Shown: positions 1-64,000 of the stretch, in pieces | Layout of the letters: each line of letters starts with the position of its first letter | Position numbering within the stretch: position 1 is the first letter of the stretch | Assembly: GCF_026151205.1 (NCBI RefSeq) | Contig: NC_087078.1 | Coordinates: forward strand, 372,001-436,000 | Length of the DNA: 64,000 bases | Direction: 5' to 3' | Origin: Bolinopsis microptera | Lineage: Eukaryota; Ctenophora; Tentaculata; Lobata; Bolinopsidae | The notes under the pieces: generated by a model | Told to the model about the DNA's origin: nothing | The model's input: only the letters and a program-made list of their open reading frames with translations | The model's database searches: none | Made by a program: the position numbers and the translations under genes

Positions 1-2809
1 ACAGTATTGTGTATGGATAAGGGGGGGGGGGGATAACTACACTTTCAATAAAATTCAAGTAAAATCGAAACGCTTTAATTGACTATGATTATCCTAAAAC
101 AAATTGAATTTATTTTTGAAAAACAAACCTTTCTTATAGAAGTAAGTAGTGTCATTTAGAGTACTCTGACTGGAACTAAGAAGTGCTGTACAGGCTAGGC
201 CTGCCAACATTGTGAGGAGCGACATAATGCTTTATGAAGGAGCAACGTATTGGCTACGTTACATAACAACAATCACTGTAACTATGGTTACAGGGAGTGT
301 AACAACGATGACTGGACTGACTGGACCATGACTGTCATTCTACGTAGGAGAGGTTCGGTTACTATTTGATTACTAAATGTTATGTAATATGTTATATAAT
401 AGAAACATATCAGTGCATTATTACCCTGACAGCAATCCTGGACGGCTGGTATATAACAAAATAGTTAGTTATTGAAATTAATTCGGAGTTTTGAGGTTTA
501 ATTCAAGTTTATAGAGACAATTCAGGGTGTCGAAAAAGTACGCTTGGTACGCAATGGGCACTGTCTAAAAATACAGTTATAAAAATAAACATTTAAAATG
601 TCGAAGTTGGGGGAAATACCACTTTCAGTAAATGGGTATAACAAAAGTGAATTTCTGAGAGCTGCTTCAATACTAAATGGGAAATAAGGTCGGTTGATAT
701 TTGTTCAAAAAGTGGAGCGTTTTGAAATCTTAGGGACTAGGTCAAGAGAAATTTCTGTCAGAATGGTAGCAATAAAGGTGCATTTGCAAATCATGCCGTA
801 TGAGAACTTTCTATGAAGAACTGTGGACGGCTACGGGGGATAAATTAAGTGTCACGTGATTCGAACTAATAAAACAATTATTTAATATTAATAAAACAAT
901 TATTTTAATAAACAACTGTGATTGGTTGCTGTTGGGTAAGTATGAAGGTTGCTACTTTGAAAGTTCATTGGAATTTGTGCGGGTGGTGCTATAAACAAAC
1001 TGGTTTGACGTTATAGCGAGGAAAGCTGTGGAAAATGTCAAATTGTGGTTTAGATAGAGCTATCACGGAATACCAAATTATTTATCACAACGAAAGGTAT
1101 AAACACTGTTCGTAAGTGTTTGTTACTCACTTTAACTAGCTACTGTAACTTAAACTGCATGATGACTTATTAGTGAATTGTAAGAGTTATATAGCTTATA
1201 TAAGTGTTTAAAAGTGACAACTTGCTGCATACTCTCGACTACTGATCATTTGTTAAAAGAAAAAAATGTGACTTATAAATCGAATTTTATCCAGCAATCT
1301 GTCAAAGTACAGTTACTGTACTACTACTATAGCTATAAACTGATGAGAATAAATCGGTAAGAGTAAGTTTAAACGTTTTACTGCGAGGGCCCCACGTACC
1401 GATTGGAGCTAAGTGGAGACGAATTAAAACATAACTGATTTTGGAATTTCCTCGAACAAAGCTTAAAACTAGCGGCCGGTTTCTAGTCTGTATTTTAATC
1501 AAAAAATGGTATTTTAATCAATACGAGGACAAGTCGTGACTCCAATAATAAGGGTTGAAGATACTGCAAACAAATAATGACCACGTGTCGCAATAATGGA
1601 CAAGATATATTGTTATATATTATTCTATTTGTTTTCCAACAAAATAATGGACAAGATCCTCATGCTGCCTCGTGCTGCCTTATCATTACTCCTTGACACA
1701 ACAACACGAAATTAATAATATAACATATTAACTAGTAAAATAACAAGTATTATTTTAACCAATGACCACGGAACAATTCTATTGAGGATAACAATACAGT
1801 TTATGAGAGTTATAAATAATTATATCAATTTTAGTACTAATATGAGTATTCTCAAAATATACCCACATTTCCATTAAAACAAAAGAATAACCGAGGATAA
1901 AATGATATTTTAATTACTTACCGCACTCTCGTAATAATACGAGTTAGGCTATAATATAAGACATTTCACTCAATCAAACGTTGACAAAGACTATTTAATA
2001 GGGTTTCATTGGTTCATTGTCGCTCAATGTGCGGACTAAGGAGCTATTGTAATCGTACTGAGAACTGTATTGTAACCATGGTAACCAGTGAAACTCCATT
2101 CAGTTTGCCTCGTTTAGGGTACCAACAAAAGTAAAAAATAAAAGCAAACGAATAAAAACTAATATGAATAGAAAATGAGAGCAGCCACAGGTACAATCTT
2201 GAAAAAGATAAGAATTTACTGCAAAAATGACAAAATAGAACACGGAGGGGTTTATAACGCTATATTAGAGTCATTATTGTAATGGTATATTATATTTAGA
2301 ATATAAATTTTGGTCTTTTAGGCATGGCCTTTTCTGTGGAAAACTTTGTTTTAAAATACTGAATGAGAACACCGTCGCAAAATAAAATTTGTATACCAAG
2401 TGCTAACAGATTTTTCCAGGCACATGCGATATATATACTGTATTAGAGTTTTAAAAATAAAAGCCGGCTCCGAGAGAGGAGTATCAAACTGCAATACAGT
2501 TTACTGGTTACCATAGTTACAAGGCGTTAACAGTAAAAGAAGTTCACAGGTTAATTGTTAACATTCTCATGATGAGAAATATCAATAAAACACGTGCACC
2601 TCACTTACCATGGTTATTGGTTACCATGGTTACACGTGCAACTAACCTTGTACTTTTTTCATATAAAGTCCGGTTGAAATGAATATAGCGGCAAAAGTGA
2701 TCACTTTCTTCACTGCAACAAAACCAGTGTTATTAACTTTCATCCCAACCTAAACCAACCTTGCCGCGCACAAGTGCATTTCATTACCTGAAATCGCGAA
2801 AAAAAAAAC
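1..2809. other. AT-rich intergenic DNA, no gene seen
   Basis: I find no convincing coding exon here. The stretch holds a 12-base G run at 21-32, a short duplicated segment near 1594 and 1643, and several single X-box-like palindromes, including GTAACCATGGTAAC at 2072-2085 and others near 278, 2503 and 2610. Open frames are short and low in complexity. Confidence 0.6.
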
Positions 2810-3260
2810 CAACCTACAAACCTTGCAACCTATAGACATAGTTACGATGGTAACAACCTACAAACCTTGCAACCTATAGACATAGTTACGATGGTAACAA
2901 CCTACAAACCTTGCAACCTATAGACATAGTTACGATGGTAACAACCTACAAACCTTGCAACCTATAGACATAGTTACGATGGTTACAAACCTTGCAACCT
3001 ATAGACATAGTTACGATGGTTACAAACCTTGCAACCTATAGACATAGTTACGATGGTAACAACCTACAAACCTTGCAACCTATAGACATAGTTACGATGG
3101 TTACAAACCTTGCAACCTATAGACATAGTTACGATGGTTACAAACCTTGCAACCTATAGACATAGTTACCATGGTTACAACCTAAAAACCTTGCAACCTA
3201 TAGACATAGTTACCATGGTTACAAACCTTGCAACCTATAGACATAGTTACCATGGTTACA
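2810..3260. repeat. 11-copy 35/42-bp tandem repeat with X-box
   Basis: Eleven units share the core CCTTGCAACCTATAGACATAG followed by an X-box-like palindrome. The palindrome reads GTTACGATGGTAAC or GTTACGATGGTTAC in the first units and GTTACCATGGTTAC in the last three. Units are 35 or 42 bp long depending on whether a short AACAACCTAC linker is present. The gradient from ACG to ACC suggests expansion by unequal exchange. Confidence 0.9.
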
Positions 3261-4138
3261 GATGAGACACAGTTGCGCAGAAATAGGGACACATCTCTAC
3301 TTTATTAACAGTTCCCAGAAAGTCAGACTAAGAGGTGTTCTATTTAAAGAATAAATACTTAGTACTTAGACCTAGAGACAGTCTCTGAGCAGGGTATTAA
3401 CTATTATTACGAACTACAATGGTTGCACAGAAATAGACTAGAGATCATATTACCCTTGGTACTACTTAAACAAGAATTTCGCCGCGGTTAAACAACGCAC
3501 GATCAATTTTCCCTACGATGTACATGTAGTTGTACCATTAATTCTTTTGTGTGAAAAGTGTGACTGGAAAAATTGCAACATATTTACAAATTGTTTTTTA
3601 TAAATGAGTGGGATTTGTGCAAGGTAAAAACAAAAATTGACGATTTATTTGATCACTGTAGCGCTGCGCATTAACAATAAATAAATCCAGACAATTTTAG
3701 AAAATAACTTTGCGAAGGAGGAATTTCACTGTAATTAATAAACACATGGCTAGCGTCGCGCGCAGCATAACAAACGCTTTCTATACACATAATTATAGGG
3801 GAGTGGTCTAAATTGCGAAGGAGCAGCCGAGCAGACTTTTGTCATCAACGCAGGGCCGTCGGGCCACCTCATATATCCAAACCCGATTACTTATTCCCTA
3901 CGATCTTTTTGACTTCGGCAAAAGTAGGAAAAAATCTAGCAGCGCTGGTAAAAACCTCTCAGTCAAAACATAACACTTTAACACGATTACGAATCATCAA
4001 ATAATCATCGTAATGAAGAAACTGAACATAGAAGCATGTAGTACGATAGAACTGCCCTAAAAAAGTGCGTTATTAGTGGGTTCTGAATGTCTAATACAAT
4101 TTGTATGTCTAATACAATGAGATTTTTTGTTTCATCGT
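3261..4138. other. Intergenic, no gene seen
   Basis: The only open frame of note (3813-4004, +) resembles no family I know and has no splice context. I see nothing else in this stretch. Confidence 0.5.
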
Positions 4139-4175
4139 GTGTTACACCTCATTGTATTACAATGAGGTGTAACAC
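4139..4175. repeat. Perfect 37-nt inverted repeat
   Basis: The sequence GTGTTACACCTCATTGTA is followed after one base by its exact reverse complement. It would form an 18-bp hairpin. It lies just left of a decayed LINE fragment. It could be a small foldback element or a chance remnant; nothing shows transcription. Confidence 0.7.
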
Positions 4176-4409
4176 TTACATGAGGTTAATAAAAGAGTAA
4201 TTGTGGGAGATATACTGATCTGCACTCATCAGAACAGTTTAGCTGATCTACACTGAACACTAGAACACGTCATGAGAAAATGTATTGCGCATTATTATTA
4301 TGGAAAGAGACTGAGAGGACAACCTTGTAGGTTTATAACCTACCAGGACGCGCGCCGAGTTGGACTCGTCGACGGTCCAATATTTGGAACAAATATTTTA
4401 CGAGTATCA

Positions 4410-4620
4410 CCCGTTAAGGACGACCCCGCAAAGGCTGGATGGCCTGTGTACTCGAGGATGCGGCTGCCTTTACAGGTGTCGATATCATCAGCAGAGACGC
4501 AGTAAAACAGTTAGCTCTAAAACGAGTGGCATGGAGGAACATGTTACACCGTAGAAGAGATAGATGTGTGTGATGCAGGCCACTTCCAACGACTAGGAGG
4601 AGACCTCTTCGTGTAGCACC
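4410..4620 (+). pseudogene. LINE 3' end fragment (RT C-terminus)
   Basis: Read forward, this encodes CVLEDAAAFTGVD and then RVAWRNMLHRRRDRC. These align with the C-terminus of the larger fragment at 6175-7046, which has CVLEDAAKFTGV and RVQWRHMLRRQRD. Both copies share the DNA just before the stop and the following GACTAGGAGGAGACC. Upstream similarity fades into unrelated sequence, so this is a heavily 5'-truncated and decayed copy of the same non-LTR family. The clade is not determined. Confidence 0.7.
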
Positions 4621-5331
4621 TACGTAACTTGATGGGTGGAGCTCATGAAGAGTTCTAGCTAAACTCTTCTGAGGCAAAATAATAAACTTGCAGGATACAC
4701 AAGTCGCAGTAGATGAACAAATAAAAGATTAAAAAGTGTGCCTCTAATCTGATCATGTAAGATAAGGGACGAATGAGCGTCGGATCTTGTCGACATGTCA
4801 GTTACACGTCTCCGTTTTTATATTTTAGTTTTAATAATTTGAGTATTATAATTTGAGTATTATTATGTTATGGGATGAAAGTGCTTAAACCAGGTGCAGC
4901 CTAGCTCAATAATATGACGGACTTGTTTTAATTCCAAATGAAAAGTTCGAACAGACAAGCCTCTATATATATATAGTTAATGCCTTCTTATCAAAATAAT
5001 TACCGACCCACTCAAAAGAGTGAATATTGACAATGATGTTAGGATTACGCTCTAGTTACACCTCAGTGCGGGATTACAGATAGAGTGTAGATTAACGAGG
5101 TGATAATGGAATTAACCGGGTACTTACTTGTACTCGAAAAGAGAGACCTCTCAGCAGCTTCCATTGACTAGGCTTCAAACAAAATAATAATAAATTATAG
5201 CTTGTTAGTGTGAATAACTGGATATAGAAAGTAACACTATTTTATAAGTTTTTCAACAGACACACGTTAAAAAGATGTCAATGAGAGTGCAATACAATGA
5301 TACATCAGAAAACAGGAGCGCTAAAACGAAA
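4621..5331. other. Intergenic, no gene seen
   Basis: AT-rich sequence with a short TATATATATA run near 4965. I see no coding or structural signal. Confidence 0.5.
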
Positions 5332-5515
5332 CACTCCTCCCTCTCCAAAGACAGAAGTAAAAATACCATGGTTAAACTCCTCCCTCGCCAGAGACAGAAG
5401 TAAACATACCATGGTAACCATGGTTACACTCCTCCCTCTCCAAAGACAGAAGTAAACATACCATGGTTACCATGGTTACGCTCCTCCCTCTCCAAAGACA
5501 GAAGTAAACATACCT
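5332..5515. repeat. Four-copy repeat with X-box spacers
   Basis: Four copies of CTCCTCCCTCTCCAAAGACA plus GAAGTAAACATA are separated by CCATGGT-containing palindromes of varying length. Two of the spacers hold doubled X-box-like motifs (CCATGGTAACCATGGTTAC). Confidence 0.85.
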
Positions 5516-6174
5516 ACCCAATCACGCACTGAGTAGTTAAACTGAGCACAAGTAATGAGATAAAGTATAGAAAATACCTAACACTAAGCCTTTACTTAAT
5601 TATCCTTCAGGTGATGCCCCTGTTCAGGTGCGATCTCATTTCATTTCACAGTCCTTTCTACGGCACTTACAAGGGAAGCACGACACTCATTCCCACTTAT
5701 ACGTGAGAAGCTTAGGACGGGAGGGGAGAGCTTTAGTAGGGGTTTGTTAGTCTTCACAGTTCACAGGGTGTTTCAATACTTTTAGAAGTAAATACACAAT
5801 ATATATAAATATAAGCAGGTAAAGTTAAGTCTAATATTGGAAAACTCTATACCTACATAAACTCAATACCTGTACCAGAAGATGCAGGTTTGTCGCTTTT
5901 TTTAGCGTTTGACACGCCTTAAAAGCTTAAAGGCAAACAAAGTTTGTTAAAAAAAACAAAGTTTGTTAAAAAAAGTTTAAATTTAAGTTTCATTCGCCGA
6001 CGGGAATGTTATCTATAAGTCTCTTTTAAAATAAGGTATTAGTCAGTAGACAGTCCATGGAAAACTTTTTAAAAGCATCAAAACTTGTTAAATACATTGA
6101 ATACTACTATATTATGAAAAATATAACAAATAATTTTAGAGCAGAATAATATGTAGACTTGTAGCCAGCTAGTT
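5516..6174. other. Intergenic, no gene seen
   Basis: AT-rich. It contains a short direct repeat (AAACAAAGTTTGTTAAAAAA, twice near 5936-5975) and the beginning of the LINE fragment that follows. Confidence 0.5.
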
Positions 6175-7046
6175 TTGAGTAAGGCATGTGTGCCCAATTA
6201 TACTATTACTAGTGTATTACTAGTGTATGCTGATGACATGGCTATTATGGACAACTCAGGGGAAGGACTACAGGAGTCAACTGATCTATTAGTTCATTAC
6301 AGCTCCTACGCTGGGCTCAGAATAAATGCAAAGAAGACCCAATGCATGGCTGTAAGCAAGTGCGCCTCCCAGCGACCTTTCATCAAGGATGATTGTATTG
6401 AGCTGTCGGTTGAGGGTGAACCCGTCGAGCAGGTTAGCAACTTTGTCTACCTGGGTGCAACTATCAGTGGGGATGGGACAATCAACAGAGACCTGGATGT
6501 CCGTATCCAGAAGGCTAATGGCGCCTTTCATCAGCTCTGGAACATTTGGAATAGCAGAACTATAAAAACTCCAACCAAGATCAGGATCTATAGGGCTGCT
6601 GTCCTCACCATCTTGTTGTATGGAGCTGAAGTCTGGAACACCACCAAAAAGCAGATGAAACGCTTCGAGGTTTTCCATCAAACCTCCTTAGGATTAAATG
6701 GTTCTTTCATGTGACCAACGAAGAAGTTCTTAGGAGGGCTGGCATCAAGTCAGTTGAGACTTTCATCAGTGCTGCCAGGCTACGTTGGTATGGACATGTA
6801 GTTAGAATGCCAGACTCCAGACTACCGAGGTTTCTGTTGAACTGGAAGCCAAATTATGGAAAGATGTCAAGGGGCAGACCCCGTAAGAACTGGAAGTCCT
6901 GCGTACTCGAAGATGCTGCTAAGTTTACAGGTGTTGAAAACATCGACAACAACACAACAGAAGCTTTGGCTACCAACCGAGTACAGTGGAGACATATGTT
7001 ACGCCGCCAACGCGATGTGTGTGATGCAGGCCACTCCAACGACTAG
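6175..7046 (+). pseudogene. 5'-truncated LINE reverse transcriptase fragment
   Basis: The fragment starts at the RT catalytic palm (VYADDMAIMD) and runs through the thumb and connection region (INAKKTQCM, VYLGATISGDG, LLYGAEVW) to a C-terminal segment (RLRWYGHVVRMPD, GRPRKNW). This order is typical of the C-terminal third of non-LTR retrotransposon ORF2. A frame change near 6687-6690 separates two open segments (6175-6714 and 6711-7046), so the copy is dead. The endonuclease and the RT fingers are missing. A shorter relative lies at 4410-4620. The element ends close to 7078, where an unrelated dispersed repeat begins. Confidence 0.85.
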
Positions 7047-7078
7047 GAGGAGACCTTACCATGTAACATGTATGTAAG

Positions 7079-7777
7079 TGTAACCCGGCCTTCGGCCGGG
7101 ATTTCACTGCCGCAGTTAAAAAGGGTAGGAGTAATTACCCGCTGAGTCAAAACCCGCATTAGGCGAGCAATTCTATTCGGAGTGCCCTCACGGCTCACGT
7201 ATCCAATAGTATCCTTACTGTCGCCAAGATGCAGTTAGGCCTAACGCCTAATTTAGGCCTAATTAAGGCCTAACTCTGCGTTAGGCCTAACTGCATCTTG
7301 GCAACAGTTAAAAAATAGTATCTTAAACAATAATCAATAGAAATTAACCCTTATTATTATTAACTCCGCACCACACCCGCATATTTGAAAACATGCATTA
7401 CATTGTATTTGTCGTATGAAAGTATGAACTCTCTCTACAGTCCAAACAGACAGCTATGAGCGATTCCTAATAAGTTTAAAGTATTACATGACAGTGTAAT
7501 ATATACGCTACATAATATACAGTAATGGGAGAGAGAGCGAGCCCCGTAACTCTTGCCGTTTTCTTGATTAAGCTGCTCAAGCCATTTTATGTAGCATTTG
7601 TGGTACAAAACCATCAATTAAACCACTTACCACCGACCGATTTAAAAAAAATTTGCTAATGGGCTTCGTCAGAGTTTTGTCGGCACTATACCGAAAAAAC
7701 CAGTCCCCTAACTCTTACCAATGTTTAAATATAATCGACCGTAAATTACACAGACGATCAGACACATGCACATTCTG
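7079..7777 (+). mobile_element. Dispersed repeat R1, copy 1 (about 700 bp)
   Basis: This region matches 14509-15137 in opposite orientation over nearly its whole length, so the two are copies of one dispersed non-coding repeat. One end carries the hairpin CCCGGCCTTCGGCCGGG close to the boundary; the other end fades into a CA-rich tract. No ORF is conserved. The terminal hairpin and lack of terminal inverted repeats recall Helitron-like elements, but the copies do not share a clean CTRR terminus, so the class is open. An 90-bp palindrome (7218-7307) is inserted in this copy and absent from the other. Confidence 0.8.
7218..7307. mobile_element. Nested 90-bp palindromic MITE
   Basis: The arms CTGTCGCCAAGATGCAG and CTGCATCTTGGCAACAG are inverted repeats that continue inward through AGGCCTAA-rich sequence, about 29 bp per arm with one mismatch. 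The matching place in the sister copy near 15000 lacks it, giving an empty site. TTA flanks both sides and may be a 3-bp target duplication, as for PIF/Harbinger elements. Confidence 0.75.
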
Positions 7778-7810
7778 AGATTATTGTTTAAGATATGCTT
7801 CATAGCTAAA

Positions 7811-7863
7811 CACTAGTGTTACTATAGCAACACTAGTGTAACTATAGTAACACTAGTGTTACC
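7811..7863. repeat. X-box-like triplet repeat
   Basis: CACTAGTGTTACTATAGCAA occurs in three variant copies in a row. GTTACTATAGCAAC and GTAACTATAGTAAC are X-box-like. A single related unit recurs at about 8364. Confidence 0.75.
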
Positions 7864-7865
7864 TA

Positions 7866-8750
7866 CCAATTATCTAGTTCTATCAAAGTGGAGAGAAAGC
7901 TCAGAGATGAGTAAAATATTTGACTGTACCAAACTGAAGGAGAACTGGATTGGTAAAAGAAATGATTTATTGAAGATTATATTTGAAGAATACATATAAT
8001 AAAATCACCCCAATTACCAGTGGAACTAGTTTAATTTTCGGGTATAGGACACTAATTGCCACTAACTGACCGCTAATAGACGAACTATCTGACGCGGGTC
8101 CGGGACTCTACGCCGGACCCCCGGACTATCTGACGCTAAATAATTACTAACTCAGACCACTGGAATACCTGTGAAATAACTGTGACCACTAAGCCATGAC
8201 CTATCAGAGCTGAGTTATTGTACTAAACTAATGCTACCATGGTTACACTTATAGCTAAACAATCAGTAATAATGAATATATATTAATTAAGTAAAGGTAG
8301 CTACGAGTATTTATTATAGTCACAGCGTATCTAGGTTCGTTAATCACAACTCACGGTATTTTCACTAGTGTTACTATAGCAACACGTCTAGTTACCATGG
8401 TAACTCACAGTATTTTCAGTGGAGCAGAGACTCAAGATGTGGACTATGTGACTCAGCTAGTAACCATGGTAACCAGCTATGAGAGTGCAGCCCTCCTAGC
8501 TTGGGAGGCTGATTGTGCTCTCAGGCTCAATACTGGCAGTTTGGTATTTTATTAGAGCATATTATAAAGTTATAATAAAGTTATAGGCGCCAGTAAATAT
8601 TGTTGAAAGAAAGGTATTATTTATAAGCTCACATAACATACATACATACGGGCTAACCAGCGAAGAATTGCTTCACTAAACAACATAATTGTAAAATTTC
8701 TGTAATAAGAAAAGGTAAACACGATGAACTTAAATTTTCCGGATTGGATC
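7866..8750. other. Intergenic, no gene seen
   Basis: It contains two perfect or near-perfect X-boxes (8391-8404 and 8460-8473), a GC-rich imperfect direct repeat near 8093-8132, and a stem-loop near 8481-8522. I see no coding signal. Confidence 0.5.
8391..8404. promoter_or_regulatory. Perfect X-box palindrome
   Basis: GTTACCATGGTAAC matches the RFX X-box consensus (two inverted RGYAAC half-sites). No gene start is adjacent, so a regulatory role is not shown. Confidence 0.35.
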
Positions 8751-8951
8751 TACCTTATCGGACTTTATTTGAACGGAAATTAATTGGATGCTGGAGGCCC
8801 TAGCGTTCATTTTAATGTCCGTTAAATAAAGTCCGACAAGGTAGTCAAATTAAATATATTAAATGAATGCCTTTGAGCGTTCATTTTAATGTCCGTTCAA
8901 AATTATGTCCGTTCACAATTACTGTCCAGTCAAATAACGTCTGATAAGGTA
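8751..8951. mobile_element. TIR element with TA ends (mariner-like MITE)
   Basis: The left end TACCTTATCGGACTTTATTT and the right end, read in reverse, TACCTTATCAGACGTTATTT are inverted repeats of about 27 bp. The outermost TA could be the target duplication, as in Tc1/mariner elements. A third internal copy of the end lies at 8818-8843, so the unit may be two overlapping elements. Related sequence sits at 31433-31675 in inverse orientation. There is no transposase. Confidence 0.7.
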
Positions 8952-9902
8952 TCACTTTCTTGTGAAGTGTACATAATACAATGTATGTATTACTATTAAA
9001 AGGTTAAAGTTAACAAAATTATTTATTATTTCCGAGTCGGTGTAACAATAGAAGTAAGGGTTTCTTGCGGAGTAGTAAGTAAATTGCGGAGTAGTAAGTA
9101 AATTTATTTAAAACGCTAAAATACTAAAAAGTCAATAGCTATTATTGTGCTTTCAATTAGGGCTATAATCAGGTAATATATCTGATATCATAATATTACA
9201 ATGTGTTAGAAGTTATACAACGTGTTCAGGATAAAGCCATTAACCAGTAGTACACCACGTGACTCAGTCGGCGGCGGGCTTGGTAACCCTTGGTAACTCT
9301 GCGGGATGTACAGTAATCAATTACTCACTTTATACCCAGTTTGCTTACTTGTATTCTTCTTTACCTTCACTCTACTAAAAACATCTCCTCCTTCAAAAAG
9401 CAGCTGATCAGTAACCCTTGGTAACCATTGGGCTTGGTAACCCTTGGTAACACTTGGTAACTCGAAGAACCTTTTACGATCTCTTAACGCCTTGGTGAGT
9501 TGATATTTAACAAAGTAACAACCTCTTTAAGTAGTCTTGACATCTCTTTACGAGTCACCTCGCACTTCTGCTCAATTTTAACCTTCCTCTAAAATCTAAT
9601 CATCTCATCTGCCGCCTTTGTTTGAGAAAACAGTCACGTGTTACCATGGGAACAGTGAGAGCTTTGAAACAAGGTTATATATTGGGACTAGTAAAGTTAT
9701 ACTACCCGGCAGGTGCATAGCAGCTGTACTCGTTTAAAATGCCGACCTTGCTAACCTAATAAACTTGCTTTTTACTTTCCCACTTTGATGACTATTTTAC
9801 TTAAATGCTGCTACACTTGGACTGCTCAAATTCGCGTTTAAACGTCTTTTGCAATGAGGATTTAATATAGTCGCTGTACACCGAACTGGATCTACAAACA
9901 TT
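8952..9902. other. Intergenic upstream of the GPCR
   Basis: It holds repeated CTTGGTAAC nonamers (9279-9302 and 9418-9463), which are X-box half-sites, and TATATATT near 9675 about 225 bp upstream of the GPCR ATG. No exon is seen. Confidence 0.45.
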
Positions 9903-11069
9903 ATGTTAAATGAAGAAGAAGAAGAAGGAGATTGGTATATACCCTGGCTGGAGAAGACCTATGGAGCAATCCTGCTGTGTTGTTTTATCTGTGGGACTGT
10001 TGGCAACACCCTTTCTCTCCTTTACTTTACTGCACGTGGGCGAGGTAGCAGCGCGCAGATCTACCGCTTCATCACCAGTAACGACATAGTCACCTCCCTG
10101 ATCATGCTGCCAATGTCCCTGTCCTACTTCTCCCACAGATCTCCTGTCATGTTCTCTAACTCTGAGTTCTGTGACCTGTGGGGAGTGTTGTGGAACATCA
10201 TTGCTAGATACTCCATCTTCCTTGTAGCTGTGTTGAGTATCTCCCGTACCCTCTCCCTCTTCTTCCCTTTCCTCCGACTCAAAACATGGAAGATAGTGAC
10301 TCTGATGTGCTGCTATCTAGGGTTCCTGGTGTTGCAGGGGACTGTGCCTTTCTGGAGAGGGCAGCGGTACATTTACTTTAAAGAGTACGTCCAGTGCTTC
10401 AGCCTTCTGGGGGATTTGTTCGAGTACAACAGCGCAGGATTCATCATTTTCTACCTAATCTTCATTCAGGTTTTTTAAATTATTTTTTCCTTCAGACTTC
10501 TGTTTTCTTTCATTTATTAATTTTTTAGTTCCATTCTCAAACTGTTGATGACTCACTTCTAAAATGCATAAACTTTTCACACACCTTATATACACCTGCT
10601 ATACCTACAGCTGGAGTACATAGCCCCACTACTCCCAATACTGATAAGCTGCGGAATGAGTACCCGAGTAATACGCGCAGTGCACGTGCAGACCCACGAG
10701 AAGTCCCACGCCGCGCGGAGGAGACAAGCTACCTGGACCATCATTCTCTTCACTCTTCTATACGTAGTGTTCAACATTCCTGCTGTGTGTTTTGAGATTA
10801 TAGGTGCAGTGGACATGTACTCCGGAGGGCGGTACAACTTCTTCTGGTGGGATCTGGGACACAGGTACTTCAGGAACATGATCACAGTACTGAGTATAGG
10901 CATAAACGCTGCTGCTAACCCTGTGCTCTACTTCTGGAGAATGAGGGGCATAAGAGCCTCTACAAGAACCAGGATCACCATGGTTACCATCGCTCTCAAA
11001 ATCAACGTGGAACACAAGAGTCAGCTCTCTGTACCAAGGAAACGTCAGATAACTCTATCTGAACTATGA
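9903..11069 (+). CDS. Class A (rhodopsin-like) GPCR, two exons
   Basis: Two exons join in phase 0 as 9903-10469 and 10611-11069 (CAG|gtttttt ... cctacag|CTG), giving 341 codons. I see seven hydrophobic segments: TM1 with the GN motif (GTVGNTLS), TM2 with SNDIVTSLIMLP, a conserved Cys before TM3 (FCDLWG), TM4, the loop-2 Cys (YVQCF), TM5 formed across the splice junction, TM6 (FNIPAVCF) and TM7 ending in NPVLYFW, the NPxxY motif. The acidic N-terminus has no signal peptide, which is usual for the class. The DRY motif is replaced by SRT (LSISRTLSL) and the TM6 CWxP tryptophan is absent, so the receptor is divergent. It would be a plasma-membrane receptor that couples to G proteins. The ligand cannot be told from sequence. 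The only neighbours are repeats. Confidence 0.88.
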
Positions 11070-13207
11070 GAGAAGACTCCTTATATTCCAACATTATAAA
11101 CATTATAAACTCCTCGGATACTGCCGGCGTTATGTGTGTTATAAATGAATCTAGATACGTCTGCGTGCCGTGTCTATTGTAGGCCATGTCGAGAGCAGTG
11201 GCGTAACTAAGGTACGGCGCTGCGGGGCCATTGGTCGAGAGGGCGGATCAGCTAATCAGAAAATCAGGAACACTGCGCACAAACAAAACGATATATAACG
11301 ACACTTAGACAGATTGAGAATTAAACACAGTAAGAAGACACAGACAATTCAACTGTGTTGGGGTTTCTAGTCATCGGTATTACAAAAACGTATCTATTAA
11401 ACACAGTAAATATGGTGGTGTATCTAATTACATCGCAACATGCACGACACAGTTTTATATATTGGATAACGTTTTTGTTTTCGATAAATAATAAAAAACT
11501 TATTTTTTTGTGTTTATCATTATAACAGCTTAATTTTGATTTTAATTGATTTTAAGATAAGGAACGATTTTAAGGTTTAGATTTAAATGCGAAGAAAAGT
11601 TAAGAAACGTAAGTTGAGAAATACAAATGTTATAATCGTACTGTTTATGAAGGAGCACTGTTGGAAAAGATAAAATCGTGCTCATTATGTCGAAAATCTA
11701 GTTAAAAACTGAACAGATCAGGAAATTGCGATCAGTAATGAGTTTTACATTTTTACACTGCGGATTATGGGCAGATAACCCTAACCCTAATATATGCTCC
11801 AGCCACCATGACTAACATAATAACACTTTCTGTTTAGCAGGGATCCATTAATCATGATCGTTAAGAGAAATATTTAGATATTTCTAGCTGTGTTTCATCC
11901 GGATATAAGATTTAGTAACGGTAATCAGCGGTTAAGAAACGGTTATGAGTCAGCCATTAACCGGGTTACCATGGTCACGTGCCATTAACCGGGTACTAGT
12001 CAGATTAATAACCGGCTGCGGATGACGAATAACAAAACTTATCGATTATCACACTCATATTTTAGAAGTAAAAACTTTCGTGTAATTGTTTGTAAGCGGC
12101 AAGTAACTAAGCATCCGTTAGACTGTGACTCCTACTTAGTTTCCCAATATGTCACATGTGAACATGTGAACATGTGACAGCTGGACTATCGATTAAACAA
12201 GGTGTCCGGTAAAACAAACCTATTGAAACCTTATAACACGTAAAATGAAACCGAAACACTAAAACAAGTGAGCAAGTGCTGACTCAAGGTGGTGTGTAAA
12301 ATGCATAAATATTATTATACTGGTTTGTGTGATCTGTAATATGGCTATGGTAGAATTACCTTCATATTCACAATGTATGGATAATGTTACCATGGTTACC
12401 CACCCCTATGAGATTCTATTTTTAGAGAAGGAAAGTACCAAAAATAGAGAAATAATTCATATTTCATTGCTATAACAGATAACTAATAATTGTAGAAAAT
12501 GCCTTATCAATTTTAAATGGTTCTTGATGTATGACTTGAGTTTATTCTACAACAGGACCATAACACAGAGAAGAGGAGGAAAAGACAGGGCACAGAGAAG
12601 AGGAAGAGAAGCTACTACTACTACTACTACTAGCCCACAGATCGGCTAAATGGGTGATCAGTACGCAGCTCCCGAATACAGAGCTGCTCTCCTCCGATCC
12701 GGCGTGTGAGTAACCATGGTAACACTTACACACTTATACACTTACACACTTACAAACTTACACACTTACACACTTCTTATTCGTTACTTAGAGTTGTAAT
12801 TTTAGTTTGCTTGGATTAATTTAAATAAGGCTTCCAAGTTTTCGGATACTCCGCAAAATCTTTGATCTATATAATACGTATTGTGTAAAATTCGTAAAAA
12901 AAGTGTATTGCTAAAACTTCGCACGCGTTCCCAATACTTGCGCAAATATTTAGTTTAAATAGCGTGCGGAAGACTTTTAAAAAACTTTGCAGAGAATTTG
13001 TTGAGCCGCGCGCATTAAATGTTTGAATGAATAATTATAGTATCGTCTGCAAATTGATAACTATAATTCAATAATTCTGATGACAGTGATTTTGCAGGAA
13101 CCTTAAACAAACCGGTTAAAGCAATCACTACATTGACAGAAGCACGTTTTACAATGAACAAATCAAGGAAATAATAGCATTAAATATCTTTTATCAGACT
13201 TCATGGA
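11070..13207. other. Intergenic, no gene seen
   Basis: After the GPCR stop I see CAGTGGCGTAAC near 11198, which resembles a hAT-type terminal repeat and recurs near 14347 without a clear partner end. A very short telomeric run (AACCCTAACCCTAA) lies near 11777. A CTA-triplet run lies at about 12615-12632 and an ACTTACAC-type run at 12723-12770. X-boxes lie at 12386-12399 and 12710-12723. No exon is supported. Confidence 0.5.
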
Positions 13208-13257
13208 TACCAGGTAACCAAGGTAACCAGGTAACCAGGTAAGCAGGGTAACCAGTG
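13208..13257. repeat. Short AGGTAACC array
   Basis: About five degenerate copies of the 8-mer AGGTAACC occur here. The same 8-mer forms long arrays at 20531, 32152, 32936 and 34402. Confidence 0.75.
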
Positions 13258-13495
13258 GATACTTCAATTCTAAAATTTAACTGCGATATCCTTGCTCTCG
13301 TACCACTGTGAAGTAGTGTATACGTAGTGTTGCTATGGTGACAAGAGTATAAGTCAGGTCGGGGCTAGCAACCGACTAATCAATCAATCATACTGTAACA
13401 GGTTGGTTATTGTAATTGGTTGGCTGATCTTTGTCCAAACATTTATTAAATCGATGCTAATTTATGTAAAATCTAATTTATCAACACAATAAAAG

Positions 13496-13565
13496 AATAA
13501 AGATCGCTTAAGCCACGCCGAGGGGCACACAATAAAGATAGCTTAAGTCACGCCGTAGGGCACAC
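13496..13565. repeat. 35-bp direct repeat, two copies
   Basis: Two adjacent copies begin AATAAAGATCGCTTAAG and AATAAAGATAGCTTAAG and both end in GGGGCACAC or TAGGGCACAC. They differ at a few positions. Confidence 0.85.
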
Positions 13566-14508
13566 AATACAAACAGCTGATTAACGAGCCAGCTATAGTG
13601 GGTAATAGGTACACAAACATTAACCCTCATGTGATATTGATTAATTCTTATTGTACATGCTGTACTTGTTAAGTCTCCCTAATAACCCAGCCTCAAAACC
13701 CCGTGCTATCTGAATACCCCGTTAACTTTAAGTAGGTAGGCAAGAGTTCACAATATCTGAATATCATTCAGCGTGCCTTATGCTCTTATGCTAACGTTAT
13801 TAACGTTACTAATTATAATATAGTAATATAACAGCCATGCGAGAAGACACAAAATTCTATTTATTGCTAATGATTATTCTTGCTACGGATTATATAAATG
13901 GTGCAATCTATAATTAGTGAAACTGAGTGAGGTGGTAACCATGGTAACTATGCAAATAACAATAATACCAGGTGTTATAAGAACTTTCTGACTTTCTGAA
14001 TAGTAATACTAATAGTAGGTACAATAATAGTAGGGCAACAGAAAGTTGCCAATAATACTATAAAATTAGCTAAAGGGTAAATACTCATCATCCCAGGCTC
14101 GCACATGTGCTGAGTGTTATAACCTTATAGAGGGGAGGAAGCTAACAGTGTTGTTTGATAAATCAGTTTTTACCGCATCAAAACTATAATAATAACTTAT
14201 ATCCCTCTGTACATGTAAAAGTTGCGGTCGTTAATTTCAATATAATAACTTTACTGTTGACCGCAACAGTAAAGTAATGCCATTACCAATTACCATATCT
14301 GGCATTCGCTCAATCGAAACGTGGAAACGACCAGTGATCGTTGACAGTGGCGTAACGAAGTAGTAGTAAGTAGTAAGTAGTAAACCCGCGATGGGTTTGT
14401 CCCTAAAATTGAACAAATTAGGTGATTTTAGAGGATACGGTGTTAAAGTTGTGGTATCATTAAAATGGTACAGAATAAATACGGATTTATATCACCTTAA
14501 TAACACCA
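13566..14508. other. Intergenic, no gene seen
   Basis: It contains an X-box at 13935-13948 and, near 14345-14398, a segment starting CAGTGGCGTAAC that runs into AGTAGTAAG repeats and AAACCCGCGATGGG. The last motif recurs inverted near 43885, so it is part of a dispersed repeat. Confidence 0.5.
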
Positions 14509-15137
14509 GAATGTGTGTGTGTGTGTGTGTGTCTGATCGTCTGTGTGTAATTTCCGAACGGTTATACAAAAAAAACGGTAATAGTTACGGGACTGGTTTT
14601 TTCGGTAAAGTGCAGACAAAACTCTGACGAAGCCAATAAGCAAATTTTATAAAAATCGGCCGGTGGTAAGTGGTTTAATTGATGGTTTTGTACCACAAAA
14701 CATGTTACATAAAATGGCTTGAGAAGAACGGCAAGAGTTACGGGGCTAGCTCTCTCTCTCTCTCTCTCTCTCTGCATAATATTCTGTAGCGTATATATTA
14801 CATGGCGTATATATTACATGGTCATATAATACTATAAACTTATTAGGGGAGGGAGTGCTCAAACGGTCTGTTTGGACTGTAGAGAGAGTTCATACTTTCA
14901 TACGACAATGTAATGCATGTTCACAAATATGATAGGCTGGTGTGGTGCATGGTGTTAAGGGTTAATTTCTATTGATTATTGATTAAGAATTACTATCTTT
15001 TAAGCATACTATTGGATACGTGAGGGCACTCCGAATAGAATTACTCGCCTAATCCGGGTTTTGACTCAGCGGGTAATTACTACTACCCTTTTTAACTGCG
15101 GCAGTGAAATCCCGGCCGTAGGCCGGGTTACACTAGT
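14509..15137 (-). mobile_element. Dispersed repeat R1, copy 2 (inverted)
   Basis: This is the opposite-strand counterpart of 7079-7777. It keeps the terminal hairpin CCCGGCCGTAGGCCGGG at 15110-15127. It lacks the nested palindrome of copy 1 and has expanded GT (14514-14532) and TC (14751-14774) runs. Confidence 0.8.
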
Positions 15138-15368
15138 ATATATATATAGTCAACGCGTTGTTTTACTGACAGTAGTGGCTGACAAACAATATATATTGTT
15201 AATTACAGAGGGTCTTTTTCTTTATTGTCACCATAAAGTGAGAACGTTTTGAGTTAGGAACTCCAAAATTTACAGACACATTTGGTTTGATAATTGAAGT
15301 GCTTTCATAGAATTTCAAGTTGGTCGTTTACAATTTAACCGAGTTATGACAATTTTAAGATCTGGCGG

Positions 15369-16324
15369 AGGGTGACCGACAACTGAACCCAATTGAACCT
15401 AGTTCCCACACAGTTAACAGGCTCCCAATCAGCTTAATTGGGTGACCAATCAGCTTAAATCTCAAAACGACAACTGAACCCACGTTATACTTATATCACA
15501 ACTGTACCGAAATCGGAAATACGACAACTGAACCCAACGATCGGATTTTCAGGTTCTCCTTCTTCGCAGGGGACCAGAGACAAAAGAAAATCGCGATTAT
15601 TTTTGACGGACTATACATAAAATTTGTCGCAAAGAATGGGAAAAATCGCGATCCCCTACATGCCGCGATTTCCTTTTGTCCCTGCAGGGGACTGTGGTCA
15701 TTATTACTATAGGATAGATCATGACCACTGTAATTTAGAGCATTGGAGCCCTGTGCTTACCCCGGTAAAATATTAACAAGTGGAGAAAAACGTTAAACTT
15801 CGTTTTCTCCGCATGACCATTGCTTCTCTAATCCTGCATACAGATCACTTTTCAACAGGATGTTCGCTACTACAATACCATTAGTTGAGGTAAGCCCACT
15901 CACTTAAAAAGGGTAAGATCCCCAGTTGACTTGGCCATGTTATGAGGCTGGGTGAATGGGGCGAATATGTTGCAGGTCTTTGCCTGGGGTCAATATTACC
16001 AAGCTGTCAAAATATCATTAGTGAACTAGTAGCTCACTAGTCACTACTCAAAAAGACAAATAAACCTTGTTATTGCAGCTGTCTCAATAGACGGAGAAGA
16101 CGTATATATTTTTGTTGAATATTATAACTAGAAACCAGGCAGCAGCTAAACTAGAGCGGTATTTGGAAACCTGTTTATCTGTTAGTTATTTCTAACTGAC
16201 GCGGACAATTGGGTTCAGTTGTCGTTTCAAAGTTAATTAGGTAGACTGATTGGGTTTAAGATTATTTTCCCAAGCTACCCTGTCTAGAAAAAGTCCAAAT
16301 TAGGTTCAGTTGTCCGGTAGCCCT
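15369..16324. mobile_element. Non-autonomous TIR DNA element (956 bp)
   Basis: The left end AGGGTGACCGACAACTGAAC and the right end, read in reverse, AGGGCTACCGGACAACTGAA are inverted repeats with few differences. GGCGG flanks both sides (15364-15368 and 16325-16329) and may be the target duplication. CGACAACTGAACCCA also recurs internally near 15467 and 15521, giving subterminal repeats. No transposase frame is present. A smaller element is nested at 15575-15684. Confidence 0.65.
15575..15684. mobile_element. hAT-like MITE nested in a larger element
   Basis: The ends CAGAGACAAAAG and CTTTTGTCCCTG are inverted repeats followed by AT-rich ATCGCG motifs. The 8-bp sequence CAGGGGAC is duplicated exactly on both sides (15567-15574 and 15685-15692). 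An 8-bp duplication with CAG...CTG ends is the hAT signature. It is a relative of the element at 19212-19359. Confidence 0.85.
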
Positions 16325-16457
16325 GGCGGATACATAATCTCGGCACTTAATCTGTAGGTTATGCGACACTTAACTACTTGGTCATCTGTCTACAGAGTGA
16401 TCTGCCAATACCCTGATCAACAAGGGAGACTTTAGTTCACATTGTCTGTATTGCAGC

Positions 16458-16471
16458 GTTACCATGGTAAC
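16458..16471. promoter_or_regulatory. Perfect X-box palindrome
   Basis: GTTACCATGGTAAC, an RFX-type site, lies about 100 bp upstream of a weak open frame at 16555. The flanking ACATTGTCTGTATTGCAG is duplicated on either side (near 16438 and 16482). Confidence 0.35.
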
Positions 16472-16554
16472 ACTGCTAGTTACATTGTCTGTATTGCAGA
16501 CACAGTTGTTTTTGTGTCGGTTGTTTCCTAGTTCAGCTGTGTAAACAGACTGCA

Positions 16555-16995
16555 ATGTTGATATCACGTGACGGTTACATTACAAACTGTATCTCTGCTG
16601 GAACACTATGCTGCAGCAATATAATTAGGAGGGTCTCTCAATCAGACCCCTTTAAAGAAACTAGCGAGTCTTGTCACCATAACGACACTAGCGAGTCTTG
16701 TCACCATAACGACACTAGTGACTCTTGTCACCATAGCAACACTAGTGAATCTAATGAAGGGTCAGTAATACGAACAGTAAGAGCACGTGCTCAGCAGCTG
16801 TTAGGACAAGACAACACCCCACAACAGAGAGAACAGCAGTGTTACCATGGTGACTGGACAGCTAGAGATACAGACTGTAAGACAGCAGTAAGCTGGCAGA
16901 GTGGATTTGGAAAGTGCGTGGGACTTGTTCTGTCTCTCAAACAGTGGGAACACAGTTCCCTCCTTCACAAAGCTGGCTTACTCTCCAACTTGTAA
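16555..16995 (+). CDS. Unrecognised open frame, possible exon
   Basis: The frame is 146 codons. It contains three 9-residue repeats (SCHHNDTSE and variants, about residues 37-63) and then a more ordinary-looking stretch with VIRTVRARAQQLLG. I do not recognise it. The repeats come from a 27-bp DNA repeat whose core GTCACCATAACGAC is X-box-like, so part of the frame may simply be satellite. I see no clear splice partners. It may be an exon of an unknown gene or a chance frame. Confidence 0.2.
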   Translation: MLISRDGYITNCISAGTLCCSNIIRRVSQSDPFKETSESCHHNDTSESCHHNDTSDSCHHSNTSESNEGSVIRTVRARAQQLLGQDNTPQQREQQCYHGDWTARDTDCKTAVSWQSGFGKCVGLVLSLKQWEHSSLLHKAGLLSNL

Positions 16996-17858
16996 GCGTT
17001 CTTTATTTACATCACTTATAGTTAGGGATTTCACTTTGAGAATTAGCATTTCAATATGCTGCTTAGCAGCAAGTTAGCAAGTTAGCAAGTACCGGCTATT
17101 TTCTCATCATTAACACGAAGCATTAGAAGGTCTAAAATTGCAAAAATGCGCTTTGAAATGTTGTTCCGACTTCCGTTCAACAGAATATTAGAATTAGATT
17201 GGCGTTCAGGCAGATAAATATAGTTCAGGGCAAATAAATATTCAACACCTATTTATGTAAGATAACATTCTGTTTGCAAACTGCAATAACATCGCCTCAA
17301 TATTGCAACAAAATTAAAGCTTTAACTCGGCGAGTGGTAGCATGTATGTATGTGGTTAATCTGTCAGTCAATAAGCAAAATACTTATCCAAAAACGATTT
17401 CATAATAACTTATTAAAGCATGTTTTGTAATTAAATTTCGCGTGTCAAATATTTTTTGAGTGCGACAACTTTTAGGTCGCGTGCAGATTTTCTTCAGTGC
17501 AGTTAAATTTAACATGTCGAGATGGTATCCCAGAACTGATTACTAACCACGCAGTCAAAAACCTGTCATCATTACAGGCAGTCACTAACACACAAGGCTG
17601 TAGTCACTAACACACAAGGCGTGGATTGTAGTGTTGCTCTACGAGTACTCTACTACAACACTATACTCTAATCCTGTAATCTGGCAAACTACTAAGACAT
17701 AAGAGTAGAATGTAAGAATGTTAGAGTGCAGACGTCCCGACGTCCGCGTAATGAATTTTGCCAGGAACAATCCAAGATGAAAATATTTAAAGAATGTCTC
17801 ATAATTTTACTTTGGGTTGGATAACATAGCAGTAGTGGCTTTTCAGATCCTACGGACG
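16996..17858. other. Intergenic, no gene seen
   Basis: AT-rich, with a duplicated AGTCACTAACACACAAGGC near 17579 and 17602. No coding signal is seen. Confidence 0.5.
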
Positions 17859-17917
17859 TGAGGTTAGTGAGATTAGTGAGGTTAGTGAGGTTAGTGAGGT
17901 TAGTGAGGTTAGTGACA
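17859..17917. repeat. 9-bp GAGGTTAGT tandem repeat
   Basis: About six copies of GTGAGGTTA with one GATT variant. Confidence 0.9.
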
Positions 17918-18007
17918 CTAACATACTACTTCAAGTAGTCTTCACATATAATGATACTCAATGAGAACTATCGTATTATTATTATGAAGGGTCTCAATAA
18001 GGGGTCT

Positions 18008-18084
18008 CGACTGCCTAGGCGTCAAACCTTGGCAGTCGGTAGTTTTCCTCTGGCCCGGGATCAGCTGACCCTAGGGACCAGAGG
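18008..18084. other. Two adjacent stem-loops
   Basis: CGACTGCC pairs with GGCAGTCG (18008-18038), and CCTCTGG pairs with CCAGAGG (18047-18084). This could be a structured RNA, a SINE head or a chance pair. I see no promoter boxes. Confidence 0.3.
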
Positions 18085-19203
18085 GTAAAGGTGTAGAGAC
18101 TATGTGTATCTACAAATCTTTCGAGGTTGTTTTTACAAGAGACAGGGCTTGCTACGCAAGGAAAGAAAACCGGGAGAAACAATCACAAATTATACAAATA
18201 AATATTATAAAACCTAGCAAAAAGAAATTCAAATAATCCTACACTACTACAAATGTTATTATTATTATTATGTAGAACCCTTTACAGTTCCGTGGAAGAC
18301 TACAGGACACTAAACCTATTACAGAATGAATTATCAGTATCTTAACATAACATCGGCACTTTCTATCAGATTTAACAAAGTCGGCTTCTCAAATAATTAC
18401 TCCGAAGAAAGCATATTTTATATTTAGAGAGTTTCCAAGTAACGCATAGACAGTGGAAACCTTTAAAAAAGAAACCTCTCATAAAATTGATAATGAAAAT
18501 AAATACTTTTTCGGTATGTTTTTACCACGTTGACTGGAATTTTCACACATGTAAAAAAAGAAGTGATATATTGTGTCTCATGAGTTTGGTAGCCATGGTT
18601 ACTACCCCGTACACTCTCCCGACCCTTCGTAGCTGTGATTATCAGCACTGTCTCCTTGAAATGGTGTTTACCAGAAGTAGTAGTGAAGTAATACCAGTGA
18701 AGTAGTAGCGAAGTAATACCAGTGGAGTTCTGCTGTTTTTAGTTTAAACTATTGTCGATAATTTAGAGGGCTTTTCTGATACGAACTGGCACAGAATTAT
18801 ATATTAGCACTTAGTAGTGTAGTAGAGTTATTCTGTACATTTCTGCAGTTTCTCTAAGTATCCAGGATGGATGGGTGATCACTACTTATAGGTACAGCTA
18901 CTAATATTGTAAAATCCGGATTGGAGTATTATTTATGAGTCGCATTGTTGTAATGTATTCTGTGTAAAATTATCTTTATCCCGGTATCTACTAATATTGT
19001 TACAAAACTAAATACAGCCAACACGAGAAAAAAATAAATCAATCACGCATTCTTCATAACTACTATTACTACCCCATAATACTCTGACGTTGAGTTTGGT
19101 AACCATGGTTACTACCTCATTAGTCAATTTGAAAACTTTATTAGTAATCAATTTTCTCTTTAAAAGGTTAAAAGGTGCGATGAGCTCCTACTCTTCCTTT
19201 GTA
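18085..19203. other. Intergenic, no gene seen
   Basis: It includes a short AGTAATACCAGTG(A/G)AGTAGTAG repeat near 18675-18725 and X-box-like GGTAACCATGGTTACTAC near 19098. A related GGTAGCCATGGTTACTAC lies near 18587, and both follow the words GAGTTT. No exon is supported. Confidence 0.5.
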
Positions 19204-19367
19204 GTCCTTACCAGGAACAAAAGGAAATCGCGGCATGTACGGAATCGCGATTTTTCCATTATTTGCGACAAATTTTATGTATAGTTTAATATACCGCGAA
19301 ATGTAATTCGCGGTATCGCGATTTTTGGCCAAAATAATCGCGAAATCCTTTTGTTCCTGGTCCTTAC
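19204..19367. mobile_element. hAT-like MITE with 8-bp TSD
   Basis: The element itself is 19212-19359. Its ends CAGGAACAAAAGGAAATCGCG and, in reverse, CAGGAACAAAAGGATTTCGCG are near-perfect inverted repeats. GTCCTTAC is duplicated exactly on both sides (19204-19211 and 19360-19367). Central ATCGCG-rich sequence matches the element at 15575-15684, so they belong to one family. It is non-coding. Confidence 0.9.
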
Positions 19368-19953
19368 ACGTTAAGTCGTTAAACAGGCAAATCTGAATGA
19401 TAGGTAGGCAGGGGTGCTTTCACCACTCCTCAGCTCGTGCCCTAACATTTTCCATCTAGCCTCCGCGATCCTCCCTGTCTGTTTCTACAGGTTCTCTTAC
19501 TAATAATACTCACAACAAAGTATCAGTTTAAGAAGCTGATTAGGGTTAGTAACCATGGTTACTGGGGGGTGAGGAAGCGTCCTTGACTGCTCTGAATCTA
19601 AGACAACTGTAAAATCGGAGGAATAATAAAGACGGATAATTATGCAATCTTAGGAGAAATACTTCGATAAAACAAAAGCTTTGAGGTATTCCGGCAACAC
19701 TTCCACTTGCCTAACTATTGTCAAAGTGTCAACACTTATTAGGACCTGTAACTGCAGGCTATACTTGTCACCTTCCCGGCTATTTCACTATTTCTGAGCA
19801 GAGTGTTCAGTAGTACCAACTGAACACTGAGCTGAGTGTTCAGTAGTGGACAACTACTCACAACTACTGTTGTTGGTCGTGCATAAAATGTAGTGTCGAA
19901 TAACAGATACTAAAAGATGGAACTACAGCATTACCAAGTTACCAGTGTTTATC
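19368..19953. other. Intergenic, no gene seen
   Basis: It contains an X-box-like GTAACCATGGTTAC near 19549 and a repeated GAGTGTTCAGTAGT near 19799-19846. Nothing coding is seen. Confidence 0.5.
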
Positions 19954-20192
19954 GGCAGTATCCGAGTAGCCTGACATGTGTTCGCGAACAGGTGTTCCCG
20001 AACCCTAACCCTAGCCCTAACTCTAACCCTAACTCTAACCCTAACCCTAACCCTAACCCTAACCCTAGCCCTAACTCTAACCCTAACCCTAACCCTAGCC
20101 CTAACCCTAACTCTAACCCTAACTCTAACCCTAACCCTAACCCTAACCCTAACTCTGTTCAGGAACACATGTCGGGCTACTTGGATACTGCC
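19954..20192. mobile_element. TIR element filled with telomeric repeats
   Basis: A tract of CCCTAA hexamers with interspersed CTCTAA and CCCTAG variants (about 20002-20156) lies between two inverted repeats of about 38 bp. The left arm is 19954-19991 (GGCAGTATCCGAGTAGCC...) and the right arm, read in reverse, is 20155-20192 (GGCAGTATCCAAGTAGCC...). The arms differ at only a few positions. The flanks AGTGTTTAT and AGTGCCTAT could be a decayed target duplication. The repeat is open in several frames only because its period is six. Confidence 0.8.
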
Positions 20193-20530
20193 AGTGCCTA
20201 TTTAATGTATTCACTCACTCTTCTACCAGAACTAGTTGTGTCAGTGACTTTATTGACGGGAATAAAAATAGAATTAATAAAACAAAACAATAGAAAAAGC
20301 AGCATTCCTGATAAATATTCTGGTCGTGTCAAGAATGCATAAGGAATCCCGCTGTGGTAAGTAACCATAGTAAGGTAGTTTAGCAAGCCAGTTCTCTCTT
20401 TTAGGTGGCTTCAACCCAGTTAGCTTTATTTATAGGATGATACCTACAAACCTAAATATCAAGTATACGCTCTCCTAATTGATGTGCTGTTATAAGTGTG
20501 ATGATGAGCACCCACAACCCAGGTATCAAT

Positions 20531-21273
20531 CAGGGTAAGCAGGTAAGCAGGTAAGCAGGTAAGCAGGTAAGCAGGTAACCAGGTAAGCAGGTAAGCAGGT
20601 AAGCAGGTAAGCAGGTAAGCAGGTAACCAGGTAACCAGGTAACCAGGTAATCAGGTAACCAGGCAACCAGGTAACCAGGTAACCAGGTAAGCAGGTAAGC
20701 AGGTAAGCAGGTAAGCAGGTAAGCAGGTAAGCAGGTAAGCAGGTAAGCAGGTAAGCAGGTAAGCAGGTAAGCAGGTAAGCAGGTAAGCAGGTAAGCAGGT
20801 AACCAGGTAACCAGGTAATCAGGTAACCAGGTAAGCAGGTAACCAGGTAAGCAGGTAAGCAGGTAAGCAGGTAAGCAGGTAAGCAGGTAAGCAGGTAAGC
20901 AGGTAACCAGGTAACCAGGTAACCAGGTAACCAGGTAATCAGGTAACCAGGCAACCAGGTAACCAGGTAACCAGGTAAGCAGGTAAGCAGGTAAGCAGGT
21001 AAGCAGGTAAGCAGGTAAGCAGGTAAGCAGGTAACCAGGTAACCAGGTAAGCAGGTAAGCAGGTAACCAGGTAAGCAGGTAAGCAGGTAAGCAGGTAAGC
21101 AGGTATCCAGGTAAGCAGGTAAGCAGGTAAGCAGGTAAGCAGGTAAACAGGTAACCAGGTAACCAGGTAACCAGGTAACCAGGTAACCAGGTAAGCAGGT
21201 AAGCAGGTAAGCAGGTAACCAGGTAACCAGGTAAGCAGGTAAGCAGGTAAGCAGGTAAGCAGGTAAGCAGGTA
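20531..21273. repeat. 740-bp array of an 8-bp repeat
   Basis: About 92 copies of AGGTAAGC and AGGTAACC, with rare AGGTAATC and AGGCAACC variants. Variant patterns repeat at longer spacing (compare 20621-20692 with 20902-20975), showing local duplication of blocks. It reads as an open frame on the minus strand only because an 8-bp unit without stops is open in every frame. Confidence 0.97.
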
Positions 21274-21714
21274 GAATACTTGATATTTAGGTTTTATATT
21301 CGCATTATATTCAGGTATTCGGATAAGAAATATATGTACACTTTATATAACCATAATAAATAGGTTATATCGTTATTACTTACTCGTTAATCGCCCAATA
21401 AAAGCAAAATAAAGTAATGTGTGCTGAGTTTTGCTATTGTGAGATGTTGTTTAACAGCGACTGTTAAAAGTATATATTGGGTTTTACTGATTACTTGACT
21501 ACTACAGGTTACTGGGACTGGAGAAAACCAACCCCTTGTATCCTAGCAACCCCTTGTAACCTAGCAACCCCTCGTAGTGTAGAAACCCGCTAACTAAAAG
21601 TTCATGATGAGATTAAACCTAGCTTCAATAAGCCAGCTAGCTTCATTAAACCAGCTTACCTGCTAAGCTTTATTCGAGGAAAGTTAAAATCGGTTACTGT
21701 CATGAAGATGCCAG
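21274..21714. other. Intergenic, no gene seen
   Basis: It contains a short repeated AACCCCTTGTA(T/A)CCTAGC near 21531-21562. No other signal is seen. Confidence 0.5.
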
Positions 21715-21847
21715 CGAGCTAATAGGTGAGACCGAGCTAATAGGTGAGACCGAGCTAATAGGTGAGATCAGTGCGCGGTTCTACTTATAGACTAATGGCA
21801 AAGCCGCGCACTGGTGACGACTATAATTAGCTCGGTCCCACCTAGTT
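21715..21847. repeat. Foldback element with triplicated arm
   Basis: Three copies of CGAGCTAATAGGTGAGAC (21715-21768) are followed by a hairpin of CAGTGCGCGG with CCGCGCACTG (21769-21813) and an inverted outer arm at 21826-21846 (TAATTAGCTCGGTCCCACC). The whole unit can fold on itself. Confidence 0.7.
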
Positions 21848-22266
21848 ACATCTTTTGTTCTAATTTATTTTCATCATTCCTTTTGCTCCGTACTGTAGAA
21901 AAGTAGAAATTATGGATTTTATTTGACTGCAAATTTTTAAGTATTTCCTAAACAATACTTAAACTGCATCAAAATAAATCAATCACGACCAAAGTTATGA
22001 TTATTCATAGCGTGGGCATCACAGTTATAGGTTGATGAGTGCGGAACCGCGCCATAAATATTATTAGTCTCTTATCTTATCTTATCTTATGAGTAGTAGT
22101 ATTGTTTATATTATGTAGATAAGATGCGTAATAAGAAATTATCATATTGACACACAATATTCTACTTTAAGCTCACTGATTTCTCATTTTGTTTATAAGG
22201 TCTATTTATAATTATAGGGAACTTATAACGAAAAGAAAGAATGGTTCCTAGGATCCGATCAATACC

Positions 22267-22393
22267 TAAGATGAGAAGTACATGTCATACCTGGTACGGA
22301 CTTGTACGGTTAAAATAAAGGTACGGACTAGTACCGGTGTACGTACTTGTACGGTATTTTGAAAAGTACGAACAGTACGTATTTCTCATCTTA
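22267..22393. mobile_element. Small TIR element
   Basis: TAAGATGAGAAGTAC and its near-exact inverse GTATTTCTCATCTTA bound 127 bp rich in GTAC and TACGG motifs. There is no ORF and no clear target duplication. Confidence 0.55.
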
Positions 22394-22659
22394 GATCAAT
22401 ATGTATCTCATATTTGAGAATCAATCTTTAAGACTATAACAATGAGAACCTCCTTTATACTGAGTCACTATTATTATAAATCACAAACCACTAATAATAC
22501 AGTTATTACACTGTGATAAATCGCTGAAGTTCAATAAAATATTGGTGATTTATATGTGAGGTGTGGTCTCACAAGTGTTTTCAAGCTCATGGAAAATAAT
22601 TAATTTGGACTAATTCATCCACTAATCACCTTCCAAGCTCAACTTAAAAAAACTTTAAA
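22394..22659. other. Intergenic between small element and LINE-B
   Basis: AT-rich sequence with no signal seen. It ends where the LINE-B 9-bp tail repeat starts. Confidence 0.4.
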
Positions 22660-22704
22660 GGTTTACAAGGTTTACAAGGTTTACAAGGTTTACAAGGTTT
22701 ACAA
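22660..22704 (-). repeat. LINE-B 3' tail of five 9-bp repeats
   Basis: Five perfect copies of GGTTTACAA (plus strand) lie just past the ORF2 stop side of the element, followed by an A run. This is the position of a target-primed 3' tail. A short degenerate run of the same unit occurs near 61861-61890. Confidence 0.8.
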
Positions 22705-22869
22705 AAAATAGATCTATATTACAGAGAGATAATGTCAGATCAGCATAGCTAAAGGTCAAAGTCCGAAATCCAAATAGAAAATCCGTTACCATTAAGGTGT
22801 TTGATGAGTGTAAAGAAAAAGTGAAAATGAAGGGGCTGTGGAGGAGATGTGATATCCCGTACTGAGACA

Positions 22870-25146
22870 CTAATGTTCGTGTTTCTTCTTTATAGGGAAT
22901 CGTGTTCTGCATAGCTGAGCGACGAACTTGGTGAATTCCACTATGTGCTCCGGTAGAAAGAGGCTCTTCATGTCATGAAATAGTAATGACTTTGTGGGCT
23001 CCTTCATGTTAGTCCTACTGGAATGGTACCTGGGACATGTTCTAAGGAAGTGTTCTTCATCTTCTATTATCGGATCAACACAAGGAAGATTAACAAAGAG
23101 CTCCATCATGGACTTTTCGCTGCAGAATTCACAAATTCTGTGATGTTGACTTCCAGTTCTGCTCCCATATCTTCCAGTTTCTACGTTTAGCTTATGTCCG
23201 CTCATTCGGATCCTAGCCACTAAGTTGCTTCCAGTTCTCGACGGTAGCGTGAGGTACGGCTCCTGCTCGAAAGCACCTTTAACTTTATTATAGAACGTAA
23301 GCTTCTTATTGCTTTGTCTTTCTGTTTCCCATAGATTGATAAATCGGTTATGTGCCCTTTCCTGACATAACAATGGGTTGTAAAGTTGATGTTCAAGTTT
23401 GTTCTCGTCGAGTATCATTAGCATTGATTCCAGTGCTCTGAACCAACCTAAATCAAGTTTCTTCTGCTCAGCAAAAGCGTGCCTGGCTAGGGCTGGTGAG
23501 TCTTCTAGTTCAAGTCTTGCAAGACGATTATGGAAATCGGTGACTTGTTTAACATATCGAACTACAATAGGGGTTCTTCCGCAGTCTCCCCAAACAGCTG
23601 CGTTGGATGTAGATTTGCCAACTCCAAGGGTCCATTTAAGGATGGCGAGGTGCATTCTTTCGAATGGGTCAGCTGCAATGCCTGCCAGTGGGGATTGCTT
23701 CGTATTGTCAGTTGTGCTGGCAAAAGCCTTAATTCCTGAGCTACTGCTGATCCAGACTTCCACTCCGTACGATACAACTGGCAGTATGAGGGAGTCGAGC
23801 AGTTTAAGAACTGCGACCTTGGATATATTGTTAAGGTCTACTTCACTTTTCAGTCCAAAGTATGCCCGGAGAGCTTTTTGTCGCAGAAGGTTTAGTGCTG
23901 TCTTAAAGCTGCCCGACAGTGAGAAGGTGATCCCTAAATAGCAATATGTTTTCGCTGATGGGATTGTTGCTCCCATGTACTGAAAACCGTAACTCTCTTT
24001 GAGTTGCCTTCCACTTTTATTAAAAATCATGATGGCGGTTTTCTTGGTGTTCACCGTGAGCCCCCATTCTCTGCAGAATGACTCAAGTTCAGAGATCATG
24101 ACCTGAAGACTTTCTTTCGAAAGTGCGAGGAGGACAAGATCATCTGCCCACAAGAGGTGGGTCAGAATAGTTTCATTCAGCAATGGACTTGAGATGTCTT
24201 GAACACTGTTCAGTCGTTCCGAAAGTTCGTGGATGTAAGTTTTGAATAGTTCGGGGCTCATTGGGTGGCCCTGCTCCGTACCTGCAAGAATATCAAATGA
24301 GTCTGATATTTTAGCGATCAGCTTGATCTTAGCTTTGGAATTCTTGTACATATGTTCTAGACATTTTAGGAATTTTCCATCTATACCAAGGGTTGAGAGC
24401 TTGTACAGAAGAGCTTCACGACTGATGGAGTCGAAAGCTTTGCGAAAATCCACAAAACAAGAATAGAGTCTTTGTCCTTTGTTATTCACGTATTTGTCTA
24501 CACAAGTGGAAAGGGTGAACAGATGATCCACAGTTCTAGCATTCTTACAGAAGCCAAGCTGGTTTACTGTGTCCGGGCAATGTTCCTTCCTGAATTTTAG
24601 CAAACGGTCCAATAGGATTGTCGCGAAAAGTTTACCAAGGTTGCTCCCGATCGCAATGGCTCTGTAGTTATCGGGGTCGTAGATACATCCTTTCTTGTGG
24701 AGTGGGCTCACAATCGTAGTGTTCCATGGGTAGACACCAAGGTCCAAGCAACCATTAAAGAGCTTAACTAACACTGAGAGAGCGCAGTGGTTCTGGGCGG
24801 CAGACTTAAGCTGCTCATTGAGTAAACAATCTAGTCCAACTGCCTTACCGTTCTTAAGTGTTTTCACCGCATGTACAACCTCTTTCGATGATATCTCATC
24901 ATTTAGTATGCTCATTATTTGTTCATTTGCTTTAGTCACTGTTCTATTCTGTGGGAAGTTTGTATCCTTCTTTTTGTAGAGATCCAGAAAGAATTGGTAG
25001 AACTTCGCCATGTCGAATATGTCCAGCTTGGAGGGTTTTTCGTTAAACTTCTTCAGTTTCTTCAAGTTCTTCCACGAAATCTTATTTTCCTGCAGAATTT
25101 CCTGGTTTAACTCTTGGAAGAAAACAGCCTTTTTCCTTTTTAACAA
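22870..25146 (-). CDS. LINE-B ORF2, reverse transcriptase part
   Basis: The 758-codon segment carries RT domain motifs in order: NYRAIAIGSNLGKLFA (fingers), QLGFCKNARTVDHLF, CFVDFRKAFDSISREAL (first catalytic Asp), GTEQGHPMSPELFKTY, LLWADDLVLLAL (catalytic Asp pair, with W in place of the usual Y) and TVNTKKTAIMIFN. A C-terminal CEFC ... DEEHFLRTC motif fits the zinc-binding tail seen in many LINE ORF2 proteins. It would reverse-transcribe the element RNA at the nicked target. It is continuous in sense with the endonuclease segment at 25140-26378 but in another frame. The frame change falls near 25215-25228, where the endonuclease frame loses its homology to the second copy. The first residue of this open segment is therefore not a true start. 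Confidence 0.9.
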   Translation of the reverse strand: MLKRKKAVFFQELNQEILQENKISWKNLKKLKKFNEKPSKLDIFDMAKFYQFFLDLYKKKDTNFPQNRTVTKANEQIMSILNDEISSKEVVHAVKTLKNGKAVGLDCLLNEQLKSAAQNHCALSVLVKLFNGCLDLGVYPWNTTIVSPLHKKGCIYDPDNYRAIAIGSNLGKLFATILLDRLLKFRKEHCPDTVNQLGFCKNARTVDHLFTLSTCVDKYVNNKGQRLYSCFVDFRKAFDSISREALLYKLSTLGIDGKFLKCLEHMYKNSKAKIKLIAKISDSFDILAGTEQGHPMSPELFKTYIHELSERLNSVQDISSPLLNETILTHLLWADDLVLLALSKESLQVMISELESFCREWGLTVNTKKTAIMIFNKSGRQLKESYGFQYMGATIPSAKTYCYLGITFSLSGSFKTALNLLRQKALRAYFGLKSEVDLNNISKVAVLKLLDSLILPVVSYGVEVWISSSSGIKAFASTTDNTKQSPLAGIAADPFERMHLAILKWTLGVGKSTSNAAVWGDCGRTPIVVRYVKQVTDFHNRLARLELEDSPALARHAFAEQKKLDLGWFRALESMLMILDENKLEHQLYNPLLCQERAHNRFINLWETERQSNKKLTFYNKVKGAFEQEPYLTLPSRTGSNLVARIRMSGHKLNVETGRYGSRTGSQHHRICEFCSEKSMMELFVNLPCVDPIIEDEEHFLRTCPRYHSSRTNMKEPTKSLLFHDMKSLFLPEHIVEFTKFVAQLCRTRFPIKKKHEH

Positions 25147-26378
25147 TTTTTTATAGTCCTTCTTCCTAGAGTAGAAGCGGATTCGTAGAAGGGCGTCCGA
25201 GGGGTTTTTCCCGTACTTCTTGTTAGAATATTAAGCTCTCGCTTAGTTGTAATGCACTCAGCATCGAACCACTTTTGTTTTGGGCGGAGTTTACTGCGTC
25301 GTTTCTTTTTAGAAAAACACCTTATCTTTTGCTCACTATTGGCACAGTTTGAGGGTTGATCGGTGCAAAGTGCGCTTTCAAGAATGTGAACGAACTTCTT
25401 GTTCGTGGAGTAGATGTTTTCTACTGTATCAAGAGTTGAGGTCGAAATATCCAATAGCTGATTTGTTATTTCGGCCTTGTTAAGATTATCAGTAAACTGT
25501 TGGGCCGTTGCATCTCCATCCCATTTCGGTCTTTTAGGTGCATCTTGATGAAGCTCTTGAATTAATTCAGCGGCTATCATTTGGATTCTAACTGAGAGTT
25601 GACAGAGGATAGGTCTGTGATCTGATAGGTTAGTTAAGGAAAGAACTTTGAACCGTTTCACCATATTCCTGATGCTCGGTGAAACTGCTATGTAGTCAAC
25701 GACACTTTGTCCGTTGTACTGATAGCAGGTGAGCTCACCAAAAATGTCACCAATGACATTGCCGTTCAATAGAGTGAGGTCACAGCTGCCCAGAAGGTCA
25801 AGGAATCTATTACCTCTTTCATTTAGTACAGAATCTTTACTGGCTCGGCAAGGTCTGGGTGCATTCGATTTCTTCTTTTTCATCCAGTCTTTTGTCACTG
25901 GGATGAAGTTGACACCACCTGTACGAGCATTTAGGTCACCTACTAGCATGATGTCAGAGTGACCAAGTTGCTCTCCGATAAAGTGGAGAAGAGCTTCAAG
26001 AGTATTCTCCTCAACTCCAAGACTCTTCATCCTGACTTTATAAGAGGAATTTTCGGGTGAGTCGTATATGTTTATCAGAGTGATGTTCTTTTCGGCCTTT
26101 GTGTACGTTTTCGAAATGGATACTGCTTGGATGTCTGTTGAACCTGTTTCGATTTGGGTAATGTACTTTTCGAGCGACCGTTGAACACCGATGCATAGGC
26201 CTCCTGATCTTGAGGATACCCTGTTTTTGTTAAAGCAGCGGTAGTTGGGCACCACTACTTCTCCCTTTGTTTCTTGTAGACAAAATATCGGTGACATCTC
26301 GATGATCTCACGAAACTCATCAATCTCGGTCTTGTTTCCTAGTGAGTGGTGAGATATGTTATTGATGTTCCATGACAC
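25140..26378 (-). CDS. LINE-B ORF2, APE endonuclease part
   Basis: The 412-codon segment holds an exonuclease-endonuclease-phosphatase fold: FCLQETKGE (metal-binding Glu), SRSGGLCIGVQRS, ITLINIYDSPE, DIMLVGDLNARTG, SVVDYIAVSP and LSDHRPILCQL (catalytic Asp-His). This enzyme nicks target DNA for target-primed reverse transcription. A likely ORF2 ATG overlaps the ORF1 stop at 26484-26491 (ATGAATAA), but its frame differs from the endonuclease frame, which has an in-frame stop at 26442-26444. A second frame change between about 26440 and 26380 is therefore inferred. The frame ends in residues without homology after the downstream frame change near 25220. Confidence 0.88.
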   Translation of the reverse strand: MSWNINNISHHSLGNKTEIDEFREIIEMSPIFCLQETKGEVVVPNYRCFNKNRVSSRSGGLCIGVQRSLEKYITQIETGSTDIQAVSISKTYTKAEKNITLINIYDSPENSSYKVRMKSLGVEENTLEALLHFIGEQLGHSDIMLVGDLNARTGGVNFIPVTKDWMKKKKSNAPRPCRASKDSVLNERGNRFLDLLGSCDLTLLNGNVIGDIFGELTCYQYNGQSVVDYIAVSPSIRNMVKRFKVLSLTNLSDHRPILCQLSVRIQMIAAELIQELHQDAPKRPKWDGDATAQQFTDNLNKAEITNQLLDISTSTLDTVENIYSTNKKFVHILESALCTDQPSNCANSEQKIRCFSKKKRRSKLRPKQKWFDAECITTKRELNILTRSTGKTPRTPFYESASTLGRRTIKNC

Positions 26379-26483
26379 AACTGAGAGGTCCTGATCATGG
26401 TTTTGTGCTGCGGTGTGGGATAGTTCATCAACTTTATACTGCTATTGTCTCTCTGCAGTTTTCCCACAATTACGCTCCCTGTA

Positions 26484-29400
26484 TTATTCATTATGATCGT
26501 TGCTTCGGGTGAACTCATGTAAAGTTTGCCTAGTTAGGGTTGACGTTCTATTAAGGGTATCTCGGCATCTGAGCCATAGTTTAGCTAAACCCTTGGGCGA
26601 AAGTCTCAGTGCTTCACCGTCTTTTGTAAAATATCTCTCCAAGTAGCCGCTGAGGTTGTCATTACCGACTGTGCATATTCGGTCTTCATAGTAGTTCTCT
26701 TCTCTGAGCCATTTTATAAAGTCACCCATATATTGGTTGGCAGCTTGAATCCTTGTGTTGAGGTTAGGGTTACCTGGTGTTGGTATTATGAGCGAGTAAC
26801 ATATCTTGCAATTGGTTTCTTCTAAGGCCAATCGAAGGATACTTTTAAAGTTTCTTATGAAAGTGGGGAACGTTAGCCCCCTCTTGATGTCATTTATTCC
26901 CAAGTGAATAAAGATTATCTCAGGGTTGAAGCTTTTGATTTCGGATATGAGCTTCTGTTTTTCCACTAAGTCACTAACTGAGCTGTATTGCACTTTTTTA
27001 ATATCATAACTTCTGGAGAATTTTCGCTGGTCGAAGTCTTCATGGTAAGAATCATACACTAGGAGTACTTTCTTTTTTCTTTGATACTCGTGACTTGACT
27101 TTGTTAGTGATGCTTGTTGTGGTTTATGAGTTACTTCGGGAGATGTTTCATGCAAATTCCCTTCAGCCTCGCCTGGAGGTTGGTCAATTATCGACGCCGT
27201 AGGTTCCGCATTAACCTCTATTATCTCCGAGTACAACGTGGTAGATGATGAGCACTTATGAATGGTTTCATCGTGATTTGACTCAACTTCCTTTGATATC
27301 GCCTTTTCTTTATCTCTAGTTGAGCTTAAGAGTTGTTGCAGACAATTGATGGTATCATTTTGATTTGGCTCACAAGTAAAGTTGCTTAGCTGATCCATTA
27401 TCATCTTTTCTTTATCTTTAACTGACTCTATAAGTTGTTGCAGGCCAAAGGTGATTCTTTCAATGTCGTCAGCAGATGGTTCCTCCATATCGGCTGTTTC
27501 ATTTGCACTGTTCAGAGAATGAGGGATCATTTCTTCGGTTCGAGTTGCAATCTCGTACACAGTTGTTTCTGTCTGGGCGCAACTATCCGTCGTCGACGGA
27601 CTTGTAGATAAACTGTTTCTTAGGGTTTCTGTCTGGACGCCGATATCCACTGTAAATGGACCAGTTTCTTCATGGGTTAAAATTTCATTTGTTACAGTTT
27701 CTCGTTGAGAGTCGGCATCCTGTGAGCGGCAGATGGTTGCTGTTTTAAGGGGACTATTCATTTTTAAATCTCGGCTTTTTTCTGCATCACAGTGGCAAGA
27801 GCAGAGGACAGGCTTTGGAGAGATGTTAACCAAGGACTCCAACCTATCAACCGTTTGGGCTATTGAGTTAAATTTATTCAGGGTCTCTTCAGAGCACCGT
27901 TGACTATCCGTATTTAGCGCTTTGATATTGATGAATAGGGTCTTATCATTTTCTTCCAGAAGGTGGAAGCGTTCAGCGATTTCAGTGTTGTTTTTAAGTG
28001 GGTTTTGTATTATGGCATCCATCTTCTTCGATAGTGCTGCAACCATACTTTCTTGCTTTAGTAACCGATCATCTAGCTTCAGCATACAATTTTCCAGCGT
28101 TTTTAGGGGGCTTTCTACAACACTTAGTATTGTTGCGTTAATATCATGAGACTCAGGTGTTTGCTTAATTATGGTTGTCTTTATTCCCGGGCCAGGTTGT
28201 GCACAGACCGGTTCTGTACTAGTATAGTCGTCTTTGTGGTTCTGGCCCAACTTCGTCTTTCCTTTCTTCCCATGTTTCCCCTTCTTAGCATTTTTGTTTT
28301 TGACCGGGCTTTTATTGGCACCGTATAGATCAATGAACAGACCTGTGAGCTTGTTCTTTCTCTTTTCAGGCGTTCCGGCAATAGATGCACCTCGAGCGCT
28401 AAGTTCTTTCACTACTGCATCGTCTGTCAGGTATACGATCAGTTCTTTGATAACTTTCGGGTGAAGGGCATATCTATCACTTGTAACACTGTTTTGCAAC
28501 GGAGAGTTACTTGATGCCACATTGCCCAGGTACTCAATGAAATACACTCGGCTCCAGTCTGCCGTTTTGTTGTAACATTTTATGTTGCACTCTTTTAGCC
28601 AACCTTTAACCACGGCCCCGTTCCTTAATCTGACAACTTCTTCGTGGGCGTTGTTTTGTAAGAATGGGGTCGGAATGGTAATGTTTGTAATCTTACTGTT
28701 ATTGTCATTACTGCCAGGTAAAGAGTCAGATTGCGGAGGGTTACCAACTCCTGCTGTTTCCTGCTCTGTCTCCTCTGGCAGATTGGTCACCTCTACCTTA
28801 CCCATCTTAAGTTCGTCATTGACCTGTTTCTCATTTGGGGCCACAGCAATCTCAGCAACACTTCCCTCTCCTTTATCCGTTTCTGTTTCTGTATTGACTG
28901 CGATACCAACATATGAAGAACGTTCTTGGGCGAGATATCCATCTTCATCATCTCTGTCTTTGGGTACATTGACATCATTTTCTGAAATAGAGTCAGTTTC
29001 AGAGTGATTCATAATTCCAACTTTTTCTGTTCCAGAGTCCTCTGGTTCTTGATCGCATGAATCGTACTCACTGTCAGAGTCGGCATGATCAGGAGCTGAG
29101 AGTTTCTTCTCGTGAAAAGGTTCAGAGTCTGTCTTCTTTTCTTCATCTTCTGTTGTGACGTTCTTGCTATTTTCAGCTATCACACACTTTTTGTTGTCTT
29201 CCGCCATTGTTTCTTCTTGATGGCATGTGGTCTCCTTCCCCTGATCGTCACTGGCATCATGTATTTTTCCATCTTCAACAACTACGCAATTTTGACAAGA
29301 CTGTGACAAATTGCAGCCTTCATCACTGATGCATGGAATGATAACTATGTGGTAATCAGGTATATGCATTTCAAACTTCCTTTCGGGAGCAAAACTTGGT

Positions 29401-30647
29401 ATCATAGTTGCCCGAGTTTTCGAAGATATAGTTAAGAACGACCAGTTTCTCATTTCGACATCATAGACGTTGAGTGATAAGCGGGCAGCACGTTTAGGTA
29501 GCAGGTCAAGTCCCCTGCTCCTACCGATATGCAAGATTCCAAGCGGGTAGCAATTATCATCATCTAGTTTCATTCGTTTTGCTCTGTCCGACATGCTGGT
29601 GATTTTTAGACCGTTAAAGTTCTGATTGCATGATGTTGTGCGGGACATGTGACGGTTTATTTGACCGAGCAGGTAGAGGAGAGACTTTTGTTCGATCAGG
29701 TCACGTGGGTGTTCGTCCAGTGAACTGATTCGTGTTACTCGATCAACCTCCTCTCGGCAGAACGTTATGGTAACTGTCGGGTTTGAGTTGTCAATCTGCA
29801 TTAGGTCAGTTGACAGAGCTCTTTCCACCGCTTTAGAAATATTGCTCATATTCAAGCGGAATGGGTTATTCATGTTCAGTAAATCATTTTCCAAATGTAT
29901 ACCGGCACCGTCGGTGCCACAGTCGTGAGTGCCACTTTCCCTTATTCTAGTGCATCCAACACCTCCCTGTGAAAAGGAGAGATTATGTGAATCATTTGAG
30001 GAAATCGTAGTGGTGGCTGGTTCAGAGTTATGTCTCATCCTCGCGACTGGTGTTTCGTTGAAAGCCGCGGATCTTTCGAGCGCAATCTTTTCTTTGAGTC
30101 TTCGTTTCAAAAGAGCTGTTGGTGTTGGTTTGTGGTACGGATCACGTCTGTATGAGCTCTCAGATTTGGAGCGTGACCTGCTTTTGAAATTCGTCCTCAC
30201 TGGGGATGTGTAGTCCAGTTCGACATGTTTCCTCGGGGGTGTTCCTCTGCTTGTTGGTACTTTCGAGGTCGGTGTCAGGTAAAGGGGGGAAGGTGAAGGA
30301 CTGCCTGCAGGCTCTGATTTATCATCATCATCATATTCAGTTTCCTGAGAAATATCAGATAGATATGAGATGTCTCCGATAGTGTTCCCAACTGAGATGT
30401 TCAGGTTAACAGTGGTGTTGACTTGAGTGGCGTTAAACCCACTCACGTTACGTGCGATGTCCCATACTCTGGAAATGCCTCTAACGATTGACATATCTCT
30501 GATATTAATGAAGTTTACCGAACCTTGGTTGATATAGGTAGAATTAACAGGTAGTGGTAAAGGAGTCCACTGATCTCTTTTATCGTGAAGGTCGTTTGTC
30601 AACTCTACTTTTAAACTGTCATCATTTTCATCGATTCTTTCCTTCAT
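26484..30647 (-). CDS. LINE-B ORF1 with SAP-like and SGNH domains
   Basis: A single 1387-codon frame. The N-terminal 450 residues are low-complexity and polar with an RSRSKSESSYRR-type basic patch. Residues 470-650 are very acidic. A SAP-like helix pair (VVKELSARGASIAGTPEKRK) lies near 745-775, followed by a lysine-rich stretch (KKGKHGKKGKTK) and a predicted coiled coil near 840-950. An SGNH-hydrolase-like domain lies near 1190-1370 with VLLVYDSY (in place of GDS), FIHLGINDIKRG and SLIIPTPGNPN. The GDS serine context is altered but a serine remains. ORF1 proteins of this type bind element RNA; the esterase-like domain is known in some CR1-related ORF1s. Repeated QTE motifs (IGVQTET near 1000, CAQTET near 1020) resemble LC8-binding sites. 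The frame is intact despite the broken ORF2. Confidence 0.85.
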   Translation of the reverse strand: MKERIDENDDSLKVELTNDLHDKRDQWTPLPLPVNSTYINQGSVNFINIRDMSIVRGISRVWDIARNVSGFNATQVNTTVNLNISVGNTIGDISYLSDISQETEYDDDDKSEPAGSPSPSPLYLTPTSKVPTSRGTPPRKHVELDYTSPVRTNFKSRSRSKSESSYRRDPYHKPTPTALLKRRLKEKIALERSAAFNETPVARMRHNSEPATTTISSNDSHNLSFSQGGVGCTRIRESGTHDCGTDGAGIHLENDLLNMNNPFRLNMSNISKAVERALSTDLMQIDNSNPTVTITFCREEVDRVTRISSLDEHPRDLIEQKSLLYLLGQINRHMSRTTSCNQNFNGLKITSMSDRAKRMKLDDDNCYPLGILHIGRSRGLDLLPKRAARLSLNVYDVEMRNWSFLTISSKTRATMIPSFAPERKFEMHIPDYHIVIIPCISDEGCNLSQSCQNCVVVEDGKIHDASDDQGKETTCHQEETMAEDNKKCVIAENSKNVTTEDEEKKTDSEPFHEKKLSAPDHADSDSEYDSCDQEPEDSGTEKVGIMNHSETDSISENDVNVPKDRDDEDGYLAQERSSYVGIAVNTETETDKGEGSVAEIAVAPNEKQVNDELKMGKVEVTNLPEETEQETAGVGNPPQSDSLPGSNDNNSKITNITIPTPFLQNNAHEEVVRLRNGAVVKGWLKECNIKCYNKTADWSRVYFIEYLGNVASSNSPLQNSVTSDRYALHPKVIKELIVYLTDDAVVKELSARGASIAGTPEKRKNKLTGLFIDLYGANKSPVKNKNAKKGKHGKKGKTKLGQNHKDDYTSTEPVCAQPGPGIKTTIIKQTPESHDINATILSVVESPLKTLENCMLKLDDRLLKQESMVAALSKKMDAIIQNPLKNNTEIAERFHLLEENDKTLFINIKALNTDSQRCSEETLNKFNSIAQTVDRLESLVNISPKPVLCSCHCDAEKSRDLKMNSPLKTATICRSQDADSQRETVTNEILTHEETGPFTVDIGVQTETLRNSLSTSPSTTDSCAQTETTVYEIATRTEEMIPHSLNSANETADMEEPSADDIERITFGLQQLIESVKDKEKMIMDQLSNFTCEPNQNDTINCLQQLLSSTRDKEKAISKEVESNHDETIHKCSSSTTLYSEIIEVNAEPTASIIDQPPGEAEGNLHETSPEVTHKPQQASLTKSSHEYQRKKKVLLVYDSYHEDFDQRKFSRSYDIKKVQYSSVSDLVEKQKLISEIKSFNPEIIFIHLGINDIKRGLTFPTFIRNFKSILRLALEETNCKICYSLIIPTPGNPNLNTRIQAANQYMGDFIKWLREENYYEDRICTVGNDNLSGYLERYFTKDGEALRLSPKGLAKLWLRCRDTLNRTSTLTRQTLHEFTRSNDHNE

Positions 30648-30760
30648 TAATTCGGTTGAAGTACGGCAAGGGGCTACTGCATCGTTTTCGCACTGCGTTT
30701 TCAGCTTCTCCCGTCTAAATCCCTCGTCTTCATCGTAACGGTGCAGAGGTCAAACAATAC

Positions 30761-31432
30761 TAAATTAAAAACGTTAAAATCTAAGCAATTTTTCAACATT
30801 TCTATACTCGTTTCCATAAATATAATTATCCAGGGTAAAACGATTCCCTGACAAATACCAGCTGCAGCTATTTTTCTGCCGTTACTGCAACGGTGCCAAG
30901 AAATTTGGCAAATGACATTTTTAATGTTTCATCAAAAGTTTTGCAGTTTCGCAAATTTCACAAAAACAAATACTTCAAAAATGCGTTGCTAAATGAAACT
31001 GAAAATATTTTTGTCATCTACAACTGATTGAGAGCTTACGAAAATATCATCCAATCAGGAATATTATATTCTTATAGTGCTGACAGATCACTAAACTTGC
31101 ATTTCAGCTCCACGACAACCAGCGCCAAGCCCAATTACAACTAGTAGTGGAACACAGCTGTTGTCAGGTCATCCCTGACAACATCTGACAAGCTGGCTCC
31201 CATCCCCGGCATGTGAACTTAAAGTCTTCGCAACCAGTGACCGCTCAAAGTGGCCACGTGCATTATTACCACTATTAACTTGAGGGTGACCCTCGGGTCT
31301 TTAAAAATAAAAGGAAAGTACTATTACCACAGATTCTTACAAAATAAACGATGGTTTATGGACTCACTAATATCGGGAGGCTGTGAACAACCATCCAAAC
31401 CAAAATTAACAACACTAACGACAACGTTGTTC
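30761..31432. other. Intergenic, no gene seen
   Basis: AT-rich to mixed sequence. No exon or clear repeat is seen. Confidence 0.45.
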
Positions 31433-31675
31433 TACCTGATCGGCCGACGTTATTTGACCGGACATAATCTTTAGCGGACATTAAAATGAACGCTCGAAGG
31501 CATTTATTGGATTTAACTACTTTATCTGATTTTGTTTGAATGGACATTGATTGAACGCTATCCTCTCGTTGGCCACCCAGGCCCAGCCTCTCTCTGTCAA
31601 AAAAGGACCTCAAGCGTCCAATTAATGTCTGTTCAAATAGGCTTGACCAGGAATTTCCACCTCAAGCGTTCAGGA
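31433..31675 (-). mobile_element. Relative of the 8751-8951 TIR element
   Basis: ACCTGATCGGCCGACGTTAT resembles the element end at 8930-8951 in reverse. AGCGGACATTAAAATGAACG is the inverse of a motif repeated in 8800-8900. The far end is degraded, so limits are approximate. Confidence 0.5.
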
Positions 31676-31790
31676 ATTCTGTGGAGTATGCACATCGAAA
31701 CAACATGGTTACTGGGCGGTGCTCAGCCTGTCATTCCTGTCATTCTGCCGAATATCTATTTGTTGTTATTTTTTGAACATAATAGCACTA

Positions 31791-31830
31791 GCAACATGGA
31801 TTTCATAGCAGCAACATGGATTTCATAGCA
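31791..31830. repeat. 20-bp direct duplication
   Basis: AGCAACATGGATTTCATAGC occurs twice in tandem. Confidence 0.85.
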
Positions 31831-32151
31831 AACACTGACAAAAATGCACATAACTCACATGGAACGAATACAATAACCAATGTAAAAAAGCCAAAGGCAT
31901 ACTTATACAATGTTGATGGATGATACACGTTTAAATGTCTACCAAGAAGCGCGTGCCTTCTTCGCGCCGGGTCAGTTCATTAACAATGAGCAAATGCAAT
32001 GCGGGAAAGCTGTAATATATTAATATTTAATTGGACGTGACTTGGGGTTCATTCCGAAGACCATGAATTATGGATAACAGCTGACAAGCTGACTCGATTA
32101 GTCTACCCAAAAACCAGAACTTAACGATCCTAAGCAATGTAGTTGTACAAC
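31831..32151. other. Intergenic, no gene seen
   Basis: No coding signal is seen between the duplication and the next array. Confidence 0.45.
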
Positions 32152-32378
32152 GGTTACCTGGTTACCTGGTTACCTGGTTACCTTGCTACCTTGCTACCTG
32201 GTTACCTGGTTACATGGTTACCTGGTTACCTGGCTACCCGGTTACCCGGTTACCTGGTTACCTGGTTACCTGGTTACCTGGTTACCTGGTTACCTGGCTA
32301 CCCGGTTACCTGGTTACCTGGCTACCCGGTTACCTGGTTACTTTGCTACCTGGTTACCTTGCTACAGGTTGCATATCC
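32152..32378. repeat. 8-bp GGTTACCT array
   Basis: About 28 copies of GGTTACCT, with GCTACCCG and GCTACCTT variants. It is the reverse complement orientation of the arrays at 20531 and 34402. A 22-nt sequence just downstream (32392-32413) is identical to one downstream of the array at 34402-34640. Confidence 0.95.
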
Positions 32379-32413
32379 CTTGTATGGTTACTGTGTCACA
32401 TGGTTTGACTACT

Positions 32414-32935
32414 AGTACTTTGTAAAAGAGGCCAATACCATTGTCTTGTCAATTAGCATTTAGCCTTGAATAAAATGTATAATAAACCGCTGCTCCTTAA
32501 GCTTTACGCGGTAAAGTAAGGATTCTGTAATTGAATCTTACTGTCGTACAAAAGGAAATTTTCAGATTTCCACGGGCTCGGTAAGTCTTGAAGTCCTCGT
32601 TCGTTATACAAAAGGAATCGTTACACAAGAAGATGAAGGCTTACAGTTATAAAGTTATAATATACAAGAGTTATAGACGTGTCCATTCTTCCTTTTCTAA
32701 GGGGCTGTGGTCAAGATGACCACTGTAAGATAAACTTAAAGCATTATGTGCTTACTTCGGTAAAACTTTTGAATGTGGAAATTTAAAGTTAAACTTTTAG
32801 TTTTTTCTTCGCGTTTATGAAACCGATAATCCTTGGGAGTTGGTAGATATCACACTGCCATGAAAGGAATCAAATAATGGATGGTTACCCTTGTTATGAA
32901 AATGTTCCCAGGGTCCAGAAGTTGTACATTGCTTA
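32414..32935. other. Intergenic, no gene seen
   Basis: No exon is seen. A TACAAAAGGAA motif recurs at about 32550 and 32616. Confidence 0.45.
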
Positions 32936-33021
32936 GGTAACCAGGTAACCGAGTAACCGAGTAACCAGGTAACCAGGTAACCAGGTAACCAGGTAACCAG
33001 GTAACCAGGTAACCAGGTAAA
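32936..33021. repeat. 8-bp AGGTAACC array
   Basis: About ten copies of AGGTAACC, two of them GAGTAACC. Confidence 0.95.
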
Positions 33022-33130
33022 ATATGCACTAGGCAATACTGTACCATTGCAAAATTATGTGAGCCGCGCATACAAAATATACTTAATTGTATTGTAGCTT
33101 AGGTAGCTAAGCAGCCCCCTTATATTATGC

Positions 33131-33178
33131 AATGTTAGTGTTTTGCCCCCCCCCCCCCCCCCAATGTTAGTGTTTTGC
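33131..33178. repeat. C17 run inside a 16-bp direct repeat
   Basis: AATGTTAGTGTTTTGC occurs at 33131-33146 and again at 33163-33178 with a run of C between. Confidence 0.9.
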
Positions 33179-33185
33179 GCGCACA

Positions 33186-33240
33186 GGTAACAGAACGCGT
33201 GGAAACTAGTAGTGTTACCATGGTAACAGAACGCGTGGAA
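33186..33240. repeat. Duplicated segment with perfect X-box
   Basis: GGTAACAGAACGCGTGGAAA occurs twice. The second copy is fused to GTTACCATGGTAAC at 33214-33227. Confidence 0.8.
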
Positions 33241-34370
33241 AGTTTATCCAAATTATAATCATCTTTTTTTCAGTGTGGCGGATAGATGGCAGATTCTGGA
33301 CTACATTAACAACAGCAGGTAACTATGGCAAAGTTATTCTCATGTAGTATCGTGTAGCAGGTAACTAAAAATACAAAAGCAACGTTTAAATGCAGTGGAT
33401 GTAAAATTGCACTTTTTACCAATTTCAAAACTGTTTCGTATCATTCGTGATTCAGTGTTATTCGCACTTTTCTCTATTTTACGAAATTTGCAAATTTTGT
33501 GACACAACTCTGCATAATTTGTGTCAATTATGTAATAGATCTGAAATGTATGGAAGCGTTTTGTAAAACATTTCCCTTGAACGTTTTTTATTATTCTTTG
33601 ACATACGTTGCATGCCACTTTCCGCCACAACGTGTATCAAATTATTCTAAACTGAACAATCATGTGACTTGTGTGAGGCACGTTAACTTGGTAATTATGG
33701 CAACGTTATTAATATTATAAACAGAGCATCATGTCTGATTGAAGAAAATTCTTCAAACTTTGCCGCACATTTTGCGAAGAATGTTGCAATCAAGCCCCAA
33801 TAATTGCTATATTTTCCGCACAGCTCACTCTTGCTGCACATAAAGCAAATGTAGGCAAATGCAGAATCACATTATTCGCAAACTTTTACCGCACATATTA
33901 TTGCATTTGGACAGGAAGGGCCGGAAACAGACAATGTTAGAATCCTTCGTAAATAAACTATTGAGAGCCTCAAATTATTTGTTGTATATACTTATATAAG
34001 TATATGTTGTCTTTCGGTGACTAAAACAACACTACTACAATGTATAGTGTATTATACTGTATATATATCAGCGTAATTAATATATTAGTTATGCTATTGC
34101 TAACATCGATCTAAGATAGCAATGCTTTAACTCCATGCACCAGCATCAGTGCCCGATATAGTAGAAAAGGGCTACTTTTCTGCTACAGATTTGGCGCCCC
34201 AACAAATCATTGAACAGAATAGTATAATATAAAAGGATTCTGAATATGAATAGGGCCTTGTTAGCAACGTCCTATACAAATGCGTTACCATGGTTACAAG
34301 AGTCCTATACAAATGCGTGTTTTAAATATTGACTGCAGAGAATCCCTGTAACAGCATCTGCTAATAAGGA
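33241..34370. other. Intergenic, no gene seen
   Basis: Short open frames on both strands around 33340-33720 resemble no family. GTTACCATGGTTAC lies at 34284-34297 between two copies of TCCTATACAAATGCGT. No gene is supported. Confidence 0.45.
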
Positions 34371-34661
34371 CCTACTTGTTCATGTACTATAATCTTATAA
34401 TGGTAACCAGGTAACCAGGTAACCAGGTAACCAGGTAACCAGGTAACCAGGTAACCAGGTAACCAGGTAACCAGGTAACCAAGTAACCAGGTAACCAGGT
34501 AACCAGGTAACCAGGTAACCAGGTAACCAAGTAACCAGGTAACCAGGTAACCAGGTAACCAAGTAACCAGGTAACCAAGTAACCAGGTAACCAGGTAACC
34601 AGGTAACCAGGTAACCAGGTAACCAGGTAACCAGGTAACCTACTTGTTCATGTACTATAAT
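34371..34661. repeat. 8-bp AGGTAACC array between 23-bp direct repeats
   Basis: About 30 copies of AGGTAACC (34402-34640), some AAGTAACC. The array is bracketed by a 23-bp sequence at 34371-34393 repeated exactly at 34639-34661 (starts CCTACTTGTTCATG). Confidence 0.92.
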
Positions 34662-34712
34662 GGGCTCAAAGATTTGTTAAGTGGGTCCGTTGTGTCACAT
34701 GGTTTGACTACT

Positions 34713-35560
34713 TATAAATAATATAACGTTAATATAACGTTGTACCTTTTTTACTTGCCTGAATTCCACAAAATTTTCAAAATATTTTAACAAAATTGTA
34801 TTTTCAAAGCCTCTTCGATATGCAAATCAACTTTAAACATAATATTATAACAAAACCTCTCTTAACATATGATTACATAGCACTAGCCCCACACTGAATG
34901 TCAGAAAGGGAAACATTGTTTTAAAATGCTCAGATGCTTATTAGCTTATTGCATATGACAGAAATCTAGGGAATAAGTTTGTAAGGTTGGAATAATCTAA
35001 AATGATGTCCATTCCATTATATTTCTGGTTCTAGGTTTGATCAAATCTACTGAAGTGACCAGACTATCCCACGAATCATGTTTTTCTGTGATTTGAGATT
35101 TGAGATTACAGAACCACTCTACCAGTGGTTCTGATACCTAATTGTGTTATTAACTACTTAAGTACAATTATTGTGGTGTCAACAAAAACTCCGAAAGGTT
35201 GAAGCACGAACATGCGATTTAGAAACATAGTTGCAGATTTAAAACTGACCAAGTACAGACAAAATAAAAAACCACAAACAAGGTAGTGGTGACACCATGC
35301 ACTATCACCATGGTGACACCATGCACTCTAGTAAAGTAGTAAACAAGTTCCCACCGTCGCGCCTACCTTTAGTAGTCTCCACAAAGTTGTCAGATTAAAT
35401 TAATTGCAAAGAACAATTGGACTGTCTATCGTTTATTTTTCTCTAACAAAACTTGCTGATACTTTCTGTAGTCTGTAGTTTCTGTATCCCCCCCCCCCCC
35501 TTTCTGTTATAGTCCTGCAACATTCCACGAACGTACTCTCATGGAAATTTCACGTGCGAC
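34713..35560. other. Intergenic, no gene seen
   Basis: It contains a hairpin (CAGAACCACT with AGTGGTTCTG, 35105-35131), a duplicated GTGACACCATGCACT pair around CACCATGGTG (35289-35325) and a C run near 35489. No exon is seen. Confidence 0.45.
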
Positions 35561-35635
35561 AGGTTGCTAGGTGACAGTTGGTTGCTAGGTGACACTTGTT
35601 TCCCGATACTACTCAAGTCAGGTTGCTAGGTGACA
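35561..35635. repeat. GGTTGCTAGGTGACA, three copies
   Basis: Three spaced copies of GGTTGCTAGGTGACA, an X-box-like motif. Confidence 0.8.
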
Positions 35636-35717
35636 GAATGCTGACAGTTTAACTGTTTAAGAAATATAAAGTCTGAAAGAGAACGTTTAGCGTGTCCGCA
35701 TAGTGAGGAGCGTTCAA

Positions 35718-35838
35718 CGTTAACCTGGTAACTATGGCAACGTTAACCTGGTAACTTTGGCAACGGTAACCTGGTAACTATGGCAACGTTAACCTGGTAA
35801 CTATGGCAACGTTAACCTGGTAACTATGGCAACGTTAA
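35718..35838. repeat. Five-copy 23-bp repeat
   Basis: CGTTAACCTGGTAACTATGGCAA occurs five times with two variants. Each unit contains X-box half-sites GGTAAC and GGCAAC. Confidence 0.92.
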
Positions 35839-36090
35839 CTTGTTTCACTTAATAACCTGAATCTTAAAGTCGCCGTTGTGAACAGCGCTATCATTATAAC
35901 AATATGTTATTATGAGAGATGAGACCCTACAAGTACTTCACCTGGCACTAAACTGCATTCCGACTGGATTCCTCTCTTTCACAATAGTGAGAGAGAAAGA
36001 AGTCTGTTTAGCTTAGTCTTATAAAAGACTAACACCAGAAGAAGGTTGCTTTAATTGTTGGTGCTTACTAATCACCAAATATTTCGTAGC

Positions 36091-36188
36091 TTCTCGTCAT
36101 ATATTATACTCGTCACCATAGCAACCTCTCGTCATATATTATACTCGTCACCATAGCAACCTCTCGTCATATATTATACTCGTCACCT
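36091..36188. repeat. 35-bp repeat, about three copies
   Basis: The unit is CTCGTCATATATTATACTCG followed by TCACCATAGCAACCT; the last copy is partial. GTCACCATAGCAAC is X-box-like. Confidence 0.9.
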
Positions 36189-37484
36189 CAAATGAATAAA
36201 ATATAAATACAACTGTATACTAAACTGTATAGTGTTTAACTATATAATAATATATATTGCCTGCGAGGAATGCCGTATTTTAAAATTCTAAAATTGGCTT
36301 CATTCTCCTTGAATAAATCAAACAGCCTGAAACTCTGCTGGTAATATCGAAGAATTTTAGGAGACAATTTTAAAATAATATTCTCTTTAGAATTCTTAAT
36401 TCGCACGCTTGTTAGGATTCAGCTTATTGCACCTCGTTACCATGGTAGCAACCTCTCTTGAGTCTCTTCAGCTTATCATCGAGTTTCTCCTCTTTACTTC
36501 CACTGCCAAGACTCTCTAACAGCGTTTAACTGATATCATGCATGGAGCACGTGGTGTCTGGTAACCTAGTGACCAGTATTAGTAACCTAGTAACCAGTAT
36601 CACCTAGAAACCACGTGCTGTCTGGATTAACAATACCTGAGATCACACATAACATCTACAGCTTGACTAAAATCTGTGAAGTTATATCACGGAATTTACG
36701 GTATATCCTCAGACGATAACGTCACGTCACGTGATCAAACATCCCTCCCTCCCTCCTCCCTCTCTCCCTCCCTCCCTCCCTCCCTCCCTCCCAGTCTTCA
36801 CTAAGATATTAGATAACATCTCATTATCTGGACTGATTTGAAATCAGCCACCCATTATGTGTTCCAGCCAGCTGGACACGAAACTACCGGGTAATTGAGG
36901 AGTACTTGGGTCCATTAAAAGGCTGGTATTTTCTAGAAGTTACGTAGGCACAGTAGCTGGCGTACTTTTCAACGCCTTGTCAGGCCGCGTTGCTAGGCAA
37001 CATTAACTCCAATATCTAACTGTGTCGTCACTTCCATTCTATCAGTGTTTATTCAGGGTTAGGTTCTTCTTTATTGTGGGCTTCAAGGCCAACTCTCTAA
37101 TAATTAAAGAAGAAACAGTAGTTGAAACACTGACAGTAGTCACACAGAAGTCAGCACTTCCAGCTCCCCAGGTATTATACAGAATATCAGACCGCTAGAA
37201 ATAATAAATATTGCCAGCGCTTACACACAGCTATACAACTTGTCAACACCACCAGTCAGCTCCAGATTCCAAAACTCGGGCTCGTATCCGACCTCACTTT
37301 CTCCCGCCTGAATCTTATTTACTTGCTCCGCTCCTTCACCTCTTGTTGCTTGGTTACCGATCTTGTTGCTTAGTTACCGTTCTTGTTGATACGTTTTTAT
37401 TGCTCAGTTACAAGTATCGTTAACTGGTGTTTTGTAACGAGTGAGCTGCGAGATCCCACAAAATCTCAGAGATCAGGGACTCTT
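36189..37484. other. Upstream region of the formin gene
   Basis: A near-pure pyrimidine tract of CCCT units occupies 36742-36792. GTTGCTAGGCAAC, a classic X-box form, lies near 36988, and a short repeat GTAACCTAGT(G/A)ACCAGTAT lies near 36561-36599. Any 5' untranslated exon of the formin would be here, but I cannot place one. Confidence 0.4.
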
Positions 37485-37498
37485 GTAACCATGGTAAC
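37485..37498. promoter_or_regulatory. X-box next to the formin start
   Basis: GTAACCATGGTAAC lies 15 bases before the ATG at 37514. RFX sites are usually promoter-proximal, so this is the best-placed single X-box in the window. It may equally be one more copy of the dispersed motif. Confidence 0.35.
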
Positions 37499-37513
37499 CA
37501 TGACTCGCGGTTA

Positions 37514-39816
37514 ATGACGGAGGAGGAAAGCACGCAACATGTGGTAGTATTTGCACGGCGGTTCTCAGTAAACTCCCTGAGCTCACCACCATGTGTAGTA
37601 GCGACCCCTCCCACCCTCCCTCCCCTTCAAGTAGCTACAATACCACTAAAGGACCCAATATCAGTGGAATTAGTGAACATAAACAGGCTCTACTCATCCA
37701 GTGATTTACAGAAGAGGAGAGAGGACTTTAGGAGGAAGTATGAGACTAAAGGCCTGGCTATAGATGTTGATGTTTGTAAGTTAAACCCTCCCCCTCCTCC
37801 TCCTAAAGAAGATGGCTTCAAGCCTAAGAAATCCTCGGCTCACAGTAGCAAGAGAATGTCACAGACTATTTCATTTGACGAGTACGGCAGAGTAATCCGT
37901 CAGGAGTTTGTGCAGTCAGAATCAGCTGTATCCGAGGACTCCTCTGTGTATGACGAAGATGATGATCCTTTTAACGACGACTTTGATTTCGGAGATGCGT
38001 TCAGACTGTCAGAATCACCAGAACCTCAGGATAAGGAATGCCAGACCCACTTTGTAAATCTCACAATATCAGTGCTGACCCAGACGCCTACTAACGATCT
38101 GTCCACCACGTCGTGTCAGACTGCTAAAATAAAACAGGTTGACAGCGGTATCCAGGTGGATCCTCCTCCACAGAACGATCTGAACAAGTTTCCTAACATT
38201 GTAGTTACCCCTCCAGCTGGCAAACTCAACAACTTCATCGTCAAACCCCCCTCTATATTCGCTCACAAAACTGATTCTACCGGACAAAACTCCTTCACCC
38301 CTCAAAAGAACGAGGCTGTAGGTGGTAATGGGAAAAAGAGTCGCCTTAAAAAGATGGTCAGTGACTTTCACTCTAAGTACGTGGACAAAACCACCCCTGA
38401 GAAGCAACTCAATCATAATAATGTAGATAAACCTTCTAAACCGACCGATCTTCCCAACAAGAAGTCTACTAAAAGTATCAAGCAGTTGTTCGAGTCGAAG
38501 AAGAAGAACGTCGAGACGAGTTCAAGCAAACTGGAGTTATCAGATAAACTGAAACACGAGCTGAGGAACTCTAAAACTAGTGTGAAGAATCAGATAGGTG
38601 CTATATCAGCAAAAGAGGAGGAGGAGATTCCTCTGCTGGAACAGCTGCTCAAAGAGATCGCTAACCTCCCTCTCTATAAACTCATAGAGTTTGAGAAGGG
38701 TTTTGTTAAAAGCATTACCGACCGAGAACTGCTGGAGATCGTGAAGACGCGGTTCAGAAACAAGAGTGACCAGCAACTGATTGATATTATGAAGGAGCTT
38801 GTCAAGAACATAGATGTAGACGATATGTACGATATCTTTGAACAATACGTCAACGAACGACCGTACAGCGAGTGCAAGATATTATCAATGAAGATCTGCG
38901 AGAACTTGCTAAACAAGAAGGACATGACAGAGCTGATGATGAGGAACTTCAGCTCAATGTCAGAGAACAACAAGAAAGTGTTGGCTACAAGTCTGCTGGA
39001 AGACCTCCCTTACGAGTCCATGAAGAAAGTGATAGAACTCCAGCTACCTAAACTGAAAGAGAAAGATATCCCGAACGTTCTGAACAACATACAGACAGAT
39101 CCCAACAAGAGAGAGTTCGAGAAAGCTGTCAGTATCCTCTCCAGTAAGTTATCTGGAGACGAGACTCAGAAACTGATCCGGGATCTGGGAAGAGGGATGA
39201 AACACGAGGAGATATCTAAAGCTATAAAGCATTTGTTCGACTACCTCCCCAAGCGTGAGAGCGAGAGTTTAGCAAGACGTTATGTGGAGGTTAAGAAGGT
39301 AATGGTGGAAAGGTGGACTGAGACTAAAGCTATAGAAGTAAGAAGTAAGCTAGTGTCTAAACAAACGGGCACTGACCCTCCCAAGCAGGAGATCAAGGAA
39401 GCTAGGGCAGAGAAATCCAGGAAAGTAGTGGTTCTGCAGGGAGAGAGTTGGTTCGCTAACGACAGGAGATGTGTCAACAGGATGACCCAAACAGACGCGG
39501 TGAACAGACTGCTCTTCAAGGACAAGACAGACCTACAGAACGCAGCTGAAACCATGAACAAAGCAAAGAAGAGGTTCCTTGAGAAGTCTAAAGACACTAA
39601 CAGCAGGTCTAAGAGAGAGGACGTAATGATCGGGGGCTCCAGGACCCCCACTCCCAACTCTCTAGCTCTCAGCTCAGTAGAGACTGATGGTTGTAGGAGG
39701 AGTAGTCCGGCCAGTCCCGCTCTTATGAGTCCGGGTCTGATGAGTCCTGGTCTGATGAGTCCTGGATTAATCAGTCCCTCTGTTACGAGTCCTGCTTCTG
39801 TCACTGTCTCTACCAG
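37514..39816 (+). CDS. Formin exon 1 (768 codons)
   Basis: The exon runs from ATG (MTEEESTQHVV) to the donor CCAG|gtatat at 39816, phase 2. It encodes a polyproline patch near 93 (PPPPPPKEDGF), an acidic patch near 145-165, and CQTH, LTQT, SCQT and SGIQVD motifs at about 173-215. A basic linker follows, then a solenoid-like helical region from EEEEIPLLEQLLKEI to about residue 620, then RMTQTD near 657. The exon ends in three SPGLM/SPGLI repeats. I do not recognise the helical region as a named domain; it may stand in for the regulatory FH3 of other formins. The start is chosen as the first ATG of the long frame. Confidence 0.82.
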
Positions 39817-42800
39817 GTATATACACTCACATTTTATATAGAATATGATAGATATTATCTTTCAGTACCTAAAACTTTGGCTAATTCAGCACCGTCAAAC
39901 CCTGATGTAAATCCCGTCTTAGTGGAATTCCAGCAGTTTGAGGCGTGGCTGTGATTAAAAACACTGTCATCCTTTATCATATCATAGTATGACCAGAACT
40001 GTACGGTGACCTAAACTAAATCTAGTTAACAGGGATGAACTGTGCGGTGACCTAAACTAAATCTAGTTAACTGGGATGAAATCAGGCTTTAAAATACACG
40101 AACTTTTGTGTGCAAGAGAAAATAAATGATATAGTGAATATCACTTCGGACCTACTGATGACTTAAAGTTAAAGTTTGACTGTAAAACAAGTAAAATATA
40201 TTGCACGTGTAAAGATAAGCCCCCTCAAAATAAGAAACCGGGTTAGCAAACTTAAAGTGTCGACAAGTTAAATTACCAAACTTATTATATGTTTGTCAGG
40301 CAGGAACATATCAACAACTAAATAACATATTAACAAATAAATAACGTTACAATTTACGTATTACATTTATCTGCAAACAATCTGCAACAGCTGCTGTCAG
40401 AAACAACTATTTGTATTAGTTATTATTAGGGAAATTAACAATATTCCATAAAGTTCTAGGTAAATAACATATGTTTCATTTCAGAAAGAACCTTCTGGAA
40501 GAAATAGAACGATTGAAGCAAGAAAAGCATAGTATATACGATGGTGAGTTTGGACTATGAGCTTATAAGGAAGGTGCAGGCTTTTAATGTTGTAACTAAG
40601 CTGGCAGCATAGAGCTCAAGCTGGGAAACATGCTGTTTTTGGTTCTTTTGCGATAGTGTAATTGCGACAACTAGCGCTGGATGGCGACAACTAGCGCTAT
40701 CCAAGTATCCAGTTGTCGCAATTACACTATCGCAAAAGAACCCTGTTTTTAAATGATAATCCTATGTTTAGATCATATTATGATGTAGTGTTACCATGGT
40801 AACAAACCATTTAAAGTCATGTGACCATGATAACATATATACCATATAAGGTAGTGTTACCATGGTAATACACCATAAAATATAGAACATTTCAGACTAC
40901 CAAGAGTACTTCAATCTGGCTCTGGACCAGGAAGAAGAAATACATTACTTGGAGGATGAACTGGAACGAACTAAGCGACAAATAAACGTAAGTTACCATG
41001 GTAACTAATGCTTACTCTAATGAAAGAAAAAGCATGATTAGTGTTACTTTTAGACCAGGCAAGAAGTAAACAAAATGAAATTTTACTGCAAATAACACGC
41101 CGGAATGGAACACAAATTATTGAAGCTGCAACCAATATGTTTATCAGATACCTACATTATTTAGATATTTGAAACAATTGAAAGTTATTCGCTCTAATTC
41201 ATCAAAGACACCGGGATGTGAGTTTAACGACAGGTTACATATACTGCTACTAGGTTACTAGCTGGTTACTAGGTTACTAGCTGGTTACTAGGTTACTAGC
41301 TGGTTACTAGGTTACTAGCTGGTTACTAGGTTACTAGCTGGTTACTAGGTTACTAACTGGTTATTATGTTACTAGCTGGTTACTAGGTTACTAGCTGGTT
41401 ACTAGCTGGTTACTAGGTTACTAACTGGTTATCATGTTACTAGCTGGTCACTAGGTTACCAGCTGGTTACCAGGTTACTAACTGGTTCCTAGGCTACTAA
41501 CTGGTTACTAAGTAACTAGCTGGTTACTAGGTTACTAACTGGTTACTATGTTACTAGCTGGTTACTAGATTACTAGCTGGTCACTAGGTTACCAGCTGGT
41601 TACTAGGTTACTAACTGGTTACTATGTTACTAGCTGGTCATTAGGTTACCAGCTGGTTACCAGGTTACTAGCTGGTCACCAGGTTACTAGCTGGTCACCA
41701 GGTTACTAGCTGGTCACTACGTTACTAGCTGGTCACCAGGTTACTAGCTGGTCACTAGGTTACTAGCTGGTCACCAGGTTACTAGCTGGTCACTAGGTTA
41801 CTAGCTGGTCACCAGGTTACTAGCTGGTTACTAGGTTACTAGCTGGTCACTAGGTTACTAGCTGGTCACCAGGTTACTAGCTGGTCACTAAGTTACCAGC
41901 TGGTTACCAGGTTACTAGCTGGTTACTAGATTACTAGCTGGTTACTATGTTACCGGTGACTAATAACATTTCAGGATCAAGAACTGGAGCTACATTACCT
42001 GAAGGAGGAGCGAGAAGTGGCCTACAAGGACATCAGGGATCTGGAGGATGAACTAGCAGACTCCAGACTCATGGTAATGTCACGTGATTTAGCACGTGTT
42101 ACTATGGTTACTTAGATTAGCACGTGGGTTACTATGAGCATAATAGGTCGGGTCAGCGTGTTCCTGTTAATACCCTCTTTTCAACAGGATCAAAGACCAT
42201 GTCAATGAAACAAGGGGTTACAAATATTCCTGTCTCTTAGATTAATATTACCTTGTTGAATTACTGTATTAGAGCTGTTCAACAGTCCATTATTATATAG
42301 TCCTGAGATGGACGGTCAGTGCGCATGTCACGTGTTACTATGGTTACTTGTTCATAGTGCACATGTTTATAATTCGTAATGAAGCTACCTTGATGCTACT
42401 TCACAATGTGAATGAAGTTTCTTTGATGCATAATCAAGCTGCAATCATTAATTAAAATGCCCTCATTGTCGGCATTGGTTTAGGGAATTATGGAATTCTA
42501 TAATTCCCCAAACCACGAAGACTGACAATGCAAGTATTTTAATTAAGGAATGAACGGTTACAATAAAGTAAATCCTCCATCCTTATTATTCATAACAAAA
42601 GCTTCGCAGAATGGCATATTAAAGGTATAGCATCTTCATGTTACCCACAATCCATCCATGATATTAACTATCCGCCCTACTAGTCGTAATAGAGTTAGAA
42701 AGTAATTGTTAGTAGATCAGGGTAGAATGCTGATAAGAATGGAACTAGGGGGAGGAAGGACTAGGAGGGCTAGAGAGGGGACTATGAGGTCAAGAGAGGG

Positions 42801-45800
42801 GACTAGGAGGGCTAGAGGGGTGACTAGGAGGGCTAGAGAGAGGGGACTAGGAGGGCTAGAGGGGGACTAGGAGGGCTAGAGAGTAGAGGGGGACTAGGAG
42901 GGCTAGAGGGGTGACTAGGAGGACTAGAGAGGGGACTAGGAGGACTAGAGGGGGAACTAGGAGGGCTAGAGGGGGAACTAGGAGGGCTAGAGAGGGGACT
43001 AAGAGGGCTAGAGGGGGGACTAGGAGGGCTAGAGGGGGGACTAGGAGGGCTAGAGAGTAGAGGGGGACTAGGAGGGCTAGAGGGGGGACTAGGAGGGCTA
43101 GAGGGGTGACTAGGAGGGCTAGAGGGGGGACTAGGAGGGCTAGAGGGGGGACTAGGAGGGCTAGAGGGTGACTAGGAGGACTAGAGGGGGAACTAGGAGG
43201 GCTAGAGGGGGACTAGGAGGGCTAGAGGGGGGACTAGGAGGGCTAGAGGGGGGACTAGGAGGGCTAGAGAGTAGAGGGGGACTAGGAGGGCTAGAGGGGG
43301 GACTAAGAGGGCTAGAGAGAGGGGACTAGGAGGGCTAGAGGGGGGACTAGGAGGGCTAGAGAGTAGAGGGGGACTAGGAGGGCTAGAGGAGGACTAGGAG
43401 GGCTAGAGGGGGGACTAGGAGGGCTAGAGGGGTGACTAGGAGGGCTAGAGGGGGGACTAGGAGGGCTAGAGGGGGGACTAGGAGGGCTAGAGGGGGGACT
43501 AGGAGGACTAGAGGGGGGACTAGGAGGGCTAGAGGGGGGACTAGGAGAGCTAGAGGGGGACTAGGAGGGCTAGAGGGGGGACTAGGAGAGCTAGAGGGGG
43601 ACTAGGAGGGCTAGAGGGGGGACTAGAAGGGCTAGAGAGGGGACTATGAGGGCTAGAGGAGGGACTAGGAGGGATAGAGGGGGACTAGGAGGGCTAGAGG
43701 GGGACTAGGAGGGCTAGAGGGGGGACTAGGAGGGCTAGAGGGGCTAGGAGGGCTAGAGAGAGGGGACTAGGAGGGCTAGAGGGGGGGGACTAACCAATCA
43801 TAATATTTATTGATATTGTTCGAGTATATGATTATCATTATATACTTTTATGTAATATCCCATTGAGGCCCTTGGGTGGCCCCCATCGCGGGTTTACTAC
43901 TAGTAAGAAAAATATCAAAAGATTAAATCAATCTTCGTCGAACTTCCTTCACGGTAACAGTAGAAAGTGGATTTATCGGCCAACATTCTGTTAAATGAGA
44001 GATCCTTCCTCTGTTTAAGGGGGCCGGGGGGTCTTCCTCTATTTAAATTATCACAGCTGTTAGCAGTAGGATCAAATTAGCTCACATTTTTAGAGAAAAG
44101 TGATTTTTATCGTACGTGATTGGAAGATTCTGGCCGATTACCGACCGATTATCGGCACTAGGCCGGTAATCGGCACTAGAGCATTAGTCAAGTAATAAGC
44201 AAAACTGTAAAAGAGCAAGTATATATACTTGCTCTTTTACAGTTTTGCTTATTACTTGACTAATGCTCTAGTGCCGATTACCGGCCGATAATCGGTCGGT
44301 AATCGGCCTGCAAACCTTTTTTGAATAACCCTGTAAGTGTATATATACACTTACAGGGTTATTCAAAAAAGGTTTGCAGGTTTGGTTCTTAAATACCTTA
44401 ATAGAGCCCGGCATTGCAGTGATTAATAATAATCTAGGAGGGATATAGGGGGGACTAGGAGGGCTAAAGGGGGGACTAGGAGGGCTAGAGACGGGACTAG
44501 GAGGGCTAGAGACGGGACTAGGAGGGCTAGAGAGGGGACTAGAAAGGCTAGAGGGGGGACTAGAAGGGCTAGAGGGGGGACTAGGAGGGCTAGAGAGGGG
44601 ACTAGGAGGGCTAGAGAGGGGACTAGGAGGGCTAGAGAGGGGACTAGGAGGGCTAGAGGGGGGACTAGGAGGGCTAGAGAGGGGACTAGGAGGGCTAGAG
44701 AGGGGACTAGGAGGGCTAGAGAGGGGACTAGGAGGGCTAGAGAGGGGACTAGGAGGGCTAGAGGCGGGACTAGGAGGGCTAGAGGCGGGACTAGGAGGAC
44801 TAGAGAGGGGACTAGGAGGGCTAGAGGGGGGACTAGGAGGGCTAGAGGGGGACTAGGAGGGCTAGAGGGGTGACTAGGAGGGCTAGAGGGGGGACTAGGA
44901 GTGCTAGAGGGGGATTAGTAGGGCTAGAGGGGGGACTAAGAGGGCTAGAGGGGGGACTAGGAGTGCTAGAGGGGGATTAGTAGGGCTAGAGAGGGGACTA
45001 GAAGGGCTAGAGGGGGACTAGGAGGGCTAGAGGGGGGTTAGGAGGGCTAGAGAGGGGACTAGGAGGGCTAGAGAGGAGACTAGGAGGGCTAGAGGGGGGA
45101 CTAGGAGGGCTAGAGAGGGGACTAGGAGGGCTAGAGAGGGGACTAGGAGGGCTAGAGGGGGGACTAGGAGGGCTAGAGAGGGGACTAGGAGGGCTAGAGG
45201 GGTGACTAGGAGGGCTAGAGGGGGGACTAGGAGTGCTAGAGGGGGATTAGTAGGGCTAGAGGGGGGACTAAGAGGGCTAGAGGGGGGACTAGGAGTGCTA
45301 GAGGGGGATTAGTAGGGCTAGAGAGGGGACTAGAAGGGCTAGAGGGGGACTAGGAGGGCTAGAGGGGGGTTAGGAGGGCTAGAGAGGGGACTAGGAGGGC
45401 TAGAGAGGAGACTAGGAGGGCTAGAGGGGGGACTAGGAGGGCTAGAGAGGGGACTAGGAGGACTAGAGAGTAGAGGGGGACTAGGAGGGCTAGAGGGGGG
45501 ACTATGAGGGCTAGAGGGGGACTAGGAGGGCTAGAGAGGGGACTAGGAGGGCTAGAGGGGGACTAGGAGGGCTAGAGAGGGGACTAGGAGGGCTAGAGGG
45601 GGGACTAGGAGGGCTAGAGAGGGGACTAGGAGGGCTAGAGAGGGGACTAGGAGGGCTAGAGGGGGGACTAAGAGGGCTAGAGAGGGGACTAGGAGGGCTA
45701 GAGAGGGGACTAGGAGGGCTAGAGGGGGACTAGGAGGGCTAGAGAGGGGGACTAGGAGGACTAGAGAGTAGAGGGGGACTAGGAGGGCTAGAGGGGGGAC

Positions 45801-48800
45801 TATGAGGGCTAGAGGGGGACTAGGAGGGCTAGAGAGGGGACTAGGAGGGCTAGAGGGGGACTAGGAGGGCTAGAGAGGGGACTAGGAGGGCTAGAGGGGG
45901 GACTAAGAGGGCTAGAGAGGGGACTAGGAGGGCTAGAGAGGGGACTAGGAGGGCTAGAGGGGGGACTAGGAGGGCTAGAGAGGGGACTAGGAGGGCTAGA
46001 GAGGGGACTAGGAGGGCTAGAGGGGGGACTAAGAGGGCTAGAGAGGGGACTAGGAGGGCTAGAGAGGGGACTAGGAGGACTAGAGGGGGGACTAGGAGGG
46101 CTAGAGAGGGGGACTAGGAGGACTAGAGAGTAGAGGGGGACTAGGAGGGCTAGAGGGGGGACTATGAGGGCTAGAGGGGGACTAGGAGGGCTAGAGAGGG
46201 GACTAGGAGGGCTAGAGGGGGACTAGGAGGGCTAGAGAGGGGACTAGGAGGGCTAGAGGGGGGACTAAGAGGGCTAGAGAGGGGACTAGGAGGGCTAGAG
46301 AGGGGACTAGGAGGGCTAGAGGGGGGACTAGGAGGGCTAGAGAGGGGACTAGGAGGGCTAGAGAGGGGACTAGGAGGGCTAGAGGGGGGACTAAGAGGGC
46401 TAGAGAGGGGACTAGGAGGGCTAGAGAGGGGACTAGGAGGGCTAGAGAGGGGACTAGGAGGGCTAGAGGGGGGACTAAGAGGGCTAGAGAGGGGAGGGGG
46501 TTTAAAATAATAATATTGAATAAATAACTCCCTAGATTCACGATCTCCGTAACAGACCTCTGACAGTTCTCACCACTAATCAAGATGGAAAGAAAGTGAA
46601 CATAGCCAACACAGACAGACTCACGAAGGAGCTGGAGAAATTCCAGGGTCTGGACGAGGAGCTGGCTTTACTGCAGGTAATATGGTTATTAGGTTACTAG
46701 CTGGTTACTAGGTTACTAGCTGGTTACTAGGTTACTGGCTGGTTACTAGGTTACTAGATGGTTACTAGGTTACTGCCTGGTTACTAGGTTACTGCCTGGT
46801 TACTAGGTTACTAGCTGGTTACTAGGTTACTGGCTGGTTACTAGGTTACTAGCTGGTTACTAGGTTACTAGCTGGTTACTAGGTTACTGGCTGGTTACTA
46901 GGTTACTGGCTGGTTACTAGGTTACTAGCTGGTTACTAGGTTACTGGCTGGTTACTAGGTTACTAGCTGGTTACTAGGTTATTCCAGGCTTTACTGCAGG
47001 TAATATTATTTAACATTTATAAAAAGTTGAAGTAATTAATATATTAATTATGTATTAAGTTTTGTCACATAATAATAGCTGTAATATTAAATAAAGATCT
47101 CTTAAATTTGATATTTATCTCCGTAATTTAGCTAATGACAAGAGTGAAGAGATATTGGCATAAACCTCAGTGAAGTTTTGACATTTAGTTGTTTGTTTTA
47201 GGGAAAGATAAGACTTGTTTAGAACTTTTATTAACGTTTTTAAAATAAAAAATTCAACCTCCTCATCCTCTTCATAAAGTTTGTATTTTAATCTTTACAA
47301 AAGAAACTTTTGTAAAAATTAAAACTTACGAGGACCCTCTGCTGCATTATAAAGTGCTTGTCACTATATAGTGTTGTCACTATATAGTGTTGTCACTATA
47401 TAGTGTTGTCACTATATAGTGTGATTACCCCCTCTGCTGTTACCGAATATCGCACTACCATAACCAAATCTCCATCAGGAAGACTTCCTGTTGATGGAAC
47501 AAAAGTGGCTTGCAGAGCAAAAAAGGAAGAAGTATTTCGAGGATCAAGCTCTGATAGAAGAAAAGAAGACGAAAGAGATATCTCAACAACTCTACATGAT
47601 AATGACTAACGAGCTAACTCCTGCTAGTTTCAAGGTTGGGACCATACTTACTAGTTACCATGGTAACACTGCTAGTTACCATAGTAACACTACTAGTTAC
47701 CATGGTAACACTGCTAGTTACCATAGTAACCTGCTAGTTAACATGGTAACACTGCTAGTTACCATGCTAGTTACCATGGTAACACTGCTAGTTACCATGG
47801 CAACACTGCTAGTTACCATGGCAACACTGCTAGTTACCATGGTAACACTGCTAGTTACCATGGCAACACTGCTAGTTACCATCGCAACACTGCTAGTTAC
47901 CATGGCAACACTGCTAGTTACCATGGCAACACTGCTAGTTACCATGGCAACACTGCTAGTTACCATGGCAACACTGCTAGTTACCATGGCAACACTGCTA
48001 GTTACCATGGTAACACTGCTAGTTACCATAGTAACCTGCTAGTTAACATGGTAACACTGCTAGTTACCATGCTAGTTACCATGGTAACACTGCTAGTTAC
48101 CATGGCAACACTGCTAGTTACCATGGCAACACTGCTAGTTACCATGGTAACACTGCTAGTTACCATGGCAACACTGCTAGTTACCATCGCAACACTGCTA
48201 GTTACCATCGCAACACTGCTAGTTACCATGGCAACACTGCTAGTTACCATGGCAACACTGCTAGTTACCATGGCAACACTGCTAGTTACCATGGCAACAC
48301 TGCTAGTTACCATGGCAACACTGCTAGTTACCATGGCAACACTGCTAGTTACCATGGCAACACTGCTAGTTACCATGGCAACACTGCTAGTTACCATGGC
48401 AACACTGCTAGTTACCATGGCAACACTGCTAGTTACCATGGCAACACTGCTAGTTACCATGGCAACACTGCTAGTTACCATGGCAACACTGCTAGTTACC
48501 ATGGCAACACTGCTAGTTACCATGGCAACACTGCTAGTTACCATGGCAACACTGCTAGTTACCATGGCAACACTGCTAGTTACCATGGCAACACTGCTAG
48601 TTACCATGGCAACACTGCTAGTTACCATGGCAACACTGCTAGTTACCATGGCAACACTGCTAGTTACCATAAAGCTTCCTTACTAATCAGCTCTATATAA
48701 TGGTAAGTGTTATTACGTATTACGTATTAAATCTAATATTAATCCCATGAATAATTTAGCGATGCATCAACGAACAGTGTGCAAAAAGAAATGATAAGAA

Positions 48801-51800
48801 AAGGCTAATTCTAAATTATGCATCACACTTCACAGTGTCATGTTACCACAATTACTAGCGTAATAATTTGATGAGTCGATAAAAGAGACAAAACACTACA
48901 GAATACTGTACAGCATTTTCCTGTGTAGTTGAATGAAATCAAGATTTAAGTTGAGTAGTTGGAGCGGATACCGTTGCCTTTCTCGTTTAAAGCGAAAGGC
49001 GGTAAATCGCCGGTAAATTGTCGATAGGACGCTGGTAAAGTGCCGGTAAAGCAAATAATTAGGATTAACTATGATCTGGTCGTGTGTTGGAGATCATATC
49101 TTTGTTTGGAGATTTGCTGCTCGCTAGCGCTACCAAGCGTCTGATAAAGTAAACCATTATTAAGCCTCTGTTCAGGGAGGAGCCAGTTCTATGATAAAGT
49201 GAGGAGCTATGAACCATGAAATATATTTTATTGTTATTTGGAGCAATGAGTATTAGAGATAATACAGTGCAACATATCTTTCTTTGGATAAAGTAAACCA
49301 TCAAGCTATGAAATATATTGTATTGTTATTTGGAGCAATGAGCATGGGATTAGTACAATTCACCTTAGTGTGCCTTATCTAACATACACCTCATAATTGC
49401 ATATATCTAAACTACTCTTTGTGCCTCCCCCTTGTAACTACCAATCTTTAGACATTGATTATCTGACTAGACGAACACAATATTAAACTTTAAACTATAA
49501 TTATAACTCCTTTGTTAAGTGTGTTATCACGTACAGAGGTCAATCTGTTGTATTGGTTCCCCGACAAATACAGTCTGAATATTAGAGATAATATAAGTAT
49601 TAGAGATAATACAACATTTCCCCGGTACCCCGACAAATGCAGTCTCAATATTAGAGATAATATAAATATTAGAGATAATACAACATTTCCCCGGTACCCC
49701 GACAAATGCAGTCTGAATATTAGAGATAATATAAATATTAGAGATAATATAAATATTAGAGATAATATAAATATTAGAGATAATATAAATATTAGAGATA
49801 ATACAACATTTCCCCGGTACCCCGACAAACAGGATTAAACAGGATTAAACATAAATTAAACAGGATTAAACAGGATTAAACATAAATTTGTCAATGAGAG
49901 CCCTAACACTCACGTCTTGACTATACATCAATATAATAGAAATAAATAAATAAATAATGTGCAAGAGTATTCTTAAAATAAAAATTTAAAAATCATAAAA
50001 ATTTAACTTCGTCACATCTTTTGTTGAAAGAGAAACAAGTGCAAATAAAATAATTTAATTCCCATGAACATGTTCCAAAATGATATGATATGTTGATCGT
50101 AATATGAAATGAAATGAAGCCCGACTTGACCGTCACGTGTCCGCAGAGGAGTTCCGTTGAGGTGTAGCGGGGACTTTACAGCTGGACTTCAGCAGATCCT
50201 TCTTAGTGACTTCCTTCTTCGGGAAACGCCTGTTGTTTGCTCTCACCAAGAACCTCGCTGTCTCTCTTATGAGGCTGGTATCTGTGAATAGCCCCTCTAA
50301 GTTAGCGAAAAGACAGGTTTTGGCTCTCTGACTAAAGCGGTGTCGGTAGGAGGTGTTGGAGCAATATTTCATCTTTCCTAACTAGTTGTCAGTATAAACA
50401 ACAACGTAACGTGAAAAAATCTACCTGCTCTCAACTTAAAACATTTTCTATGAACATAAGATCCCTTATTAAGAATATAGATCAACTACGTGATGATATT
50501 GAGACTTATGATAAGTATGATATATTGTGTTTTAACGAAACTAATTGCACTTTAGGGAAATTACCGAACGGAATAAACGACGTTACCTTAGATGGATTTC
50601 ATGAACCATTTATCCAGGATCCAATTCGCCCATCTGGAAAAGGTGGGGGGCTAGCCACTTATGTACACAAACGTGTAGTCGATTATGATAAAATTGATAT
50701 TTTCACTCCAAACCCTGAACCAACTAATACTAGTGGCGAATTCCAATTTATCAAGCTCCATCAGTGCAAAGGATACAACAGAACGAAAATAATTGGCAAT
50801 GTTTACCGTTCTCCCGCTAGGAGACCTGAAGCGTTTCTAGAAATTTTCAAAAATACGCTGCACAACCTAGGGAGACACACCCGTAAACATATGACGCTTC
50901 ATGGAGATTTCAACCTTGATTTACTGAAGCACAGCAGCAACCAAGCATGTCAGAACATTATAGATATTGCGTCCTCTTACGGTTTTATTCAAATTGTATC
51001 ACGCCCAACTCGCCTAACGGACCATAGTGCCACGCTTATTGACCACATCTACACAAACAATCTTGAGGATACAATAAGCTGTAACGTCTTAACGACAGAT
51101 ATGTCTGATCACTTAGCAATAGTCACTACAATAAATCTTGATAACACGCCAACCAGCAGCTACCGCTCTGCGTCTAACTCACAAAATGTATCTCAAACTG
51201 AAACACGTAGATTTAACGACACCAACAATCAAAAATTCAGAGACTTAATTACAGATGAAAGTTGGTCAGAAATTTTTAACAATACCAATGATGCCAACGA
51301 ACAGTTCAATAATTTAAATACGGCTTATAATAAGATTTACGAGTCTGCCTATCCCACAAAAAGACAATCACGAAGACAAAATGAACGTGTTAATCCGAAA
51401 CCATGGATGCTGCCCTGGCTCGAAGAAGCTATAGAACGTAAAAATGAGTCATATTACGATTTTGTTAAGGAACCATCTGATAGTAACCGCAGTAAATATG
51501 ACCGTCTGAAGAAGTTTTGTAATAAACACATCGATAAAGCTAAAAACAAGCACTTCAAAAAATTTTTTGAGCAAAACAAAGAAAATTCTAAGAAGCAGTG
51601 GCAAATGATAAACAGTCTTCTTAATAGGAAAAAATCTAAACCTACTTCAATTAAACTGACTGACGAAGACGGCTCAATCAGCACTCCGGCAGCTGTAGCA
51701 GAAAAATTTAACGATTACTTCTCAAACATCGCTCCTAAAATTAAGTCTGAAATTAGTAGTAGGACCACTTTTGATCCTGGTGGAACCCATAGCACACTTC

Positions 51801-54800
51801 GCAACGCCACTCCAAGTAGTATTTACTTAAAGCCAGTCACTGCCACAGAAATTCAGGACGTCATAAACCTGCTTAAGAATAAAGCCACACTAGACACTAA
51901 AATTGAACCTCTAAAAATCGCTAACAGCTGTCCCAGTTTTACTAGTGTACTAGCCCACGTTGTCAACAGTTCTTTTGAACAGGGGATCTTTCCACAGGCT
52001 TTGAAAGAAGCGAAGGTGGTCCCAATTCACAAAGGTGGATCTAAATCTGACATAAAAAATTACAGGCCAATATCTCTTCTTGCTTCTTTCTCTAAAGTAT
52101 TTGAAAAGCTAATGCATAACCGAGTTATAAGTTTTTTAGATAAATACAGCATACTATGTGAAAACCAATACGGTTTTCGCCCGGGTAGGTCTTGTGAACA
52201 TGCTCTTCTCAACGCAAAAGACACCATTCTTAATTCAATGTCCAAAAAGCAGGTAACTTTACTTCTTTTAATCGACTTCAGCAAAGCTTTCGACCTTGTG
52301 GATCATTCCATACTCTTGCGCAAGCTGGACCATTACGGCATAAGGGGTCAAGCCTTAAACTGGTTTAAGTCATATCTCACTAACAGGAAACAGTTTGTAT
52401 CAATTGGCTCGTCAAAATCTTCAACCAACCAAATTTTATACGGCGTGCCTCAAGGGTCAATATTAGGACCTTTACTTTTTATAATCTACATAAACGACCT
52501 ACCTCAAATATCAGATATAGCAAATTTCATTATGTACGCAGATGATGCCAACATCTTCCTGATAGGAGAAAATCTTAATGAAGTTTACGATAAACTAATA
52601 ACTCTTAGCGATGCTTTAGTTAAATGGGTAGATAATAATGGTTTAGCTCTAAATCTTAAAAAAACGAATTATATGATCTTCTCTCGACAAAGAAATCTTA
52701 ATTATCGTGATGTGGCAATTTCTGGTGTCACAATTGAGAGAAAAACAGAAGCCCGTTTTTTAGGAGTTATAATAGATGATAAACTAAACTGGTCCCATCA
52801 TATTTCTGCCATGAAAATGAAAATGTCCAGATACATAGGAGTCATGTACAAACTTAAAAAATATCTGCCTCTCGAAGCACGTCTTCAAATTTATCAAAGT
52901 TTTGTGCAGTCACACCTTAATTATTGCAGCCTTGTATGGGGTTTTGCTGCCAAGTCTCATATTGAATCGCTTTTTGTAAAACAGAAAATGGGCCTTCGAG
53001 CAGTATTACCTGGTTTCGTCAATTACTGGTACAAGGACGGTATCCCCCCAGCAAGTACCAAGTCTGGCTTTTATTCACATAAAATATTGACAGTACACAG
53101 TATCATTGTAAAGAACGCACTCATTTTAATGCATAAATTGAAAAACTTTCCTAATCTAGTACCATTGTCTCTCAAGAAAACAATTCCCAAAAGTGCACCA
53201 TTATTTAATACTAACCTGGATTCTATTCTCACTACACAATGGTCAGAAAAGTATGGTCAACACCCTTACAACAACTCAGTATTTTTTAAAGGTCCATTAT
53301 TAGCAATAAACCGATATAATGTTGCAGCAACTTCCCCGCCGAGTCTATTTAACCTGAACATTTACAAAACTTGTATAAAAACTATGCTCATCGATCAGCA
53401 AAATGAAAACATCGAAGACGATTGGCCTAATTTCATGTTATATTGTATAACAGGACTAAGAAAATCAAAGCGTAACATAAACCAAAATGCCGATAATAAC
53501 CTTGTCTCTACATCTTAGATTATATGCACACACTTATGCATCACTCAATAAACGTCGCATATCTCATCAATTACACTGCCAACATAGGACATTCTTTTTT
53601 ATCGCCGCGATTTCAAATCAAGTTACAAATTCTACAAATTTTGAAGTGCTCAGTCTTGTTTTACTTTTCTTATCTTTACCTATTAACCATTGGAAAATAA
53701 AACTTTAAATTATAAACCTTCATTGCATACTTTACCGGTAGAATCTAAATTGAATAGTTTGAGATTTCCTTTACATTTTATATTTATGCATGTGCCCCAC
53801 GGGGATGAATTTCTTATTACCATTGATATTATATATATTTTTTTTGAGTAAACATTGGCTGGTACCACGGGCCAGTCCCCAACAAAAAAAAAGTCTTCAT
53901 ACAGGGAGCAGGTCCGGAGGACGTGTACCTCATCTTCGATGATGGGGTCGAAGAATGGCATTTCTGCGAAATTTTCGAGCATGTCCATGTCCTCTGTTGA
54001 GCAAGCTTTACATATCCGAGGTACGATCTGGTTTCTTTTGTGGGTTCCATGACGTCCTGTCTCAATATTGAAATTGTGTGAGCTTGATCTGAATTGAGCC
54101 AGCTTTTTGGATTCAGCGTGCGACAGATTCATATTGAGGTACTGCTCATAGCCAAAACTCATCTTTATGGTGTTGTAGAACGTTAGTTTCTTGTTGTTCC
54201 ATCTCTCAGTGTTCCATATCTGCCTGAAGTTGGAACGCATCGCTTCTTTGATTTGTGAAGGTGAGAGTTTTAGATGATGTCCATTGGGTTGGTTTAGAAC
54301 CGACCGTGCGGTCTCGATGTTGGTGTTCCAAGAAAGACTGAGGCTGCGTTGCTCTTTGAAGGCATGTCGCACAAGACTGTTAGATCCAGCTTTCTCCATT
54401 TTATCTAATCTTTCCCAGTAGTTATACACTTGGGATGATAGCTCTATCGCCAAAGGGTAGCGTCCTGTGTCACCCCAAATTGCCGCATTTGATGTTTGTT
54501 TATTGACGTTGAGAGTCCACTTGAGAAACGAGATGTGAAGTTTTTCTATTGGATCTTGCCTGATCTGTTTTAGGTTGGGAAAGTTACCCGATGAGAAGGC
54601 ACCCATGAAGTATGTCTGAGGGAGCCAAATCTGGCATCCATAAGAGACTACTGGGACAATAAGTGCATCGAAGAGTTTAAATATTATCTCTTTCCTTATG
54701 TGTCGTAAGTCTATCATGCTTTTAAGCGAAAAATAACTCCGAAGTCCTTTCTGCCTAAGTTTGGACTGTGCGACCTTCAGGGATCCTGTCAGAGTGAAAG

Positions 54801-57800
54801 TCATTCCTAGGTACGTGTACTCACGAACTGAGTCGATCGGTGTTAAACCAAAAGCGAAGGTCTTGCTGTCTTTGAGTATACGACCAGCGCGGTTGAACAC
54901 CATGATAGCGGTTTTAGACATGTTGACCACTAGGCCCCACTCCTGACAGTAGGCGTACAGAACAGAGAGCATTTTATGCAGACTTTCAGGATTCAAAGCC
55001 AGAAGTACTAAGTCATCAGCCCAGAGCAGATGTGTCACCTTGATGGAGTTAATGATGGGCACTTCGATGTTATCTAGCTCGTTCAGTTCTTCGGAGAGGG
55101 CATGTACGAAGCATTTGAACAGTTCCGGGGACATGGGATGCCCTTGTTCAGTCCACAGAGGACGTCAATCTTCTCAGAGAGCTTGTTGAGGAGTTTTATT
55201 TTTGCAGATGAATGGGTGTACATGTGTTCCATACAATTGAAAAATCGCCCTTGAACTCCTAGTTTCCAAAGTTTGTAGAGTAGCGCTTCCCTACAAACAG
55301 TGTCAAAAGCCTTTGCATAGTCTACAAAGCAAGAGAAGACTCGTTTCTTTTCGACTTTAACATATTTTTCAATGCATGTTGAGAGCGTTAGTATGTGATC
55401 TGCTGTTTGAGCACCCTTGCAGAAACCCAATTGGTTTGGAGTATCAGGGTTCACTACGGATCTAAATTCAATTAGTCGGTTGAGCAAAATTCCCGCAAAG
55501 AGTTTTCCCAAGTTGCTGGCCACTGCTATCGCACGGTAGTTGTTTGGGTCATAAACATTACCCTTTTTATGTAGCGGAGTCACGACAGATGTGCTCCACG
55601 GGTAGACACCAAATGACAGACATTGGTTGAATAGGTGCAACACAGCTGATTGCATGTTATTTCCCGATGATTTTAGGAACTCATTAGATATCATATCTTC
55701 GGACACTGCCTTATTTTTTTTAAGCGTCCTGATGTTGTTACACAGCTCTTCAGAAGAGATATCATGGTCGAGAATTTCCGTAATGCTTGATTGCGTGGTG
55801 TCTTTTACCATCTCGTTTTGTAGCCCTGTGATTTTTAGGTTGTCCATAGATGGTTTGCTGTAAAGATCTTTGAAGAATTTACAGAAATTGAACATATCAA
55901 ACACGTCCAGCGTACTGTCTTTAGTTTTCATCTGTTTGAGTCTCTTGAATCTCCCCCAGTTGACATTTTTGCCTGACTCAATGTCTCTGCAGAGTTCTTC
56001 AATGAAGGCAGACCTCTTCGACTTGATGAGTTTCCTATAAGATCGACGCGTATCGTAGTACAATTCCCTGAGATATTGACTTGATGGGTTTTTCCCGTAT
56101 GATTTAGCCAGCCTATTAAGCTCCCGTTTGCTGTTGATGCATGACCCATCAAACCATGGGGATTTTGGCTTCATCCGGTGCCTTTTGACTCTGTTCTTAC
56201 TTCCTGGTTTCGGTTTGGTTTGCGAGTTGGATTTTTTCGGCAAAACCGTGCCCGCTAATTCCTGGTACAGAGAGACGAGATTACTATTAAGTTCGAGTAC
56301 GTCGTTTTTATTGTTGCAACGGGTTGCCGATATCCTGGTTATCTTCGTTTGGAATTCCGGAGAATTTTGAGCAGCCAGAAAGTTGAAGTGAGTCCCTTCG
56401 TCTTCGTTGTTCCATTTGTATTTAGTGGGCGCATCTTCAAGAGAATCGAGAAGATCTGACGTATCAATTGTGGAGTTAGTACACTTCAAGTCACAAATGT
56501 AGGGTTTGTGATCAGAGTGCTTGTTCAGCTCAAGGATTTTAAAAGAAAGTACCGCTTCTTTGAGGTCAGGGGTAGCTGCCATGTAGTCAACTACACTGCA
56601 TCCATTATAGTTGACAGATGTGAACTCTCCAAAGATGTCCCCTAAAGTACATCCATTGAGAATTTGGAGTTTGTTACACGCCAGGAAGTCCAGTAAAAGA
56701 GATCCCCTGGCATTGACTATTTGGTCCTTACTGGCTCTTTCAGTGGTTCCAGGGTAACTTGCTGTATTGAAGTCTTCAGGATCTGAATCGGGCTCGAGTT
56801 CTTCTGCAGCAACGTTACGGTTCCCTGTACGAGCATTCAGGTCTCCAACCAGCAGGATCTCACCCATATTTGGATTCTGTGCTCTGAACTCCATGATTTG
56901 CTCTAGAGTGGTCATTTGGGGGTTTGGTCCACTCCCTTTGGCTTTACGTTTGGCTTTGTATGAAGACTGTTCCGGAGAGTCGTACACATTAATAATGGTG
57001 AATTTGCAGTCGTCTTGCGGAAAAATTGTCACGGCTTGGAAGTCAGGGCAACCTGTATTTAACCTTTTCACTTTTCCTGAGAGTGAGCGGTGAATTCCGA
57101 TACAGATACCTCCTGAGCGAGAGTCCTTTCTAGTGCTATTGAAGCATTCATAGTTAGGTAGGAAAAATTCTCGCTTCGTTTCCTGGAGACAAAATATTGA
57201 GCTCTGCAGCAGCACGTCTACAAAATCCTTGTCATCCGTTTTTGGTCCCTCCTTACTTGTCATAGAATCGTGGACATTCCATGATAGTATTGGGAGATCC
57301 TTGAAGACGGTCACGTGGTCTCTAAAATGTGCAGATGCGTTTTCACTCATTTGTGTTTTTTTTATTTGTGCGTCGAGATAGGTTAAGTTTAGTTTCGCGG
57401 TCTCGGTTCAAACCAAGGGATCTTTGTAGCGCATCTTTAAGGAGGAGCCAAGCTTTCCTTTTGCCTCCTTCGGACAGGAAGATGGTCACACCGTGACTAT
57501 CAGTTCCTCTAGTTATGTATCCGCCTAACTGATCGTTGCTTGAGGTGAAAATGCGGTCGCCGTACTTTATCCTTGAATCTCTTCTCAAGTTCGAAATGAA
57601 GGATGATAGACGATCATTGACGATTCGGATCGTCTCGTTAAGGTTAGGATAACCAGGGACAGGGATAATAAGGGATATACAGATCTTTGCTTCTGTTGAT
57701 TCCAGGAGTTTGTATATGACTTGTTTGTATTTAGAAAGCAGATCATCGGCACTGGTCCTCTGCCAGAAGATGTCCTGGTGTCCTACATGTAGGAGTACAA

Positions 57801-60800
57801 TCTCAGGTTTTAAGTTCCGCACTTTGGATAGTAGACTGCCCTTTGTAAGGATGTCGTCAACTGAGAACGCTCTGTACTTGTTTATGTCAAACTGTCCACT
57901 GAATCTGTCGCTATCGAAATCATCGAAGAGGTCGTCGTATACAATTAGGCACTTCCTCTTGTGGGGTGCTTGGGTAGCACCTGACCGCCGGGGCTGAAGA
58001 ACATTGGTATTCACGCGCACGGGGTGATTGGTATTTAGTTTTACTTTAAGAGGTGCTTTGTCGTTGACTTTAGCTTTGTTTTCGATCATAACACTGACCT
58101 CTGTCGGAGTGGGTGTACAATGTTGAACTTGCTGCGCTATTTCTTGGTCTTTGAGTATTTCATTCATCTCAGGGTTTAGATTACCTTTTATGGGTATTGT
58201 GAGAGTGTCAGGGGATGGTGTTTTTAACACCGGTATCGCTTGAGGAGGCACTTCAATCACGTCATCACATTCCCACACATCAGTTGTCTCACATATCTCT
58301 ATTTCTTCTTCGCTAAAAATAGTATTGCTTGGCGGTGGCAAAACAGTTGCCTCCTCCGTTTCTTCCTCAACCACGTGAACATTCGACTTTTTATCTCTAG
58401 CTTTTGAGTACCTATGATCAAGGTTGATGGTAGATCTTTGGATGTTTGCTAACCAGCAATTTTTCCTAACAAATGCAGTCTGAATATTAGAGATAATATA
58501 AATATTAGAGATAATACAACATTTCCCCGGTACCCCGACAAATGCAGTCTGAATATTAGAGATAATATAAATATTAGAGATAATACAACATTTCCCCGGT
58601 ACCCCGACAAATGCAGTCTCAATATTAGAGATAATATAAATATTAGAGATAATACAACATTTCCCCGGTACCCCGACAAATGCAGTCTGAATATTAGAGA
58701 TAATATAAATATTAGAGATAATATAAATATTAGAGATAATATAAATATTAGAGATAATATAAATATTAGAGATAATATAAATATTAGAGATAATATAAAT
58801 ATTAGAGATAATATAAATATTAGAGATAATATAAATATTAGAGATAATACAACATTTCCCTTCAGATCAGAGGGTTCAGTCATGAGGGTCTGACAAAAAC
58901 AAAACCATTAATAATGGAGGAACGCTCCATGACTGTTGCCTTACTCTTTCCTATTAGCGAGGATATTACCTGCTTATATTCTAATGATATGTTTGATGAA
59001 GGAGAAGGTGATACACATGCAAATAACACGTGATACTATTTGCAGGAGAAGGTGATGAAGCAAGACCCATCCTCTCTAGCTGAGCTCCCTCAACTAACTG
59101 GCTCCCAACTAAACGCTCTCCTCACTCTCTTCGTGGCAGGTAACGTGAACTAAACACTACTACTGGTACTAGTACTACTCTGTTATTAGACCAGCACGTG
59201 AATTACTGAACACTACTACCTTGCTACTACTCGTAGCAGGGTACTACTACCTTGCTACTACTCTGTGAACTGAACACTACTACCTTGCTATGTTATTAGA
59301 CCAGCACGTGAACTGAACACTACTACCTTGCTACTACTCTGTTATTAGACCAGCACGTGAACTGAACACTACTACCTTGCTAATACTCTGTTATTAGACC
59401 AGCACGTGAACTGAACACTACTACCTTGCTACCACTCTGTTATTAGACCAGCACGTGAACTGAACACTACTACCTTGCTATTACTCTGTGAACTGAACAC
59501 GTATTACTGTATAAGTATTAAACCAGCGCACTGCCGATAGTTTCTCGTGGGAAAATGAAAATTAGGCTAAGTCGAAGACAAGGTATCACTCAATAAACTA
59601 CCCCGGGTTGAGTGAATATGGGGCGGTATTCTAGAGGTGTTTATACTTTTATAAACTGATAAACCCATAAACTTCTTCAGTTTCAAACAAAAACATATTA
59701 CGTTTAGGCATTTAAAATCAAGCTGAGTTTGAACGAATTGAATTAGCAGCTAAGCAGCTTTCAAACTGATTCGTGAATAATGAGTTTCCGGATCGCGAAT
59801 TATAGGACTGCACCCGATATTAGCCAAGTTTGTTATTAAGTAAAGTAAAGTAAAATTAATTAATTAAATTAATTACAGCTGGAGCTCTACCAGAAGATAA
59901 AGTCCCGAAGAGCAGTGAGATCTTCACTCTGGAGGAACTGCAGAAGTCGGGACAGTATACTAGCGACCAAGGTAATACAATTTACTGTAATTAATTAATG
60001 ATAAATTTAAATAAAGTCAGCTGTCTGACTTTTAAAACTATTCAGTAAGGTTCATTGATTCAAACTTACCCCCTAAAATATTCAGTAAATATTCAGTTAA
60101 CTTATGTTCCCTCTGCTAACCCCTGTGTTACCATAGTAACCAGTTCCCCGTGTTACCATAGTAACCAGTTCCCCGTGTTACCATAGTAACCAGTTCCCCG
60201 TGTTACCATAGTAACCAGTTCCCCGTGTTACCATAGTAACTATAGTTCCCCGTGTTACCATAGTAACCAGTTCCCCGTGTTACCATAGTAACCAGTTCCC
60301 CGTGTTACCATAGTAACCAGTTCCCCGTGTTACCATAGTAACCAGTTCCCTGTGTTACCATAGTAACCAGTTCCCCGTGTTACGGTAGTAACCAGTTCCC
60401 CGTGTTACCATAGTAACCAGTTCCCCGTGTTACCATAGTAACCAGTTCCCCGTGTTACCATAGTAACTATAGTTCCCCGTGTTACCATAGTAACCAGTTC
60501 CCCGTGTTACCATAGTAACTATAGTTCCCCGTGTTACCATAGTAACTAGTTCCCCGTGTTACCATAGTAACCAGTTCCCCGTGTTACCATAGTAACCAGT
60601 TCCCCGTGTTACCATAGTAACTAGTTCCCCGTGTTACCATAGTAACCAGTTCCCCGTGTTACCATAGTAACCAGTTCCCCGTGTTACCATAGTAACTAGT
60701 TCCCCGTGTTACCATAGTAACCAGTTCCTTCTCCCAGCTGCAAGTCTGCTGACAGGAAATATATCTTTCCACCCTAACGCTGGACTATACGGAGGAGTAC

Positions 60801-62447
60801 CTGGAGGGGTACCTGGCGGGGTACATGGCGGAGTGCCAGGGACACATCAAACATCTCTCGCGCCAGGTTACCATAGCAACTTGTTCATGATACTATTTGT
60901 TAAATAATGCAAATCTTTAAGAATTCTGATGCTCTAGTAGTAATTTATAATAACAATAAAACCCTAACAGGGTTGGTGTACACCAACAAACAGGGAGGCT
61001 CTCCTCTGGGACCCGCTCAACAAGGGGGCTCCCCCCTGAGTCCTGGTCAAACTGCCCCTCCAGCCCCTCCCGCGCCAGTTAGTTCACTTCTACTCCCTCC
61101 AGCCCCTCCCGCGCCAGTTAGTTCACTTCTTACTGTCTTGTAATATCTTAGCATTAGCTTAATTACACTTAAATAAGTAATGTTATCAAGCAACGTGTCC
61201 GTATAACCTCTCTAACCAGATAACTCTCCTAGAATGCGCCTAGAGCGCCTCTTCCACCACCTGCCCCTCCAGCTCCCAGACCACCTAATGCGCCTCCTCC
61301 ACCGACCGCTCCACCCGCTCCTCGCCCTCCCAACGCACCTGCCATAGGTAGGTAACCACTAACCATGAGACCATGGTAACATAAGTTACGTAAACAACGT
61401 AAACTAACTTTTACATTTACAGCAAAGTTTTCTTTATTTGATTATATTATATTATATTATTAAAGTACTATTCTAATTGCAGGTCGGACAGCGCCCCCTG
61501 CGCCTCCTCCACCTAATGCACCTCCTAATGCGCCTCCCCCGCCGCCCCCTCCACCCGCAGCACCCCCCGTCCTGGATTCACGTATGATGGCTGGCAAACA
61601 GACTCCTGGAGGACCACCACCCCCTCCAGCACCCCCGGGAGCTTTTGTACCCAGAGGCAGATTGGAGGACCTCAAGAACAGAAAAGGTAGGTAGCCATTT
61701 AAAAAACTGTAAACAAAGGCTGGTAGCTGCAGTACTAAATAATGAATGTTTTGGATGATAGTAAAGGGGGTTGCACAGAGACAATAATCTTAGGGCCAAG
61801 GATGAAGGATTTAGGTTGTCTATGATTCTGGTTCTTTGCGGAAAAGTATAATAGTATTACAAGGTCTACAAGGTTTATAAGGTTTACAGTAGGATTAAGT
61901 AACCTAAATAGTTAGCTACTGCAATTGAAGCGGCTTTAAGCAACGCTATACAGTACTATGCAGACTACCATTGTAAAATGAATTGTACCAAGCGAGTCGT
62001 AACCAGGCAACCAAAACCAAATTCTAATCCTCTAAATCATAAAGCAGCTCAAAGTGAATTTATTCTGAGTTCGTCACATTATCGTCAATGAAGGGTTCTA
62101 TAAAAGAGGTTTAAACTTGTGTAACCGTCAGGAAGGAAAGCCAGAAACAACACGGTGATAAAAAAGAAAACTCTAACATTCGGTCCTACCAAGCCTTTAA
62201 AGGTATTTAATTGGGCAAAGCTGCCCGATGCTAAAGCTGCTAACTGTATCTGGAAAGATATCGACGAAATCGATGTGAGTGTTTTATAATTATAGGGGTT
62301 ATACTCTGAAATTTTGTGTGCTTTATTATTCGGTTTATTTCAACTTATCAAAGTTTAACGTTTACTAATAAGGGCTATTCTCAGATGGTTACGATGTTGA
62401 ATTTAGATGAGATTGATGAACTTTTCCAGTCCAAAAAATCTGTTAAG
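37514..62447 (+). CDS. Formin-like actin nucleator, 14 exons, 3' end missing
   Basis: Fourteen exons chain with consistent phases into 1266 codons, or 1279 with the alternative donor of exon 10. The order is: disordered N-terminus with possible LC8-binding motifs (about 173-215), long helical region (about 365-620), serine-proline tail, coiled-coil exons 2-6, a linker, a glycine-valine segment, a proline-rich FH1 (exons 10-12) and the start of FH2 (exons 13-14: KPLKVFNWAKLP, CIWKDIDEID, MLNLDEIDELF). The FH2 start resembles the DAAM/diaphanous group, in which FH1 feeds profilin-actin to FH2 for filament growth. I see no clear GBD/DID at the N-terminus. About 350 residues of FH2 and any DAD are not found before 64000, so the gene either continues beyond the window or is truncated. 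Introns carry minisatellites and two LINEs. The assignment rests on FH1 followed by FH2. Confidence 0.8.
39817..40484 (+). other. Formin intron 1
   Basis: AT-rich, with a short duplicated TAAACTAAATCTAGTTAAC near 40014 and 40054. No other signal is seen. Confidence 0.5.
40485..40543 (+). CDS. Formin exon 2, coiled coil
   Basis: Bounded by ttcag| and ATG|gtgagt. It reads KNLLEEIERLKQEKHSIYD, a heptad-like helix, and passes phase 2 to phase 1. Confidence 0.75.
40641..40742. mobile_element. hAT-like MITE in formin intron 2
   Basis: GGTTCTTTTGCGATAGTGTA and its exact inverse form arms of about 32 bp around a duplicated GCGACAACTAGCGCT. CTGTTTTT is duplicated exactly on both sides (40633-40640 and 40743-40750), an 8-bp target duplication. 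Confidence 0.88.
40790..40803. promoter_or_regulatory. Perfect X-box in formin intron 2
   Basis: GTTACCATGGTAAC. A near copy, GTTACCATGGTAAT, lies about 68 bp downstream. Confidence 0.3.
40896..40987 (+). CDS. Formin exon 3, coiled coil
   Basis: It reads YQEYFNLALDQEEEIHYLED then ELERTKRQIN. Bounded by ttcag| and AAC|gtaagt, with phase 1 in and phase 0 out. A perfect X-box (40992-41005) starts five bases into the intron. Confidence 0.78.
40992..41005. promoter_or_regulatory. Perfect X-box overlapping a splice-donor region
   Basis: GTTACCATGGTAAC begins at donor position +5 of exon 3. A palindrome this close could fold with the donor in RNA; this is inference. Confidence 0.3.
41221..41955 (+). 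repeat. 19-bp minisatellite in formin intron 3
   Basis: About 38 copies of CTGGTTACTAGGTTACTAG, with CTGGTCACCAGG and ATGTTACTAG variants. A shorter array of the same unit lies in intron 5 (46683-46983). Confidence 0.95.
41975..42073 (+). CDS. Formin exon 4, coiled coil
   Basis: 33 codons from ttcag| to ATG|gtaatg, phase 0 both sides. It contains DQELELHYLKEEREVAYKD and DLEDELADSRLM, clearly coiled-coil. Confidence 0.8.
42447..42550. repeat. Imperfect foldback in formin intron 4
   Basis: TTAATTAAAATGCCCTCATTGTC pairs imperfectly with GACAATGCAAGTATTTTAATTAA, and GGTTTAGGGAATTAT pairs with ATAATTCCCCAAACC inside it. The centre is GGAATTCT. It is probably a MITE remnant. Confidence 0.65.
42735..43790 (+). 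repeat. G-rich CTAG minisatellite, block 1 (intron 4)
   Basis: About 50 copies of a 19-21 bp unit, GGGGACTAGGAGGGCTAGAG, with variable G-run length and inserted AGTAGA segments. Block 2 follows at 44430. Confidence 0.95.
43791..44131 (+). other. Unique-looking insert between satellite blocks
   Basis: It includes the inverse of the AAACCCGCGATGGG motif seen near 14385. Together with the palindromes that follow, it interrupts the CTAG satellite, so it probably came in as one insertion. Confidence 0.5.
44132..44308. repeat. 177-bp palindrome
   Basis: The central 124 bp (about 44162-44285) is a perfect palindrome with TATATA at the middle. The outer arms (GGCCGATTACCGACCGATTA and inverse) also pair, with one 7-nt insertion in the left arm. 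It overlaps a second palindrome by two bases. Confidence 0.92.
44307..44380. repeat. 74-bp perfect palindrome
   Basis: CCTGCAAACCTTTTTTGAAT... reads identically on the other strand across 37-nt arms with no spacer. TATATATA is at the centre. Confidence 0.95.
44430..46497 (+). repeat. G-rich CTAG minisatellite, block 2 (intron 4)
   Basis: About 100 copies of the same 19-21 bp unit as block 1. Variant blocks recur at about 300-360 bp (the GAGAGTAGAGGGGG segment near 45465, 45765 and 46125; the GTGCTAGAGGGGGATTAGTA segment near 44902, 44962, 45232 and 45292), showing higher-order structure. It ends 38 bp before exon 5. Confidence 0.95.
46536..46676 (+). CDS. Formin exon 5
   Basis: 47 codons, ccctag| to CAG|gtaata, phase 0 both sides. 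It reads IHDLRNRPLTVLTTNQDGKK then LTKELEKFQGLDEELALLQ, ending in a coiled-coil segment. Confidence 0.78.
46683..46983 (+). repeat. 19-bp minisatellite in formin intron 5
   Basis: About 16 copies of CTGGTTACTAGGTTACTAG or TGGC variants, the unit of 41221-41955. Its right edge is followed by GGCTTTACTGCAGGTAATAT (46986-47005), a duplicate of the exon 5 end and donor. Confidence 0.93.
47006..47357 (+). other. Formin intron 5, AT-rich part
   Basis: No feature seen apart from AT-rich sequence. Confidence 0.4.
47358..47422. repeat. 16-bp TTGTCACTATATAGTG repeat
   Basis: Four copies; each contains the palindrome CACTATATAGTG. Confidence 0.92.
47479..47634 (+). CDS. Formin exon 6, charged coiled coil
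   Basis: 52 codons, catcag| to AAG|gttggg, phase 0 both sides. It reads EDFLLMEQKWLAEQKRKKYF and DQALIEEKKTKEISQQLYM. The donor is weak (GTTGGG) but the phase fits exon 7. The X-box satellite begins about ten bases downstream. Confidence 0.7.
47640..48680. repeat. 1-kb tandem array of a 21-bp X-box unit
   Basis: About 49 copies of ACTGCTAGTTACCATGGCAAC and the TAAC variant. Every unit contains GTTACCATGGCAAC or GTTACCATGGTAAC. A segment with one irregular spacing (GCTAGTTAACATGGTAAC then GTTACCATGCTAG) occurs near 47725 and again near 48030, showing duplication of a block of about 305 bp. It is open in several frames on both strands because its period is 21. Confidence 0.97.
48681..49559 (+). 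other. Formin intron 6, left part
   Basis: It contains a duplicated segment of about 45 bp (ATGAAATATATTTTATTGTT ... GGAGCAATGAG) near 49213 and 49309, and early ATTAGAGATAATAC motifs of the satellite that follows. No exon is seen. Confidence 0.5.
49560..49829. repeat. 70-bp-unit satellite, left half
   Basis: Units combine CCCCGACAAATGCAGTCTGA with two or more copies of ATATTAGAGATAATATAA and ACAACATTTCCCCGGTAC. The same satellite resumes at 58469, so the 8.6 kb between looks inserted. Confidence 0.92.
49830..53708 (+). mobile_element. LINE-A, non-LTR element with intact ORF2
   Basis: One long ORF (50411-53518) with APE endonuclease and RT is followed by a 190-bp 3' region ending in AATAAAACTTTAAATTATAA. 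ORF1 is absent, so the element is 5'-truncated or of a single-ORF type. It lies tail-to-tail with LINE-B copy 2. Both sit inside a block that interrupts a satellite. The left limit is uncertain: 49830-49900 holds a repeated CAGGATTAAACA motif. A 79-codon minus-strand frame at 50133-50372 is unexplained. Confidence 0.85.
50411..53518 (+). CDS. LINE-A ORF2: APE endonuclease and RT
   Basis: The single frame is 1035 codons. The N-terminal endonuclease shows FSMNIRSLIKN, LCFNETNC (metal-binding Glu), GGGLATYVH, GNVYRSP, LHGDFNLDLL and DMSDHLAIV (catalytic Asp-His). The RT shows VVPIHKGGSKSDIKNYRPIS, NQYGFRPGRSCEHALL, LLIDFSKAFDLVDH, GVPQGSILGPLLFIIYINDL and FIMYADDANIF (catalytic pair near residue 709). 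It nicks target DNA and copies element RNA. The motifs fit the Jockey/CR1 group, and all key residues are present with no stop or frameshift, so the copy is young or recently active. The frame opens with GTG at 50411; the first ATG is at 50451 and the frame extends upstream, so the true start is uncertain. Confidence 0.92.
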   Translation: MKKSTCSQLKTFSMNIRSLIKNIDQLRDDIETYDKYDILCFNETNCTLGKLPNGINDVTLDGFHEPFIQDPIRPSGKGGGLATYVHKRVVDYDKIDIFTPNPEPTNTSGEFQFIKLHQCKGYNRTKIIGNVYRSPARRPEAFLEIFKNTLHNLGRHTRKHMTLHGDFNLDLLKHSSNQACQNIIDIASSYGFIQIVSRPTRLTDHSATLIDHIYTNNLEDTISCNVLTTDMSDHLAIVTTINLDNTPTSSYRSASNSQNVSQTETRRFNDTNNQKFRDLITDESWSEIFNNTNDANEQFNNLNTAYNKIYESAYPTKRQSRRQNERVNPKPWMLPWLEEAIERKNESYYDFVKEPSDSNRSKYDRLKKFCNKHIDKAKNKHFKKFFEQNKENSKKQWQMINSLLNRKKSKPTSIKLTDEDGSISTPAAVAEKFNDYFSNIAPKIKSEISSRTTFDPGGTHSTLRNATPSSIYLKPVTATEIQDVINLLKNKATLDTKIEPLKIANSCPSFTSVLAHVVNSSFEQGIFPQALKEAKVVPIHKGGSKSDIKNYRPISLLASFSKVFEKLMHNRVISFLDKYSILCENQYGFRPGRSCEHALLNAKDTILNSMSKKQVTLLLLIDFSKAFDLVDHSILLRKLDHYGIRGQALNWFKSYLTNRKQFVSIGSSKSSTNQILYGVPQGSILGPLLFIIYINDLPQISDIANFIMYADDANIFLIGENLNEVYDKLITLSDALVKWVDNNGLALNLKKTNYMIFSRQRNLNYRDVAISGVTIERKTEARFLGVIIDDKLNWSHHISAMKMKMSRYIGVMYKLKKYLPLEARLQIYQSFVQSHLNYCSLVWGFAAKSHIESLFVKQKMGLRAVLPGFVNYWYKDGIPPASTKSGFYSHKILTVHSIIVKNALILMHKLKNFPNLVPLSLKKTIPKSAPLFNTNLDSILTTQWSEKYGQHPYNNSVFFKGPLLAINRYNVAATSPPSLFNLNIYKTCIKTMLIDQQNENIEDDWPNFMLYCITGLRKSKRNINQNADNNLVSTS
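53710..55134 (-). CDS. LINE-B copy 2 ORF2, RT C-terminal part
   Basis: 474 codons beginning at the RT MSPELFKCFVHALSEEL motif. It includes LLWADDLVLLAL (catalytic Asp pair), VNMSKTAIMVFN, YTYLGMTFTLTG and the C-terminal CKACS ... EDEVHVLRTC zinc-binding-like motif. It is continuous in sense with 55083-57350 but displaced by one base. The frame change lies near 55138-55145, just after the LNKG motif. Thus the start of this frame is not a real start. Confidence 0.88.
   Translation of the reverse strand: MSPELFKCFVHALSEELNELDNIEVPIINSIKVTHLLWADDLVLLALNPESLHKMLSVLYAYCQEWGLVVNMSKTAIMVFNRAGRILKDSKTFAFGLTPIDSVREYTYLGMTFTLTGSLKVAQSKLRQKGLRSYFSLKSMIDLRHIRKEIIFKLFDALIVPVVSYGCQIWLPQTYFMGAFSSGNFPNLKQIRQDPIEKLHISFLKWTLNVNKQTSNAAIWGDTGRYPLAIELSSQVYNYWERLDKMEKAGSNSLVRHAFKEQRSLSLSWNTNIETARSVLNQPNGHHLKLSPSQIKEAMRSNFRQIWNTERWNNKKLTFYNTIKMSFGYEQYLNMNLSHAESKKLAQFRSSSHNFNIETGRHGTHKRNQIVPRICKACSTEDMDMLENFAEMPFFDPIIEDEVHVLRTCSLYEDFFFVGDWPVVPANVYSKKIYIISMVIRNSSPWGTCINIKCKGNLKLFNLDSTGKVCNEGL
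55083..57350 (-). CDS. LINE-B copy 2 ORF2, endonuclease and RT N-part
   Basis: 755 codons starting with an ATG that overlaps the ORF1 stop (ATGAGTGA at 57343-57350). APE motifs: LSWNVHDS, FCLQETKRE, RSGGICIGIHRS, ILLVGDLNARTG, VVDYMAATP and HSDHKPYICDL. RT motifs: PLHKKGNVYDPNNYRAIAVA, NQLGFCKGAQTADH and CFVDYAKAFDTVCREAL. It ends in residues without homology after a one-base change near 55140. Copy 1 shows the same stop/start overlap, so ORF2 is probably made by reinitiation after ORF1. Confidence 0.9.
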   Translation of the reverse strand: MSENASAHFRDHVTVFKDLPILSWNVHDSMTSKEGPKTDDKDFVDVLLQSSIFCLQETKREFFLPNYECFNSTRKDSRSGGICIGIHRSLSGKVKRLNTGCPDFQAVTIFPQDDCKFTIINVYDSPEQSSYKAKRKAKGSGPNPQMTTLEQIMEFRAQNPNMGEILLVGDLNARTGNRNVAAEELEPDSDPEDFNTASYPGTTERASKDQIVNARGSLLLDFLACNKLQILNGCTLGDIFGEFTSVNYNGCSVVDYMAATPDLKEAVLSFKILELNKHSDHKPYICDLKCTNSTIDTSDLLDSLEDAPTKYKWNNEDEGTHFNFLAAQNSPEFQTKITRISATRCNNKNDVLELNSNLVSLYQELAGTVLPKKSNSQTKPKPGSKNRVKRHRMKPKSPWFDGSCINSKRELNRLAKSYGKNPSSQYLRELYYDTRRSYRKLIKSKRSAFIEELCRDIESGKNVNWGRFKRLKQMKTKDSTLDVFDMFNFCKFFKDLYSKPSMDNLKITGLQNEMVKDTTQSSITEILDHDISSEELCNNIRTLKKNKAVSEDMISNEFLKSSGNNMQSAVLHLFNQCLSFGVYPWSTSVVTPLHKKGNVYDPNNYRAIAVASNLGKLFAGILLNRLIEFRSVVNPDTPNQLGFCKGAQTADHILTLSTCIEKYVKVEKKRVFSCFVDYAKAFDTVCREALLYKLWKLGVQGRFFNCMEHMYTHSSAKIKLLNKLSEKIDVLCGLNKGIPCPRNCSNASYMPSPKN
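57343..58374 (-). CDS. LINE-B copy 2 ORF1, SGNH-containing C-terminal part
   Basis: 343 codons. The C-terminal half aligns with the SGNH-like domain of copy 1: KCLIVYDDLFDDFD, LLHVGHQDIFWQR, SLIIPVPGYPNLNETIR and LGGYITRGTDSHG. The GDS serine position is YDD here, so catalysis is doubtful in this copy. The N-terminal part is acidic and disordered. Compared with copy 1, about 1000 residues are missing at the 5' side. Confidence 0.8.
   Translation of the reverse strand: MVEEETEEATVLPPPSNTIFSEEEIEICETTDVWECDDVIEVPPQAIPVLKTPSPDTLTIPIKGNLNPEMNEILKDQEIAQQVQHCTPTPTEVSVMIENKAKVNDKAPLKVKLNTNHPVRVNTNVLQPRRSGATQAPHKRKCLIVYDDLFDDFDSDRFSGQFDINKYRAFSVDDILTKGSLLSKVRNLKPEIVLLHVGHQDIFWQRTSADDLLSKYKQVIYKLLESTEAKICISLIIPVPGYPNLNETIRIVNDRLSSFISNLRRDSRIKYGDRIFTSSNDQLGGYITRGTDSHGVTIFLSEGGKRKAWLLLKDALQRSLGLNRDRETKLNLSRRTNKKNTNE
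58469..58858. repeat. 70-bp-unit satellite, right half
   Basis: The same units as 49560-49829 (AATGCAGTCTGAATATTAGA, ACAACATTTCCCCGGTACCC), then a run of ATATTAGAGATAATATAA copies. Confidence 0.92.
59046..59139 (+). CDS. Formin exon 7
   Basis: ttgcag| to GCAG|gtaacg, phase 0 in and 1 out. It reads EKVMKQDPSSLAELPQLTGS then QLNALLTLFV. I do not recognise a domain. Confidence 0.75.
59146..59500 (+). repeat. 49-bp repeat in formin intron 7
   Basis: Five or six copies of GAACTGAACACTACTACCTT then GCTACTACTCTGTTATTAGA and CCAGCACGT, with deletions in some units. Confidence 0.9.
59501..59878 (+). other. Formin intron 7, remainder
   Basis: AT-rich with a TTAATTAATTAAATTAATTA run before the exon 8 acceptor. 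No other signal is seen. Confidence 0.5.
59879..59971 (+). CDS. Formin exon 8
   Basis: ttacag| to CAAG|gtaata, phase 1 both sides. It reads GALPEDKVPKSSEIFTLEEL then QKSGQYTSDQ. Confidence 0.75.
60118..60731. repeat. 25-bp X-box array in formin intron 8
   Basis: About 24 copies of GTTACCATAGTAAC followed by CAGTTCCCCGT, with occasional TATAGTTCCCC variants. The palindromic core is X-box-like with an ATAG centre. It ends at the acceptor of exon 9. Confidence 0.96.
60738..60866 (+). CDS. Formin exon 9, glycine-valine repeats
   Basis: cccag| to CCAG|gttacc, phase 1 both sides. It encodes GLYGGVPGGVPGGVHGGVPG and then THQTSLAP. The donor GTTACC is itself the start of an X-box-like GTTACCATAGCAAC. 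Confidence 0.7.
60971..61116 (+). CDS. Formin exon 10, start of FH1
   Basis: Acceptor taacag| at 60970. It reads GGSPLGPAQQGGSPLSPGQ and then APPAPPAPVSS. A 39-bp in-tandem duplication creates two equal donors (GCGCCA|gttagt) at 61077 and 61116, both phase 0, so the exon may end at either, with 13 residues optional. Reading past the second donor meets a stop at 61141. Confidence 0.7.
61233..61347 (+). CDS. Formin exon 11, FH1
   Basis: cctag| to ATAG|gtaggt, phase 0 in and 1 out. Proline-rich (APLPPPAPPAPRPP, APPPPTAPPAPRPP), suited to profilin and SH3 binding. Confidence 0.8.
61483..61686 (+). CDS. Formin exon 12, FH1 and FH1-FH2 linker
   Basis: ttgcag| to AAAG|gtaggt, phase 1 both sides. 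It reads APPNAPPPPPPPPAAPP, then KQTPGGPPPPPAPPGAF and the linker RGRLEDLKNRK. Confidence 0.82.
61687..62131 (+). other. Formin intron 12
   Basis: It contains a degenerate run of CAAGGTTTA-like units near 61860-61890, similar to the LINE-B 3' tail but with no element attached. Confidence 0.45.
62132..62274 (+). CDS. Formin exon 13, FH2 start
   Basis: gtcag| to GAT|gtgagt, phase 1 in and 0 out. It contains FGPTKPLKVFNWAKLP and AANCIWKDIDEID. The pattern K-x-F-N-W-x-K-L then W-x-x-I-D is the FH2 N-terminal lasso and linker signature, in which the Trp inserts into the partner subunit. Confidence 0.85.
62385..62447 (+). CDS. Formin exon 14, FH2 continuation
   Basis: ctcag| to AAG|gtaaga, phase 0 both sides. 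It reads MVTMLNLDEIDELFQSKKSV, matching the D-L-x-x-h-E-x-x-F segment of FH2. No later FH2 exon is found up to 64000 on this strand. Confidence 0.8.
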
Positions 62448-63048
62448 GTAAGATTTTAATTGTTATCGTTATTTAACTTGCTGTCCGTTAATACTTAATA
62501 CTTTAATATAACGTATTAATATCTCTAGTCGTATTGTATTTTGTTGCTATTTTTGTGATAAATGAAACTACAAGTTAGAAGTTAAGTTATCAAGCATCTT
62601 AAATAGTCTCAAATATGAATACCATGCAATTCAGGTTCAAATATCATTAAATAACACTTCTCAAATAGATACAGTCGATATATTACAAAATAAATAACAC
62701 CATAAAAACGTTAACTAAAATGGAACAATGTCTTCCGGAAACCCTTTCCTTCTTAATAAAAGTTCACAAACGATAAAAACAATCAACAACGCAACATACA
62801 TAAATAACATTACCTTAATGGTAGTACTACTATGGCAAAGTCACCATGGTAACCTTACTGCTAAGTTACCATGGTAACCTTACTGGTAAGTCCACAGTTA
62901 AAAGAAACCTGAGCATCACATCGCACGGCGACAAAAATGAATTTACAGCCGTTCAGGCTGTATTCTCGGAATAAATGAGCTAAACTAGAACTAAAGCTGG
63001 AACTAGAACTAAACAAGAGCTAAAATAGAACTAGATCGTCCTTATAAC
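62448..63048. other. Region between formin exon 14 and neuropeptide stop
   Basis: It contains a duplicated AAGTTACCATGGTAACCTTACTG pair with a perfect X-box at 62865-62878, and a repeated AACTAGAACTAAA(G/C) motif near 62984-63035 that would be the 3' UTR of the minus-strand gene. No formin exon is seen. Confidence 0.5.
62865..62878. promoter_or_regulatory. Perfect X-box
   Basis: GTTACCATGGTAAC lies between the last visible formin exon and the neuropeptide gene. Confidence 0.3.
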
Positions 63049-63733
63049 TTAACCAGCCCGCGGTCTGAAGAAGAATCCTGCTAACTCGTCCTGTGTGCTC
63101 TCAGTTCCATGTTCCACTGCACGTTTAACGTTGTCATGGTAACTCTCGGCGTTGTCATGGTAACTGTTATAGAGCTCAGCAGATCGTTTTCCGCCAGGTT
63201 TGAAGAAGAATCCAGCTGCTGCATCTTCAGAAGATTCTGTTCCTTGCTCACTTACACCGCGTTTGATGTTGTTATGGTAACGTCTCAGCGTTGTTATGGT
63301 AACGGTTCTCCGCGCTTCTCCCTCCCCTCGGTCTGAAGAAGAAAGCATCCTGGGGTCCCTCAGTTGCACTTTCAGCTACCGCTCTCTTTGCTTTGATCAA
63401 ATGTAGGGGGTTTTTCGGCTTCATGAAGAAGCCTCTTGCAGCAGCAGCAGCTTGCAGCTTGTCAACCACTTGTTGAAGTGAGTTAGGTAGCTCAGCAGCT
63501 GGTTGAAGTGGTAGCTCAGCGGATCTCTTGCCGTATTTTTCTGGTTTGAAGAAGAAAGCTGCAGCTCTGTCCTCTGAAGTCTCCGTCCCCTCCTCTCCGG
63601 CTGCTCTCTTGTGTTCAGGTTTCCAGAAGAATCCAGACTGGTTGTCTATCGCTAGAATGCTTCCAGCTGAACTGATCGGAGCAGCATCTAGCTGTGAGAT
63701 GAGGGCTAGGAGGAAAGCAGGAATCAGGAACAT
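63049..63733 (-). CDS. Neuropeptide precursor with FFFKP/FFFRPR peptides
   Basis: From ATG at 63733 the protein starts with a signal peptide (MFLIPAFLLALISQLDA, cut about residue 17). Modules of acidic spacer, aromatic peptide and basic cleavage site follow: GFFWKPEHKR, AFFFKPEKYGKR, GFFMKPKNPLHLIKAKR and AFFFRPRGGR. The first frame then stops at 63272. In the next frame the modules continue (from about 63300): GFFFKPGGKR and, at the very end, GFFFRPRAG-stop, where the final Gly would give an amide. Spacers such as GTESSED and GTESTQDE lie before the peptides without dibasic sites, as in cnidarian precursors cut after acidic residues. PRX-amide ends recall cnidarian PRXamides and, more distantly, neuromedin U or pyrokinin. 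The products would be secreted and act on GPCRs. The frame changes by one base near 63284 in a duplicated segment; this may be a real allele, an assembly error or decay. Confidence 0.78.
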
Positions 63734-64000
63734 GTCGTCAATATATCCAGTAGAGATAGTAAAGTTGCTTGATAGTTGTTATCGAAACTGATGGTTTTCC
63801 ATCCTGCCCCCTCATACTTATACCTTCCCGCACGGCTGGACGGGCCAGTGCCCTGCCCAATGGGCCGTCTCTTTGTAATGCACGAAAATACCCCGCCTCT
63901 CCGAGGCCCAGTTCCCGGACCTGCAGCTGCAGCTAATTGATTGCAACAACCTGGATGGTGCATGTTCATTAGCACTACGTCAAGTTTACTATAATTAGCA
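63734..64000 (-). other. Neuropeptide gene promoter region
   Basis: GC-rich compared with the rest of the window (63800-63930, several GGGCC and CCCGCC motifs), as expected near a promoter. It contains the TATA box and no other exon that I can see. Confidence 0.4.
63815..63822 (-). promoter_or_regulatory. TATA box of the neuropeptide gene
   Basis: On the minus strand this reads TATAAGTA, about 82 bases before the ATG, leaving room for a short 5' UTR of about 50 nt. Confidence 0.45.

Follow-up and report, generated by a model that had tools for sequence, protein, structure and literature searches.

Does a short stretch of the Bolinopsis microptera genome with six related FF(F/W/M)(K/R)P peptides encode a neuropeptide precursor, is this precursor read as one protein, and is it related to the PRXamide peptides of other animals? 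Ctenophores are one of two candidates for the sister group to the rest of the animals. Peptide signals in this phylum are relevant to whether nervous systems had a single or a double origin. We analyzed a window of 64 kb (the whole stretch of DNA that was analyzed here), along with 10 kb of adjoining DNA and 196 kb further, for a scanned region of 270 kb. The adjoining DNA is called L002, and its positions are counted on from 64,000, such that L002:4372 is position 68,372. Genome searches covered 264.65 Mb in 232 contigs.

Structure of the candidate precursor gene

Six-frame translation placed six FF(F/W/M)(K/R)P modules on the minus strand, from 63733 to 63049, downstream of a signal-like start. 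A first-pass annotation had proposed these modules at 63049..63733, and they are indeed present there, above chance. Its reading of the six as one precursor frame did not hold. The assembled precursor is split over two frames that lie one base apart after module 4, with modules 1–4 in the ATG frame and modules 5–6 shifted by one base. No single open frame covers all of the modules, and straight-through translation of the six runs into stops.

Frame A (63272..63733, minus strand) is an ATG ORF of 153 codons, which contains the signal-like start and modules 1–4 and ends in a TAA stop. The signal peptide that had been annotated was recovered as a signal-like start, MFLIPAFLLALISQLDA (63683..63733, minus strand), predicted by a home-made hydropathy and -3/-1 test. 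In this test the signal segment of frame A has a hydropathy of 2.80 and the later maximum is 0.73, with no further membrane helix. By the -3/-1 rule, cleavage of the signal is possible after residue 17. Frame B (63049..63281, minus strand) is the coding continuation with modules 5–6, assigned by frame-specific purifying selection, and also ends in TAA; the frame B ORF as a whole spans 63369-63049 on the minus strand.

All six modules lie on the minus strand and share FF-x-(K/R)-P. Module 1 (FFWKP, 63617..63631) reads SGFFWKPEH and module 3 (FFMKP, 63416..63430) reads GFFMKPKNPLHLIKA; both are followed by KR and neither has an amidation Gly. This Gly is present in the remaining four modules, which are module 2 (FFFKP, 63542..63556; AFFFKPEKY-G-KR), module 4 (FFFRP, 63329..63343; AFFFRPRG-G-R), module 5 (FFFKP, 63196..63210; GFFFKPG-G-KR), and module 6 (FFFRP, 63061..63075; GFFFRPRA-G-stop). 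Amidated PRG, PRA, and GFFFKPG forms had been anticipated, and modules 4, 6, and 5 do carry the necessary Gly, but that list was too short, as the Gly is also present in module 2. The residues after the core vary from module to module: EH, EKY-amide, KNPLHLIKA, RG-amide, G-amide, and RA-amide, the amides being predicted. The acidic spacers (GTETSED, ATEGPQD, GTESSED, and GTESTQD) and basic sites (KR or R) were seen as annotated, and an Asp or Glu precedes modules 2, 4, 5, and 6.

The register change between the two frames

Unit spacing and DNA alignment place the switch from frame A to frame B, a change of one base, at 63278..63288 (minus strand), where two GTTACCATAACAAC units join. The spacing of the GTTACCATRACAAC units is 22 nt ahead of module 5 and 21 nt ahead of module 6, and in a DNA alignment of the two stretches the extra base lies at about 63,282. 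The register shift probably reflects either an error in the assembly or a recent allele.

Were the shift real, the allele would yield a shorter precursor with modules 1–4 only, and modules 5–6 would be a decaying tail. The extra base sits outside a homopolymer in the assembled sequence, which is consistent with a real shift. So is the state of the six best-matching glutamate-receptor loci in the same assembly, which are uninterrupted ORFs of 654–949 codons; since these loci are intact, the assembly does not appear to be riddled with shifts. Among 32 glutamate-receptor matches in the genome, one weaker match has an internal stop. However, the shift falls where near-palindromic tandem units meet, a place at which errors in the consensus are plausible. 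The assembly of Bolinopsis microptera described in PMC10232365, presumably the same one, was made by wtdbg from PacBio reads. That assembly is reported there as about 254 Mb, with 13 chromosome-scale scaffolds holding 97.23% of bases. Furthermore, modules 5–6 retain their KR sites, their Gly residues, and a low pN/pS, and have no stops, so any break would have to be recent. We consider a genuinely shortened precursor possible, though doubtful.

A short intron bridging frames A and B would leave the mature message open with no sequence error at all. Sixteen GT...AG pairs of at least 30 bases (donors from 63,400 down, acceptors above 63,190) join the frames in phase, for example 63303-63237 (67 nt). 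Yet by eye no pair has a pyrimidine-rich acceptor together with a donor of the form GTAAG or GTRAG, the donors being GTAGCT, GTGCAA, and GTTACC, and coding sequence in the next unit is homologous to the candidate stretch. An intron is thus a very unlikely source of the frame change, and an assembly error or recent allele remains our preferred reading.

A near-palindromic GTTACCATGGTAAC unit is found in the window at 62837-63304 and in many other places, with 35 exact copies in the 270 kb versus 0.001 expected from base composition. We take this unit to resemble an RFX X-box. The YHNN/YHDN codons of the precursor are a variant of it, and the widespread repeat therefore seems to have entered the coding sequence.

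Clustering of the motif

The pattern FF[FWMYLIV][KR]P occurs at seven places in the six frames of the 270 kb. Six of these are in the precursor and the seventh is in an ORF 5 kb away. The strict motif likewise has seven places, six of them in the precursor gene. Twenty simulations under the region's Markov-1 model gave means of 0.3 for the strict motif and 2.0 for the wide motif, and three scrambled control motifs were found at 3, 2, and 1 places in the same 270 kb. When the residues of the precursor were shuffled 100,000 times, 99,935 shuffles contained no motif and 65 contained one.

Genome-wide, TTCTTCTTCARRCC, the TTC-coded form of FFF(K/R)P, was found at 39 places versus 28 for its reversed control, and TTYTTYTTYARRCC at 325 places versus 451 for its control; both patterns miss Arg coded by CGN, and the TTYTTYTTYARRCC locations were seen for part of the 325 places. 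A genome-wide motif excess was dropped as an argument on these counts (325 versus 451 and 39 versus 28). Next to the reversed controls, the bare motif shows little or no enrichment across the genome and its clustering is the special part, with the four places in the precursor gene forming the sole TTCTTCTTCARRCC cluster in the genome. A second copy of frame A was not found in the genome at E 0.001, with two candidates scored. In Pfam, frame A has no match at E 0.01, and frame B and the neighboring FFFKP ORF have none at E 1.

Coding potential and selection

A codon score was trained on six glutamate-receptor ORFs and one tubulin exon and compared over the 278 ORFs of 90–300 codons in the 270 kb. 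By summed score, frame A ranks first of 278, the frame B ORF ninth, and the neighboring FFFKP ORF 94th. Because several ORFs made of repeats also score high, the codon score is not decisive by itself.

The repeated units could also be compared with each other. As uncorrected proportions over 14–17 synonymous sites, between copies within one gene and with hand-placed gaps, units 5 and 6 gave a pS of 0.83 and a pN of 0.19 in the peptide frame (ratio 0.22), versus ratios of 2.00 and 1.36 in the two remaining frames, where stops are present. Third positions hold 15 of the 26 differences between these two units (permutation p 0.002). Units 2 and 5, which lie on opposite sides of the shift, gave a pS of 0.99 and a pN of 0.18, and units 4 and 5 gave 0.86 and 0.31, each in the peptide frame only and on the same uncorrected basis. 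Over all 15 module pairs, the six core codons have a pS of 0.54 and a pN of 0.15. The six cores contain 16 Phe codons, all of them TTC, which means that the selection signal comes from non-Phe codons.

Since purifying selection is seen in units before and after the shift, both stretches were coding; the stretch after the shift appears to have been coding until recently, or may still be coding. The large synonymous change elsewhere in the units suggests that they are old and have been kept as protein. A chance ORF was ruled out by the shuffles, the clustering, the codon score, and selection. The locus is very probably a real ctenophore multi-copy secreted peptide precursor that is kept by selection within the gene.

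Formin-like exons around the precursor and a second FFFKP ORF

On the plus strand, exon-like stretches of a formin-like gene flank the precursor gene: two in the window at 62179..62447, at the start of FH2, and later ones at about 71,100-71,283 and 73,630-73,848, all with approximate limits. The stretches translated for Pfam comparison were 62,125-62,286 (FH2 parts 5-35, E 0.0042), about 62,310-62,456 (no Pfam match, FH2 by eye), about 70,975-71,283 (FH2 parts 84-130, E 1.3e-4), and 73,630-73,848 (FH2 parts 256-304, E 7.2e-5). The three Pfam matches are below the cut-off, and the partial FH2 matches are collinear with the domain order. Between these exons are the precursor (minus strand), a tubulin gene (L002:1170-2393, minus strand; Pfam Tubulin and Tubulin_C), and a second FFFKP ORF (plus strand). 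A further stretch resembling a tubulin exon was seen by eye at L002 about 3073-3246 on the minus strand. Nested intronic genes have been described in the ctenophore Hormiphora, with 2,357 in 1,654 hosts (PMC8527503).

The second FFFKP ORF (68,372-68,872, or L002:4372-4872, plus strand), 5 kb from the precursor, was recognized by translation, hydropathy, and dibasic sites. It has a signal-like start, one FFFKP and an AFFYAP stretch, and KR sites, as well as AFFYAPTHGPRQY-R and HSFFFKPPRVRDN-KKR. It has no amidation Gly, and its SNQLPS parts look like a local repeat. A signal-like start, a cleavage-like site, and at least three dibasic sites occur together in four of the 129 ATG ORFs of at least 80 codons in the 270 kb. 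The precursor is first and the second FFFKP ORF second by hydropathy among those four, and one of the other two has a later membrane segment. Searched as protein against the genome, this ORF gave no second copy, only eight weak matches at E 0.017 to 0.77. One strict motif per 270 kb is within chance, and only its closeness to the precursor is remarkable. The codon score is also ordinary, and the case for a sister gene comes from place and layout. By these two features, the second FFFKP ORF is probably a diverged sister gene of the precursor.

Predicted processing and function

We consider it likely that the locus encodes a ctenophore neuropeptide-type prohormone, which would be multi-copy, secreted, and cut into FF-x-(K/R)-P peptides that are partly amidated. 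If expressed, the precursor would be taken into the secretory pathway by its signal peptide and cleaved by proprotein convertases at KR or R. Cleavage may also occur at the acidic residues preceding the peptides, by analogy with Bolinopsis mikado (PMC9525235). The basic residues would then be trimmed by a carboxypeptidase, and an amidating monooxygenase would convert the exposed Gly of four modules to a C-terminal amide. The predicted products are AFFFKPEKY-amide, AFFFRPRG-amide, GFFFKPG-amide, and GFFFRPRA-amide, plus two non-amidated forms. The calculated [M+H]+ is 996.5526 for GFFFRPRA-amide, a mass it shares with AFFFRPRG-amide, 798.4297 for GFFFKPG-amide, and 1175.6248 for AFFFKPEKY-amide.

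Domains of suitable processing enzymes are present in the genome, with eight matching stretches for P_proprotein and five for Cu2_monoox_C. As with the listed glutamate-receptor, second-ORF, and TTCTTCTTCARRCC matches, all those listed are on contigs C1–C13. The latter domain is also part of dopamine-beta-monooxygenase-like enzymes, so these matches do not prove that an amidating enzyme is present.

Signal peptides, repeats, dibasic sites, and amidation occur outside of neurons too, and the peptides here are aromatic and cationic. The same precursor could therefore release non-neural peptides with a gland, colloblast, antimicrobial, or other secreted role. Against this, there is no Cys in either frame A or frame B, and neuropeptide precursors classically combine short single-core modules with an amidation Gly and acidic spacers. 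We find a non-neural product unlikely and favor a neuropeptide-type prohormone.

Because FF-x-(K/R)-P is common to all six modules, a receptor would be expected to read this aromatic-basic-Pro core. The C-terminal ends, in turn, may tune stability or receptor choice. We tentatively extend this to an undescribed ctenophore family, in which two or more sister genes sit inside a single formin gene, the internal core is read, the ends vary, and the RPRX-amide has an independent origin; this fuller picture is plausible but, taken as a whole, somewhat less likely than its negation. If it is true, reading of an internal core would turn around the C-terminal rule that usually holds for amidated neuropeptides. 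The ends would then be free to vary, as amide or acid and as RPRG, RPRA, KPG, or EKY. A well-bounded precursor with six testable peptides offers a concrete ligand set for receptors.

Comparison with known peptides

A C-terminal PRX-amide is the defining feature of PRXamide families, and FLFRPRN-amide is the end of vertebrate neuromedin U. Here a PRX-amide end is predicted in two of the six modules only, so most of the peptides do not end this way. The first-pass annotation had connected the precursor to cnidarian PRXamides and bilaterian FxPRX-amides, a link that we do not retain: RPR is found in two of six modules, the shared part is FF-x-(K/R)-P, and the host is a ctenophore. A glutamate-receptor ORF of this genome also points to a ctenophore: its best solved relative is the ligand-binding domain of ML032222a, a Mnemiopsis leidyi gene number, at 407.5 bits for a chain of 256 residues versus 243.5 bits for the highest-scoring receptor besides it, kainate 2, with identity at 188 of 260 aligned positions, where five chain residues fall in both aligned pieces. 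What survives of the proposed new neuropeptide family is a multi-copy, partly amidated secreted precursor under purifying selection and without a Pfam match. The accompanying view that no known family has this core fits the open main texts searched, where none of the papers listed gives the core as a ctenophore neuropeptide, but needs care in light of the slug peptide FFFRPAPRGa and the FLFRPRN-amide end of neuromedin U.

True homology with cnidarian PRXamide or bilaterian neuromedin U/pyrokinin precursors would draw on several short resemblances. Modules 4 and 6 would end in FFFRPRG-amide and FFFRPRA-amide, and RPRA- and RPRGamide, together with WPRPamide, are among the hydrozoan MIH peptides (PMC7266959), where Hym-355 is FPQSFLPRGamide. 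Unlike the cnidarian PRXamides, the other four modules have no PRX end, the part in common is the FF-x-(K/R)-P core, and the animal is a ctenophore. In a slug, the myomodulin2/3 genes encode the NmU/PRXamide peptides FFFRPAPRGa and SFFRPAPRGa, and the myomodulin2 gene also yields myomodulins (PMC7749107). These resemble the Bolinopsis peptides in having FFFRP or FFRP and a PRG-amide end, but in FFFRPAPRGa an AP stands between FFFRP and RG. A slug receptor is activated by QPPLPRYa, QPPVPRYa, and AVPRPRIa (PMC7749107). Hydra Hym-690, KPLYLFKGYKPamide, similarly has an aromatic residue close to KP (PMC7266959). However, the KP of Hym-690 is the C-terminal amide, whereas the residues after KP here are G, EKY, EH, or KNPLHLIKA.

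Matches of three to five residues easily arise by convergence. In published clustering, other ctenophore precursors are unlike cnidarian and bilaterian ones, the gene described here not being named there (PMC9525235), and receptor work in Nematostella is reported to support separate expansions of the peptide systems of cnidarians and bilaterians (PMC11087051). Given resemblances of three to five residues, RPRX ends in two of six modules, and the published clustering, homology with cnidarian PRXamides or neuromedin U appears unlikely from the sequence, and descent from a common PRXamide or neuromedin U/pyrokinin precursor is the most improbable of the explanations considered. The precursor instead looks like a lineage-specific ctenophore signaling peptide family and not a proven PRX-amide or neuromedin U relative. 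This suggests that PRX-amide-like ends can easily arise outside Cnidaria and Bilateria, and calls for caution with homology based on three residues.

The closest setting for comparison is Bolinopsis mikado, in which mass spectrometry identified amidated short peptides with cleavage at acidic and basic residues (PMC9525235). These include NPWa, FGLa, RWFa, VWYa, WTGa, NVFa/NIFa1 and 2, TFQa, LNSa, and PARa. The Bolinopsis microptera precursor is like this set in belonging to the same phylum and probably the same genus, in its amidated short peptides, and in basic and acidic cleavage, the cleavage here being predicted. It is unlike the set in its core and ends, which none of the ten named precursors (13 in all) has according to PMC9525235. 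The main text of that paper contains no FFF, KPamide, RPRA, KPGa, RPRGa, PRAa, or EKYa, and no ctenophore peptide with the core was found among the papers listed from open main texts. The kind of precursor is well known, and the FF-x-(K/R)-P family appears new by these searches. The gene may already be included in published ctenophore peptide tables or supplements; 72 Pleurobrachia peptide candidates, for example, are cited in PMC9525235.

Other features of the window

ARAGORN and Rfam searches of the 64-kb window gave nothing bearing on the precursor, nor did PDB comparison of the second of two GPCR-like ORFs. These two form a class A GPCR-like pair that is apparently split by an intron (window 9858-11066, plus strand). 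The second ORF matches Pfam 7tm_1 at E 6.4e-5, below the cut-off, and the first has no match. By eye, another GPCR-like ORF starts on the minus strand at position 520780 of the same contig, C7 (NC_087078.1). Three reverse-transcriptase (RVT_1) ORFs at 6157-6711 (plus), 22873-25230 (minus), and 50336-53515 (plus), the third with an endonuclease domain, are retroelements of non-LTR look. A satellite of 3.7 kb at 42758-46495 is built from the 21-base unit GGACTAGGAGGGCTAGAGGGG and has strong GC skew. Finally, an interstitial telomere-like array of 26 CCCTAA repeats lies at 19997-20153.
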